64,000 bases of DNA from Zarea fungicola (taxonomy: Eukaryota; Ascomycota; Sordariomycetes; Hypocreales; Cordycipitaceae): positions 111,577 through 175,576 of the forward strand of contig FWCC01000181.1 in the NCBI GenBank assembly GCA_900169235.1. Direction: 5' to 3'. Below are positions 1-64,000 of the stretch, piece after piece (within the stretch, counting starts at the first letter, position 1; every line of letters starts with the position of its first letter). The translations under genes and the position numbers were made by a program. The notes beneath the pieces were generated by a model, which saw only the letters and a list, made by a program, of their open reading frames with translations, was not told the DNA's origin and searched no databases.

Positions 1-1
1 T

Positions 2-2158
2 AGCGCTGTCTCGGATATCACAAGGGCCCTTGACGATTCGCAGATCAACGAAGACACTAGGGCCCGTGCTAAGCAACACCTCAACGATTTTCTACCGCTT
101 CTACTGCGCTTTTTCTCCGACGACTACGACGAGGTCTGCTCCACCGTCATCCCCGCCCTCACCGATCTCCTCACATTCCTACGTAAGCTCGGCCAGCTCC
201 CTGAAGAATACAACAACATGTTGGCTCCTATACTCGACGCCATTATCCGTAAAATGCGATACGACGAAACATCTTCATGGGGCAATGAGGATGAACAGAC
301 CGACGAGGCTGAATTTCAGGAGCTGCGCAAGAAGCTTCAGAATCTGCAAAAGACCATCGCCGCTATCAACCAACCCCTCTACATGGATATGCTAAGCAAC
401 CTTGTCGCCACAACGTTTCAGACTCTTGATCAACGGGGATCGGAAATGGATTGGAGAGACGTTGACCTGGCTCTTCATGAAATGTACCTATTTGGTGAAT
501 TGGCACTGCCAAATCACGGCCCTGGAACCAAGAACCAGCCCTCCAGCGAAGCCTCTGAGCGTTTGGTAGTCATGGTTACTAAGATGGTTGAATCTGGTAT
601 GTTATTTCATTTGAATGTTTGATACCACTTCTGACAAAATGCAGGCATTGCTAGCTTCTCGCATCCCGCCATTCTGCTGCAGTATATGGAAATTTGCGTG
701 CGGTATTGCGCAGTCTTCGATACCAACGTACAGTATATTCCACAGGTCCTCGAGAATTTTGTTCGCCTGGTCCATCACGAGCATGTTCGTCTCAAGACAC
801 GGTCATGGTATCTTTTCCATCGATTCATCAAGCAGCTTCGAGGCCGCGTAGGCAACGTTGCCGATACTGTTATTCAGTCCATCGGCGACCTGCTCCCCAT
901 CAAAGCCGAAGTTCCTGGCGACGACGCAGATGACGACATGTCCTCGGATGAATCTGACCACTCAGCCGATGCTCTGTTCACCAGTCAACTGTATCTATTC
1001 GAGGCCATTGGCTGCATTTCATCCACTTCTAGCACTCCTGTTGACAAGCAAGCTCTCTACGTTCGATCTGTTATGGAACCCTTGTTCCATGACATGGAAG
1101 TCCATCTTCCCCGTGCCAAATCTGGGGACGCCCAAGCTAGTCTGCAGATTCACCACATTGTTATGGCTTTGGGAACATTGGCCCACGGATTTTCTGATTG
1201 GACACCGGGATCGACAAGCAAAGAACACACTCCTCCAGATACACTTGTAGCAGCAGAGTTCTCACGGGCGGCTGAAGCAATTTTGATTGCGTTGAGCCAG
1301 CTCAACTCGTCCAGTGAGATCAGAACTGCCTGCCGCTCAGCATTCTCCAAGCTGCTCGGAGTCTTGGGTGCTGCTGTTCTGCCTCAACTTCCCCAGTGGA
1401 TTGATGGGCTGCTCTCACAGAGTTCTTCCAAGGACGAGATGGCAATGTTCTTGCGCTTGCTCGACCAAGTGGTGTTTGGTTTCAAAGCAGAGATCTATGA
1501 TGTACTCAATGTTTTACTTACACCACTTCTCCAGAGAATCTTTGCTGGGCTTACAGAGCCGATCCATGGTACAGATGACGAGATTCAGCTTGCAGAGCTT
1601 CGACGCGAGTACCTGTCGTTTATCCAGATTATTCTTAACAACGGCCTTGAAGGAGTTTTGATCAGCGAAGCTAATCAGGGGTATTTTGAGTCTCTCATCT
1701 CATCTGTCATTGAGCTGGGCAAAACACTAGATGGTAACCTTGGCCCGTCACGATTGGCATTCACCATTTTACTGCGTATCTCCTCTGTATGGGGAGGTCC
1801 TGATGTGGCAGCCATATCTCAGAACCCAACTGCACCTACTGGAGCCGCCAACCCCGTTATCCCCGGTTTCGACCAGTTTATGCTGGACCGTTTCCATACT
1901 GCATGCTGGGAGGTGTTGCAAAACCCTGGCTTCCGCCCTGGCCAAGACGCCCAGACAAAGCAGATTCTGGTGGAAATAGCCAGTCTGGAGCAGGTCATCT
2001 ATACCAAGACTGGCGACGCCTTTATCCAGAACCTACAGAATGGAATATTCCCCAGTCTGGGCATAAACGGAGACGACTTCTTGCGGTCACTTACTACGTC
2101 GACTGATAAGAAGCAGTTTCCTTCATATCTCCAAGGTCTCCTTAAGAGCCGTCAGTAA
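2..2158 (+). CDS. los1: Exportin-T (tRNA nuclear export receptor), 5' truncated
   Basis: This is the C-terminal part of exportin-T, the karyopherin-beta that carries mature tRNA out of the nucleus with Ran-GTP. The open frame enters from the left edge (frame 2), runs to 596, is interrupted by a 48-nt intron (597-644, GTATGT...GCAG) and resumes at 645 in phase 1 to a TAA at 2156-2158. The region MEICVRYCAVFDTNVQYIPQ, then FVRLVHHEHVRLKTRSWYLF, is the strongly conserved central helical repeat region of Los1/XPOT. An acidic linker (DDADDDMSSDESDH) follows, then HEAT-like helices to the end. About 700 residues are present; the family is about 1,000 long, so the importin-beta N-terminal domain lies outside the window. 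Family assignment is by recognition and is confident. Confidence 0.93.
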
Positions 2159-3371
2159 AAGCGAGGGTTTGCCTGCATGAAAACGTAAGGGGGACGAAGC
2201 AGAATTAGAGAACCATGCATGCAGAGTACACAAAGAAAAAGAATGGCGGAGAGGAGAGAAGAAGGAACTTTGGCATGAGAATTGATGGGAAACGATGGGA
2301 ATTTCTTTTTACACAAGTTTTAATCATTGGAGTTGTGGACAGGGCCAAAGATGAACATAGATAAATTCAAAGATATAAAAACAATACCCCGAAAAGAAGG
2401 AACTTGCGCAGAAAATTTTGTATAAACACGACATGGCCATGAGAATATGAAAGTGATGTGCTCGAGTATCTGATGTACAGGAAATGAAACATATTACACA
2501 CAAACAAACATGAGTATTTTAGTATTTATGCGTTGGTCTGTCCCATATATTGTCCCTATCGGTTGGCCTAAAAGGTTCACTAAATGAAGAGGCGTAATAC
2601 GACTGGTAGTGAGCAGTGCTGCAACCCGAGAGCTGTTTAATCAGTCGTCGTCCATCCATCCACTTATGCTGTGCAGTCAAGAAGCTAGATTGTCCATACG
2701 CACAGTGATGGAATTCAAACGTGCAGAAAGCCGATACTGTATTTTATTAATACCAAGTGGTAGGAAATTGGCAGAATTAAGAATCTTAAAAATGAAATTA
2801 AGGGAACTAGCAGAAGTAAGGAGATAAGAAAATGAAGAAGATTAAGAAGATTAAGAGAATTAAATAATTTAAAAGAAAAGTACGAGTGCATTCCATATAT
2901 TATTATACAGCGGCAAATCCTACTCCCAAACTCGATTAAAACAGCACATATCGCTGTGTAGGACCTCACCAAAAACAAGCAAGCCGAAGCTTTCACCAAA
3001 GTCAAGGAAACCTTTATCCAGGCACTGATTAACATATTGCTGCCAAGGCACCTTTAAAAAAACAAACGCTGTAGAGGATCAAGCTTGCCCACTTCCAATC
3101 CAATCCCGAATCCAAATCCAAATCCAAATCCAACTCCAAGACACGCTTTATCCAAAAATACATAATAATACAGGATATCGTAAAAATAAAAAGTTTCCAA
3201 CTCCACCCATATCAAAGAGACACCAACCATGCCAGGGACCTAGAAGGCATATGTTGAATGCTAGGGATATCCGGCCACGGCTGGGTATTGCTTGATCTTT
3301 TTAAGTCTCTGTGTTCGAGTGGTTACCTAGCACCCTTGTCCTTACAAACCAGGACAAGATGTATTCAACGC
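2159..3371. other. Intergenic stretch between convergent genes
   Basis: Convergent 3' ends of exportin-T and the repeat protein. No credible gene is seen; short ORFs here are AT-rich and low-complexity. It contains an (AATCCA)n simple repeat at about 3095-3137. Confidence 0.6.
3095..3137. repeat. Short tandem repeat, 6-bp unit AATCCA
   Basis: The unit AATCCA repeats about seven times with a few changes. It lies in the intergenic space downstream of exportin-T and has no visible coding role. Confidence 0.8.
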
Positions 3372-5210
3372 TTAGGCTGCTGTGTTAGCCACCGCTGCCG
3401 CCTTTCTCTCTGCCAAACGCTCCTTTGCGACAATTGCCTTTTCCCGCTTTTCCAAATACATCTTCTCACGATCAAGAGCCGCTCCAATGTCCAATCTTTC
3501 CAAGCGCTCTGTCGTCGTTTGGGGTGGTTTCTTCAAGGCGTTCATGAATCTCGTTGCGGCCGCCAACTTGTTCTTGTCCCGGAGCTGACGGTCCCGGTCC
3601 GTGGTGACCTCAAGATCATCGTTATGGATGGCAAAGATCCTGAACATCCAATCATGTAGCTTGGTAACAGGATAAATCACCGCAGAGGTCGGGTGTCCTC
3701 CAGAGGAGAGCTTTTGGGCCCGCCAGAGCTGGTCCCAGGGCCGCGGCTGCAAGAGTTTGCGTTGGGGCTTCTTGGGGCTTGCATCCCCCCGCCCAGGATT
3801 GACGTGGGCAAACCCCTGGATAGCCGAGTTTGGCTGTTGGCCACCAAGGGAGGTCTGTGGCACCAGTGGGACCTGCCACGGAAGGTTGACGTTGCCGAAT
3901 GGCTGGTTGTTCAAACCTGTCTGTGGGTTGCCCGGAGGGAAGCTGGCGTAACTAGAGGGCTGGTTGATCAGGCCAGTCTGTGAGTTGTCCTGGGTAAAGC
4001 TGACGTAATTGGAGAGCTGGTTGATCAAGCCAGTCTGTGAGTTGCCCTGGGGAAAGTTGATGTAATGGAAGGGCTGGTTGATCAGGCCAGTATGTGAGTT
4101 GTCCTGGGTAAAACTGACGTAATTGGAGAGCTGGTTGATCAAGCCAGTCTGTGAGTTGCCCTGGGGAAAGTTGATGTAATGGAAGGGCTGGTTGATCAGG
4201 CCAGCCTGTGAGTTGTCCTGGGGAAAGCTGACATAATTGGAGAGCTGGTTGATCAGGCCAGTCTGTGGGTTGTCCATAGAGTTATGCGACTCTGGGGGTA
4301 CCTGGCCATAAAATTCGACGTTGTCAATAGCCTGATTGATCAGGCCTGTCTGTGGATTGCCCGTAAAATTCTGCGAAGCTTGGGACGCCGGCGCATAAAA
4401 GTTGACGTTACCGATGGACTGGTTAATTAGGCCAGCCTGTGGGTTACGCATAATAGTTTGTGATACTGGGGGTGCCCGCCCATAAAAGTTGATATCACCG
4501 AGGGACTGGTTGATCAAGCCTGCCTGTGAGTTGCCCGCAAAGGTATGTGACTCTGTGGATGCCTGCCCGGCGGTGCTGTTGGCGTTGAGAGGCTGCTCAT
4601 TCAAACCACACTGAGGCGTGTCATTGCCAGAGGTTTGTGGCATCAGGTGCCTCAGAGGCGACTGCCCAGAAGAGCTGTTAGTGAAGGAAAACTTCGGAGG
4701 GAGGTCAGCCATCTCCTGTTCGTCAGTAGAGCCTGATACAGGAATCTGTAGTGCCAAAGGTGACTGCTCAGAAGAATCATTAGTGAGAGAGGGTGGCTGC
4801 TCGGAAGGGCTTTCATTGACGCAATTCTCTTCGAGAAAAAGGAGCCTGTCCTGCTCGCCAGCATGATCTACCTCAAGATGCTGTGGTGTTGCAGGCAGCT
4901 GCTCAGAAAGAATGTTGGTGTCGTGGGCCTGTTCAAGGGGGCACGCGGCTTCTTCCGCCTGCTCAGAAGAGCCTTTATTGGCGTGAACACGTTGAAGGAG
5001 GAGAATCATTTTCTCCTCTGTCATCTGATCTTCCACAGAGGTGGCCTGCACCACTGTAGACACTTGCTCAAAGAAGTCTGTAATATCACTGTCCATGTCA
5101 AGGCTCTCGGCGGAAGGCATGTTGACGTTCTGTACCTGTTGGTACATTTGCTGATCATCACATTCAGAGGCTAGTGGTTCATAGAACTCGGACTCGTTGT
5201 TGCCCTCCAT
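3372..5210 (-). CDS. Q/N-rich tandem-repeat protein, unrecognised
   Basis: I do not recognise a family. The ATG at 5210 gives 612 residues; the open frame extends 11 codons upstream with only a TTG. Residues 1-225 are acidic and Gln/Ser-rich, with degenerate SEQ-type repeats. Residues 227-455 hold ten copies of a unit beginning N-[SP]-Q-x-G-L-[IN]-N-Q, spaced exactly 29 residues three times and then exactly 19 residues six times. Residues 480-612 are a basic, non-repetitive tail (RPWDQLWRAQK, then KLHDWMFRIFAIHNDDLEV) ending in a charged probable coiled coil from about 565 to 605. No signal peptide or membrane segment is seen. The Asn/Gln-rich composition is prion-like, which suggests self-association or scaffolding, but this is inference only. 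A spliced upstream exon is possible, because a TTATAG acceptor-like site lies just before the ATG. Confidence 0.65.
   Translation of the reverse strand: MEGNNESEFYEPLASECDDQQMYQQVQNVNMPSAESLDMDSDITDFFEQVSTVVQATSVEDQMTEEKMILLLQRVHANKGSSEQAEEAACPLEQAHDTNILSEQLPATPQHLEVDHAGEQDRLLFLEENCVNESPSEQPPSLTNDSSEQSPLALQIPVSGSTDEQEMADLPPKFSFTNSSSGQSPLRHLMPQTSGNDTPQCGLNEQPLNANSTAGQASTESHTFAGNSQAGLINQSLGDINFYGRAPPVSQTIMRNPQAGLINQSIGNVNFYAPASQASQNFTGNPQTGLINQAIDNVEFYGQVPPESHNSMDNPQTGLINQLSNYVSFPQDNSQAGLINQPFHYINFPQGNSQTGLINQLSNYVSFTQDNSHTGLINQPFHYINFPQGNSQTGLINQLSNYVSFTQDNSQTGLINQPSSYASFPPGNPQTGLNNQPFGNVNLPWQVPLVPQTSLGGQQPNSAIQGFAHVNPGRGDASPKKPQRKLLQPRPWDQLWRAQKLSSGGHPTSAVIYPVTKLHDWMFRIFAIHNDDLEVTTDRDRQLRDKNKLAAATRFMNALKKPPQTTTERLERLDIGAALDREKMYLEKREKAIVAKERLAERKAAAVANTAA
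3846..4532 (-). repeat. Intragenic tandem repeat: 87-bp units then 57-bp units
   Basis: This encodes residues 227-455 of the Q/N-rich protein. Three 29-residue units are followed by six 19-residue units and a divergent last copy. The 57-bp units alternate between two types (LSNYVSF and PFHYINF), so the most recent amplification is a 114-bp two-unit block. Confidence 0.88.
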
Positions 5211-8200
5211 GTCGACAGAAAAGTGGTTGCTATAATTATGCAACTTTTTGTTGTCTGAGATTTGTTAATACAACTATCTTTAGAAAAGAAGCATGAAATG
5301 GGAGACAATATGTTTCGGCTTACGTGAATTTCCTTCTAGAGGAGGATGTGGAAAGAAAGGTCTGTTATACCAAACAGTATTGCCAAAGGTGTTGAGGTTT
5401 GTAGTTTGATGGGTTGGGGAACAAGTGTTATCAGAGGACTTGAAGGCAAGTTAAGATCTTTGAAGAGATTGAGTAGCAAGAACAGAGAGTAATGCAGAGC
5501 AATTGATAATTTTGCGACCGAATGTCTGGGTTCTTAGAATAGAGAGTGATGTATAGGAAGGAAAAAATAATTGACAAGAGTCCGGGGGAAGCGACGAGTT
5601 TTATTCGAATGTTAAGGTTTCGGCTATTACAGATTATTTTCTCAATTTCTTCAATTGCACCTTGCTATTTAATATGAAGGCGAATCCTCTCACAAGGGCC
5701 TTCATGACGCTGTGGCAAAACTCATGCGAGGAATCAAAACGAGGTTGTGGCGGAGAGGAGGCCTCAGAAGTTGGGACATGAGTCTCTCCACCACACGCCA
5801 CTGGGCGGAAGTTACTACTCTCTTTTTACATATGATACTCTCCCGTATTTGTCTTAATAAAATGGCAGGAGCTCTGGAGAAATTGACACCTGTAGCCAAG
5901 AATATGACCTTGTAACATCAATGATCCCGGTCTAGTTTTCTCGACAGCTACATCTATTGTACCCATTAATATTAGCAATTTATAACCACAATCCACCACT
6001 CTATGTACTTTATGAGTGCTAATATGCTGTATTTTCCCGATTCACGCCCAAAAATGCCACCTTCGGGCCTCAGCGTAGACGTGAAGTTCGTTACCTACGC
6101 CCAGAGCCTATTTTCTGGGACACCGTAGTTTTCGTTCCACCAGAACAATCTGTGAAACAGATTTTTGCTCTTCTTCTAAAGTCAAGTTCATGGTTATGAA
6201 AGTACAGTTACACACAAGAAAAGCATATCGTGACTTGTGGAGGCGGTCTTGAGTACGGACGTGGCGGTTCAGGGCAAGGTGCTTTACATTTCAGTCACAA
6301 AGAGAGAAAAAAGTACACCCCATGGGGATGAGAAAGAAACCCGGCCTAAAAATTTCAGGCCCAGATTATGCGAAAGAAAAAAATCTTCCTACGGCCTGCC
6401 CACGAGGCGTAGAGAGGGCGGTTCTGGACGAGGCCAGTGCGGATTGCATGAAGCGAAGAAGTACATGAGAATCCATCATGTGAGCCACCAAGCCAAATTC
6501 AAGAAAGAAGAATATGTGAAAAAAAAGAGGCCATCTGATGGCTTTCTTCACTCCTCCGCAAGGCTTACAAGACCGCATGGTTGCGTGGTTGTTGTCTGCA
6601 TTGTATATGCCGCAGGTACTTCTGGACATAGCTACTACGACCAACAGCCGTTTGACTTGATTCCAACGTCTTCAACTACTGTGAAATCATACCATGTCAA
6701 CAAAACTCTTTTTCCAAGTTGAGGCATGAAAAGTGCACGAATGGGTTAACATCATCTAGGACCAGGTACATCTTCGACTTCATCGGGAAAATTGCAGGAC
6801 TTGCTCAGCCCAAACGCCAAAAAAAAAAGAGTTGATGAGGAGAACAAAAAGTTCATTCGAGGTCAAAATTAACTTTGTGGCGTTTCCGAGGGTCTGGGGT
6901 CGCCAGGGGAAGTCGGCAAGCCACTCCCCGCAAAACTCAATTTCTTTTTTCCCCCAACAGACATTTTTCATTTTCACTCAAAACGCTACTTCTTTCGCCC
7001 TGGCTAAAGCTCCTCACTAGATCCTCCCTCACTGGCAAAAAAAAAAATTAAAAAATAAAAAACTCTCATGTTGGTTTTCTTTCCCGGCTTTCAAGGGCAA
7101 ACCAGGATATATAGTTCGTTGTAATGTAAAGACACTCTATTAGCTAAAGCCAATTTTAATCCCAATTATCAATTTCATTCTTTTTACAGGGGAAAATACG
7201 ATATCTGAAGAGAGAAATCCATTTCATTTAAAATAACCATGACGACAGCATTTCTTCTTGCCGACTGCGCGGGAATTCTGTGAGCAAACTCTGTTTTAAA
7301 GCAAGCGAATCCCGCAGGATGAGGATGGGGCTGCGACGGGATGGCCACAATACATCGTGGACGCCTCATTTTTTTGTTCATGAAAATTCTGACTACGCCG
7401 CCTGCCGTAGACATCACTCACGAACAGAAGGTGTCATTGTGTCTACACTCTTCCTCTACTTTCTAGAAGCTCTCCGGAGGAATAAAGACGCAGATGTATA
7501 TTACTGTGCCTGGATATAGGTTGCCTTGTTTCGGTATGACGTATTGGCTTGATTTCTTTTTTTTTTTTTTTTTGGAAATATGTCGTGGTTCTGCACATCA
7601 ATATGTGCCCTCTTGAAAAGAGTTTTTCTTGGCAGATATCAACTTTGGATTGATAATTTGAAAAAAATTCATCGTTTTGCAACATTGCATTTTGGTGTTG
7701 AAAACATTCTAACCCAAGACATCTAGACTGATGAGGACGGTTTGGCCAGGGGGCTGGAATCCACTGGTAAGCAAAGTATACTACTCAAACGCAACTAATT
7801 GATGGCCGGGAAAGATACAGGGAAACCAGTGGAATAATAGCTAGACTGGCGTCCATATTGGGCGTAGCATTTTCCAGGAAGACCGGGCCGTTTGATGGAT
7901 ATACAGCGGAAGTGAGCCCCCAGGCAATGCCGTAGACAATGGAGTGAAGCCGCATAGGGAACGTGACGAGGAAAAGGCGTACCCATCGTGGTCAGCCACA
8001 TATTACTGAGCTTGGGAAATACTGAAGGCATGCATTGCTCTTACCATTGGCCTACAGAAGAGAAGAAGTTCTTCTTTAGGCACTCTCGTCTTTCCTTTGC
8101 GTAGTACTCAACAGCACTTCTAGATAGGTATAATCCGGCTTAGTGTATAATGAATAATAATATTCTAACCCAAACGCATGTGCATACTGTATTATGGCTG

Positions 8201-8512
8201 CTAAGAAAGAAGATGCTATGCGGGAACCATCTTATACTGGTCTGGTAGGAGCTCAACTAGCCAAGACTCATGGCAGTAAAAGGAATCAACATGCTTTTGA
8301 GGTTATCATGACAAGGGCATCGTTTTCCATCATAGTGATGACAAAAAAGAAAATGTACAATAATACGTTAAGAAGAATTCTTGGTAATTTTCCTCCATGC
8401 ACAAACCATGTACGTTTTGTTTTGCTTGCTGTAACCAAAAGAAAGGACACGGGTATATGGCTGGGCATAAGAATATTACTAGGGCAGAGAAACGAACAAG
8501 AAACGCGAAACC
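5211..8512. other. 3.3 kb without a recognisable gene
   Basis: This is the upstream region of the Q/N-rich protein and the downstream region of YPP1. The longest ORF (6237-6722, +) does not start at a convincing ATG, has no recognisable domain and crosses purine-rich tracts, so I treat it as chance. A poly-T run of about 20 bases lies near 7555-7575. Confidence 0.5.
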
Positions 8513-11500
8513 TTAGACGATGTAACCACCGCCAGAAATGTTTCGCCAACTGCGCACACCGCTCGCCTCTTCCAGCTCGACACACCACCACAGGGCATCC
8601 TTGGCCTTGTCCGGCTGCCCGCTCTCCTCGTAGGCGCGGGCGAGGTAGAACCAGGCCTCGGAGGAGTCCCAAGCGGTGCCCAGCCTGGTGAGGCCCGAGA
8701 GGAGAGTGTAAGCGCGGTCGCGAGCGGCGAGACGATCAGAGAGCGGCAGGCTTGTCGTCTTGTACGCAGCAGGCAGGCTGTCGCTACCGCTTCGGAACCG
8801 GCGGTTGAGGACAGCAGTTGGTTTCGCGCCAGGAGCAAGGATTGTCTCATCCTCTGCCGCAGCCGGAGACGGGCCGAGGCCAAGAGCCAGAGAAGGGAGA
8901 GTACTTGCGGCGGCCAGTGCAACCTTGCGCTCGTGCTCATAGAGAGCGACGCTCGCTGGATCAGAGGCAATCTCATCGTTTTCCAGGGCGGGAATCGTGG
9001 GTGCGGGAAGCAGTTGCTCGCTATAAATGTCCAGCAGAATGTTGGACAGACCTATGGTTGCTCCGGGGTGGTCCGGGTCGTGTATTAGTGCGTTTTCAAA
9101 GTCCCCGCGAGCTTCGAAGGGCGTGTCTCTGGCCAAGGCAAGCAGTCCATGCTAAGTTGAGTCAGCAAGCGAGAAAAAAAAGGATTATGGTACAGCCAAA
9201 TCTAAAACAATATGGTTAAACGTACCTCAGAGCAAACATCACCCCACAGGGCGTCGATACTCTTCTTCTCGGCCCAGACAGCAGAATTTGTGGCCCCATT
9301 AGTAGCAGGGTCACGAGCAGCCTCTGTCTGTAGGACTACCACAAGCTTCTGAGCTTCTGTAATAGCTGCCCTGCACTCATCCAGCATGTTTGCACGGCGA
9401 TAGAAGCCCGCAATCATAGTCCAAACCTTGATCAGAATGGCAGTATGTCTGGTCCGCTCCTTGCCTTCAGAAAACTGCACCAGAGGCAGCAGATATGAGG
9501 GAGCATGCGTCATGTCCAACGACAGCTCTGAAAATTCTGTACCTTTGGAAATGATGGAGCCATGGGAGTTGATGGAAGAGACGGTCTTTTCGCGGGTAAT
9601 GAATGAAGATGCCATGGTGACGGGAGGACCTTTGGCTAACGGAGAAGGTGAATCTGTCTGGCTAGCCTCAGTGCTGGGCGTGAAGAAGGGTTCCGTGCCG
9701 GTATGGCTATTTTGATGTGACAAGGCTCCATTCGTCGACGTCTTTCCACTACTTTGGCTGCGGTTTCTCTTCTTAAGACTGTTACGTCGGGGAGGGTCCG
9801 AGGGACCTGTGCTGGCACGACGGGAAGTCGGTGGTCTCGGCGTCTCATCCGTGACCTGGATGGATGGAGCGACTGTTTTCGATGTAAGCGGCCGGATAGG
9901 GAGCGTGGTTCCCCTATCTCCGGCAGTTTCGTCCGACTGTCTCGGAAACGCCTGTGATCTCTCCTTGGAACCGAAGATGCTGCCACGGATGCTGCTACGA
10001 CCCGAGGCTGTCTTTGGTGGAGCGTTGGATTGCGTTGGCAGGTTGGGCTGAGTCGATATGTTGCCAAATAGACGATTAAAGAGAGATAGTAATTCATAAC
10101 TGGCATTGACAGCAGCATTAGGCCCCTCCTGTAGCTCGACGAGTGTCAGTTGCGTCATCTTGACCTCCAGCAAAGCCTCCTTCTCAAAGTCATCCATCTC
10201 ATCTACTAGCCCACCTTGCACATCTACTGTGACACTCTTGGCCTCGGCTTCATTGAGATGTTCACTCTTGAAGCTTTCCGACTTGCCAAACAGGATGGAA
10301 GGGTCTTTGAATTGCTCAACAGCGCCGTCACAAGCCCGGTTGGCCATGGCATAGTCCTGGCGAGCACTCAGAAGCAATGCTAGAAGATGCCACATCGGTA
10401 TAAGAGATCTTTCCAGCCAGAACGGCCCGCTATAGAGCTCATCAAAGGCACTGTTTTCATCACGCTTTGTCGACATGAGCGTTGCGCGAACAATCTCAAG
10501 AGCTGTAGAGAGTTCTTTTCGTTCAGCCAAGAGCACGGCTAAAGCGAAAATGCTTCGGGTGTCTTTAGAACGGCCGTATTCGGAAGATAAGGACTTTCGC
10601 AAACATCGGATCGCCATATTCTGAATCTCTGGTCTAGAGGCGGCCTCGTATGTTGTGCGAGACCAATGTGCATGAGATAACCCAATGGCCTGCCAAGCCA
10701 AGGCAATTACACGAGGTGGGACGTAGGTACTTGTTTCATTGCCAGGTTGGATCTGAAGCAGCTTAGCGAGCCAGTCCTCTAACTCGGCAGCAAGTTGGCG
10801 GGCTTTTTCGGCAGATTTATGGTGACCATAGAGGCACAAGGTCATGATGGCCTGGGACATGGTCTCCAAAACCGTAGCATCGCTGTCTAGGCTGGGTTCG
10901 ATAATGCCCGTTTTGGCGACCCGAGCCTTGCCTTTATTGACGATTTCGAGATACGAGTCAAGAGCTTTAAATGCGAGATCAAACTCCGCAAGAGAGACGT
11001 GGACGCTGAAGAGCGATCGCAGAATGAGGGTAGAGTGGTATGTTATTGTCGCAGCGCTGTACAGTGTCCCAAGAACACCACGACTGATGGCAGTACGACC
11101 ACCCGGACCAAGATATCTCTCACTCCATCCACGGCCGCATATGATGGCCCAATTGTCCATGACCTGCTTGATAAACTGTTCCACCTCAGCTCGCTGCTCA
11201 TCAGCACGGGGGAACGACGTCTCGTAGAGTAGCAGCTTTTCGTATGAGGCCTCGACCCTCTTGAGTTCCATTCTCAGTTGCGTTCGAACGGGTGTGTCTG
11301 CAGAGACGTTGCCAAAGTTGGCGGCAGGGAATCCTTCGTCATTGAGAAGGTACCTGGAGAGTCCTTGGTAGTATTCGCTCCAGATGGCTCGTCGAGGCAC
11401 TGACGTGGCGGAGCCTTTGAAGCCGAAACCACCAGCGACGGGGGCCGACATGGCTTCCCAGTATCGAGCCCAGGCGCGGAAGCAAGAAGTCAAGTTTTGC

Positions 11501-12285
11501 TGGTCAAAGTTGGCATCCCCTTGACGAATGGATTCACTAGTCATCATACAGTATTCTGTCAGGTAGAGCTCCGACCAGTATTTGAGTTGAGAGTGAACAG
11601 GCTGGCCACTCCAAACACGATCGAGGGACGCCAGGCCGGATTCAAAAGCGGCGATGGCTTCTTGGCGCTGGTTGTCGCGCATGAAGCAATTGGCTGTAAG
11701 ATAGACAGACTTCATGGCACAGACACTGGTCCACTCGGTGAGGGATTGGCGACCATCCTGGCCGGCTTCGGCGAGACTATTGGGGAGATGGTTGAGCGCG
11801 AGAGCGTATTCAGCGACAACCCAGTACATCCAGCCAATACAAACGCGGGCTTGGAATGCATCTTGCTGGTTGGTGGTCTCACCATCGATAGCAGCTTTTA
11901 GCTTCGGTATTGTGGTGTCGACATTGAGCTTCTCGAAGATGGCAGCTATGGACGGGCGCTCGGAGCCGCCTGTTGTTGCGTTGGAGATGGCGCATTCAGT
12001 CTCGGCGGTGAGAGTGAGGCCTGGAAGAGGACCACGTCAGTACAATGCCTGGTGCAGTCAATTCGAAACCGGGGAGTGGCTTACATTCACGCTGTGGAGC
12101 GTGCTTGCGCACTTTGCGAACAAGTTCAGGGACCGCGACCCAGTCACCTCGACAACGGGCATTATCGAGCTGCTCGATGTAGTTGGCGGCTTTGGTCTAT
12201 TGGGTGGTAACGAGGCGAGTTAGTTTCCGGAATGGTGCAGTTCAAGTCGCGTCAGGGAAGAATATCGAGGCCAACATACCGTCAT
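8513..12285 (-). CDS. ypp1: YPP1/EFR3-PI4K complex TPR protein (cargo-transport protein Ypp1)
   Basis: This tetratricopeptide-repeat protein of the Ypp1/TTC7 family is, in yeast, the bridge between Efr3 and the PI4-kinase Stt4 at the plasma membrane, with a reported role in endocytic cargo transport. Four exons read in frame: 12280-12285 (only ATG ACG), 12085-12196, 9226-12020 and 8513-9151, giving 1,183 residues. Landmarks are the N-terminal TKAANYIEQLDNARCRGDW segment, the ARVCIGWMYWVVAEYALALN helix pair, a Ser/Pro-rich disordered insert in the middle, and a C-terminal TPR block containing CSEHGLLALARDTPFEARGD, which spans the last intron. The two-codon first exon is my choice because it gives ATG followed by a GTATGT donor and restores the frame; no other in-frame ATG lies near. 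It is divergent from rix1 across about 1 kb. Confidence 0.9.
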
Positions 12286-13273
12286 GGCTGCGCAGAAGCT
12301 CGACGCAAGAGACGTAGACGCGCAACGCAGCTGTGCTCTTCCTTGAGGTCAGGAGAAGGTTAGCTTGAGAGTGACGATGGTGCTTTGGTGGGTAGTGGGT
12401 CGTCAGGGGTGCTTGGGCAATGAGAGCAAGGACACCAAGGGCAGAGCGAGCAAGAGCTGCGGGCTAGTACATTGCACGCTGAAAATTGACACAAAGGCTG
12501 AAAACAAAAAGAGGAATATATACAGCCAAAAGCGAGTTTGATAAAAGCAATTACGCAGAATGAGCCGAGTAAAAGTGTACTCCGTACGAAAGAAAGTAAG
12601 AGGCGGAGCCGGGGTGACTTGAGGGGTCGCGGAAGCAAGCCAGGTCCGTAACTGTAGCGAGCCTCGGTACCTAAAAAATGTGCTAAAAAGGAGGTGCTAG
12701 GTCGCCTTTTGGCCAGTTCTAAGTATCTTACAGCGCCTGTTCTTGGTTGTACTGCTACTGAAATCATATGGCCAATCAATCAATCACCACCACCTGACCC
12801 CACACGTAGCCTTGCAACCAGGCACAGTATTTACAGCACTAAACCCACCAAGATAGCCTACCCAACAGCACAGATCGTCGCCTGTAAACATCCACAAAGG
12901 ACAAAAGGTTCCAAGCACCTGTGGCACAAGTTTGGTGGGCCGTTACTCCAAGCTACCAGCCTCGCCGCTGGTTAGAGGTGAAAAAAAAAAAAAAAAAATC
13001 ATCGCCGGCCTATCTACAATTATCCAGCCAAAGACTTTCAGCCGTGTTTCTGCATCTTTACCAGAAGTGATCCGCTTTGGCGTTGTTTCTGCCATCCAAT
13101 TGGTCTCGTTCCTTTCCGCTCCGTCTCATTTTTTCTCGGCTCGAATCCTAATTCTTTCCCTTTGCGTTCGCTGCGGAAAGTGTTGGACTTCGGCCGAAGT
13201 GGCTTTTGACATCTGATAATCAACCTTCACCGGCAACCCACCACATTACACTCACAGATTCGTGCCAGTTTCA
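12286..13273. promoter_or_regulatory. Shared divergent intergenic region ypp1/rix1
   Basis: About 1 kb between two divergent housekeeping genes, so it must contain both promoters. It has a poly-A run near 12,980-13,000 and pyrimidine-rich tracts near 13,090-13,160, ahead of the rix1 start. No specific operator could be named. Confidence 0.5.
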
Positions 13274-15644
13274 ATGGCACCATCATGCCCTCCCGACCTG
13301 CGGGTCCTCTGCCGGAAGCTCACCTCTACGCCGCCTGAGCTGTTGCCGCAGCAGTTGCCTGCTCTCACTCATAACGTTCTGCGCTGCAAAGATGTGCTCT
13401 CGGCACAGCATGACGTAAAGGCCAAAGAAGATGCCTCAATATCAGCTTTGGTCCATAAGCTAAAGAGGAGCATCACGACGTTGCTCGACGGGCGCAACCG
13501 CGAGGGACGATTTGTTGCTGTAGTCCTCATCAAAGCTATTGTTGACGTTGGAGGATGGGAAATTCTTCGTACTGTCGGGCCGTGGGTCAACGGCCTGCTC
13601 TCTGTTGTACAGGTATGAAACATAAAATGAAACTAACCAATTGCCGATTGATGTGTTTACTAACAACTTGAAGAAAGGAGATCCCATTGCCTCCAAGGAA
13701 CTTGCCGTGGTCACCATCACTCGCATCTACATCCTTGTTCAGCCTTACCAGACACTCATTCGTGAAATTGTCACCCCTACTCTTCCTGCCTTCGGAGCTG
13801 CCTGTGTTCAGCTGCTCAAGGCAAACACGTCTACCCCTCCTCATGTTTCCGAGATCATCTGCGACGCCTTGAACACACTGATTCCGCACCACCCCGCTAC
13901 GCTTCGTCCTCTTACCTCGCAACTGCGCACTGCCGTACGGCCTTATCTTGCGCCGACATGCGCCGACCACCTCTACGTTCCTGCTAACCTGTCCCGTGCC
14001 GCCAGAAGAATGGTGATCGCGATGCACTTTGTTGCTGCCAAGTCTAGCGGAAGCGACGAATGGAACAAGCTTGTTGATACCATCCTGCGCGATCTGCACC
14101 AAACGGCAGATCAAGTACTACGTGCCGTTGATGAATCGTGGCAAGCCACTGGTGGCTACGACAGGGCGCGAGTCTCTACTGACGGTGAGCCGAGAGGAGG
14201 AGCCGAATCTAGCCCAGAACAGCTCCCTTCGTGGTCAGGCGTGACGGCTGGAGCTGAGCGCCTGGCAGGACTGTTTGCATATCTCGAGGAAACTTTGCGC
14301 TGCTCTACCAAATCAGCAGTAACCGTCCCCATTGGTGCATACCTGGATGCCGTATGCCGTGTCTCTGTCATTGCGAGATTGTCTCCCAAGACTCAGACCT
14401 GGGACCAGGCTTTGGACACCAATGCGAGTGTCGACCGAGATGAGAAGGATGATCTCTGGAGCTCTATCCCAAACCTACATGTCGCCGCCATGTCTCTGCT
14501 TCTGACCATGGTACAGCGGCTGGAGCGTGATATGATCCCTCTTGTGCCCGAGGCCGTGGACCATCTGGTACGTGTTGTCAAGTCTGGTATGAGCGTTGCC
14601 AGCATCCGAAGCATCGGATACCAAGTGCTCAATCAGCTCCTGTTTATCACTGGCCCGACTATGCCCAAGATCATTGTAGACATGCTTGACCCCATTTTGG
14701 GAGCCTGCTGCCGCGACCTCCAACAAGATGCTGGAGTTCTCAAACCTGTTGAGAAGCATGTGCCATCTACCAAGGAAAGCAAGAAGAATGGCAGCAGCGT
14801 TGCTCTTGCCAACGTTGATCTTTTCCTGCAAAAACCTGAGTCCAACGTATCAGATTCAACCCTGAAACTTGAGCCCGCCCACAGGGAAGCTGCAGCAGAG
14901 CTGCTCGCGACTCTGCTGTCTTCCCTAACACAAGCACATCTCAAGCCAACGATGCGCGGCCTGATTGACAAGACTGCCATTGTTACAGCCAACCATGATG
15001 CCATGCTCTCGAGTGTGCTTAACCCTTACAAGGACCAGCGAGGTCGTTTATACCCCAGTATCCTCCCTTACTTCTGCCGACAGTTCCCTAATGATCAAGG
15101 ACTGGAGATTCTGCGCAGCAACCTCCGTACCAGTAGCATCAATGGCTCTAGTGACCTGTTCGCGAGCTTCCAGGAAGTAATAGAGGAACAGGAGCAGCAG
15201 GAGGGGAAGCATGACGAAGAGACCGATGCCGACGATGAAATGGTAGATGTAGACGTACTTTCTGCGGAGAGAGAAGGCACAGGGATGACCAAGAGAGGAG
15301 ACTTGTCGCAATTAGGCCCTCTTGCCTCACTGCCAAAGAATGGCAGCGCAGAGACTTCACAGGAGAATCCATTTGCGGCACGTGCAGGAGTAGAGGACAA
15401 TGGCTTTGCTGCTGTCGCCTCTGACTCGCCCCCGAAACGCAAACATGATGGTGCCGAGGCAGCCATGCCCGCCAAGCGACTGGAGGTTGAAAAGTTGGAG
15501 GAGCGGCCCAGGGCCACGCGCGCCGCTGCAGCAGTTACGCAACCCGAGGTAGAAGACGATGAAGATGAAGATAGCGATGTGAGTGTTCATCTGAACATGG
15601 AACTGGAAGATGACGATGACGATGACGATGAAGCGGATGAATAG
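13274..15644 (+). CDS. rix1: Pre-rRNA-processing protein RIX1
   Basis: RIX1 is the scaffold of the Rix1 complex (Rix1-Ipi1-Ipi3; PELP1 in animals), which acts on pre-60S particles in the nucleus during ITS2 processing and before Rea1 remodelling. Two exons, 13274-13612 and 13674-15644, join in phase 0. The intron has a GTATGA donor, a perfect TACTAAC branch site near 13658 and an AAG acceptor. The product has 769 residues. The N-terminus (PPDLRVLCRKLTSTPPELLP) and the block across the intron (GGWEILRTVGPWVNGLLSVVQ, then KGDPIASKELAVVTITRIY) match fungal RIX1 well. The C-terminus is a long Asp/Glu tail (DDDDDDDEADE) after a KRKHD-type basic patch, typical of nucleolar proteins. The ATG at 13274 is preferred over the in-frame GTG 12 bases upstream. 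Confidence 0.93.
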
Positions 15645-16075
15645 GCCATGTTTGGCCAATGCTTTGTATACCAATACTTAGACGGATAGATAAAAGTAAA
15701 ATACGATATAATATTTCACCTCGTACATTTCAATTTGCTACAAATTAAATATGCTTTTATAAATGGGGATATGATCTATTGAAAAATCTAGTCTTGGATA
15801 CAAAACCAGAAGAAAACAACGTGTTTCTCAATACGTTTAAGATAAAACCGCAAGTTCAAGTCTGCGCCGCAACTAACCAAAAGAGAAGAGCCTACCCCAG
15901 GGAAAAAAAAAACCAAGACCACGTAACTGTAACAATGAGTATAAAAATGAAACCTCTCCTCAGCTTTACATGAGTACCTTCAATCATAATCTTTCGGAGA
16001 AAGGGGGGACAGCATAACAACCATACAGCCAACTTCCATCCCATCCTCCTCTCCCGCTCTCACGGAGTGTTTAGT
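15645..16075. other. Convergent 3' intergenic region
   Basis: This lies between the 3' ends of rix1 and the WW protein gene. It is AT-rich just after rix1. No gene is seen. Confidence 0.6.
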
Positions 16076-16954
16076 TCAATCCCTCAGCCAGGCCCGCCGC
16101 TTCTCCTCCTTGCGCGCGCGCCTCTTCTCCTTGAAAGCCTTGACCTCAGACTTACTCGGCTTCTTATTTTGTCGCTCCGCCCGCAGACTACGCCCATCGT
16201 GTGACGCCGACGCCGAGTCGGCGTCAAAGTATGCATTCATCTGCCGACGGGCCTTGGCCTCGTTGCTATGTCGGCCCGGTCCCATCTCTTCGGTCTGGAA
16301 GCCCCCGCTGTGGCGGTTAAATGCCACAGTCGCGGCGTATACGTCGGCGGCGCGTCCTGCAGCCAAGCCGCCGTGCTGTTGCTGCTGCTCTTCTTCGTCG
16401 TCGCCGGCGCTGGCACCCTTGGCGTACCATGCGTCCGGGTCGTAGTCGCCGTGGATGGCAGGGTTGTAGCCGCCCGCCGCTGGCTGCTCGTGGGATGGCG
16501 GCTGAGGACCCGCTGACGGAGTGGTTGTGGTCGTGCTGGGCGCGGTCGCGGAGGATGCAGCAGGGACGCGGGGGTTATCCCATTGCGTCTTACCAGTGAA
16601 GCGGTTGTAGAAGAACCAAGCTTGCGTGCTTGGGTCGAGCTGGCACTCCCAGCCGTCGTCGGGGACGGGTTCGCTGGGTAGCGGCGGACCGCCGTCCGGG
16701 AGAGGGGGTGCGGTGGCGGCGTCGTCGATGTCGCTGCTTCCGTCTACCTCACCGTCCTCTAGCTCGTCGTCCGGGATGGTGGGAGGCTGTGTTGTTGTGC
16801 TTGCGCCGGCCTCTGCGACAGCATCACCGTCATTGTCGACATCGTTGGCAGAATTTGCGCTAGGCATGGGCTCCGTTGCGAGGCGCGATTCTTCGGGCGC
16901 TGCAAGAGTGTGCTGCGCATCTTCGGCTTGCGCATTCGTACTAGGTGACGCCAT
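16076..16954 (-). CDS. WW-domain protein
   Basis: A single-exon gene of 292 residues. Residues about 100-131 form a WW domain (GWECQLDPSTQAWFFYNRFT followed by GKTQWDNPRVP) with both signature tryptophans, the aromatic pair and the terminal proline, so it should bind proline-rich peptides. The N-terminal 95 residues are acidic, with a PPLPDGGPPLP stretch. After the WW come low-complexity Ser/Thr and Gln tracts, then a C-terminal block with NAYFDADSAS and a strongly basic helix (KKPSKSEVKAFKEKRRARKE) that looks like a nuclear or RNA-binding tail. This architecture occurs in uncharacterised fungal WW proteins, and a role in RNA processing is plausible but not shown. The first ATG of the frame is used. 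Confidence 0.85.
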   Translation of the reverse strand: MASPSTNAQAEDAQHTLAAPEESRLATEPMPSANSANDVDNDGDAVAEAGASTTTQPPTIPDDELEDGEVDGSSDIDDAATAPPLPDGGPPLPSEPVPDDGWECQLDPSTQAWFFYNRFTGKTQWDNPRVPAASSATAPSTTTTTPSAGPQPPSHEQPAAGGYNPAIHGDYDPDAWYAKGASAGDDEEEQQQQHGGLAAGRAADVYAATVAFNRHSGGFQTEEMGPGRHSNEAKARRQMNAYFDADSASASHDGRSLRAERQNKKPSKSEVKAFKEKRRARKEEKRRAWLRD

Positions 16955-18007
16955 TTATTCGATCCCAAAACCTTGTGTCGCCGTGAGGCGGTAAGTTTTG
17001 GAGGTTGCAATGGGCTGCTTGATCGCTGCCCTTGCTAGCGATTGTCGTGGGGCGTGCGCCCAGAGTGAAAAGGAAAGAATGCTCCTGTCTATCATCCACA
17101 ATGGTGAGCGTTTGGAAAAATAGCCGTCATTGTGATACTAAGGCACCTGTATTTTCTTTAAAAGAAATCAACGATCTATTGACGCAATGGTGGTTTGAAG
17201 GGTTATCAAGTCCGCAACGTAGATGTAGACTTGCGCACGGCGCGTATAAATGGTGTAGTTAAATGCGGCGTAGTGATTCCTTGTCGGTGTTGGTCTGCTA
17301 GGAAGGGACTGGACTGGCAGAATAATTGTCATGGTTGAGAGTCCCATCTTGAACCCGATTCAGCGGGCGGTGAAGAGCTACCAAGTAGATAAAACCCACG
17401 CTAAAAGCATGTATGTACGATAATCATTTTCTAATTAGAAGCCTTTTTTCATCACGGAAAATTAGCCTAGTAGTTCTTTCCTACGTGATTCTTAATGACC
17501 ACTGCGCGAGAATTTAGCCCCAAGCGAGTCTATGGTTACGATGGTAAGGTTGAACACCCTGGTGATGGGTTGCGACCCTGGTCTTCCCGATTGTGATGGG
17601 TCTATTCGGTACTTGGGTACCTACCTAACAAAGTCACACGCTAAGATTCTTGCAAAGATCATATTGTACAGCGTTCACTTTTGCAGTCAAGTAACCAAGA
17701 AATGCCCGAGACTAAGATTTAGGCACCATGCTTGTAAATATTTCATGCTAATAGGATATGCGGCCTTGGATCGGAATAACTTTCATGTAAATACCAATTT
17801 TTCGTTTCGCCTTTTTTCTTGGGCGACTTATGGCGAAGCCCCGCCAGGAAAAAGTGGTGCGCTACATTTAAACAAAGTTTATAAAATAATTAAATCAAGT
17901 CACATCTCGACGTGCACTTTTAGGTCTCAAACCTCTAGATCACAACCAGACGCACCCGTCTCACGGCACTCCTAATTGGGTAAACACACGACATCGACAA
18001 ATTCATC
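16955..18007. other. Divergent intergenic region, no gene seen
   Basis: This lies between the divergent starts of the WW protein and adenylosuccinate lyase and must carry both promoters. Small ORFs here have no recognisable content. Confidence 0.5.
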
Positions 18008-19901
18008 ATGGCGAACTCAACATCCACCAGCGGCAACTCGCCATTTGACAGTTACCAGACCTCCCTCACCACCCGCTACTGCAGCCCCGCCATGTCCCAG
18101 CTTTTCAGCCAGCGATCTCGGCACTCGACCTGGCGCAAGCTCTGGCTCGGCCTCGCAGAGTGCGAGCGGGAGCTGGGCATTGATACCATTACCGATGAGG
18201 CCTTGGAGCAGATGAAGGCAAATCTTGTCATTTCGGACCAGGGTTTCGAGGTGGCCCGTGTTGAGGAAAAGAGCCGCAGACATGTATGGGCGCGCGCATA
18301 TAAATCCATGTCTTCTTCTTCACTAACAAGTTATATAGGACGTCATGGCTGTAAGATGCCTTGTATTCTCTACAACGCGCCATAGTTCTTAGCTAATGCT
18401 TCCTGCTAGCACGTCCACGCATTTGGCGTTGATGCCCCTGCCGCCGCTGGTATCATTCACTACGGTACCGTCCCCCATCGCAAATTCAGCACTTTCGATT
18501 CATCAAACTTATTTTTATGCCTTAATAGGTGCTACTAGCTGTTACGTCACCGATAACGCCGAGCTCATTCTTATGCGTGACGCTCTCGACCTGTTGACCA
18601 AGAAACTGGCCAAAGTCATCTCCAACCTCTCCGCTTTCGCTCTCAAGTGGAAGGGTCAGTTTTCTCTCTCCTCTATCTATTTTAGCTGGCTAACTCTGTC
18701 TCAGCTGAGCCTACCCTCGCCTACACCCATCTGCAAGCCGCTCAACTCATCACTGTGGGCAAGCGCGCCGCTCAGTGGGCCCAGGACCTTATGCTGGACC
18801 TCCACAGCATCGAACACGCTCGCGACGAGCTCAAGTTCCGCGGTGCCCAGGGCACTACGGGCACCCAGGCTTCTTTCCTCGAGGTCTTCCACGGCGACTC
18901 GGCCAAGTGCGACAAGCTCAATGACCTGCTTTGTGCCAAGTTCGGCTTCCCCAGCTGCTACGACGTCTCCACTCAGACATATACCCGCAAAGTCGACCTA
19001 ATCATCGCCAATGCCGTTGCTGGCCTCGGCTCTTCGGCACAGAAGATCACTGGCGATATTCGCCATCTGGCGCATTGGAAGGAGATTGAGGAGCCTTTCG
19101 AGAGCTCCCAGATCGGCTCATCTGCCATGGTGTGTATCCAGCTTGCGAATCCTTCCCGTCTCCGTCACTAACATAAACTCTACAGGCTTATAAGAGAAAC
19201 CCCGTAAGTCTATGTTATATCTAGAAAGAAACAAAACCTTGACTATTGCGGCTATGCATACTGATTTTTCTAGATGCGCTCGGAGCGTGTTTACTCCCTT
19301 GCCCGTGAGCTCCTGAGCAAGCCTGCCTCTTTCCAGGCCACACACGCGGACCAGTGGAGTGAGTCCCTGTCCATCTTTTTTTTCCCCAGGGTATGAGCTA
19401 ACTTGCGATGCAGTGGAGCGTACACTTGATGACTCTGCGATCCGTCGCATGGATATTCCCGAGACCATGCTCCTCGCAGACGCCATCTTGATTGGCCTCG
19501 ACAATATCACCGACGGCCTCATCGTCTACCCAAAGCGCATCGCCGCCCACATCCAAGCTGAGCTGCCCTTCATGGTCACCGAGACCATCATCATGCGCCT
19601 CTGTGCGCAGGGCGAGTCCCGCCAGGAGGCTCACGAGCAGATCCGTGTTCTGTCGCACCAGGCCAGTGCTGTCGTGAAGAACGAGGGCAAACCCAATGAC
19701 TTGGTGGAGCGCATTAAGAGCAACGAATTTTTCAAGCCCATCTGGGGGGAGCTTGACGGCATGCTCAAAGCTGAGCTCTACACTGGTCGCAGTGCCGAGA
19801 TTGTGGACAAGTATTGCGGTCCGGGCGGTGCCATTGAAAAGGCTCTCACCCCGTACAGGGAATACATCAGGGGTGCCGCCACTACCGAGCTCAGCGTCTG
19901 A
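18008..19901 (+). CDS. ade13: Adenylosuccinate lyase
   Basis: This enzyme cleaves SAICAR to AICAR and adenylosuccinate to AMP, releasing fumarate, in purine synthesis. Eight exons read in frame: 18008-18283, 18339-18350, 18410-18464, 18529-18654, 18705-19129, 19186-19203, 19274-19358 and 19414-19901, giving 494 residues, close to the yeast length. Landmarks are HDVMAHVHAFG across the two small-exon junctions, [15 protein letters not shown], the helix [20 protein letters not shown] and the family signature SSAMAYKRNPMRSER (residues 295-309), which holds the flexible active-site loop serine. Exons of 12 and 18 nt code for DVMA and AYKRNP. The gene is intron-dense for this window. There are no missing catalytic motifs; assignment is firm. 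Confidence 0.96.
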
Positions 19902-20737
19902 GTGGTGCATAGTGTCTGCTTCCTGAAGTCGCACCTGCATCATGGTTTCGGGATCGGAAAGTATAAAAAGTATAAAAGGGATATAAAGGATATATAAAAT
20001 ACCATTTCTAATAAAGCCTAAACTTCTGCCTAGTCAATGTAAAAGAACATGAATCTATGTGGTTGAAGCCGTGCCTCTTCAAGTCGGGAAAGTCAAGCTT
20101 CGCTAGGTAGAGCAGAGTCTTTCCAAACAAGCAACCACATGACGAAATTCAATGGCAGCCCCGAACTCTTTGCCGGAAAGTTATCAAAAAGCCATTGAAA
20201 TACTCGAACGGCCGCAGTAACGCTAAGTCACCCCACCACTCGGCCCTTCTCTTGGACAACTGTGATCGCTGTTGCCGTAAACGCCGTGGTTGAACATGAC
20301 ATACTACAATGTATAACCTGATTATAATAAGCAAGTCAAGTTACTCAATTGGAAACGCTGCCTGGATGCGATAAAGTTCAATTACTACACCCGAATAATG
20401 GAGTAAGTGTTAGTTGGCGCAAGTGTTGGTTGGCGCAAGTGTTAGTTGGCGCAAGAGTCATGATAGTCCACCAGGTGTCAGCACTTGACCAAACATGGTG
20501 TCTTGAGCTCCCAGGTTGTTATCTACATCTCCATATCCACATATCCGCACAAAAACGAGCTAAATTTAGGATATTATAGTAATGTAGCTATACTCCACCG
20601 AATGAGCATGTATTTAATAATCGAATAACCGACGGCATATAGCTGTTTCAACGCATTCATACCAATGCCACTCGGTGCACTACTTCTTCCAAGTCAATCA
20701 GCCTGATTCTCAGTTTAGGTCTGCCTCCTCGTCCAAT
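19902..20737. other. Intergenic, with short tandem repeat
   Basis: The first 150 bases after ade13 are AT-rich with repeated (G)ATATAAA-like words. A three-copy 16-bp repeat sits at 20406-20453. No gene is seen. Confidence 0.55.
20406..20453. repeat. Three tandem copies of a 16-bp unit
   Basis: The unit AGTGTTAGTTGGCGCA occurs three times head to tail, the second copy with one A-to-G change. It lies about 290 bp upstream of the ATP-grasp-like gene, so a binding-site array for that promoter is conceivable; this is inference. Confidence 0.85.
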
Positions 20738-22306
20738 ATGCCAACACCTCTTGTTTATCAGTTTGACCTCCCGGAAAGTGTCCGGAAGGGCCGGTGCATT
20801 CCTGTGTCTCTGGCGACATTGTCGGACGCGCAGATGCAAAAAGATTTAGGTCGCGTCCGGGCTGCCATAGAAGAGAATCCGTTTGAGAAACTTCGGAGTT
20901 TTCCCGTACCTACTGCGCAAATGTTTTTCCATCCTAGCTTCATTGCGCAGGTAAAGGCGCTACAGGTGGCTTTGGTCAAAGCCTCCACTGATATTGTGGA
21001 CAGATGGTTTTCAGATGAAGCTGCTAAATTTACGCAGAGGATGCCGCTGGATTCGTATGAAGAGGAGCTACTCAAGGTATGTATGCACAAATCTACAAAA
21101 TGACACACTCTGGGTGTGGTGTAGTTGCTGATTTGGACATCTAGTGGATTGCCACATCAGGCGTGGTGTCGCAATACGCTGGGAGGCAAGGCTTGTGGCG
21201 TGCGGATCTGCTGCTTGAGCAGTCTCTAGATGGATCAATCAACCCAGTCATTTGCGAAGTAAATGCTCGTTTCCCTTACAATGCTTGGCTTTACGGCTCT
21301 TCGTTGGCAGACTCCCTCAAAAAGGCGTTTGACCTCGGCCAGGTGAATATAGGAACGACAGGAGATTATTCAGTGAGTAGTTGTTTCCATCCAAAATTCT
21401 GCGCATGACTAACCTAAGAACCAGGCTAATGAAGCGGGGATTCTTGGTCTCTACGATCAAACTAAGCCTCTTCATGTGCTGATGGGTGAGAGCTGGAAAG
21501 GCCTTGATGTGCATGCTGTGATGCAGCTCTACGAGCAAAAGACAGGCCAGCATGTCAGAATCATTAAGCCAGAGAACTTGCAGCTCATAAGCGATCCTAC
21601 GTCGGCAACCGGTTACCAATTATCCTGTTCCATACCGTCTGGCGACAACAATGATACGAAGCCGGGAGCAGAAAGAGTATGGCAAGTAAGTCTCGAGATA
21701 AACCAGCCCGAGCTTCGCCCACTTGATCCGCTCATTCTACAAGAGCTAGCGAAGATTTGCGTCAACGACTTTCGATCCGTACTGCTGGTAAATGATCAGC
21801 GATTCATGGCCATTATTCGAGAGGAGATTGAATCTCTACTGGAGCGCTCCGTTATTGACAGCACAGAGGCGGAGATACTCCGCAAATTTATCGTCCCGAC
21901 TTATCTGCCATTTGAAAATGCTTGGCCTAGAGAAGTCACCTCTGCGTCGAAGGACTCGCTGATCCTGAAACTGACGCGGGGAGGTGAGGGAAAGGGCCAT
22001 ACCTTTGGCCATAGTGTGTCTCAGGAAGAGTGGGATGGTCTGCTCAAGGATGCCGCAAACACGGACGTACAGCGACTAGAAACTACGTATGCGGTACAGA
22101 GCAAGGTGTTGCAGGTGCAGTTTGATTTACGAGGCTATGAGGGAGGTGAATTGCAAAAGAGACACGTTGTCGGGTCATTCAACTCTCTTCATGGCAAGTA
22201 CTACGGTCTCTCCGGGATGAGAGTTGCCCAAGATTTCATTCTTTCCCTCACACCAGGGGGAGGTGGTCTTGCTATGATGGCATTTACGAATGAAAAAGAG
22301 GAGTAA
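20738..22306 (+). CDS. ATP-grasp-like enzyme, uncharacterised
   Basis: Three exons, 20738-21076, 21145-21372 and 21425-22306, join in phase 0 and give 482 residues. Exon 2 encodes WRADLLLEQSLDGS, then PVICEVNARFPYNAW (R132-x-D134 and E151-x-N153-x-R155). This resembles the metal- and nucleotide-binding R-x-D...E-x-N-x-R motif of ATP-grasp ligases. A glycine loop, LKLTRGGEGKGHTFG, lies far downstream at about 370-384, in the place a permuted ATP-grasp (glutathionylspermidine-synthase-like order) would put its lysine and phosphate-binding loop. I infer a circularly permuted ATP-grasp enzyme that activates a carboxylate with ATP; the substrate is unknown. No membrane segment or signal is seen. 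The ATG at 20738 is used; a longer frame back to 20675 begins only with GTG. Confidence 0.75.
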
Positions 22307-23386
22307 TTACAAATTCTGCCCTTAAATGGTCGCTGATGGCTTTGGCGGCCTGATATGTAGCTGGCAGATTAAAGAGAGCGAGTTCTGAGGCCGGGCCTGA
22401 CATTCATCAATGGTAAACACGAGATCTGACGAATTTTGACGTTAGAACTGCTACCTTTAGGGATTATTCGTTGCACAGGCTCGGGAGGGTAGTATACACT
22501 GCCTTGAAAGTACTGCTACAACGCACGGTACAGATTGCGCTATACCTTACAATTAATAAAAATACCGGGGCCGTTGGGCTTCGTATCCCTGCATGAAATT
22601 TTAGAAAGAAGACACAGCTATCCAGTAGCCATCCAGAAAAATGGCTCGCTCGATTGGTCGGCTCTTTCTTCATGGCTGGTGGTATTCGTTGTCCGATTGA
22701 ATGGATGGGCATGGGTCGTTACTCGACGCTCAACTCAACTCCACGATAAGAAATTAGCTGGGCGGCACAAAACCAACCAGTGTTGCTGGAAATGTCCTTC
22801 AACTCGCAGCCCCCAAAAAGAGCTGTCTACTTGTGAATTATCACTTGCTGGAAAATGTGATCCTAGAATTGAGTTATTCTGGTGTAACCATAGGGTCTCC
22901 TTAATGAGGCTGATGCCTTGCTAAGCCTTGCTAAACTTTACGTGGAATTCATGCACCGAACTCGTACGCTCCCGTGTCTCGGCAATTAATTTTCAACTCT
23001 TGCACACACCAAAATAAGCAACTAGATTAGCTCAGTAATAAGACAGGTGTGGTTGGCGATTGCTGAGCCCTGAGTCAACAGTCACAATTTGCCTAGTTTT
23101 CCTAGTCCCGGCCACCGCGATTTTAACTACCTAGTTTCGCTGCGCCTCTGCTGCGGCCTCAAGTAGCGTGAGTGATTGTTGACAACCCGAGCCTCTCCCC
23201 CTCAGAGCATTGATTCAAATGGTCTCAGTCGCAGGGAGGCAAAATTCACGCATGGCAAACACTGCTGAGGTTTTTTTTTTTTTTTAACAAAAAATACTCA
23301 AGTCATGAAAGCTGGTCTCCCCCCGAATCTTCAAATCGTACTGCCAACCAACCCACTATCCCACTTACAACAAGCGTCTACACAAT
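22307..23386. other. Intergenic, no gene seen
   Basis: About 1.1 kb between two plus-strand genes, including a poly-T run near 23,272-23,285 shortly upstream of the GH16 gene. The longest ORF (22535-22924) has no recognisable content. Confidence 0.5.
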
Positions 23387-24616
23387 ATGCCCAGGCGTCG
23401 CCTAGCTGCATTATTGGCCACGGCAGCACTGCTCTCCCCAGCCTGTGCAGCAGACACAGTCGAAGATGCCCGCTGCGGCTGCTTCCTGTCCAACGGCACA
23501 AACCCCGGCTACTACACCCATCATACATTCTTTGACTTTCGACAGCTGTCCCAGTACACAAGCAGCATCGTGCCTCCCGTCATCGAGGACACTGCCAACG
23601 TCGCTTCGGCACCAGTTACCAGCGAATATTTCACGTCAGACCCCTGGGCCAGCGTCTGGCGGATTCAGACCTGGGAAAGATTGACAAGCAATGCCGCCAC
23701 GAGTGGACGCAGCAAAAAGGGGCCGTCCACAGATGCAACTGTCCACATGATCAACTCGGCCAGCAACATCTATATTGAAAAGGCAGGCAGCAATGACGGT
23801 ATCGGTAACGGTAATGGCACCCTCGCTACATTTCTCACTATGCGCACAAGGCGTCTCAAAGACTTTCAGACGGCCGCCGAGTTCGAGTCCGCGAGCGGCA
23901 AGTATCGCTTCGCCTCACTCCGGATGCTAGCACGCACGGTCGGCGCGCCAGGCGCATGCACAGCCATGTTCACGTACCATGGCTCCGATAACCCAGCCAA
24001 GGTGCAGGAGGCCGATATTGAGATACTCACAAAGGACCCAGTCTCCGTCATTCAGTACACCAACCAGCCGTCCGATCTGCCAGACAAAGGCGAGATTCTC
24101 GAGGCGACGCGCAACGCGACATTACCTGACGGTTTGTTGTGGTCCGACTGGGCGGTTCACCGACTCGACTGGACGCCCGAGCGCAGCGTCTGGTACGTCA
24201 ACGAGTTCGAGGTGGCCAGCATTAAGTTCCAAGTGCCACGTGATGGATCGACCATCAACTTCAACGCCTGGAGCGACGGCGGGTCATGGACTGGAAACAT
24301 GACCAAAGAATCTGAAGCTTTTCTGCAGATTCAGTGGATCGAAATGCTGTACAATAACACGGATATCGCCAAGCGATCGGCTGGTGGAAGTGCCGACATG
24401 TCGACGCCGGAGATAGCCAGTCGGCTGGTTCGCAAGGCCAGTGGATGCAAAACGGTTTGTACGGTTGACGGGACGAACGGTGCTGGCAAGGTGGCTCTGT
24501 TGTCCAACAGCACCGAGAGCAGTGCCGCCAGGTCAAACATTGTCGAGTCCGCTCCAGTTGGCTGTATGCTTGCGCTTGGATGGGCGATCGGAGGAATCAT
24601 TTCCGTAGTGCTATAG
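23387..24616 (+). CDS. Secreted, probable GPI-anchored GH16 family glycosidase
   Basis: A single exon of 409 residues. An N-terminal signal peptide (MPRRRLAALLATAALLSPAC, followed by AADT) is followed by a concanavalin-A-like domain. The GH16 catalytic motif is E208-A-D210-I-E212 (VQEADIEIL), with E208 the predicted nucleophile and E212 the acid/base. Supporting segments are CTAMFTYHGSDNPAK just before it and the strand region AVHRLDWTPERSVWYVNEFE, then INFNAWSDGGSW. There are N-glycosylation sequons (NGT, NAT, NMT, NNT). The C-terminus is hydrophobic (GCMLALGWAIGGIISVVL) after a small-residue Ser/Ala stretch, as for GPI attachment. A role in cell-wall glucan remodelling is likely from the family; the exact substrate cannot be told. 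Confidence 0.88.
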   Translation: MPRRRLAALLATAALLSPACAADTVEDARCGCFLSNGTNPGYYTHHTFFDFRQLSQYTSSIVPPVIEDTANVASAPVTSEYFTSDPWASVWRIQTWERLTSNAATSGRSKKGPSTDATVHMINSASNIYIEKAGSNDGIGNGNGTLATFLTMRTRRLKDFQTAAEFESASGKYRFASLRMLARTVGAPGACTAMFTYHGSDNPAKVQEADIEILTKDPVSVIQYTNQPSDLPDKGEILEATRNATLPDGLLWSDWAVHRLDWTPERSVWYVNEFEVASIKFQVPRDGSTINFNAWSDGGSWTGNMTKESEAFLQIQWIEMLYNNTDIAKRSAGGSADMSTPEIASRLVRKASGCKTVCTVDGTNGAGKVALLSNSTESSAARSNIVESAPVGCMLALGWAIGGIISVVL

Positions 24617-26214
24617 CATTATTAGCTCCCTCTGTAAATATGTAAATTATCCTCCATGGCCTCCAGCAACAGCCTGTGTTCAAATCAAGTGTGCACCATC
24701 ACCATAGCGGTGTGTGACTGATACCCAGACCTCCGGTCCTCCACAGGCGAGTCAATTACTATTTATAGCTATCGTTTGGCTATGTAGTTGACTAAACTAA
24801 GGAATTTTACACCACTACGCCGCTACGAATCTACTCAGTCACGTAATTTAGCATCAAGTATATTTCTACGAGAAACGCACCGCATCAGGGGGAACTGTAA
24901 ATCATCGGCAATCCAGCCGACTTCCATCTCGCGTCATGGGCTTTTATCGCCATCCCAGTTGGCATCTGCTACCCTAAATCCTGATGAGAGGATTGGTGGT
25001 TCAGCTTCCGCAGTCGGTGTGCTCCTTCATCCTAGCCACCGTCAGATGGACGTTGGCGAAAAGCAGCAGACTTTGGTCACTTGCGTCGCGAACGGATAAG
25101 CGGAGGTATGTTGGCAAGCCACGCAGTCAAGCCCTTGAATCGCTTTTCAGCCGTCCAGGCCGCACTCGAGATCTCGGACTCATCCCCGCTAGGGAGTTGG
25201 GTGTTTCAACCAGAAACCCTCCTGGCGTCACAGCTGTCGTTCGTGATGCTAGGGAAAAACAAAGGAAAAGGGGCGTGAAAGGGGAAATACTCAAACCCAA
25301 AAGAAACCATCCATCCAAAAGAAACCCGGGGTATCTTTTCTCAAAAATCAAAAAATCAAAACGCCTGCCGTTATACTTCAGAACCCATAACTCGTTGTTG
25401 TCGTAAAATCCGCTGCCCGCCGTAAAACACTACCATAGTACATGCTCATGTGTGACAAAACACTGCTAGTATATTCAAAAAATAGTCTCGCTAAGGGTCA
25501 GTGTGGCACCAAGCAGCCAGCTTTCAGCTGAGCTCTTGACATCCTCTCGACCGCGACAACTTTTTACCTCCGCCGAACGCCAAAAAAAGCCGGTTTCTTT
25601 TTCTCTTTCTGTACAGCCTGTCATCAAGCTTGCTGCGACAGTGGGGGGAGTCAACCAAGAGAAGATTTGGTTGTCAGTTGCATGTGTTAAAGGCTCAAGA
25701 ACAAAGCGTCGCTCATGCTGAAAAGAGGGAGCCAAGAAAAAGTCGTATTAAGCCGATAATATAAACAGGTTGCTGCTGATATTTGGGCAGCAGTGGGTTT
25801 GAAAGGTTTGGCCATCTTTCAGAACTGGGGAATAGAAGATTGCACGCACTCTGCTTTTAGTGGTTCGGATCAGATTTATTTGATCCGACCAGCTTAGCCT
25901 CGTCTGTCCTGTTATAATTTGCTCGTAAGTGGGAGTACCGTAACGCGGCAAGTCAATTAGGCTATTCTGCTAAAGGGATGTGCGTCTGGGTGTTGTGGGC
26001 CAGTGTATCATCCTGCAGAATGCAGCATGTTGAGACCTTTTGTTGCATCAAAGAGTTGCGATCATAGTCGTGCATATCGTATCGTCGTTTGCTGTAACTC
26101 GAATCAAACGAGAACCAAGACCAGTCGATATTATATTAGGCCTGACAGTGATTACTCCACGCATTTCAGCCCTGGTAGTAAAGCTGTGTTGAGCCTGTAT
26201 CGGCAGTTGGCAGT
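24617..26214. other. Convergent intergenic region, no gene seen
   Basis: 1.6 kb between the 3' ends of the GH16 and bZIP genes. ORFs on both strands are short and lack recognisable content. Confidence 0.5.
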
Positions 26215-27406
26215 TCATCGCAAGGGGGTCGGCTGTTCAAATTGGAACTGCTGGGCAGGGAAGTTCATGCTTGCGCTTAAGCCAAAGGGGTCCCAGTCTA
26301 GTTGCTGCTCCAGAAGCTGGCTCATGGATGAGAAGCCTGGGCCAGAGCTAGGAATTTGATGGCTTGGTGTGGCTGAGGTTGGTGAAAGCATCATGCTATC
26401 ACCACCGTCAAATGTGTGCTGGAAGGTATCATTGCTGGCGCTGTTGTCCAGCTCAGAGTCTTGCATCATATCTCCCTGATGATGATCATAGTCAGGATCT
26501 ATAAATGTTGTTAGTGAATGTCTGCAATAGATCGCAGGATTTGTATCATACCGAGCTGCTCTATGTGGTTGTGAAAGTTGCCGGTAGTGTAGTAGGCAGT
26601 ACCCGAGTGCTGGTCCATATGAGACTGCCCAGAAGCACCAGTAACAATGGATGGCATATGTGGTCGAGTGTTGTTACCGGAGCTGGTCCGGGCAGTTTCA
26701 AGGGTAGGAGAAAAGGCGGAACCTGCCTGGTTGGGGGATGGGATAGGGCGGGCTTTTGGGGACGTCTCTGCCTTGATACCTGCTGACAGGGCCGTATTGC
26801 TAGCCTCTACTTTAGGCGCGAGAGTAGACACTGATTTGCGGGCACGGTTCATGATGGGTCTGTGAATAGGAGGGGGCTGGACCATGTTTTGGGGCATATG
26901 GGTAGGGCCAAGGGTTGGGCTACCAGTCTTAGCCTGTAGTTCGGCGTGGACATCAATGCCCTTTTCCAGCAGGATGCGCTCAAGAAGTGAATTCTTATAC
27001 CGAAGCATGAGGCATTCATCGGCAGCATTGCGGTGAGCAGTCTGCAGGTTGTGCAGGTTGGTCTCGTGGACTTGGATAGTCTCTTCGAGTTGCTTGATGT
27101 ACTCTGTGCGCCTCTCACGGAAGGCAGCCTGAGCCTGTCTGTTTCTCTGCTTGCGCTCCTCAGAGGTGGCATAGATCTACATCGTATTAGTACTGGGGGA
27201 TGAGAGATGCTCTGCGACCTGTGTAGACTTACAGGCTTGCGGCCACCCTTGCGCTTGGGCTGTACGGGCTCTTGTGACGTGTTGCTTGTCACAGGTGCCA
27301 AAGAATTCTGCTCACCCTCTGGCGTAGACCCAGCAGAGTCTTCGCTCTCATCCCGGTGGGGAGGCTTAGGCTTGCTATCGATGGACATTTTCTTGGAGGC
27401 TGCCAT
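26215..27406 (-). CDS. bZIP transcription factor, Yap/AP-1-like basic region
   Basis: Three exons, 27233-27406, 26552-27176 and 26215-26498, give 360 residues. After an acidic N-terminus and KRKGGRKP, the basic region IYATSEERKQRNRQAQAAFR (residues 59-78) carries the N-x-x-A-Q-x-x-F-R signature (N70 to R78) of the fungal Yap/Pap1 class. A leucine-zipper region follows (YIKQLEETIQVHETNLHNLQ). The first intron falls exactly before this region. The rest is Pro/Ser/Thr-rich, with an acidic Met/Asp-rich patch (DPDYDHHQGDMMQDSELDN) and an aromatic C-terminus (DWDPFGLSASMNFPAQQF) that looks like an activation domain. The Cys-rich redox domains of Yap1/Pap1 are absent, so it is not the oxidative-stress Yap1 itself. 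Targets are unknown. Confidence 0.9.
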
Positions 27407-30400
27407 GGGTAGATGGACAACAGTCCAGAATCTTCAATGACAATGACGGTATATTGGGGTTGTGTGTGTGCCGTCGTGAGAGAAGACGTGGGGGATGCAG
27501 GCGTTGAGGCAGATCTAATTTAGCCACGCAGCAGGGATGGCGGTATTGAGGCAGTAAATCGTGACAATCACGATAATCTCGATGAAATGAAAACGTATTG
27601 TAGATGAAGGGGAGAAGGCAGCAAACAAGTTGCCTGACCAGTAGCTGAGATGAGGGTCTGGAGAAAGGCTCGCAAGAGCGGGGGAAATTGGATCAATGGT
27701 TGAGAGCGCGGCAAGACAGTGCAAAGTTCCAGTTTTCTGCACCGGGCAAAATTTGCGGGCACTTGTGACCTGTTCGGGTCTCTATTCGGGCGGCGGCGGG
27801 CGAAGGGTTGTTGGTGGCTGAATACCCGGCGCAGCGGAGCACAACAGCAACGAGTTGCGTCGGAACGGTTATCCGAGAGGCAGCTGCTTGGTCGTTCTGT
27901 CGGAGAGACAATTTTCTTTTGTTTCTCTCTTTCAGAACCTGGGGAAACTTTTATTTGACTTGGCGACAAGAGACAATGTCTTGATTTGTTTGTTTTGGGG
28001 TCGGTACTGAGCTTAAAACTGGGGGTGATCCAGGAAGGATTGGGATGATGCGGATGTCAGTCTTTTTATGTAATGGGAAGTACGGAGTACCTGAGTTGAA
28101 TGAGGGCAGGCAGCCTCAATTCTCCATTTCCTGCTCGTGGGCCGTACCTGGTGGTGGAGCGAACAGAAGTTGGCCTGGAACTTGCCATGTGTGCCCCATA
28201 CAACACCACCATCCATCCATCTTGGTGGATTTGCCAGCCACAGCCACGAGCTAGCTCCTATGAACTTTTGTACAAGAGGTGGAGCGCGCGGGGGACCAGA
28301 GGCCTGTCTCATGGCACTGTGTACAAGATACAGAAGTACAAGCTGATCCCTGGCTCTGAATCCTGTACTCCATACATAATGCTTGGTCCGCCGTACTGTG
28401 TACTGGGCAACTGGGGTAGCCCATGGAGCCGGCTGCAAGGCGAGACTCAGCATTGGAAACCACCACCTGCTCTGGAATTGGTTGAAGAGGATGGGCCTAG
28501 TGGGCTTGTTGAGTCGTTAGCTTGGCCATGGTTGCTCAGGGGTGCTATCTTTTTGTGGATGGAAAATGAATCCAAGCCCATGAGCTCGAAGGATCCCTGC
28601 CAGCCATGGCTTGGTGACGATGCGCCGAGTGCCAGTTTTACATATTATTACCCATATGATTCACTAATTTCCTGATTGCAGGCCACTGGCTACAAAGTTT
28701 CATTATCAGGCCTGAGATAAGCACAAATCGGTGAACCAGTTTTTGGATTTCCTTGTCGCCTGTTAGCCAAACTGTGCCACATTTATAGGAGAAAAAAAAT
28801 TGGAGAGGGCAGAACCGCCATGTCGCGTACATAGGCAGCTTAAGCAATACACAGGTGAAGTGTGTTTGTATCTTCTCCGCCATTCACCGTCCTACACCGG
28901 AACAATCCTACTCAATGAAGCCGATACCGAGAATATTAGGAGAGGGGCTTTCGCGTGGCCCACCTACCCAGTAGTCTCCCGCTCGCATCAGCCAAATGTA
29001 ATATCTCAGTTGCGCATCAAGCTACTCCGTTCAATTAACGACCTCCAAGTAGAAGGCTCTAGCGGCATTCCATGTTGCACTCATCTATGAAGTATCTTGC
29101 TAGCGCCTCGCTAGCCTGCCCATTACTCGCAAACTGTCACCCGCAATTTGGCGCTCTACTGAAAGAGGGAGGTTACAAAAAGCCCAAATCCACCAAACTC
29201 TCCTGTAAAGGGCAGCCGGAAATTTGTAAAGGGGGGGGCCGCCTCGCCTTGTAGCCCGAGAAGGATAGAGGCGTTGAAGTTTCATGTAGATATGTACCCC
29301 GAACTGGCCATGAGAATATGATGTCGATATGGGCTACACCCTGTCTTTGGCCTTCAAGCCGGTCGAGTTTACATGAACTGATTCCTCGGATGCCCTCATT
29401 AACACCCAGAGCTACGTTGCTTCTCTTCTCCTGGTAGTTGATGTCCCCAGCCTTCGACGCTATGCAGCTTTGAAACCTGGGACATCCTAGACGCATCACG
29501 ACCAGGCGGGTAACAATTCACTCCTGAGAAGCAGTACATAGTAAATCATTCTGAGACTTGAGCCCTGGGTTTGGTGGTCTCATACCGATTGACCCGAAAT
29601 CCACGGCGACGGCCCGCGCACCTGCATCCATCAATCTTGCTCGCGCGACTCAGGCAGGGCCGTCACCGAACTTCAGCTGCAAATCTCAAGTATCCACGCA
29701 ATTATGATGGTAGCTTCTGCTTTCCTGAGAACTCCAATCCCTAGCTTCCCCGCCTTTACGGCATGAATATCTGAAATCGTCATGACTTACAAACCCACCC
29801 GGCCATGTACTGGGTAGGGAAAACGACGCCATCCCAGGCTGCTGACCTCTCGCATTGATTCTTGAACGCCCTAAACTTCTTCCAGTATCGGGCAATGATG
29901 CAATCCTCACCAGTTGCTAGCCTTGGCCATACGAGCGGTCCTGGGTGACTTTTTTACGAGCTGTAGCCCAGATACACAAATAATGGTGGAGTCCGAAGTT
30001 CCTCGTCCCTTGAAAACTAAATTCAGGTCACGGGAAAACTATGTTCTTGTATCTGCGTCGAAAGACATGGAGTTGGTTATGCGTTCCAGTTCAGCTGCTA
30101 TGGTACTTGCCCCCTTTCACTTGAAATCTGTAATGCGTGTTGTACTGATCAGCCCAGTTCGAGGTACGCGGATAGCGAGATGTAGATCACAGGATATGAC
30201 CAGGACTGTCAGCCCATGCTAAAATATCGCCTCTAATAAGGCTCTCCTTGTGTCCTCCGCTAGTAGACTGTAATAACGCCCGACTATCCCGTGACCTCGC
30301 GGTACTTGTAATTGAGCTATCAATATTGAACCTCCAGCTGATCTCTATTGTCTTGTAAATACTGCTGACTTACTACTTCCGTCGTTTTGCGCAATGAACA

Positions 30401-31948
30401 GTCTACCTACAATTCTACGAAGCCTGCCACCTCTAAGTTAACTTCTTGCGCACGAAAGAGCGAAGCGCATTACATGGACATGACAATTTTTCTTGTTTTA
30501 TAACCTTCTTGTTTTGGAAGCCTTTACCATTTGCCGTAGATAGAATGTCAATATACATTTGTTATTTTAGCTGCGCACTATGGGACAATGCAGTGACTCT
30601 GGCGGGCACGTCATTCATGTTGGCTCTCACCTCTGCTTCAGACGCCTATTTCATGGACCAAGAAAGGAATTCTCCTTCTCAGTAAAGCTAGGCAAATAAT
30701 TTCAATCGGGCAGCTGGCAAGCAACCTTTACATTGAGTACGGTTTGGCCGTGCTGATCCGCAGTCACATCTGAAGGGATCCTCACAGATAGTAACAAGGC
30801 GAGCTGTGCAGTCTCTACGGGTCCTAGACGTCGATCAAACAGATTACGGAATGTGGCGTGAGGCTCAGATGAAGAAGTCAAGACTATTACCCCATGACAA
30901 CCCAAGTCGGCTTCGTCCTGCTAAGTTTTTCATCCGTCAGCTGCTTCTAGTCCTGTCTGGCGAGCCACCACTGGCTTGGTAGCTCGTCCATGGGTCAAGA
31001 TTGCGCTGAGATGTTACATTTAACGGCCGCATGACCAAATGACTTCTTTTGTGCCAGGCGGAGTTCGATGCCTATTAAGACTCATTCTTCGGCGCAGAGT
31101 TTTAGAGCGAGCCCCGGCCACGAAATCCATTAGGATTTGGGGATTGAAATAATCGCCAGTTTACCAGGGCAGGAGTAACGTCGTGTGAGTCGGGTAGAGT
31201 TTTCTTATTTCTCACCGATGTAGGTGATGGGTCTCCAGAAAACCTGCGTTGCTGGAGGCATGGCTTGAAGCTGTGCTCTTAGACTCGAATGAAGTAATTA
31301 TGTTCGAGTAGACCAACATGGAACATATGCCGCCTGTAATAAATATTACATTTTATCTTCGCCCTTCTCCACAGATGCAAAAATCCGGGGCAATGTACCA
31401 TGGTGTCTACTGGCTGCCACGTCGGTTTCTGTGAAGCATCAGTGACAGCATTATTCTACGAAGCAGGGTGCATGCCAGCGCGCTGCCAAAATTGCGAGCT
31501 TGGACTTCAGATATACTGACATCTGCAGGGCTGGCTCAATCGTAGGATCAAAATCTTAATATACATAAAATGACTTCAGGTTTTTACGGACTGTGAAAAT
31601 TAGGCACATTGAAGTGTCGACCGTGCAATGCTCCGCACAAGTATTTCGCCTGTGAAAGCTTTCTCGCTGTAAGACACATACAGTGCTGATGCACACAGGG
31701 CCAAAATATATTTGCACTGTATGGGGCCTTGTTGTTCCCCGAAGCTGCACGGGCCACCAGATGTAAACAAACAGCCCCACTAATGTCAACAAACCTCCCT
31801 TTCCACACGCTTTCTCGTTGACATCATATCATTAACGTTCAGGCTACAACATTCCATGACACACGACCGTTGAGCAGCTCCATGTCAAACTATCTCGATA
31901 ATTCTTTATCGTCGCACAGTTTTATCCGATTTTCTGTATTACCGGACA
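27407..31948. other. 4.5 kb divergent intergenic region, no gene seen
   Basis: This separates the bZIP gene (minus) from the S/T-P-rich protein gene (plus). ORFs up to 191 codons (28100-28675, +) exist but show no domain, no sensible composition and overlap other ORFs on both strands. It probably holds long regulatory DNA or untranslated leaders for the bZIP gene, and perhaps non-coding transcripts; nothing more specific could be seen. Confidence 0.45.
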
Positions 31949-34234
31949 ATGTCTCCTCCAAGACGGCGCTCTGCGCGCATCGCAAGCACCCAGAGGGTAA
32001 GCTTGACTTGTTGACCGCCACTTATCTCTTATGGCACTGACGGAACGTCTTAGACACCGAAGGCAGTTTCTGGACTGTTGTCTGTCACTGAAGATACCGA
32101 ACCTAGCATGATACCCTCCCCTCGTCGTCTCGTTGCCAAATCACCAAGGACCGCCCCGTCAACACCACCATCGTCGGCAATCAAGCCACCACACAGCGAA
32201 ATGCATCCGAGTAAAGTCCATCAAAGCACCGGCGAACCATCGTCTGCTGTCGCCCTTGGCTTCATTGACATCGATGCCCCCGAAAGGAGAAAGAGTGGCT
32301 TTTTTGGTACCCCATCCCGCACCACTGGTCTACACTCTGCATCCTTCACCTTTGATCTGGGTGCATCGACGAATAGAACTTCTCTAAGCAATGACGCGAA
32401 AAGAATCCTGGAAGAGCTGCAGGAGAAGGCGGCCAAGATTAAGGTTGACCTGGTCGCTCAACGCGAGGCTGAAGGCATTCAAAGTGACTTGATCGGCGAC
32501 CGTCGTTTTGCTAAGCCGAAGAGCAGAACCAACCGCTTCAGTGCCGCTCACACCGCCGAATTTGACAAGATGGAGTCAATCAAGGGACATGCATCCGCCT
32601 GGAGAGCATCCCGGTTCACGCCGGTCGTCGCTGGTATTAAGCGATCGCCTTCCAAAGCTAGTCTGGACGAATCTCCCAGCAGGTCTACTGTTGCAGTTCC
32701 TCAACAGAATCACACAGTGTACGATCATGTGTCGCAAACACCAAAGAAAAACTTGAAGCGCAAATCCTCTGCTGCGAACCTTGATAGTAGGCCCGGCGCG
32801 GACTCGCCCAAGAAGAGCTCCGTGCCAATTACTCTGAATAGGGCTCAGACTACGATTCCAAGCAAGGCAGTTGAGCGGACACCAGTCGAACGACAGGCTG
32901 TGAAACGATTGAAACAGCGCAAGGACGATGACACATCAACTAATAAGCCGCAATCAGCCACCAGTTCAATTGCATCGAGTGCTGCCACTAGACCTCAGTC
33001 GACTCTGTCAAGGCTGATGAGTCCAACCAAGTCGTCCAGAATGCACAAGATGGCCAGTCCTACCAAGCAAACTTCATCTGTATCAACACCGAAAAAAGCA
33101 GCTGTTAGTCCCCGGAAGCCAACTATTTCATTGGTTTCTACGCCGTCCAAGCCGACAGCTAGTCCAACTCGAGCAGCTGCTCCCTCTACGCCAAGTTTTG
33201 CCCAGTCTTTAACAGCTGGCTCTCTGACGTCTAAAGCTGATGGGCTCGCGCGTCGCATTCTTAGTCCAACGCGTATACAGCGGGTGAAGTCTATTCTTCG
33301 TTCACAGCCAATCGGCGACATGTTATCGGCCAGCGCCATTCCTCAACCTGCCTTATATGGCTCTCACACTCCGGCTCCTCAGCGTCTTGACAAAGATCTG
33401 CCTCCTATTCCGTTTACGACACCTAGACGCAAGCTCACAAAGAAGGTAACATTTACGCCTGAGACCAAACGTGCTGCAGCAGAGCAAGGCTCTCCTTCAC
33501 CTCTTAAGTCTTCGTTGTTCAAATTCAGAAATGGTCATGGATCAAAGGGTATCCGCGACCTGGAGATAAAAGGTGCCGCTTCTGAAAATGGAGGACATGT
33601 TGCCTATCCAGATTTATCCGCTTTCAAGGAACTGATTGATCACAAAGATGACAGCGGTCTGAAGCGAGTACCATCCGTGCCGAGTTCCTTTACATTCCGT
33701 AGTGATCATACAATCGCATTTGGCGAGGCTCCTCGGACAGGATTTGGTAGCTCTATTGGCCAGTCAAGCATTCGTCACGTTAGAGAATCGGACAACCAAG
33801 TGCATAGTCTGCCCGGTAGCTTCCCGGCGGCACCCGCCCCAAGCACACACCCAGACAAGGAGAACTCTGCGCCAGCCTCTGTTTCTAAGGCCTTGCCAGG
33901 AGTCTTGCATGGACTCACTAGTAAGAAACGACACCGGCCCATCAGTGATGAGGAAGATGCTGAGCGAGAGGCTGCCGAGCGCGCGGCCAAGAAGCGCAAG
34001 AACACACTAAGCGGTGCTGAGCGTCCAGCTTTGTCGAGTGCAAAGGCCATCACCTCAACTCCCCAGAGCAATGTCAAGAGAACGCGACTGGATCGCAATA
34101 CCTCTCTGACACCTAGCAGGCAGCTCAACAATACGTCAGCTTCAACCCCTGGATCCGCTAGCCCAACAAAGAAGAGGCCAGGTATGAGTATGAGCCGTTT
34201 GAATATGCTGGCTCGGCCTAAAGCAAGGGCTTAA
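31949..34234 (+). CDS. S/T-P-rich basic protein with KEN box, unrecognised
   Basis: Two exons, 31949-31996 and 32054-34234, give 742 residues. The first exon encodes MSPPRRRSARIASTQR, a basic start common in chromatin and spindle proteins. The protein is mostly disordered, very rich in Ser, Thr, Pro and Lys, with dozens of SP/TP sites (possible CDK sites) such as SPTKSS, SPTKQT and SPRKP. Short conserved-looking blocks are a predicted helix SNDAKRILEELQEKAAKIKV, a block TNRFSAAHTAEFDKMESIKG and TKKVTFTPETKRAA. A KEN motif at residues 618-620 (DKENSAP) fits an APC/C degron. Bipartite basic patches (AAKKRKN) suggest nuclear import. I infer a cell-cycle-regulated nuclear or microtubule-associated protein, but no domain proves it. 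Confidence 0.8.
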
Positions 34235-34792
34235 GAAGTCCAACTTCTTGACAATTGTACATATATCTGTCGGCTACTTTGCAACATTGCATTTTCTTGT
34301 ATTTATGTCATCAACTAGTTTGCCCTAGCAGCACTGTCACCGGGGGTGCTAGCTTGTCATCGTATGAGCGCTGACTGGGGATGGACTGGTTGGCTTTTTG
34401 CTTTTTTAAATTTTGGTGTTCATTTGGTATTCTGGATTGGAAAGCGGGTTGGCGGTATTATGTAGGCGTTTTGTAACTTTATTGTTTGCTATAATTCATA
34501 AAACACCTCGCGTGTATTTCGAATTGGGAATTTGATACCTCGAAGAGTTGCAGCTGCTTCCATTTTGCCATGACGTGGGTGATTCTTTCCATATTAGTGA
34601 GTGCATTGTAACCGTAGGCATCGTCTAGACGCAAGGTTTTCTCGGGAGATGCAATTTCGATGAACAACTTAGATCGCTCTCCTTTCTCTGGACGCTCGTT
34701 ACTTTTTCCATCAATAGCCGGCTCGAAGTGATAGACGCAATACTAATATATCATCATTGTTACATAAATTATCGATAGCCACTCATTCGGTG
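34235..34792. other. Intergenic, no gene seen
   Basis: About 560 bp between two plus-strand genes. A 62-codon ORF on the minus strand has no support. Confidence 0.55.
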
Positions 34793-35482
34793 ATGGCACC
34801 TACAGAAGACCCTCGGAGACTTGGGAGTTGCACAGCAGACGAAGAGTTCGTATGCAACTACTGCCACTGCATTACCGCTGGCTACCCGACAATTCTCGGC
34901 CGTTCGGCCCGGCTCGCCTGCTGCATATGCGCCGCAACCATTATCAAATTATCAATATGCTGGGTCTGCAGCGAGATGATATGCCGCGGCGACGACTGCG
35001 TGAGCTTTAGGTGGTGCTTCTGGCACCGTGCATGTTACAGCTGCTTGCTGTGTGGCAGCCGTGCGGTTCGACGGCCGGTACTACGTGGTGAGGGAGGAGC
35101 TACGGAGGTCTTTGAGCCTCCTCTCTGCTGCAATTGCGCCAAGGAGACGTCAGGAGAGATTTATCAGGGCGATGACAAGGGAGTTTTACAAGCGTGTCTG
35201 GAGTTTGTGGACTCTGTGGATGGAGGGGTTGCCAAACTACGGCGGCGTAGGATGAGAGGTGATGAGGCAAACGGCGTAGGAGGGGGGGGCAAAGCTGTTA
35301 AATTCGATATGGATCAGGGCTGTGTTGCCGATATGGCCTGCAGAGGTAGCAGAGTACGACACTGGCATGGAGAGCTGATCTGGGTTGATACAACAGACCC
35401 TGTCAATGGACTTACGTTTTGTCCATATCCATTGAAACCGATTCCGTTATGCATGACGAAAGGGATTGGTGGCCTATTATAG
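34793..35482 (+). CDS. Cysteine-rich LIM-like zinc-binding protein
   Basis: A single exon of 229 residues from the ATG at 34793; the frame extends upstream only to a TTG. Residues 21-46 hold CNYCHC and CCIC clusters. Residues 56-115 give C56-x2-C59, then H78-x2-C81-x2-C84-x2-C87 and, after 24 residues, C112-x2-C115, which is close to a LIM zinc finger with an incomplete second half. The C-terminal half lacks cysteine clusters and has no recognised fold. No signal or membrane segment is convincing. A zinc-mediated protein-binding role is inferred from the motif. It could be lineage-specific. Confidence that it is a gene is moderate to good because of the ordered Cys/His spacing. Confidence 0.68.
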   Translation: MAPTEDPRRLGSCTADEEFVCNYCHCITAGYPTILGRSARLACCICAATIIKLSICWVCSEMICRGDDCVSFRWCFWHRACYSCLLCGSRAVRRPVLRGEGGATEVFEPPLCCNCAKETSGEIYQGDDKGVLQACLEFVDSVDGGVAKLRRRRMRGDEANGVGGGGKAVKFDMDQGCVADMACRGSRVRHWHGELIWVDTTDPVNGLTFCPYPLKPIPLCMTKGIGGLL

Positions 35483-36578
35483 ATTCAATTCATTTAGTTA
35501 TTGGCGCTATTTGGATGCACGGCGGAAGAATGATGGCGGCGTGGCGCACATTGTGACACTTGATGATGGTGACTGTCAGTCCAGCTGTCGCTTGCAAGCT
35601 TATACTATGCTATATGGAGTAAAATCGTACATCTGACCAGCAGTGGTAACTATGTATATACCAACGCCACAACAAGCCACTTCGCTCAAGCTTCTAAGCA
35701 TTGCTTGGCTTATACTGGCGACGTCAGGGCCACCCTAGGTGCTCACCACAGGATTTGAGCGCGAGAGCTGGCTCTCCTGTTAAGCCGCGTCGACGCTTGA
35801 CCAGCACCGGCACTAACGCTATCCGGTGGACCACTCACACGTCAAGAACAAGGAGCGAAGAGCCCTACTACGGGACACAAAAATCGAAACCACAAAAAAA
35901 AAGATTTTACTGGTTTTATTATTGGGACAGACGCCACCACTTGGTAGGCGAAGGTAACCTTTCAGAAGATCATCCAACCGGCGCATTCGGTAGGCCTGGA
36001 TTCTGCGTACGTATGCTATCTAACTGCAGTCCATGTAATTAGCGACAGCTCTATTACAACTTGGTGGTCAATTGATGCTTATTCTACAATAGCTCCTTGT
36101 AATTACTGATGTGGCAACCCATTCCTCAGGCAAACGTGATGTGCAGCCTGGACGAGGTCTCAGGGAGGTACCTTGGACAGAGGAGTACCTAGGTACCCTA
36201 CTAGCATTAGTACCAAAGGCTCCAGAGCAACGCCTTACGCTAACTTCTCCAGCACCAAATAGCGCGGTTTCCAGGCGCTGTGTGGCTGCGTATCCCCTAA
36301 AAGCCCATTGCCTTGCAGTGCCAAGGTGCTGCTTGTCCCCGGTTTTAGATGTCTCGCCAGCGTCTTCCCAAGTAAATAAATCACAAATTTCCAAGTGCTA
36401 AAAAGAGCTTGGGGGTACTCGAGCCTGGGCCAGCTGCTGTCCTCCACTGTGATCCCTCGTACAGGTCATGCGATCCTGAGCAAGCTTTTGCCTCTCCCAC
36501 CACACACGTTGTCGAACCTCCCACCCGCCATTGAAGTTCCTTGTCGGCAGGCGTTAAGCCATAAACAACACGACCAAG
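35483..36578. other. Intergenic region upstream of the STM1-like gene
   Basis: 1.1 kb containing the promoter of the STM1-like gene. ORFs on both strands near 36,070-36,450 overlap one another and show no recognisable content. Confidence 0.5.
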
Positions 36579-38325
36579 ATGTCGTCTGCAATTACCTCTC
36601 AGGTATGCATTGAAAAATTGAACCCAGCAGACCATCGAGCCCAAGAAAACCACACAAATCGCACTCTGGCCCCTTTGCCGCACCAATAGGGAAGGAAAAA
36701 GGCCTACGAGCATACACGCCGTTCGCAAAACCGCCCAAATGTCTGTCGAAAAATCCACCAGTTGCCTTGAATCGCTTTGCATGATTTTGGAGGTATAAAA
36801 GGGATTCCTTTTGATGGACTTTTGGACAGGAGCGCGTATTCGGCGTTGGAAATACCACCCAGACGATTTTGACTCGGCTTTTTGGCTTTTTGGCTTTCTC
36901 CACGTTGAATTTTGAGCTAACCTGTGCGCTCCCTCTACAGAACCGATTCGCCTACTTTGGTACGCCCCCGATGCCCTATGCACCTGCAGCATTCGTTCGA
37001 CAGAGCCTCTCATCTCGATCGAAATCGCTCCATGCTTCCATTCCAACATTTTAGCGCTCGAAAAGTATTGTACTGACCCAGCACCGCTTCTCAGGCAACG
37101 ACGATGACGGCGAAGCCAAGCCCAACGTCCCCGTCAAGACCGTTGACAAGGCCTCTACCCACACCACCAAGCGCAATGTCGAGCCCCAGGCTCCTGTAAG
37201 ACCTGCTGGTGCTACTGGCAACCGCCGTGGCGGCCCTGCTGGCAGCGAGGGTGGTAAGTCGTTGGCATCAACTCGACTTCGGTCTGCCATTTGTCGCGCA
37301 TGTGCACTTCGCCGGAATCATGTCTAACCCTACATTTCCAGCTTTCCGCGATCGCAACGCTGGTAGCTCCCGCAACCAGGCCCGCTCCACTGATGAGGCA
37401 CCCCGTGACGGCCCTCGCGGTGGTGCTGGTGCCCGCGGCCGTGGTGGTAAGTTTTTCTTGTACTATGCCCCAAGGACATCCTGCTTTCGCTTTTGTCCTC
37501 ACAGCCGCAATAGAAGCTCCAGTACACAAATATGATTGCAGTACTAATACTATTTTCAGGTCGTGGTGGCCGCCGCCCTCGTGACCAGGATGACCGTCAC
37601 TCCCGCCAGGACCGAGAGTAAGCTATCCAGTCCATGTTGCAAATTTGTAGGCTTCATGACAGTTTGGCTAACCAAATTAACACAGCACCACTGCCAAGCA
37701 GACCGCTCAGGGCTGGGGCTCAAACGAGGGTAAGGCTGAGCTCAAGGACGAGCAGGCCGGCGAGGCTATTGCCGAGGGCGAGAAGAACGTCGCCACAGAG
37801 GCTGAGGCTGAGCCCGCCGAGCCCGAGGACAAGAGCCTTTCGTACTCTGACTACCTCGCCCAACAGGCCGAGAAGAAGCTTGCTCTTGGCGGCCACAACG
37901 TCCGTGAGGCCAACGAGGGTAGCAAGCTCGACAAGAAGTGGGCTGGTGCTAAGGCCCTCGAGAACGACGAGGAGGAGTACGTCTCTGGCTCTGCCGGCAA
38001 GAAGCTCCGCGAGCGTGAGCGCAAGGTCAAGCAGACCATTGACTTTGACCCTCGCTTTGTCGAGTCTGAGCGTCCTCGTGGCGGTGCCCGTGGCGGCCGC
38101 GGCGGTGCTCGCGGTGGTGACCGTGGCGACCGTGGCGACCGTGGCGACCGTGGCGACCGTGCTGAGCGTGGCGACCGTGGTGGCCGCGGAGGCGAGCGCG
38201 GTGCCCGTGGCGGCGACCGTGGTGGTGCTCGCGGTGGTGCCCGTGGTGGTGCCCGCGGTGGCCGCCCTACTGGTGCCAACATCAACACCAAGGACGAGTC
38301 TGCCTTCCCTAGCCTCGGCAAATAA
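36579..38325 (+). CDS. STM1/SERBP1-type ribosome- and RNA-binding protein
   Basis: Six exons were pieced together: 36579-36602, 36941-36959, 37095-37253, 37342-37446, 37560-37617 and 37686-38325. They sum to 1,005 nt, an exact 334-residue frame. The N-terminus MSSAITSQNRFAYFGNDDDG is the start typical of the Stm1/Hyaluronan-mRNA-binding family. RGG-type Arg/Gly stretches are followed by the family core (LSYSDYLAQQAEKKLALGGH, NEGSKLDKKW, KKLRERERKVKQTIDFDPRF), a long RGG/GDR low-complexity tract and the conserved end INTKDESAFPSLGK. Yeast Stm1 clamps idle 80S ribosomes and helps translation recovery. The true frame has few ATGs, and a longer shadow frame (37634-38380) runs across it. The first intron is 338 nt, long for this window. 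Confidence 0.92.
38080..38265 (+). repeat. RGG/GDR-coding tandem repeat in the STM1-like gene
   Basis: A 9-bp unit close to GGCGACCGT is repeated in tandem, with interspersed GGTGGTGCC-like units. It encodes RGDRGDRGDR and GGARGG, typical RNA-binding RGG sequence. Confidence 0.85.
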
Positions 38326-39392
38326 GCGACCTATCGCCCCAATCCCTCGTACTCCCGATTGGCTGTCGCTCTGTTACTAGCATGGCGCTCAAGTATCTTG
38401 ATGGAAATACGCTCCTGACACTAAAGCTCAGCGAGGCAACTAGAATAAGGTTGCTGGGATAAAAGAAGAGGGCATAATACTGGTTCGCGAGGTGGAATGC
38501 ATCATTGAAACCGAGGTACATTCTATTTGATGAGGTCGATTTTCCAATCATATGGCTCCTCATCTGTGGAGTTTCCACGCTTCTATGGCGATTCTTCATC
38601 TCCTCTCTCCCCCTTCACGCAAGATTAAAAGACGGGAAAATGGTGAGAGCACAAAAGAAAAAAAATTGCAAGGAAAAGGATAAAGGAACTTTAAAGGGCT
38701 TGAGGGGAATCAAGTACGGAAAAAGGATATTTGGGCTTTTCGAAATGTTGAGACGTATCTCTGGACCAACAAAGACAGGTCTTCTTTTTTTTATTTTACC
38801 CATTTTCAATGAGACCGCAGCACCCTCTGCGTTTCTTAAGGTTTCCTTCTTTCTTTATTTGAACAAAAAAATCTACTTAGGTCTACTGGTTTGCGGGTTT
38901 TTAGTCTTGATGTTACTTCGTTTAAAGAAAAAGAAAGTCTTGGTTTGCCATCTGTCAGTATATGCTGGGCTGTGAGTGTATTGAAATGTACGAGTAGCTT
39001 TGTCCAGTTGACCAGTCAGGTATTCCGTGCATGGCAGGTATCCGCGGGGTTGACGGAACGCATGCGAAGCACAGCTAATTCTGTTTGTAACGGGGGACAA
39101 CGCTGGACCATTGATGTACAATTTGAAAAGGTGCGTCAGTAAGTGAAGTCACTGAATGGGCGTGTTAATGCAGTTACACGTTTTGGGTTTGCACTCCGAA
39201 CGATTAATATAATATCATATCAACTGCTGTTGAACAAAGTATCAAAAGATTTGACATTGCATACAGGGTAGGATGTTAAAAATGGGGATGATCTCAGTTT
39301 CACACCCAAAAACAGTTCAGTACTTACATGGCCAAAAACCTGTTACCCGTATAACCAGAATTAAGGACAAACTAAACTCCATCAATTAATAT
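38326..39392. other. Intergenic, no protein gene seen
   Basis: About 1.1 kb between the STM1-like gene and tRNA-Arg. A 156-codon ORF (38505-38975) is rich in Lys and Phe from A/T runs and is taken as chance. Confidence 0.5.
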
Positions 39393-39464
39393 GGTCGCGT
39401 GGCCAAATGGCAAGGCGTCTGGCTACGAACCAGAAGATTGTGGGTTCGATCCCCACCGTGACCT
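39393..39464 (+). tRNA. tRNA-Arg (anticodon ACG)
   Basis: A full cloverleaf without intron. The acceptor stem GGTCGCG pairs with CGTGACC (one G-U); the D-arm is GCCAAATGGCAAGGC; the anticodon stem is TCTGG/CCAGA with loop CTACGAA (anticodon ACG, read as ICG); the T-arm is GTGGG/CCCAC with loop TTCGATC. Internal A- and B-box promoter sequences are intact. It lies 5' of the candidate RiPP locus. Confidence 0.95.
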
Positions 39465-40184
39465 GAAAAAGTTTATTTTTGTCATTTGTTTATTTTGTTT
39501 TTCAGTGATACTCCCGCAGCTTCTGTGATTTTCTTTTTATCAGCCGCAGTGCGTTGATCGTAGTGTTGAGTGACGGTGTTCCATTACGAGGACCAGGTGA
39601 TGGCCTCTTATTTGTGGGTGCAACGGACGGAGAAATGTCACCGTCATTCCCAACCTAGGTTTTCTGCTATTTTAGTAAACGGCGCCAGATCTTGCACTTT
39701 GTTAGCATGATTTCACGCGTGAAAGACTATGCATCTCAAGTTGTTCCAAGACGAAGGTGCTTTAAGTGCGTATTCAATTTTCATGAATGCCAAATGCTGA
39801 TATAGGAGAGTACGCCTTGTCCCAACGTTGGCTACCAGGGGTTGTCAGTAAATTTATTGCCAGAGCATGACTTCGCTCTCCAGGAGTTGCTGCAATTAAG
39901 TAACTGCAAATGGTAAAATATGCGTTCGTTTCTAATATTAGAGTATGCCTCAGAATATCTAGACCAGCAAAGAGTTTGCCATGCCAGCAGAGCTTCAATC
40001 ACGGCAGTCGACGCTGCACAACTATATACTTGCCACTTTAAGGGCCAAAGAGTCAGCTCTTGCCGCGCATGAATTAGCTTATGCTGCTTAAGACACAATA
40101 CTGAATGATTTACTAAGGCTCGTCTCCTCGATACGATGTACCTGTGACTGAATTAGGAAATCGCTCGTCGTGTTGCACAACAGT
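39465..40184. other. Intergenic, no gene seen
   Basis: About 700 bp between the tRNA and the 3' end of the first UstYa-type gene. Two overlapping minus ORFs (under 90 codons) have no support. Confidence 0.55.
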
Positions 40185-41128
40185 TCACTCGTCGGCCGAC
40201 TTACCCAGCGTTGGATGCGTTAGAATCGGACCTGACAAATCCGGAATGTAGTTATCTTTGGACCATGCCATCAAACTGTCCCAATTCACACACTGATGTT
40301 CCGTCTGCATCCCTGGCCACGGCCATCGATAGTCGTCCTTCCAGTGGTAGGTGTGCATCGACACGTCGCCGTGGCACATGAGCACCTGGCGGAGCAGATC
40401 CACACAGTGGTCGAAGTGCTCACGTTGCTTCTCGATGGGATTTGGGTTCGGGTAGTAGTCTGAGTAGTAGGATTTGCGGATTTTGTTGACGCAGTGAAGT
40501 GTGTGGAAGACGTCGAGGCTGACGAGGTAACCGCCCTCGTCGTCACTAAGGGGCACTGAAGAAATATTGGCCTTTTCAAGGTCGTCTTTTTGCACGCGGA
40601 GGTTATTGTCTAAGAACGAATTTTATTGTTAGCACACCCAGAAGGAGATAAAAAAGGAAAGGGAAGTACTCGATCCGGGTGCATACACGTCAGAAGACCC
40701 TCCCACGCCTCATCTTGTTCTGGTCGTGGAGGACCCCTGTATTTGCCATTTTCGGCCAGGTTGTGAACAATCATTTGCTTCTCATATTTTAAACCTGCTT
40801 TCGCCGGCGCTGTCATAAATTGTCAGCATTGAATTCCCCTCTGGTAGATGTGATATGATGTTTTCTTACAATGAATCGCACCATTCTCACATTCACACTT
40901 TCTCGCATTTATCCTCGCACTCCATAAAAATAATAAAATTGTAACAACACCATAAAAGACAATAGCAGAAATGTGCATGTAAGTCTTTAATCTTTTGTTT
41001 CGTTTTGATGTGGCAGATGGTAACGAATGCAACAACTTCTCCTGCGTTTCCTCGACGCTGAGCAGACTTTCCGAATCCAGTGAGTCTGTAGGATCATGGT
41101 CCTTTGCCGAATATCGTTCCGAATACAT
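40185..41128 (-). CDS. UstYa-family (DUF3328) oxidative-cyclisation protein A
   Basis: Three exons, 40870-41128, 40687-40809 and 40185-40609, give 268 residues. The order is a short cytosolic N-terminus, one membrane segment (residues about 51-70, MHISAIVFYGVVTILLFLWS), then a lumenal domain with two HxxHC motifs: HTLHC (about 163-167, in DVFHTLHCVNKIR) and HFDHC (about 192-196, in EHFDHCVDLLRQ). These paired motifs define the UstYa family, whose members catalyse oxidative crosslinking of fungal RiPP core peptides (ustiloxin UstYa/Yb, asperipin AprY). It lies about 730 bp downstream of, and on the same strand as, the repeat precursor gene. The intron positions match those of the second UstYa-type gene, including a middle exon of 123 nt. 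The ATG at 41128 begins MYSERYSAKDHD; the frame stays open upstream without a better start. Confidence 0.9.
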
Positions 41129-41855
41129 TATCACGAGGACAAAAAAAACCCAAAAAAATGTAAAAATAAGAAAAGTCTCCCCGGTAAAGGTCCGGCGAGG
41201 TCGATGCTCGAATGTTTTGAAATACCAGGAGAAAGATGCAATTGCAGTATGTACAACGTAATGGAATAAGTGGCTAGAGCAGCACCGACGCACTGTGCCG
41301 TTAGTGCTGACTGCTCCAGGCTCTAGCGGCAGCAGCTTTTCGAAGGATTCGATCTGCAACTATGCACTCAAAACGGGGCATGTTTGTTTGGAATGCAAGG
41401 TTACATTAAAAGAGCTTTCCCGATGACAGAACTTTAACTCACTAGTGAGACATTATAGTGGCTCGCCGTTTGAGGCCTGCTGGCTGATACCCCAACCTTG
41501 TGCAGTTGGCTACTTTCGGCCGACTGCCATCCGGTGTTTTCATCAAATGTTCACCACTCCATCATATCGGGTGACTGAGTGACTTTTCGTATTCATAAAA
41601 TTCAAGGAAGCAAGGGAAAAAATAAAAAGAAATGGGGATTTAACTATTCTGGTATGCAAGGGCTTAGATCCACACACGTTTTGATTTTTTACGGCGAGAG
41701 ATAGACGTCGATTTAATAGGTAGTATTTTTCAGTACTCTACATGTCTTTTTTTTGGGCACTTGGAGTATACAAGTGGTGATAGTCTATAAAAAACTTCAT
41801 GATACCTTCCTTAATCTACCCTATGAGTCTGATAGTTGAACCAGCCATTGTGTAT
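41129..41855. other. Spacer between UstYa-type gene A and the precursor gene
   Basis: About 730 bp holding the promoter of UstYa-type gene A and the 3' region of the precursor gene. It is AT-rich near 41,580-41,800. No gene is seen. Confidence 0.5.
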
Positions 41856-42443
41856 TTACTCCTCAGCGCGCTTTCCCCAGCCAGCACCGTTGTTGTAAAG
41901 GATATCGCCGTTCTGCTTGACAGTGCGCTTTTCCTCGCTCTCCTCAGAGCGCTTTCCCCAACCAGCGCCGTTATTGTAGAGAATATCACCGTTTTGCTTG
42001 ACAGTACGCTTGCCCCAACCGGCGCCGTTGTTGTAAAGAATGTCGCCGTTCTGCTTAACAGTGCGCTTATACTCGGTGTCATCCTCAGAGCGCTTTCCCC
42101 AACCAGCAGGGTTGTTGTAAAGAATGTCGCCATTCTGCTTCACGGTGCGCTTCTCCTCATCTTCGGAACGCTTTCCCCAACCGGCAGGGTTGTTGTAAAG
42201 AATATCACCGTTTTGCTTCACGGTGCGCTTCTCCTCATCCTCGGAGCGCTTTCCCCAACCGGCAGGGTTGTTGTAAAGAATATCGCCGTTTTGCTTGACA
42301 GTGCGCTTTCCCCATCCAGCACCATTGTTGTACAAGATATCACCGTTCTGGTGGACGGTACGCTTGTCGGCCGCCTCGGGCTGAACTGGAGCAGCCAGGG
42401 CCGCGCCAAAAAGGGCAAAGGTAAGAGGAAGGGTAAACTTCAT
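41856..42443 (-). CDS. Kex2-processed repeat peptide precursor (candidate dikaritin-type RiPP)
   Basis: A single-exon gene of 195 residues. A signal peptide (MKFTLPLTFALFGAALAAPV) is followed by a short pro-region ending in Lys-Arg at 27-28. Seven copies of a 17-residue peptide follow, at residues 29-45, 48-64, 74-90, 100-116, 128-144, 147-163 and 174-190. The consensus is TVKQNGDILYNN[GP]AGWG; copy 1 has H for K. Every copy is flanked by KR. Acidic spacers (SEDEE, SEDEE, SEDDTEY, SEESEE) separate some copies, while 1-2 and 5-6 are joined by KR alone. The last copy is followed by KR-AEE. Copies 2-4 have Pro and 1, 5, 6 and 7 have Gly at position 13. This layout is that of ustiloxin, asperipin and epichloecyclin precursors. 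Flanking UstYa-type genes support a crosslinked peptide product. A pheromone-like precursor is the alternative. The ATG before the signal peptide is used. Confidence 0.93.
   Translation of the reverse strand: MKFTLPLTFALFGAALAAPVQPEAADKRTVHQNGDILYNNGAGWGKRTVKQNGDILYNNPAGWGKRSEDEEKRTVKQNGDILYNNPAGWGKRSEDEEKRTVKQNGDILYNNPAGWGKRSEDDTEYKRTVKQNGDILYNNGAGWGKRTVKQNGDILYNNGAGWGKRSEESEEKRTVKQNGDILYNNGAGWGKRAEE
41865..42362 (-). repeat. Seven-copy peptide-coding repeat of the precursor gene
   Basis: Each unit is 51 bp of core plus KR codons, with optional acidic spacer of 5-7 codons and a second KR. Copies differ at many third codon positions while the peptide stays almost the same. Confidence 0.9.
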
Positions 42444-44840
42444 GATGGCTTGTTTTTGTAGGTCTTGTGGACCGAGTAGATGGAGTTTCTTTTGGTGATG
42501 AGTAAATGAATTGAGTTTAACGAATATCTCTTTCATAAGGACTTGCGTGGAAATGTTAGATATCTATAACATTACATGAATACCAAGGCGGTAAGCGAGA
42601 GCCTCAAGTCCGGAACGTTGCAATGCAACGGTGGCGGAATCCTGCCTGACACTTGCGATAGATGATCAATGCCGTGTTGGCAACTCCTCAAGGTGGGGGT
42701 ATCTAGTTGGAGAAAAGATGGACATTTCTGATCCTCCGAGAGGGGGAGGGGCTCTGTGTCAGACTCTCTGTTCAAATTCAGCTGTGACTGCCGACGGGGG
42801 GATGACTGGGGCGAGCCAGGTCGGTATCATTGCTCATCATTGCTCATCAAGCAAAACGATGACAGCCATCTATCGGTTACAGATATTTCACAACTTGCTT
42901 CACCAATTTAAAGTAAATTTAGTTGAAGGTAGATTATACGCCTATTTGAAGACTCCTTGGTATAATTTCGAGGTCAGGCACAAGCCACACACTCCTGGCA
43001 TGCTGTGTGGATGGATTTACTAGTCAAAGTATGGAATAAATCACCGAGCTGGTGCCTTAGGAACCAAGAGTTGTTAGAATAAACACTGGAAAGCATATGC
43101 AGGATGTATGTCAACAACATATGTCCTGGATTGGACGGCCTCGCACATCAGGCTGTGTAAGTGCTTCGTCATACGTAGTATCAAATAGCAACTACCGATG
43201 CCTATGACCCATGACCCACGCAAATCGACACGTTGCGACTCACACGGGAGTCGGATATCCCTCGTAGCAATCCGATTTATTTTGCGTACAGGCCGTCCTC
43301 AATGCAGGAGGCCGGGCAGTAAGCTTTTGCTGTGACAAAAGACCCAACGTATGGCATGACAACGAATTAGTTGGGATCATAAATTTCTGTAAAGCTATTC
43401 TCAAACCAAATTATAAAACCTAATCATCGCCGTACCATAAAGTAATGAGTGATGTAATTCGTTTCCAGGTCATCTTCTTGCAACATCGACTACTGTATAG
43501 TTTTACTCAAGCTAAAACTATTTATGGGGCAGGCTGTACATGGCGCTTGCCTGAAAGAGTCAATGAATACGAAAATAGCCAATGGGGGCCAGGCACTAAC
43601 CGGGACTGTGAAGGCGTAGGGCTCCATTGATACCCAGCTGATAGCCAGGTGGCTGCGATTTCGTTTAACCGTCTCACGCGGAGACTAATACTTACGAACT
43701 AGAAAAAAACAGGTTGCATTTGAGGAGAGATGGGCACTGGGCATTCCAAATCGGAGGGTTCATTCATGGCTTCAGATGCCGAGATGCTCGGCAATGGAAA
43801 AGCCTATTTCATTGGTAGTTCCAAGAGCCTGGTCCAAGTTATAAGCACTAAATTCGGAGTGCAAGTGGGATCCCTGCACTACACACTTTGAGGCTCCCCG
43901 CCATGCCCGCCTTGTCGTTGCCCAGCTGGCCCATGATGCAATCCCCGCAATCCTCATGAATTCAGGCTCTATGGGGAAAAAGCATTCTTCTGAGAAGCCA
44001 TCCGTCCGTCCGGCTCACTATGAAATACCCCGCTTTACCTTTTCGTTGGATATTCCAGCCCCCGTTTAGCTATCGAACTCCGCCCAAACTGGCCCCCACC
44101 AACTGGCAATTGCCTCAGATATGGTCTCTCCTTGGTTTCGGCTGATTCAGTATAGAACTGCCCCGCCTTATTCTGTCGGTAGATATGGTGTAAATTGAGA
44201 TTGTTAGCCCCCACCATGTGTTTATATATGTGACACTTTGTCAACTAGAGCCAGCTGCCATTGGTGGCCAAAAGACGGAGAACCTCACAACTAAGAACAC
44301 GACGGAAATGTATATTACCTTTTTAAATCGTACAGTCAAACTCGCCAGTCAAATTAAAGACTATGATGCCATATTTAAAAACCTTCCCTTATGATGTGAT
44401 CAAGAAGAGGTAAAAATGATAAATGAGTTAAGGTCGGCAACTAGAGTATTTCTCGTACGTGAGAACTATCTTGTTGGCAGCCAACTCAATAGAGTAACGT
44501 AGCTGTAAGACATTGGGGAAAACACTAGTCGATTACACACTTGTGAATTTGAAAGACATGTAACATTCTCAAAGAAATGCAACCTTGCCGGAGGATTTGG
44601 CCATGACGCCACGAGCGCCAAGGCTCGTGATTTTGCCTTGCTGTTCACACAGTATGCAGCATACAGTACGGGATAGCCCCACTAGACCCAGAGCCGCTTA
44701 CACTTGGTTTTCTCGGTTTGACAGAGTAATTCAGTATTATTGTGTGTAAAGTATTCAAGCTGGGCATCAACTTGAAATTTTTTTTTTCAAGAAAATAACT
44801 GAATAACGTATTTTCCCATCTTTTTTTGAGTCTCACCAAG
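42444..44840. promoter_or_regulatory. 2.4 kb divergent intergenic region in the candidate RiPP locus
   Basis: This lies between the divergent precursor gene and UstYa-type gene B, so both promoters are here. TATA-like sequence on the minus strand occurs near 42,556-42,572, just over 100 bp upstream of the precursor ATG. ORFs are short and none shows HxxHC motifs or another recognisable domain. Confidence 0.45.
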
Positions 44841-45826
44841 ATGGCACGTGCAGAAACAGATCGAGCCTCCGATGAAGTTCCATTTCTGGCCGATGAGGAA
44901 AAAATCAGCTTCCAAGTTCCAAAGAGGCGCTTAAGACGAGAGAAATGGGCACATTTCTTACCATATTCTGCTATTCTAAACGCGTTGCTTTTCCTGGTGC
45001 TCGTTGCCACCTGGGGTACGCAACGATATCATTCAAAAAAGGCATACATTCCCAACGAAATATACTGTAAGCAGCCCATAAACCGTTCTGTCTTTACATA
45101 AAATGATGGCTTTCTAACATATAAAAAGCACCCGCACATTCTGTGGTTGAATATGAAACTGTAGTTTTTACCGGTGGTCTGAAAGGCGACCCCTCCAAGT
45201 TCATTGGCTATTCGGAGGCTGTAGACGACGCATGGGATGAACTTTACAACCGTTTGTTCCACCCTTTGACCACTTCAAAAAGAAGCGTACAAAAATGCTG
45301 ACTCCATGGACTTATAGAAGTATTGATATCCCAAATTGACGCCGAGTCTGCTTCAAAGCTGCCCAATGCCACCACACCCTTCGACAAGGACCCTAATCAC
45401 TACATTGTGGAACTCGACGTCTTCCATCAGCTGCACTGCCTGAACATGCTACGCCAGTTGGTATACCCCTCTGCATACAAAATCGACTTGAACTCCAGCT
45501 CACAAGAGGGGGCTGAGAACATCTTTCACATGGAGCACTGCTACGAGCAGCTGAGACAGTCGCTCCAGTGCTCCTCGGACGTGAGCACGATTGCCTGGTC
45601 TTGGAGCGAGAAGAGGCAGAGAATGGTTGGTAATGTCGGATCCACGCATACGTGTAGGAACTTTGAGAAGATTCGAGACTGGGCAGTAAAGAACAAGGCC
45701 CAGACGGACTTGGACTTTTATGTGCACGTAAAGGGGGCGCCGCTGTTCCACGACAAGGACGGGATACCGGTGCTCCACGACATGGGCTCTTCGCATCACC
45801 ACCACAAGGGGGCTTCACAGCCATAG
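44841..45826 (+). CDS. UstYa-family (DUF3328) oxidative-cyclisation protein B
   Basis: Three exons, 44841-45066, 45129-45251 and 45318-45826, give 285 residues. After a basic cytosolic tail comes one membrane segment (about 40-59, LPYSAILNALLFLVLVATWG). The lumenal part starts with IYSPAHSVVEYETVVFTGGL, a typical UstYa opening, then AWDELYN. Both motifs are present: HQLHC (153-157, in DVFHQLHCLNML) and HMEHC (187-191, in HMEHCYEQLRQS). The second intron uses a GTTTGT donor, unusual but needed to keep frame. The C-terminus has a HHHH run. It is divergent from the precursor gene and convergent with the third UstYa-like gene. It probably works on the same peptide in the secretory pathway; this is inferred from family and location. 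Confidence 0.9.
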
Positions 45827-45985
45827 AAGAGCCATGGATCTCAGAATTAATGATTGTTTTTGTAATATACAAGCTGCTTCTCTGAGAGTCGTATCACACT
45901 AGAAGAATAACGATAGAGTAGTACTGGGAGATAGCTGAATGCGAACTCTGGCGATGCTCATGTGTAAATTTGCAACTCTAAATAT

Positions 45986-46660
45986 CTATTTTGCACACTT
46001 TGGATACTTGACAAAGATTCTAGTTCCAGAGTCCTTTGGACCCTCTGGATGTCCTCCAATCATCTTGACGCAGTGGCTTGTATGGTGATAGTTGGCCGTG
46101 TATGTATCCAGCTCCAGCGTGGGGTCCAGCAGGATTCTGTGCAGCCGTTTCCAGACGTACATGCAGTGTGTGACATGCCAGTCAAACGTTGTCTTAAAGT
46201 TTCCATAGTCACCGGCACCAAGCTCATCCATGGTTAGATTCTTGCCCTCTGCGATTTCATAGGGCCAGTGCCGCCCGTGGTACATGTCTTTTGCGTCTTG
46301 GGCGTCGGCCTCGGTGAGGCAGGAAGGGGGCAGCCACGAGTGGAGGACGATACTGTATTGGCACCCTCGTGCCATTGCATCTTCAGGTGAGTTGCCACAA
46401 TCACCATGAGACCAGGCCAACGGGAGACCAGTGTCAGGATCGGAGCCGTTGGCAGCATGAGGTATGTTGCGAGCGTGCGGTACTGGCTTCATCATCAAAG
46501 ACGAGTAGAGAACCAAGAGCGCTCCCATTGAGACGATGCCGAGGATGAAGGAGCTTAACATTGGAACCCATCTTCGTTGCTGCTTCAAAGGAACTTGACG
46601 GTCCTCGCCATAGTCGCTGATGTGGTCGTCGACTTGGGCGTACTTTATCTTGTCTGCCAT
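45986..46660 (-). CDS. Divergent UstYa-like membrane protein C
   Basis: An intron-free gene of 224 residues starting at MADKIKYAQVDD. A single membrane segment lies at about 32-54. The lumenal part has a different pattern from A and B: a cysteine-bearing GCQYSIVLHSWLPPSC region, then two HxxHC motifs, HVTHC (162-166, in FDWHVTHCMYVW) and HTSHC (193-197, in YHHTSHCVKMIG). The spacing, paired motifs and topology fit the UstYa superfamily, but sequence otherwise differs, placing it in a separate subgroup. It converges on UstYa-type gene B with about 160 bp between stops. It may carry out a second oxidation on the peptide (ustiloxin clusters carry two such proteins); this is inference. Confidence 0.82.
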   Translation of the reverse strand: MADKIKYAQVDDHISDYGEDRQVPLKQQRRWVPMLSSFILGIVSMGALLVLYSSLMMKPVPHARNIPHAANGSDPDTGLPLAWSHGDCGNSPEDAMARGCQYSIVLHSWLPPSCLTEADAQDAKDMYHGRHWPYEIAEGKNLTMDELGAGDYGNFKTTFDWHVTHCMYVWKRLHRILLDPTLELDTYTANYHHTSHCVKMIGGHPEGPKDSGTRIFVKYPKCAK

Positions 46661-48207
46661 CTTGGGGACGTGAGGCAGCTGTACTGGCTTTTTTTTTTTT
46701 GGTTCCGTATGTTTTAATACTGATAGTAAATAATGCAAGAGTACCTTTCCTAATTTTCACCGTATAGAATGGAAAACAGACTGCCAGGAGTAGGTGTAGC
46801 CAAAAAATAACAGCGGGGAGTTATGAGGTGAATGCATGCCCAGATGTTTGTTAGCCATATTGCTAGAACTCACACTAATATTCCCGCACTGTGTGATGCC
46901 CACGCAGTGGCGGGGGACCCGTACCCATCCCTGTCAGAACCTTCTGTGTCCCCCCAGCCTGGCCAGGCTCGATGTTACGAAAGTAACAATCCGCCAAAGT
47001 ATATGGGGTTGCTTACTTGGTTATTTCCAATTCAGGCAACCGCCGCGGCGGGGTAAAACAATCGGTAAGAAATGTCGCTTGATGCAGCGAAAGGGACTGA
47101 AAAGAAAATTAGTAGAGTAGTTTCAAGATAGTACGAGGGGTATTAATACACAGCAGGGCATCGTCGCAAGCCTCGTTTCAACACCAAAGCATGTTGCTAT
47201 GACGAGATTTAAATGAAAGTCGGAGAAAAAAGACTAGAACATGAATAGGTATTTTCGTGAAATATATTTTAGTATTGTATAATTATCCCTTGCTTTGTCT
47301 ATTCCCCTTAAGTAGAATATTTCTGTATGTACATTGTTTAATGTTTCGGCCGATTGCGAGAACCTAGTGAAATCTGTCGCCTGAGAAAGTCACCGAAGGT
47401 CAAGTTAAGCCTTACCATCTGCTCCAGGAGTTACAGGAGTGACTTGTTATCTTGGCCTGGGCCAAGCAACTAAATTCGAAAGGAAGTTTGAAAAAGATCC
47501 TAGGTTTCCATATGTGGTGTCCGCTCACACTATCGTGAATGAAGCATCAGTCACATAGCAGCATGCAACACAGGCTGCCCGGAGTCGGATCGCTCTGCTT
47601 CTTATAAAGCCCGCGAGAAAAATTTCAAAGGATGGCGAAGTAGCATTAGACACCCACATCCCAAACTACCGCCTTTCTGATTCGGCACTTGCACACCTCA
47701 CGCGCCGACCCAAGGTGATTGCCTACATGCATTATTTATTCTACCTCTAGGGTTCAAAACATGTTCAACTCTTCCGTAGCCGCAGGAAGACAACCGCAAG
47801 GCTCGGGAGAAAAACAGGGCATGGCGTCCTGATTGAACAGAGAGCCAAAGAAGTCTGCCACTGCATCGACATCGACTTCCTCACCCACCTCCAAGTCAGC
47901 GACACGCAGCGGAACTTATGTCCCCAAAAATTGTCTAGTAATCTGTGCTAGATACAAGCTAATTATCTGGTTTCGTGGCCAGGCCCATGCTGGGACGCTG
48001 AAAATTCGGGGCACCTTTCCAACTTGCTTCTGTGATCGAATCGTTAGTCCATCCACCAGGAGAGAAGAACTACGACAAGAAGAACATGCGATCGTAGCCC
48101 ACAGTGAAACCTTTCTCGAGCTGAGGAAAGAATTGACAACTTGAATAAGCACATGGCAGGTTCAAATAACCCTCCGTCTCCTCCCAAGCTTACCATACCT
48201 ATTTTAG

Positions 48208-49191
48208 GTGAGAGATATTCTATCGACATTACAAGATTATACTCATCGACCGTATGAGTATGAAATTAATTCAAACACGCATTATATATATATTTGCTCG
48301 ATATGCTGGAAAACTACATCGTTGAGTAGTAGTCATGGAGATGCAAACCATAACTGGGATGAATATTACGACCAAACGCTCGACGGTGGTCTGAGCCTTG
48401 CCCTTTTGTACTTGAGATTCATTCTCAGCAAAAATGGTACAAGTCTCCCGGATGCGAAAATCACAATCTTCAGCATAAACACAGGAGTCGTTTTCAGGCA
48501 CACGGCTCCCAAAGCGGCCCTCTGTTTGTCCAGCCCGCCATGCGGTCATAAGATTATTCTTCCTATATTTCACGCTGCTGATATTCCACTGACGCTTGTA
48601 GCCACTGACGCTTATAGACAAATCGTGTATTTGTATCTACAAATAACAACTCGACCAACTACAGATTATCTACTTGCCAAGTTTGGCATTACTCCACATC
48701 TAAAATCTTGCTCACTTTCAGACATACATTTCGCCATTACAATCTCGCCATTACAATTCTCTCATTCAATGATCAATACAATCCAATTGCCGATTAGCGG
48801 CGACTGGCCGACCCCAAACGATCACAATTGCCACATTGCGACCGGTTTCAGAGTCACATTGGTGGAGTACTTTAAAGAGAATACAAATGCAGGCGAAACA
48901 CTACTCAGAGATGTGGCCAGCTTTCCCCGGCTGAACGCTCGCTATCGAGCCTTCCCACGATTGGCTCCAGGACCTCAAGAAGCAACATGTAACAAAATAC
49001 GTTATCGATTCACCACCCCGTCCAAAGAAATGGATCTTATACTCACAACTAGGCTCCTATCCATCAAAACAACTATCCTTTCTGCATTTACAGCAGTCCG
49101 TTTATTCGGTACAAGATCCACCAAGAGCGGTGCACAGACTTCGCCCTCATTGAAATGTAATAGAAAGTGTAAATTGTGTGAGTTATCATGA
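48208..49191 (+). CDS. Doubtful 327-codon ORF, unrecognised
   Basis: A 984-bp open frame is long for chance in this stretch. It begins with GTG directly after a TTTTAG acceptor-like sequence, and its first ATG lies well inside, so it would have to be a downstream exon. No domain, signal or membrane segment was recognised; it ends with a small cysteine cluster (KCNRKCKLCEL). It could be a decayed gene or chance. Confidence 0.15.
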   Translation: MRDILSTLQDYTHRPYEYEINSNTHYIYICSICWKTTSLSSSHGDANHNWDEYYDQTLDGGLSLALLYLRFILSKNGTSLPDAKITIFSINTGVVFRHTAPKAALCLSSPPCGHKIILPIFHAADIPLTLVATDAYRQIVYLYLQITTRPTTDYLLAKFGITPHLKSCSLSDIHFAITISPLQFSHSMINTIQLPISGDWPTPNDHNCHIATGFRVTLVEYFKENTNAGETLLRDVASFPRLNARYRAFPRLAPGPQEATCNKIRYRFTTPSKEMDLILTTRLLSIKTTILSAFTAVRLFGTRSTKSGAQTSPSLKCNRKCKLCELS

Positions 49192-49893
49192 GCTCACTGG
49201 AAGTGGTCACTTGTGACCCGGTTTTGGGTATATGTGTTTCTAATTGTACTTGCAGAATGCTTCGCCCTAATCATTCAGAAAAATAGCTAACATGACTAAT
49301 GAACTCTACGTTCCAGAGAAGATATTGTGTGTAATATGTGATTGTATACGTACAAATTTCCCATTAGTACGCGCCCAGGCCACCAACAAGGTTGATGGGG
49401 TAACTCTACATTTGGGCCAATACTGGGAGCTGAGGCCGGCAATGACCATCTCTGTACTGGGTCGGGGCTGAGATGGCGTTGAATATGATAATTAAATCAA
49501 ACGTAAAATGGCCAATGTAGACGTGTTGATGATTTAAGCCATTATGGTGTTGGTCAATATCTCCAGACAACTTTTTTAATAAGCGTTATCTTATTTGGGT
49601 CTTTGTAGTCTTGCCGAACCGTTACTATTCTCTAACTGTAACATTATTTCCTTTACTATTTATTTTCTGTCGTGTAAAACTGAAGTAGGACTATAAATGG
49701 CAATCTAAGCGACACGCAGTGTTGGCTAGTAGGAATGAGTATGTTTCATCATAACTAATCAGTGTGATCATCTTTTGGAATACACGAACCTAGTGGGTAA
49801 TATCAAACTTGGGAGATAATACCGGGGAAATTATAGCCAAAATCAAAAGGAAGGAGGCAATTGTGCGAGATATCATCGACCCCAACTCACAGA

Positions 49894-50349
49894 TTAATCA
49901 GTTTCAAGGTGGTGATGCTGCATTGTAGCGTTGGCGTGAGCAATATCTCTGCATTTGGATGGTGGGCCTTTTCTCCTCATACATTCTCTGACAGGAAATA
50001 TATATATGTTAATTTCATGCGAAAACAAAAAGCACCTAAAATAGACCAAGAAGATGCAATCCTCGATTATTGGTTCTTGACTCTCATTTCTATGAACACG
50101 CTTGTTGTAAATTGCGTCTGTCTGCCGTCGAGCCAGGGAAGCCACCAATGGCCATTTGCTCTGGATCCCGTTGCGCAGCGAAAGCCAGACTAGTATAGTA
50201 ACACTTAGACTTGTGAGGGCAATAATAATTAACGAATAATATCCAGGTCGAGATGTAAGCCAAACTTTAGAATTTGCGTCCAAGTATACGCAGCTCTCAA
50301 GTAGCGGAGATTTCCCCCATTGCAGAAGAAACAGTTGGTAGTCTACCAT
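49894..50349 (-). CDS. Doubtful small membrane protein ORF
   Basis: The frame starts at a true ATG (MVDYQLFLLQWGKSPLLESC) and has one strong hydrophobic segment at about 38-58 (YYSLIIIALTSLSVTILVWL). The last third looks unlike protein, so if real the coding part probably splices out. No family recognised; no HxxHC motif, so not UstYa-like. Confidence 0.15.
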   Translation of the reverse strand: MVDYQLFLLQWGKSPLLESCVYLDANSKVWLTSRPGYYSLIIIALTSLSVTILVWLSLRNGIQSKWPLVASLARRQTDAIYNKRVHRNESQEPIIEDCIFLVYFRCFLFSHEINIYIFPVRECMRRKGPPSKCRDIAHANATMQHHHLETD

Positions 50350-53300
50350 GGTGCTCTTCTGTGCGTGACGGGTTGCAACCTGGGAATAATACTTACTCTC
50401 GGCAATTGTCGCAATTTTGCATTGTTTTAGAGGGATATTAAGTTGAATGTAAGAAGTAGGAAGCTGGATTTGCTCCTTTGAAAGTTATTTTTCGGAATGT
50501 ATGGCAAGCGACCGAGCCGAGGCACCCAACGATGATACAGGGTAGGAAATGGCTTCAGATCAGATATGATGGAACATATGCATAATCTGATGAAAGTGAT
50601 TTAAATGTAGCTCGGTAAAGTGAGTACTTCATTCACCGTTACATTTGTGGTATGTGCAGAGCCACACATATTGCCATGACAATCATCAGCTTCTCAAATG
50701 GCAAGATGCATGCTCAAATCACAACAAACACAGTATAATTTTATGAGTAAAAGTTTTCTTAAATGACTACCTATAATTCTGACCAAATTTGGTTCGTACT
50801 GTCTGCTTTATGAATTTTCGCTTGTATGTAGAACTGAAAGTCTTGTACTTGAGGGTTTACAGCCTGGAGGACTACTACTAGAGGCGCATCTTCAAAACCA
50901 CCAACGGTAATCAATCGATAATACCTAACATTGGCAAGTTTTCGGAAGAAAACAGATAGCCCAGTTTGAGAAGCTGAGGAGCTGCTGACAACTGTCCCTA
51001 CAAAGGTGGTGTGCAGGTGACCTTTCGCCCCAAACATCTGCCCAGCGGGCCGCCTCAACGAAACGCCACTATGTTCGACGAACAAAGAAAGGTTACAATC
51101 CAGAAAAATCATTGAAATAAAAATTTCTGTAGGTTGTAGTGACAGACAGGATTTAATCCTATCTGCATTCCTTCCAAGCTGTCGTGTCACTGTTCAAAGC
51201 GTGAATGTGTTTCCCCGAAGGTAATTGGAAGCTACTCGTCTTCTTGGCAACCAAAACAGAAAGCCTGGACCGTTACAATAAGGCTGGGTCCGGACACGAC
51301 ATGGATATTGGGTCTCAGTGGCGAAAAATTCCAATAACCCGATATCCATAATTAAATGAGCCGCATGGCGTTTTGCTCTTTTTTTAATTATTGAGGCGTT
51401 GCCCCTGGACCGGTCGAGCCTCATGGGCAGGTAGGTCGAGGCGGTATGTAACCACACACCAAGGAAGAGGGAGGATGACATTTCGGACAGACGGAAGAGA
51501 GGTTTATAGATCTCCATCGAGACAAACGGCGTGTGGGACACGTCGTATCGAGCTACTCCTACAAAGCTATCTTTAACACGCTGGGGCTACAACCTCAGAC
51601 GAGCAAAAGGGTCGGCGAAGCTGGATCTAGGTCCGATGGACGGATCACGATTCCGGTTTGGCTGAGGACAAACGAAGGCAATGGACAGCGCTTCGCGCTT
51701 GCAGCCGTTGAGACCTCAGAACTCTATCAATACAGCGGCCCAAGACCGAAAATGTAACCTTGTATCGGTTCTCCAGCAGACGTCTTGCTGGGACCTTGGC
51801 AGGTACGAGAAGCCGGTTCGGCTGCCCGACCCATTTGACGGGAATAAGCACAGGACCCCGTCGTTTGGGGAGATTTGGCTTGGGGTAGGTTTCCGTCTTA
51901 TTTCGAGAAGAAAGAGAAGAGAGATTCCATGCAATATTTGCCCGGAACTTGTTCATCTAACTTTGCAGTTGAAGGAATTTTCCGGCTGGCAGATTGCTGT
52001 GCGCCGTAGGATTGCACCTATGAATTTAATTGTAGAACTCGGGCCTCCCATCACCTATATGATTCAAGTATGATCGGGAATCGTCAATCCATTACTCTCC
52101 TCTAATAATCTGCTAGTTCAAGGTGCAGACCAATACAGATTTGAAACCCATCTCCAAGCGAATGGATTTGTCCCAATGATTTTTTTGCCCTTTCCGTCAC
52201 CCCGCCATGTGTTTGGAGTAGTCATGCATGTGTTCGGTCCCCGTCGCCCCAGATCTTCAGCCTCTTTGTATAGTGGTGGAGCAAATCAGGACGTGGCTTG
52301 CTTGTCTCGGCGGTGGCGTTGTGAGCTGGTAGCAAGGTTACGTTACATACAGGTAGGGGAAGCTGGGGAACGCTAAGAGTGCCGGGGACAACTCAAGACC
52401 AGCCACTGTCACAATGGAAAATTTGGAAGATTGCATTCTGTCAGCGCATGTGGGCAGCTGACCTTGGAAACCTGGCGCCATTTCTCTTAGCTCGCGTTGG
52501 AGCAGCTAGGGATGCATCTGTATTGTGTGCATACTTTTACAAAATCATCTGTGTCCGAGTTCGCTCCGATTGCCGTTTGTGCAGTACCAGGCCTGCAATT
52601 TCTGCCTTTCTTCACTGCGGCTCATCCGATGGGCTATCCGATTGAGCGGATCATACTGAACGGGGCGGCTTTTGTTGGCGGCTGACAGCTTTTCCCAAGG
52701 TGCAGAGCTCGCGACCAAAACGAGACGCCACCCAGCTAGAAATGGACTCGTACCAGCCAGTGGCGGCGACCTGTATCAAGTCTGCAGGGGCGCCACGATC
52801 TTAGAATGTTACTGGTAACTAAATGTGTGGAAAGCCGCAGGCAACCAATAATACGACGCCGAATTCGGTCCTTCCAGACTGATGCTGAGCAGGAGCTGTT
52901 ACAAACAGTACCAGTAGAGCCAATGACACGAGAACACCGATACGAGGCGCTCAGCTGCCATTCAATGCTGGCCTAGCCAATCTCTCGTCAACGCGCCAAC
53001 TCCCGCGTGCCCCCCCGGATAGAAATGTGACATTGGCTCTCCCTCCTGCTTGCTTCCTTCGGTGGCAAATTTTACGATGAAAGACAAGGCAGGGAGAGAG
53101 AGACCAGCTACAGCCTTGATGCACCAACAGCTCAGGAGATAACTGAGCCAAACGGGACAACGGCGCCATGGCCCGCTGCGGGTCTGTATTCGATCTAGTG
53201 AAGTTGCTACAGATAAATGCCACAGAAAGAGAAATCAAACGTTCGCAAATGCCCAACAGATTAGAAAGCTTGATAACGGTAGATAGTAAGAGTAACAATG

Positions 53301-55822
53301 CAATCTTTTGGTCAGCTTCGTACTGCAGATAACAGTTCCCCTGGCAGATAAGATGGACGGCAGCGGAGCGTCTTTCTTCTGGCACCAGATAGTACAATCT
53401 TGATATATGCTACAATGAGGCGGCGGAGTACCTCCTAGTGGCCAGCCAGCCGGAAAGGCGTTAATAGGGCGTAGCCCAATCAGAGCGATTTGTGGCAATT
53501 CTTACCACTGAACATGCCTTTACTAAGACGGACATTACGAACCTGTGAAAAAGTATTATCAACTAGGATTTTGCGCATCTAGTTATACGGGACCCCGCGG
53601 CCTGTCGCAGCTGTCAACGCGACTAGGGTGAGTTTTCGGCGCCAAGCAAGTGAGGACTGGAGCCTAAATCCTACTCGTGCTACACTACAGACTACAGGTA
53701 GCGCGACGTCGAGTAGCCTTCGTATTGCACGGTGATGAGCTCTACTTGTTGGGCGAAGGCGTACCAGTAGACCTAGAGGCTGCCGTGCCAACACGCCGGC
53801 TGGTAGCTGCTGTGGGTGGCTAATAATAAAGCCATGCGCCGTTCTCCAAAAGATGGTCCCTGTGGGACAAGAGCTGTAGCCCGGTTGGTCGCTATCGAAC
53901 TTGCCCATGTGTGTCGCGCGAGGAACCTTTGACGCTGCGGCTGCCAACGTGGTTGCCCCCCGCTGTCACGTAGTAGCGTACACGTCTGGGATGCATACAT
54001 GCGGACATATGTAGCTTGTTCGGAGTAGCAGTTCCCCATCTCTTTAGTGATATTTTAAGGGTAAGCCTCCATTCCATGCATTTCTGCTCCATGTGGCTGC
54101 CAGAAGCCAGTTGTTGTGGGGTGAATAGATTAAGCCTGTATGTACCCCATGGGCCTCCTCTGTAGCCTGGCTGGTTGGGGCAGCGGGTCGTTTACCACTG
54201 GGAGCTTGAAGTTTGGGGCATGTCACCGATGGCTTGTTTTTGTTTTGCATGCTAAAAAGTGTTTGTCACTTGTCTGGTATTTTTTTGGGGGCGGGATTGC
54301 ACGGCATGTTAGTGACTCTATACTGTAATGGATGTTCCCGATGATCGCTCCGCGTTGCAGCCTTGTAAAGGTCGGTCAGAGGCAAGATACGAGAGAGACG
54401 CGAATACAGAACAATCAATCATGCTACTCACAGATTTCGAGTTCAGTCAGGAAATCTCTTCTGGTTCTCCAAATTCTGACCCAGGCCCGGGAGACTTTGT
54501 TAGCGTGCAGCCAGTCATGGGACGGGGGCCGGGCTAGTACGAAAATGGCGAATCCCCCTATTTTGTTCCAAGCTAAAACCACCCCCCCAACTCAGCCTAA
54601 AATATGTATTTAGATGAATAGGGTGCGTTGCAACGGCCTTGGAGGAATTTGGTTGCATGGCGTGGCGAGTTAGGTATTGATTGCATTGATTGGAGCAGTT
54701 GGAGGAGATGAAATGAGGCGGGAGACCAGGTACTGCTGGAGTGAACCTAGGAATATGGTACAGACAGGTGTACATTGGGCAAAGTAGCTGTGCTCAGTAA
54801 TCTGCGCTTAGTGCAATAGGGCTATAGCAGTCTTAGTACCTAAAAGCACGTTGAAAGTACTAAAAATTAGCGCACTAGGAATAGCAGCCCTCCACAGCAA
54901 CTACAGCCCTGAAAAGGTGACAGTATCTACGGCACAGCTGCCACTAAGTAGGTAAGTAGCCTGCTAACTATACTTGTTCAGTAATTGTGCCGAAAACATT
55001 GTATTTTGCTGGTGCAAACCTAATAATACTCTGTACCTGCCTTACTGCTTCAACAGGTACATACATGTACATTGCTTGCAAGGTACATCACATACACTCG
55101 TTATCGTAAATGAACTTTTTCATATCTTCCTCACTACATCGCCACTTTGTCACACTCATACCAGCAAGAAACTTCATCAAGTGCAAGCAACCTTCCTGCG
55201 CTCGCCATGGCTGCCTCACCTGCAAACGCAGAAGCCCGCCAAGTGGCATGTACCAGTAGGCTCGGATGGTTTTGACGCTCCGCCGCATGCCCCATCCAGC
55301 GAGCAACCGTCCATCCTCCTACCATTGATAGTGCCATCCATCCATCGACCTAGCCTAACTTTGCTGATGGCCGTCCCGTCCGTCCATTCAGCAGCCAGCT
55401 AAACCCAGCACCCACCCTAAATGAGTCAGCCACAAAACGCAGCCTATTGTTGCAATTCGCAGCCCCTGGTGCCTCTCTGCTCCGGATACCACCCTCCACT
55501 GTCCACTTGTCTGCTCCACTACCACGACTCTGGTGTGCCATCCCTCGTCCGTCTTTCTCCATCTTTTACTCGCAGCGTTGCAGGGCCGCTTGGTGGCGTT
55601 GTTGTGGTGCCCCGTCCACCCAAGCTCGTGTGAGCGCCCACCTCTTTGTGAGACGCCAGCCCTTCTTTTCTGAGATATAAGGGTCTCTCCCCCGACCTCT
55701 AGCCTCATTGCTGCTTCCCTGTGTCTTTGATCTCACTGTCCATCCAGCACCTAGTCACTTCTTTGACGCCTCGACCTCACTGGAGCCAGATACCCCGGAT
55801 CCTCGACAACAAACGGCCCATC

Positions 55823-57405
55823 ATGTCTGACGAGCATAAGGAAACCGCCGTGGACTCCAAGGAGTTGGCCGCTCAGCATGGAGAAGACACTTACCAGGAT
55901 ACCTACAATGGTGCTCCCCCACCCCGTCCTGAGGGTTGGATGTACAAGAGCTTCTCGCCTTTTGGCAAGAGACTGGAAATGTGGTATGCCTCGCCCAAGT
56001 TCCAGCTGCTCCTGATCTCCATGGTTTGCTTTCTCTGCCCTGGCATGTTTAATGCCCTTTCTGGCCTCGGCGGTGGTGGTCTCGACGCGCAGCATCAGTG
56101 GGTTGGTGCCAACGCGAGTGTTGCGCTTTACTCTACCTTTGCTGTCTTTGGTTTCTTCGCCGGTACTATTACCAACCGTCTTGGTATTCGACCTGCTCTT
56201 GCCTTTGGTGGTCTTGGCTACTGCATCTATGCAGCTGCTTTCCTCTGCTTCAAGCACACGCAGAACATTGGGTTTGTCTACTTTTCAGGCGCCTTCCTTG
56301 GTGCTTGTGCCGGTATCCTCTGGTGCGCCCAAGGTGCCATCATGATGTCCTACCCTCGCGAAGCATCCAAGGGTCGATACATCTCCGTCTTTTGGATCAT
56401 TTTCAACCTGGGTGGCTCCATTGGATCGATGGTAAGTCTCATCACAGATACTGTGCGCTTAACACGCTCTAAGTCTTCAAATAGATTCCTCTCGCGCAGG
56501 CGGCTAACAACAAGGATGCCACAACTGCTTCGGACGGTGTCTACGCCGCTTTCATCGTCCTCATGGCCTTGGGTTCCGCCCTCTCCTTCAGTCTCTGCAA
56601 TGCCGACAAGGTTATTCGTGAAGACGGCAGCAAAGTCATCCTGATGAAGAATCCCACTTGGTGGTCGGAGCTTAAGGGTCTCTGGGAGACCATGTACGCC
56701 GCACCATGGGTGCTTTTGCTCTTTCCCATGTTCTTCTGCTCCAACGTTTTCTACACATACCAGCAGAATGTCGTCAACGGCGCAACGTTCAACGCCCGTT
56801 CCCGAGCCCTGAACGGCCTGCTCTACTGGCTCGCACAGATCTTTGGTGCAATCGTCAATGGATTTGCTTTGGACTACAAGGGCGTCCGTCGCTCCACTCG
56901 TGCCCGCGCCTCTTTCGTCTGGCTCGTTGTCGTCTCATTCGGTGTCTGGGGCGGTGGTTATGCTTGGCAGAAGTACCAGCCCACTCGCAAATGGCGAGGG
57001 GATCACCCAGATGAGAACCTCATTGACTGGTCTGAGGGTAGCAGGTTCCTTGAGCCCATGTTTCTGTACTTCTTCTACGGCATGTATGATGCCATCTGGC
57101 AGACTTGCATCTACTGGTACATGGGTGCCCTTTCCAACTCTGGCCGCAAGGCTGCCAACTTGGCCGGTTTTTACAAGGGCATTCAGTCCGCTGGTGCGGC
57201 TATCTTCTGGCGTCTCGACGGTCAGAAGGTCGAATTCAACACCATCTTTGGTGCCACATGGGGTATCCTGTCTGCAGCTCTCCTCATCGCCTCCCCTGTC
57301 ATTCTGTTTAAGATTAAGGACCACGTTTCTGTGGAGGAGGATCTAAAGTTCTCTGACGAAACTATTGAGGATGTCCTGCCCACCCAGAAGCACGTCGATG
57401 CTTAA
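55823..57405 (+). CDS. UNC93-like major facilitator superfamily membrane protein
   Basis: Two exons, 55823-56431 and 56485-57405, join in phase 0 and give 509 residues. A hydrophilic N-terminus of about 60 residues precedes about eleven or twelve membrane segments. Family landmarks are the first helix FQLLLISMVCFLCPGMFNAL, followed by SGLGGGG, then the GxxLGI loop (TNRLGIRPALAFGGLGYCIY) and the LGACAGILWCAQGAIMMSYP helix characteristic of fungal UNC93-like proteins. Substrate is unknown; the animal founder regulates a potassium channel, but fungal members are generally annotated as transporters. The ATG at 55823 is chosen over the longer frame from 55721 because it starts the typical charged tail and the upstream segment looks like pyrimidine-rich leader. 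Confidence 0.9.
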
Positions 57406-57794
57406 ATGGTTGACGCTGAGTACTGAGTATTGTATTTATTCTTGGAATGAGATGCAAATGGATTTCTTTCGATTTTCAGCCTGTTCAACGTTGGGAAACA
57501 ATTTGTTCGCTTCTTATTGTTTATAATATAGCTGGTTTCTGCATGGTTGCTACAGCATTCTGCACATTTACTTTAATTTTAAGTAGACAATATACCCTGC
57601 TTAGCTTCTACCCCATCCTGACTGTGACTGAGCTCTTAAATCAATTATCAAATGTGTGGCTAAGCCCATGGGGTAATAAATCAATCGGATTCTGGAAAAG
57701 AGCACACTTTGATAGTTGCTTAATAACGGTCTGTGATATAATACAGAGTAGAGATAAAAGAGAGTAAGTATTTAAATACACGACCCCACATAGA
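57406..57794. other. Convergent 3' intergenic region
   Basis: AT-rich 390 bp between the UNC93-like and hydrolase genes. No gene is seen. Confidence 0.6.
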
Positions 57795-58916
57795 TTATTT
57801 GTTCAATTCCTCCTTGCCTTGCTCAGTCTTCCCACGCATCAAATCAAGAAAGGCTGCCTCGGCGTGATCTCCCATGGTGTAATGTGTATCGCTGCCAAAT
57901 TCACAGAGCTCAGCGTTAGGCAGCTTCTCCGCCAAGTAGCGAATCGCTTCAATCGGCGCGTTGACGTCTTTGGTCCCATGCCAGATCTTGATTGGCGTAT
58001 CCCGATACGTTACATCCTCGAGACGGAAGCCCCAATCCTCGTCAGTGAGTATGCGAGCCTCTTGAACGGCGCCGTCTGGCCCCTGCGCAAACGGCTCGCC
58101 AATTAGCAGGTCAAGAAGCGCCTCACGCTGCTCGCTCACGGGCCGTTTGTCGTCTGGTGCGGTCACAAGACTAGGTTTGGTCGAAGGGTCCTCCTTGAGC
58201 TGCCTTTCCATTTTCTCGCGCGCTTGCTTGTTGACGAGCTCCAGCCAGGCATCGAGGCGCGTGGTGACGAATCGGGTGCGCACAATCCAGCGGACGAGGC
58301 CGAGCGTCACGGAGGTAAGGGCGCTGAGCAGACCGGGACACCGGTTGGCGAGAACGCTGAGGATGCGGCGCGATCGTGTCATGTAGTGCCGTCCCGCGGC
58401 CCAGGGCGGCGCGCCAGCAAAGAGCCCAACCCCGGTGAGCATCCCCCGCGGAAGCGCATGCGCGCATGCAACCGCAAATGGCCCACCGCCCGAGGTACCC
58501 AGCACGGCGAAGCGCTGCAGTCCTTGGTTCTCGGCAAAGGCTGCGACGTCGCGGGGCCAGTCGAGGAGAACACGGCGAGGACGCTGGGGCGTCGAGAGGC
58601 CGTACCCTGGGCGATCGAGGGCGAGGAGCCGGACCGAGTGTGCGAGGGCAAGTTTGTGTAGTGCCTTGGCCTCGATGCGCGAAGAAGGGTAGCCGTGAAA
58701 GTAGAGGAGCGTATCGCGGCCGTGAGGGTCACCATACTCTGCGAAGCCGAGTTTGCGGCCGTCGCTGAGGGTAATGGTTTGATTGTGCGCCAGGTTGGTG
58801 GCATCATCCGACGCTGTCATTTTGACTCGGGGGGTTGAATTTGAGATGGCTGTACTGTTTCTAGAAACCTGTCTTCTAGAGACTTGTAGCAGTCCTCGTG
58901 GCGCCCTTGCTGCCAT
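57795..58916 (-). CDS. Alpha/beta hydrolase fold protein
   Basis: A single exon of 373 residues. The fold is shown by the oxyanion segment H74-G75-Y-P-S-S-R, the strand-loop ALDRPGYGLSTP, the nucleophile elbow G140-T-S142-G-G144 (Ser142), the acid D317 (GTKDVNAP) and the histidine H345 (DTHYTMGDH). A cap region of about 100 residues lies between the elbow and the acid. The N-terminus (MAARAPRGLLQVSRRQVSRN) is Arg/Ser-rich without acidic residues and could be a mitochondrial targeting sequence; an alternative start at MTASDD (33 residues in) would lack it. Substrate cannot be deduced; the HGxPSSR form is found in epoxide-hydrolase- and esterase-like members. Confidence 0.9.
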   Translation of the reverse strand: MAARAPRGLLQVSRRQVSRNSTAISNSTPRVKMTASDDATNLAHNQTITLSDGRKLGFAEYGDPHGRDTLLYFHGYPSSRIEAKALHKLALAHSVRLLALDRPGYGLSTPQRPRRVLLDWPRDVAAFAENQGLQRFAVLGTSGGGPFAVACAHALPRGMLTGVGLFAGAPPWAAGRHYMTRSRRILSVLANRCPGLLSALTSVTLGLVRWIVRTRFVTTRLDAWLELVNKQAREKMERQLKEDPSTKPSLVTAPDDKRPVSEQREALLDLLIGEPFAQGPDGAVQEARILTDEDWGFRLEDVTYRDTPIKIWHGTKDVNAPIEAIRYLAEKLPNAELCEFGSDTHYTMGDHAEAAFLDLMRGKTEQGKEELNK

Positions 58917-59744
58917 TACCGTATGCCCTTGCTTGTGACAGTGTAGGTAGGTTGGTGTAAGTCGGTGTACGCTTGACTTCAATCGTCAATCTATTGTGGC
59001 AATGAGTAAGTAGAAATGCTACTATGAAATGGAAATGAATGAGAAAAAGCCTGGTCTGCGTGTTTGAAATGGCCATGAGATGAAATAATGCATTTATATG
59101 TCAAGAGAAATCGCAAGGTCCGATTTGTTCTCTGGCTCGTATCAAACTACACAGCCGTAGCGCATGGTACAGCCTAATCAGGTAAGGCCTGGTCATTCAT
59201 GTGGGGCCGATTATGATTCGCGAGCCTGGTTGGAGCGCCCACTGCATGAGGATATGTAAGCAAACTGCCAATGAGCCTAAGCCAAAGCTCCTAAGTGATT
59301 GACTCGGAAACTGTTTTTTGTGGGAAATGTTACACTAGTGGGTGTAAAAAGTGTCTTTATTTTTGCTTGCTAAATTATTAGAAAAATGGGGGTCATTAGT
59401 GTGACGCATGTGGCTAGTGCGACTGTCCCTTGGTAGCTGGTAGGCAGCTGCTGCAAGGCTCACAGAGAGCGAAACCATCTTACTGGTAGATTAATCGCCA
59501 TTTGAATTATATTACAAACTTCTTATTTTTTTTTTATTTTTTAATTTATTTTTTAATTTTTTTTTTTTTTACCTATATATAGTTATTCGTATTAAATTTA
59601 AACTTAAAAAGTTTACTTATACAAACGGTGCAGCTAGGCTACTCGCTTCCCTGAACGACTACTATAATACTAATATTTTTGGCCCTAGGCAGGCATCATG
59701 GTATGCACCCATGACTGTAATCCTTTGCAACTTCTTCATCATAC
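58917..59744. other. Intergenic with AT-rich tract
   Basis: About 830 bp upstream of the hydrolase and downstream of the next minus-strand gene. It contains a strongly AT-rich poly-T/ATTTT stretch at about 59,520-59,600. No gene is seen. Confidence 0.55.
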
Positions 59745-61187
59745 TCATGGTCCACGTTCCGCCTGATGTGTTACTATATCTGAATGTGTATCTTCTTCTG
59801 AGTGATGTGTTTGTTGACTTTGCGGTTGCTGTGCCCCTCTTGTTGTGTTGCTGCTTGGCGACTGTTCGTATGGGGGTGGCTCTTCGATCCTATCAAAGCC
59901 CTGTGAAGGGAGGCCGGGAAATAGAGGCTTGGATACTTGGGACAGCGAGTGGCTGTGTGCCTCTGCTGACCTTGCCATGTGCTGCGGCTGCGGCTGCGGC
60001 TGCGGCTGCTGCTGGTCTTGATGATGCGTTGACGGTCCGCCTGGGACAGCCACGCCCTCGCCAGAGGAACCGACTAGAGATGGTGCCGGGGGCGAAAGTG
60101 AGGGGCCGTTGGTTTGGCTACTAGCCGCCGTGACTTCATCATTTTGGTCACTGTCGCGTGTCGTATTTACCTGATCGCTTTGCTGTGCTGCCACTGCCGC
60201 GGCTGAAGCTGCGGCTGTAGTGGCTTGCTCTGATGCTTCTCGCTCCTCCTTTTCAATCACGAGTCTTTCCTTCCTACGACGGGAACGGATGCAAAAGAAC
60301 GCCCCGGCCAGAGCAGAAAAGAAAAGGACAATGGGTACCACAATGGCTGTGGAGAGAGCAGCCGTGGCGATTCCACCACCGCCATACGGCTCAAAACTGT
60401 ACTGCGTCGGCTTCTCACCGGGTGTCCAGGTCGGCACAAATGAATGAGGGGCGATGCGGGGAGGTGCTGGTGATAGCGTGGCGGCATCCTCCTCGGCCCA
60501 TGTGATCTGCCACGGAGGGTACATGAGAATCGCATCGGCGTTAATCGCGGTAAATATAGTCTGGTTGGCGGCACCCCCGTCTGGTATAATGACAGAGGTA
60601 ATCTCATCCCTCTGCATATAACGCGTACAGTTTTGTAGTCTGCCTCCCCGATATGTATAGGTCGAGATATCCATACGATAGCTACTATAATTTTGAGGTA
60701 AATGGCAGGGTTTCCTCTTTTAGCACAATTCATTATTTGTTTTTCTTCCACTACTAGCTTTGAAGGCTGGCAGCGTTGGTAGCTGAGAGTGAACTCACGA
60801 AGGCCAGCAAAGTGCTGACGTCAGAATGATAGGAGGACCAAGCGTACCACCGGTCGTTAACTGAGTAGCGTTGGCGGCTGGAATAATGCTGTAATATTTC
60901 CAGCCGCTCGGGCAGACGGCCGGTAGGTAGGTTGCGTTCAAGGCTCCTGATGGCAAGCAGGATGGTCGCTGCCGGACGGCGCTATCCTGTGCAATGGTGT
61001 AGGCTCTATAGTACCCAGGATCAAAACTACCGGTCCCCCCATTAAAGTCAAGGCAATCTAGCGGTACTACAAACGGCGTCGTCATCGCAACAATATTGTT
61101 GTATGTCACTGTTGCGGGCGGTGCGGTGTCGTTCCCGGCTCGTCCTGAGACAGCCATTGTTGTCGGGATTCGTGTTTGAGACGCCAT
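59745..61187 (-). CDS. Single-pass membrane protein with proline-rich cytosolic tail
   Basis: Two exons, 60799-61187 and 59745-60684, give 442 residues. The extracellular-type half has conserved-looking Cys/Trp/Pro positions (PLDCLDFNGG, PSCLP, CPSGWKYYS, ALCWPS) and several N-glycosylation sequons. A single membrane helix lies at about 236-262 (STAIVVPIVLFFSALAGAFF), followed by a basic stop-transfer RSRRRKER. The tail is long and disordered, with Ala/Gln tracts, a PQPQPQPQP run and PPPYEQ, a PY-type motif that Nedd4/Rsp5 ligases or WW domains could bind. No clear cleaved signal peptide is seen. This layout is common in fungal plasma-membrane proteins of unknown role, somewhat like wall sensors; function is not assigned. 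Confidence 0.82.
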
Positions 61188-63543
61188 TGCCTTTGTGTTA
61201 GGAAAGAATGCCAGATATCTAGGCCGGTACCAGCATGTCAAATTGAGCTATGATACGGCTTAATCGATCATCGCAGAAGATGGAATGAATGGAACGCGTG
61301 GTAAGGCTGAGAAAGCTTTGCGCGGCGTAGCGCCTGCGCTAGAAGTGAGGACTTTTGATATCTTCACCCTTTTTCGTACTGTTCAAAAGCTCACGTGCTT
61401 ATCCCAAAAAAAATTACTGGACCAGGCAGGGGGGAGACATCTTCCACGAATAGAGGAACGTTTTACAAAAAAATCAGGCTGTGTGTGGAGTGTAGCGCGT
61501 GGAGTGTCCCGTTGAACCTCCGGTCCAAGACCACGATACGGATACTAACAACATGTCGGGAAAAAGATATCAAAAGTAATGACTTAATGGCATATAACTT
61601 CTCGGGCTCTTGATAATGGTTGTCTGTTTTGATTCAGAGTGTTTTTAGGTCAGAAACATTGAAAAGCACACAGAAACGAAAGCTCTTGGCAAACAGAATA
61701 AGTACAGGGGTTCAACTTTACCCGTGTGAGGCTGAATCGTGACAGGTTTCATCTGGCAAACTTAAAATTTACCTCAACACAGACTGTGATTAGGTCATTC
61801 GTGCTACCGAATTGTCCGAGACAGTCTGTGCCAGTAGCAGATTCCTGGCCGTTCGGAGTTGCGCCAATCTTCTGTTCTGTCTAAGTCCGTATTGCTTGAT
61901 CTATGACTTTGTTGATTCAGCGTGAAGGGTTGGAGCAGGGCATTTGCTGTTAAAGGTGTCTCTTTCTAGCATGCATGACTCTACTGGGAGACCCATCAAG
62001 GCCGCTAGCCCGTCAGCGAAACCAACTGTGCCGGGCATGTTAGATCCATTGCGTCCACCCGAGAGCTCTGGCTGTTTATTGAATGCAGTCTGGGCAGCAC
62101 ATACAATAACGTGAACACGTGGCCTAATCGAGCTGCTGTGGATTTCTGTCCAGTTCTATGAGCAGTAACCTTTTCTTTTTTCTTTTTTTTTTGCCGCCGG
62201 TCATATTTCTTGAGCGTTGTTGATGATCGAATTTTAATCGTTTGAGAGAAAGGCACTTTGGTTTATGTAGAAGTCATTTAGGCATAGGGTTGCTGCCTGG
62301 CACCACTTTTCCAGGGGCAGGAATGCTAATTCCCGCCATGTATGCGCCATCTTGCCACTAAATTATGCGATCTCAGCTGAGGTCAAATTACTGTTATGAC
62401 TTGTAAAAATGATACGTGGGTTGAGAGTAGGCCTAGGCGCGCCTATAAAAGGCAATCTTTGGTTATTTGAAGCCATAAAATATTTCCAACGAGCAATTTC
62501 GACGTATATCGGAATACTTTAGTTTGCAGGGGCGATACGTAACTATACAAAAGTAACATCCAGAAATGGCCCTTCGTTGTTTGCTCAAAGACGTCGAGGT
62601 GAACTTATGGCGGGGCAGAAGGTACAACACTGGTTCCTCCAGAGGAGCCAGTGCTGCGCCACACCGTACGGCTGTCACTATTTTTCTAAATTCCCCCTAC
62701 TCCGTACTCTCCAAGCAGTTCAACCCGCAGCGTAATTCAAAATTGGTGGAAGCACGACTGAACTGCGTTGTTGCAGTGATGGCCAACACTGTAACCGGGG
62801 TTCCAATTAGATTGCGGGGTTTCGGCGAGAAAATAGGAAGAATCGCAAAGAAGCTTCCGTGCAACTACAGCTACATAGTTAGGAACTGGGTTTGGAGGCC
62901 GCGTTTTAGGGGAGACAGGCCGCAGATCACGCTTTCAGGTTTAGATCTCCCATGCCTTGTCAACCGCCATCCACAGCACCAGCCTGTCTATCAAACCCCT
63001 ACCATACAAGCTATAAAGGTACCTAATTAATAAATTAGCAAGCAAGTCAGCCAGCAAGTCAACCAGCAAGTCAACCAGCAAATCAACCAGCAAATCAACC
63101 AGCAAATCAACCAGCAAATCAACCAGCGAGTAACCAGCAAGTAACCGGTAAGTCATGTAGTATGCCACCCAGCAAGTCACCTAGCAAGCCACCCAGCAGG
63201 TCAGCCAGTAAGTTAGCAACCTTAGCCAGCAGTTCAGAAGCTTATGGAAGGTGCTAAATATGTACTAGGTAGTTAGGTACTGATATAGATACATCCTTTG
63301 TTAAGAAGTTTGTCGGAGTTCTCTGTCTAGAGTATATTGTAGACTTTTAGAAATATGAGGCTGTGATAGGCTAGATTTCGGAACTAAACCTAAAATCGTG
63401 AAAGACGGTCTGCATCTACCAAAATGCGGACCGCGCAAAAAACCGGCCGTCACAGGTCTTGGTGAGGAAAACACCAACCAGCAGAGAAGCAATTAAAAGG
63501 GAACTGTATATATAAAAGTTAGCGAAATTTTTCCGTCCAATTA
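61188..63543. other. 2.4 kb without a recognisable protein gene
   Basis: This separates the membrane protein gene from tRNA-Ile. ORFs (for example 62566-63030, +) have no recognisable content; that one includes an inverted repeat GGTACAACACTGGTTCCTCC / GGAGCCAGTGCTG-like stretch near 62,620-62,660. A 12-bp minisatellite lies at 63036-63218. Confidence 0.5.
63036..63218. repeat. Minisatellite, 12-bp unit AGCAAATCAACC
   Basis: About fifteen units, nearly identical in the centre (63060-63125, AGCAA[AG]TCAACC) and decaying on both sides to AGCAAGTCAGCC, AGCAAGCCACCC and similar. The minus strand reads as a repetitive Val-Asp-Leu-Leu frame, which is an artefact of the 12-bp period. Confidence 0.9.
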
Positions 63544-63645
63544 GCTTCCCTAGCTCAGTTGGTTAGAGCTTCGTACTAATATATAAACTGAATGGCTTAT
63601 ACATTGGTAATGCGAAGGTCGCAGGTTCAAGCCCTGCGGGGAGCA
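63544..63645 (+). tRNA. tRNA-Ile (anticodon AAT) with a 28-nt intron
   Basis: The acceptor stem GCTTCCC pairs with GGGGAGC (one T-G), discriminator A. The D-arm is GCTCAGTTGGTTAGAGC and the T-arm GCAGG/CCTGC with loop TTCAAGC. The anticodon stem TCGTA pairs with TGCGA only if the segment TATAAACTGA...CATTGGTA (28 nt) is removed; the loop is then CTAATAA, with U33 and anticodon AAT (read as IAU). The intron sits after position 37, the canonical place, and contains ATT, able to pair with the anticodon. Confidence 0.9.
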
Positions 63646-64000
63646 TTTCTTTTTGCCAACCGGCGAGCAGGTGGAGTACAAAGGGATCCTTTTTGACCAT
63701 TTATTGGCGGAGTGTACCTTCGTAGAGAGCTTTGAAAGAGATCCGACTCTATCGTATAAATATAAACATGTTTGTTTATGTTGGTGTTGCTAATGGGTGC
63801 GAGGCGAGAGTTTCACACTACCATGCCAGGTTCTGTTTTAACGCTAGCAACGCTAGTAATCCTTTCCAAAATATCAGAAGTACCTAAAGTGAGTACAATT
63901 TAAGCTAAAAAATATTCCAACTAACATAACTAGTATAATATAATAAATATTTCTAAAATAGCGCAAGGAAGTATAATATATAAAGAATATAAAGAATATA
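63646..64000. other. AT-rich right edge, no gene seen
   Basis: From about 63,850 the sequence becomes AT-rich with repeated ATATAAAGA and TATAATA words, running off the window. No gene is seen. Confidence 0.6.

What the first reader, a model, noticed from the sequence alone, without database searches (positions are those of the whole stretch)
40185..46660. Compact candidate RiPP locus: seven-repeat precursor with three UstYa-type proteins
Seen: a secreted precursor with seven Kex2-bounded 17-residue peptides, and three single-pass membrane proteins each with two HxxHC motifs within 6.5 kb. Known: UstYa-family proteins crosslink core peptides in ustiloxin, phomopsin, asperipin-2a and epichloecyclin pathways, whose precursors have the same layout. 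Inferred: this locus makes a new crosslinked peptide; the repeated core matches none of the dikaritin cores I know.
Basis: partly seen in the sequence, partly recalled or inferred. Interest (0 to 1): 0.93.

Follow-up and report, generated by a model that had tools for sequence, protein, structure and literature searches.

The report
Fungal repeat-peptide locus with UstYa enzymes
A fungus related to the mushroom parasite Zarea fungicola carries a small gene group that most likely cuts a repeated secreted protein into short peptides and chemically modifies them; the kind of locus is known, but this peptide family and one of its enzyme types look undescribed.

Summary
The minus-strand precursor (42443-41859) has a signal-like start and seven 17-residue cores, TV(H/K)QNGDILYNN(G/P)AGWG, each followed by KR. 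The repeats differ mostly at silent sites (pN/pS 0.08). Three flanking membrane proteins each carry two HxxHC motifs. Two are clear UstYa proteins (PF11807, 189 and 163 bits). The third is not: it belongs to a separate HxxHC family with weak UstYa similarity. The window lies in a 43-Mb fungal genome, Zarea fungicola or a sibling. That genome holds a second locus with a related precursor and relatives of both UstYa proteins. In eight precursors, all 33 core units carry DILY-x4-GWG. UstYa2 and the third protein have neighbouring locus tags in seven other fungi. Best reading: a UstYa-type RiPP locus (dikaritin/epichloecyclin-like) making a Tyr/Trp-containing peptide oxidised at conserved residues. 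Crosslinking is inferred, not shown. Kex2-repeat precursors near UstYa genes are a known kind (1758 counted in PMC7329392), so this is a new member; the uncharacterised partner protein is the freshest part.

The parts
41859..42443 (-). Precursor gene: signal-like N-terminus MKFTLPLTFALFGAALAAPV, then seven cores TV(H/K)QNGDILYNN(G/P)AGWG-KR with acidic spacers
   Evidence: eight homologues found; paralogue on C439
41868..42359 (-). Seven-core repeat region
40185..41128 (-). UstYa1, PF11807; HTLHC and HFDHC motifs; exons 41128-40870, 40809-40687, 40609-40185 (splice sites inferred)
   Evidence: (188.8 bits)
44841..45826 (+). UstYa2, PF11807; HQLHC and HMEHC motifs; exons 44841-45066, 45129-45251, 45318-45826 (splice sites inferred)
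   Evidence: (163.2 bits)
45986..46660 (-). Third HxxHC membrane protein ('UstYa3' here): HVTHC and HTSHC motifs, separate family, no Pfam match of its own

Best explanation
This is a compact fungal RiPP locus of the Kex2-repeat plus UstYa kind. Shown from sequence: a repeated precursor under protein-level selection, two PF11807 UstYa genes and one divergent HxxHC protein, together in 6.5 kb. Inferred: the precursor enters the secretory pathway and the membrane-anchored UstYa-type oxidases modify the cores in the Golgi/ER. A kexin cuts after each KR, carboxypeptidases trim the basic ends, and peptides built on DILY-x4-GWG are secreted. Most likely UstYa1 and UstYa2 form an oxidative side-chain link at the invariant Tyr, with Ile/Leu or Trp as partner. 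The third protein probably does a further oxidation on the YNN-type cores or acts as partner of UstYa2. The biological role is unknown; the producer's relatives parasitise other fungi and arthropods (recalled), so an extracellular role toward hosts or competitors is plausible but untested.
For: Repeats coding, pN/pS 0.078. PF11807 at 188.8 and 163.2 bits. Searched with residues 1-118, the 43-Mb genome gave one other strong precursor match (C439, E 1.9e-21; a further row at E 0.58 is ignored); it lies about 1.1 kb from a UstYa2 relative and 2.6 kb from a UstYa1 relative (start codons read). UstYa1 and its C439 counterpart pair at 59% identity, support 99/94, in a tree of 24 rows (9 of the genome's own proteins, 15 homologues). 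DILY-x4-GWG in 33 of 33 cores from 8 precursors. That count's pattern itself demanded DIL and GWG, so one search repeated it by splitting at K+R without a pattern: all Trp of the 8 precursors lie in GWG, and only signal regions and spacers lack the motif. P0006, identical to the C439 protein, and P0008, whose repeats are degenerate, are left out. Of the 8 precursor hits, three (P0001, P0002 and the degenerate P0008) share an exact contig length with a homologue of the third protein. Neighbouring locus tags place UstYa2 and the third protein side by side in Cordyceps militaris, Lecanicillium saksenae, Fusarium heterosporum, F. sarcochroum, Fusarium sp. NRRL 66182, Cladobotryum mycophilum and Conoideocrella luteorostrata. 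One kexin-type P-domain hit in the genome. In PMC7329392, 65.6% of repeat sequences of precursors with DUF3328 neighbours contain Y, against 38.2% without (passages).
Against: No expression, mass or product data. The C439 locus lacks a third-protein relative, so that protein is not essential to the kind. None of the 8 precursor hits shares a contig length with a UstYa2 homologue. UstYa proteins elsewhere also desaturate residues (PMC10512285 passages), so a crosslink is not the only option. Shared sequence motifs between the two loci do not exceed the range of shuffled controls.
Confidence: 0.8

Rival explanations
1. The precursor yields unmodified secreted signalling peptides, like alpha-type pheromones, and the UstYa genes act on something else.
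For: 1758 of 7878 Kex2-repeat proteins in PMC7329392 had a UstYa-type neighbour, so most (6120) did not; pheromone precursors share the layout (passages).
Against: Precursor and two UstYa genes recur together at C439; in PMC7329392 all but three precursors annotated as alpha-factors or pheromones lacked such neighbours (abstract passage); the core resembles no pheromone that I recall.
Confidence: 0.12
2. The UstYa-type proteins desaturate, hydroxylate or otherwise oxidise the cores without any crosslink.
For: Three UstYa homologues of phomopsin biosynthesis are essential for desaturation as well as cyclisation (PMC10512285 passage).
Against: Invariant I and Y in the core fit the Tyr-Ile links of known members (PMC9233826 passages); this is indirect.
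Confidence: 0.25
3. The third protein belongs to a separate pathway and only UstYa1, UstYa2 and the precursor form the locus.
For: It has no relative at C439 and no Pfam match.
Against: By exact contig length, 19 of 61 UstYa2 homologues share a contig with a homologue of the third protein, and 3 of 8 precursor hits do; 5 of its 8 genome paralogues lie within 3 kb of a PF11807 hit.
Confidence: 0.15

Closest known systems
Dikaritins (ustiloxin, phomopsin, asperipin-2a)
   Same: Signal peptide plus Kex2-bounded repeats; adjacent UstYa (DUF3328/PF11807) genes; Tyr in the core (PMC10512285, PMC9233826, PMC7329392 passages)
   Different: Core is DILY-x4-GWG, not the YXIX core of ustiloxin/phomopsin; Trp invariant. 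In the 26 other window frames scanned (a choice, mostly, not all) no tyrosinase or P450 domain appeared; an MFS transporter frame and an alpha/beta-hydrolase frame lie 9 kb or more beyond the third gene
Epichloecyclins (gigA)
   Same: Repeated Kex2 precursor; Tyr-Ile links with Ile before Tyr (PMC9233826 passage), the same order as I-L-Y here
   Different: Epichloecyclins are nonapeptides with an N-terminal Ile; here the Kex2-bounded unit is 17 residues, Ile is internal and the unit ends in GWG
Kex2-processed repeat proteins with DUF3328 neighbours (Umemura 2020, PMC7329392)
   Same: Same general arrangement; 1758 such precursors counted there
   Different: Whether this core type is among their listed types was not checked (supplements and figures not seen)

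Membership tests
Dikaritin-type RiPP locus | Precursor with signal peptide and repeated cores bounded by Kex2 sites | tested here: met
   Seven cores each followed by KR; signal peptide judged by eye only
Dikaritin-type RiPP locus | UstYa homologue gene(s) beside the precursor | tested here: met
   PF11807 188.8 and 163.2 bits, cut-off 25
Dikaritin-type RiPP locus | A kexin in the genome | tested here: met
   One P_proprotein hit, 102.2 bits, C183, in an 887-aa frame; identity as Kex2 inferred
Dikaritin-type RiPP locus | Cyclised product derived from the core | not testable with these tools
   Needs LC-MS/MS
Ustiloxin/phomopsin subtype | YXIX core | tested here: not met
   No Y-x-I in the window precursor; the order is I-L-Y in 33 of 33 cores of 8 precursors
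Epichloecyclin | Cyclic nonapeptide core | tested here: inconclusive
   17-residue unit; final trimming unknown
UstYa protein family PF11807 (third protein) | Score above the Pfam cut-off | tested here: not met
   No match for the window protein; 11 of 32 relatives match PF11807 at E up to 0.1, best 3e-6
UstYa protein family PF11807 (third protein) | Single N-terminal membrane helix and two HxxHC motifs | tested here: met
   helix topology from model and by eye. Profile comparison with UstYa2 aligns only the HxxHC region, probability 20

The most novel reading that the evidence does not exclude
UstYa2 and the third protein are a conserved two-part oxidase spread through Hypocreales and beyond, in which an unnamed HxxHC family outside PF11807 supplies half of the chemistry, and the DILY-x4-GWG cores carry a Tyr-Trp side-chain link not yet seen in fungal RiPPs.
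Probability: 0.12. Interest if true: 0.72.

Novelty: new member of a known kind. Interest (0 to 1): 0.45.

Why it matters
It gives a compact system (one precursor, three candidate enzymes) with a natural control: a paralogous locus that lacks the third protein and has changed core positions (YFMPV against YNNPA). It also points to a conserved HxxHC family beyond PF11807 that a mining rule resting on PF11807 alone would miss (inference).

Tried and rejected
Shared k-mers between non-coding parts of the two loci: within the range of shuffled controls. Foldseek of the third protein against PDB: no match with E up to 0.001. No solved relative by sequence at E up to 1 for either family. The UstYa2-relative model (mean pLDDT 64.9) was judged too weak and was not searched. 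NCBIfam: nothing above cut-off for the third protein and the precursor. The weak Pfam names on the precursor (EVI2A, TDP-43_N and others) are below their cut-offs; rejected as effects of the repeats. The antisense frame across the precursor (41784-42458 plus) was not pursued, since selection favours the minus frame. Recent cluster duplication is disfavoured: UstYa2 and its C439 relative are each nearer by identity to other species (77% to Fusarium sarcochroum; 79% to Akanthomyces lecanii) than to each other (64%, where the tree leaves UstYa2 itself unresolved). In one search I set aside, as low complexity or alternative frames, two rows of L026, the second frame of L032, two frames of L042 and window 37622-38377. 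The 'hits' for DILYNN look like the personal name Dilynn; the listed GWGKR papers are unrelated by title.
Full report
Observation. The reported genes are present at the reported coordinates. The minus-strand ORF 42443-41859 starts MKFTLPLTFALFGAALAAPVQPEAADKR and continues with seven cores TV(H/K)QNGDILYNN(G/P)AGWG, each followed by KR, with acidic spacers (SEDEEKR and similar) after cores 2, 3, 4 and 6. Tandem Repeats Finder reports the array independently. Between repeats, silent codon differences outnumber replacement ones 142 to 18 (summed over the 21 pairs), and pN/pS is 0.078. Three stop-to-stop frames of at least 90 aa in the window hold two H..HC motifs: the three neighbours.

The enzymes. 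With introns placed at splice-site-like positions by me, UstYa1 (268 aa) and UstYa2 (285 aa) match PF11807 over nearly the whole profile (188.8 and 163.2 bits; cut-off 25). The third protein (224 aa) matches nothing in Pfam at E up to 0.1 and is absent from the 55 PF11807 matches of the genome. Of 32 family members scanned, 11 match PF11807 weakly, best E 3e-6. A profile comparison with UstYa2 (alignment A2, which also held UstYa1) aligns only the HxxHC region (49 columns, probability 20, E 0.0011). In its family both motifs are invariant or nearly so, and four cysteines outside them are invariant (32 sequences). Its model (mean pLDDT 80.2) has one long N-terminal helix, residues 31-56, and an ordered domain, with no PDB match at E up to 0.001. 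It is UstYa-like in layout but not shown to be a UstYa family member.

Host. The window is part of a 43.1-Mb, 456-contig genome. The third protein is 99% identical to Zarea fungicola NQ176_g5483; Z. fungicola is in Cordycipitaceae, Hypocreales. The genome's C439 precursor differs visibly from the annotated Z. fungicola one (112 against 120 aa), so a sibling strain or species is possible. That Z. fungicola parasitises cultivated mushrooms (as Lecanicillium fungicola) is recalled.

A second locus. Searching the genome with residues 1-118 of the precursor gave four rows: two are the window gene, one is C439:48909-49241 (E 1.9e-21), and one is at chance level (E 0.58). The C439 precursor has three cores (NPDILYFMPVGWG twice, NPDILYFNSAGWG once) and less regular Kex2 spacing: its first core has no KR before it, and its third follows a spacer with no KR between. 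Next to it, at about 50.3-51.3 kb and 51.9-52.9 kb, stand relatives of UstYa2 (64% over 150 aa) and UstYa1 (59% over 138 aa). UstYa1 and its counterpart form a supported pair (99/94) in a tree of 24 rows that holds 9 proteins of this genome, not all of its UstYa genes; only 5 of 21 inner branches are well supported. UstYa2 and its counterpart are each closer by identity to proteins of other species. The duplication is thus old, or one copy came by another route. No third-protein relative was found on C439.

Relatives elsewhere. The protein search found eight precursor relatives, among them Z. fungicola NQ176_g11097 and Cordyceps javanica IF1G_07775; the other six carry no species name. It scored only the 7990 candidates sharing most words, so others may exist. 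In 33 cores from eight precursors (the window's, the C439 one, P0001-P0005 and P0007), D, I, L, Y, G, W and G are invariant and the spacing is constant. The pattern used there demanded DIL and GWG, so I repeated the check by splitting at K+R with no pattern: only signal regions and acidic or short spacers lack the motif, and all Trp of these precursors lie in GWG. P0006 (identical to the C439 protein) and P0008 (repeats degenerate, as if frameshifted) were left out; P0008 has DIL twice but DILY never and GWG once. In the window, P0001, P0002, P0003 and P0004 each unit is exactly 17 residues with YNN; in C439, P0005 and P0007 the cores are YF-type and the units vary.

UstYa2 and the third protein carry consecutive locus tags in Cordyceps militaris, Lecanicillium saksenae, three Fusarium species, Cladobotryum mycophilum and Conoideocrella luteorostrata. 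By exact contig length, 19 of 61 UstYa2 homologues share a contig with one of 80 third-protein homologues; of the 8 precursor hits, three (P0001, P0002, P0008; the first two YNN-type, P0008 degenerate with one readable NN core) do so with a third-protein homologue, and none with a UstYa2 homologue. Equal contig length is an indirect sign of one contig. The zero may come from introns breaking gene calls and from the strict cut-off (1e-40); this is inference. In the own genome, 5 of the 8 paralogues of the third protein lie within 3 kb of a PF11807 hit, 3 have none listed on their contig.

Other repeat precursors here. In the UstYa-related stretches fetched (20, three on C439) and the window, a repeat screen found, besides the window and C439 genes, Kex2-type repeat ORFs at C144, C157, C162 and C163, each near a PF11807 hit. 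The arrangement thus occurs at six or more places in this genome.

Mechanism. The best reading is the known route: secretion, kexin cleavage at KR (one kexin-type P-domain hit), trimming, and oxidation by membrane-anchored UstYa-type enzymes. The copper dependence of a DUF3328 enzyme is known to me here only from the title of a reference (Chiang et al. 2025, listed in PMC12186524; that paper is not held). Which residues are linked is not shown. In ustiloxin and phomopsin an N-terminal Tyr is linked to Ile; in epichloecyclins the Ile stands before the Tyr (PMC9233826 passages). The I-L-Y order here resembles the latter, and the invariant Trp is a second candidate.

Literature. I saw passages of PMC7329392, the outline and sections 9 and 10 of PMC7099791, and passages of PMC12142624, PMC10989895, PMC10512285, PMC12186524, PMC6339444, PMC13123250 and PMC9233826. 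The motif search found 23 papers, of which 20 were listed, none about such a peptide by title; six locus tags of relatives or neighbours gave no paper. The other searches were judged by titles and the starts of abstracts, and searches listed only 25 of 900 and 15 of 347 papers; I saw no description of this locus. Figures and supplements were not seen, so an entry in a survey remains possible.

Verdict. A real and conserved UstYa-type RiPP locus; the product family and the third protein's family appear undescribed in what I could search, the kind itself is known.

Noticed in passing
L028 (C162:92001-102000) 6492-6836 +: Five EPY(S/G)AYGN(W/F) repeats, four followed by KR, near a PF11807 hit in the same genome.
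   Followed up: partly
L042 (C163:48001-58000) 6867-7376 +: Ten YIAYGA repeats, nine followed by KR, near a PF11807 hit.
   Followed up: partly
L029 (C144:228001-238000) 2844-3392 -: Repeats VDPHKVDPHNRFW, mostly followed by KK, behind a signal-like start, in another frame than the screen flagged, near a PF11807 hit.
   Followed up: partly
L032 (C157:118001-123872) 3742-4044 -: Three KR-HKY(S/N)VSAKEADA repeats behind a signal-like start, near a UstYa exon.
   Followed up: partly
window 55703-58985: An MFS transporter frame (PF07690, 56.5 bits) and an alpha/beta-hydrolase frame (PF00561, 35 bits) lie 9-12 kb beyond the third gene; membership in the locus not tested.
   Followed up: no
window 3902-4536: 57/87-bp DNA repeats inside a 630-aa minus-strand frame (3375-5264) with no Pfam match at E up to 0.01.
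   Followed up: no
window 63041-63213: 12-bp tandem repeat AGCAAGTCAACC, 14.6 copies.
   Followed up: no
window 44841-45826 against other species: UstYa2 is closer by identity to Fusarium sarcochroum, Purpureocillium and Thozetella proteins (77-78%) than to Cordyceps or Beauveria ones (57-64%), which hints at patchy inheritance or transfer (tree unresolved there).
   Followed up: no
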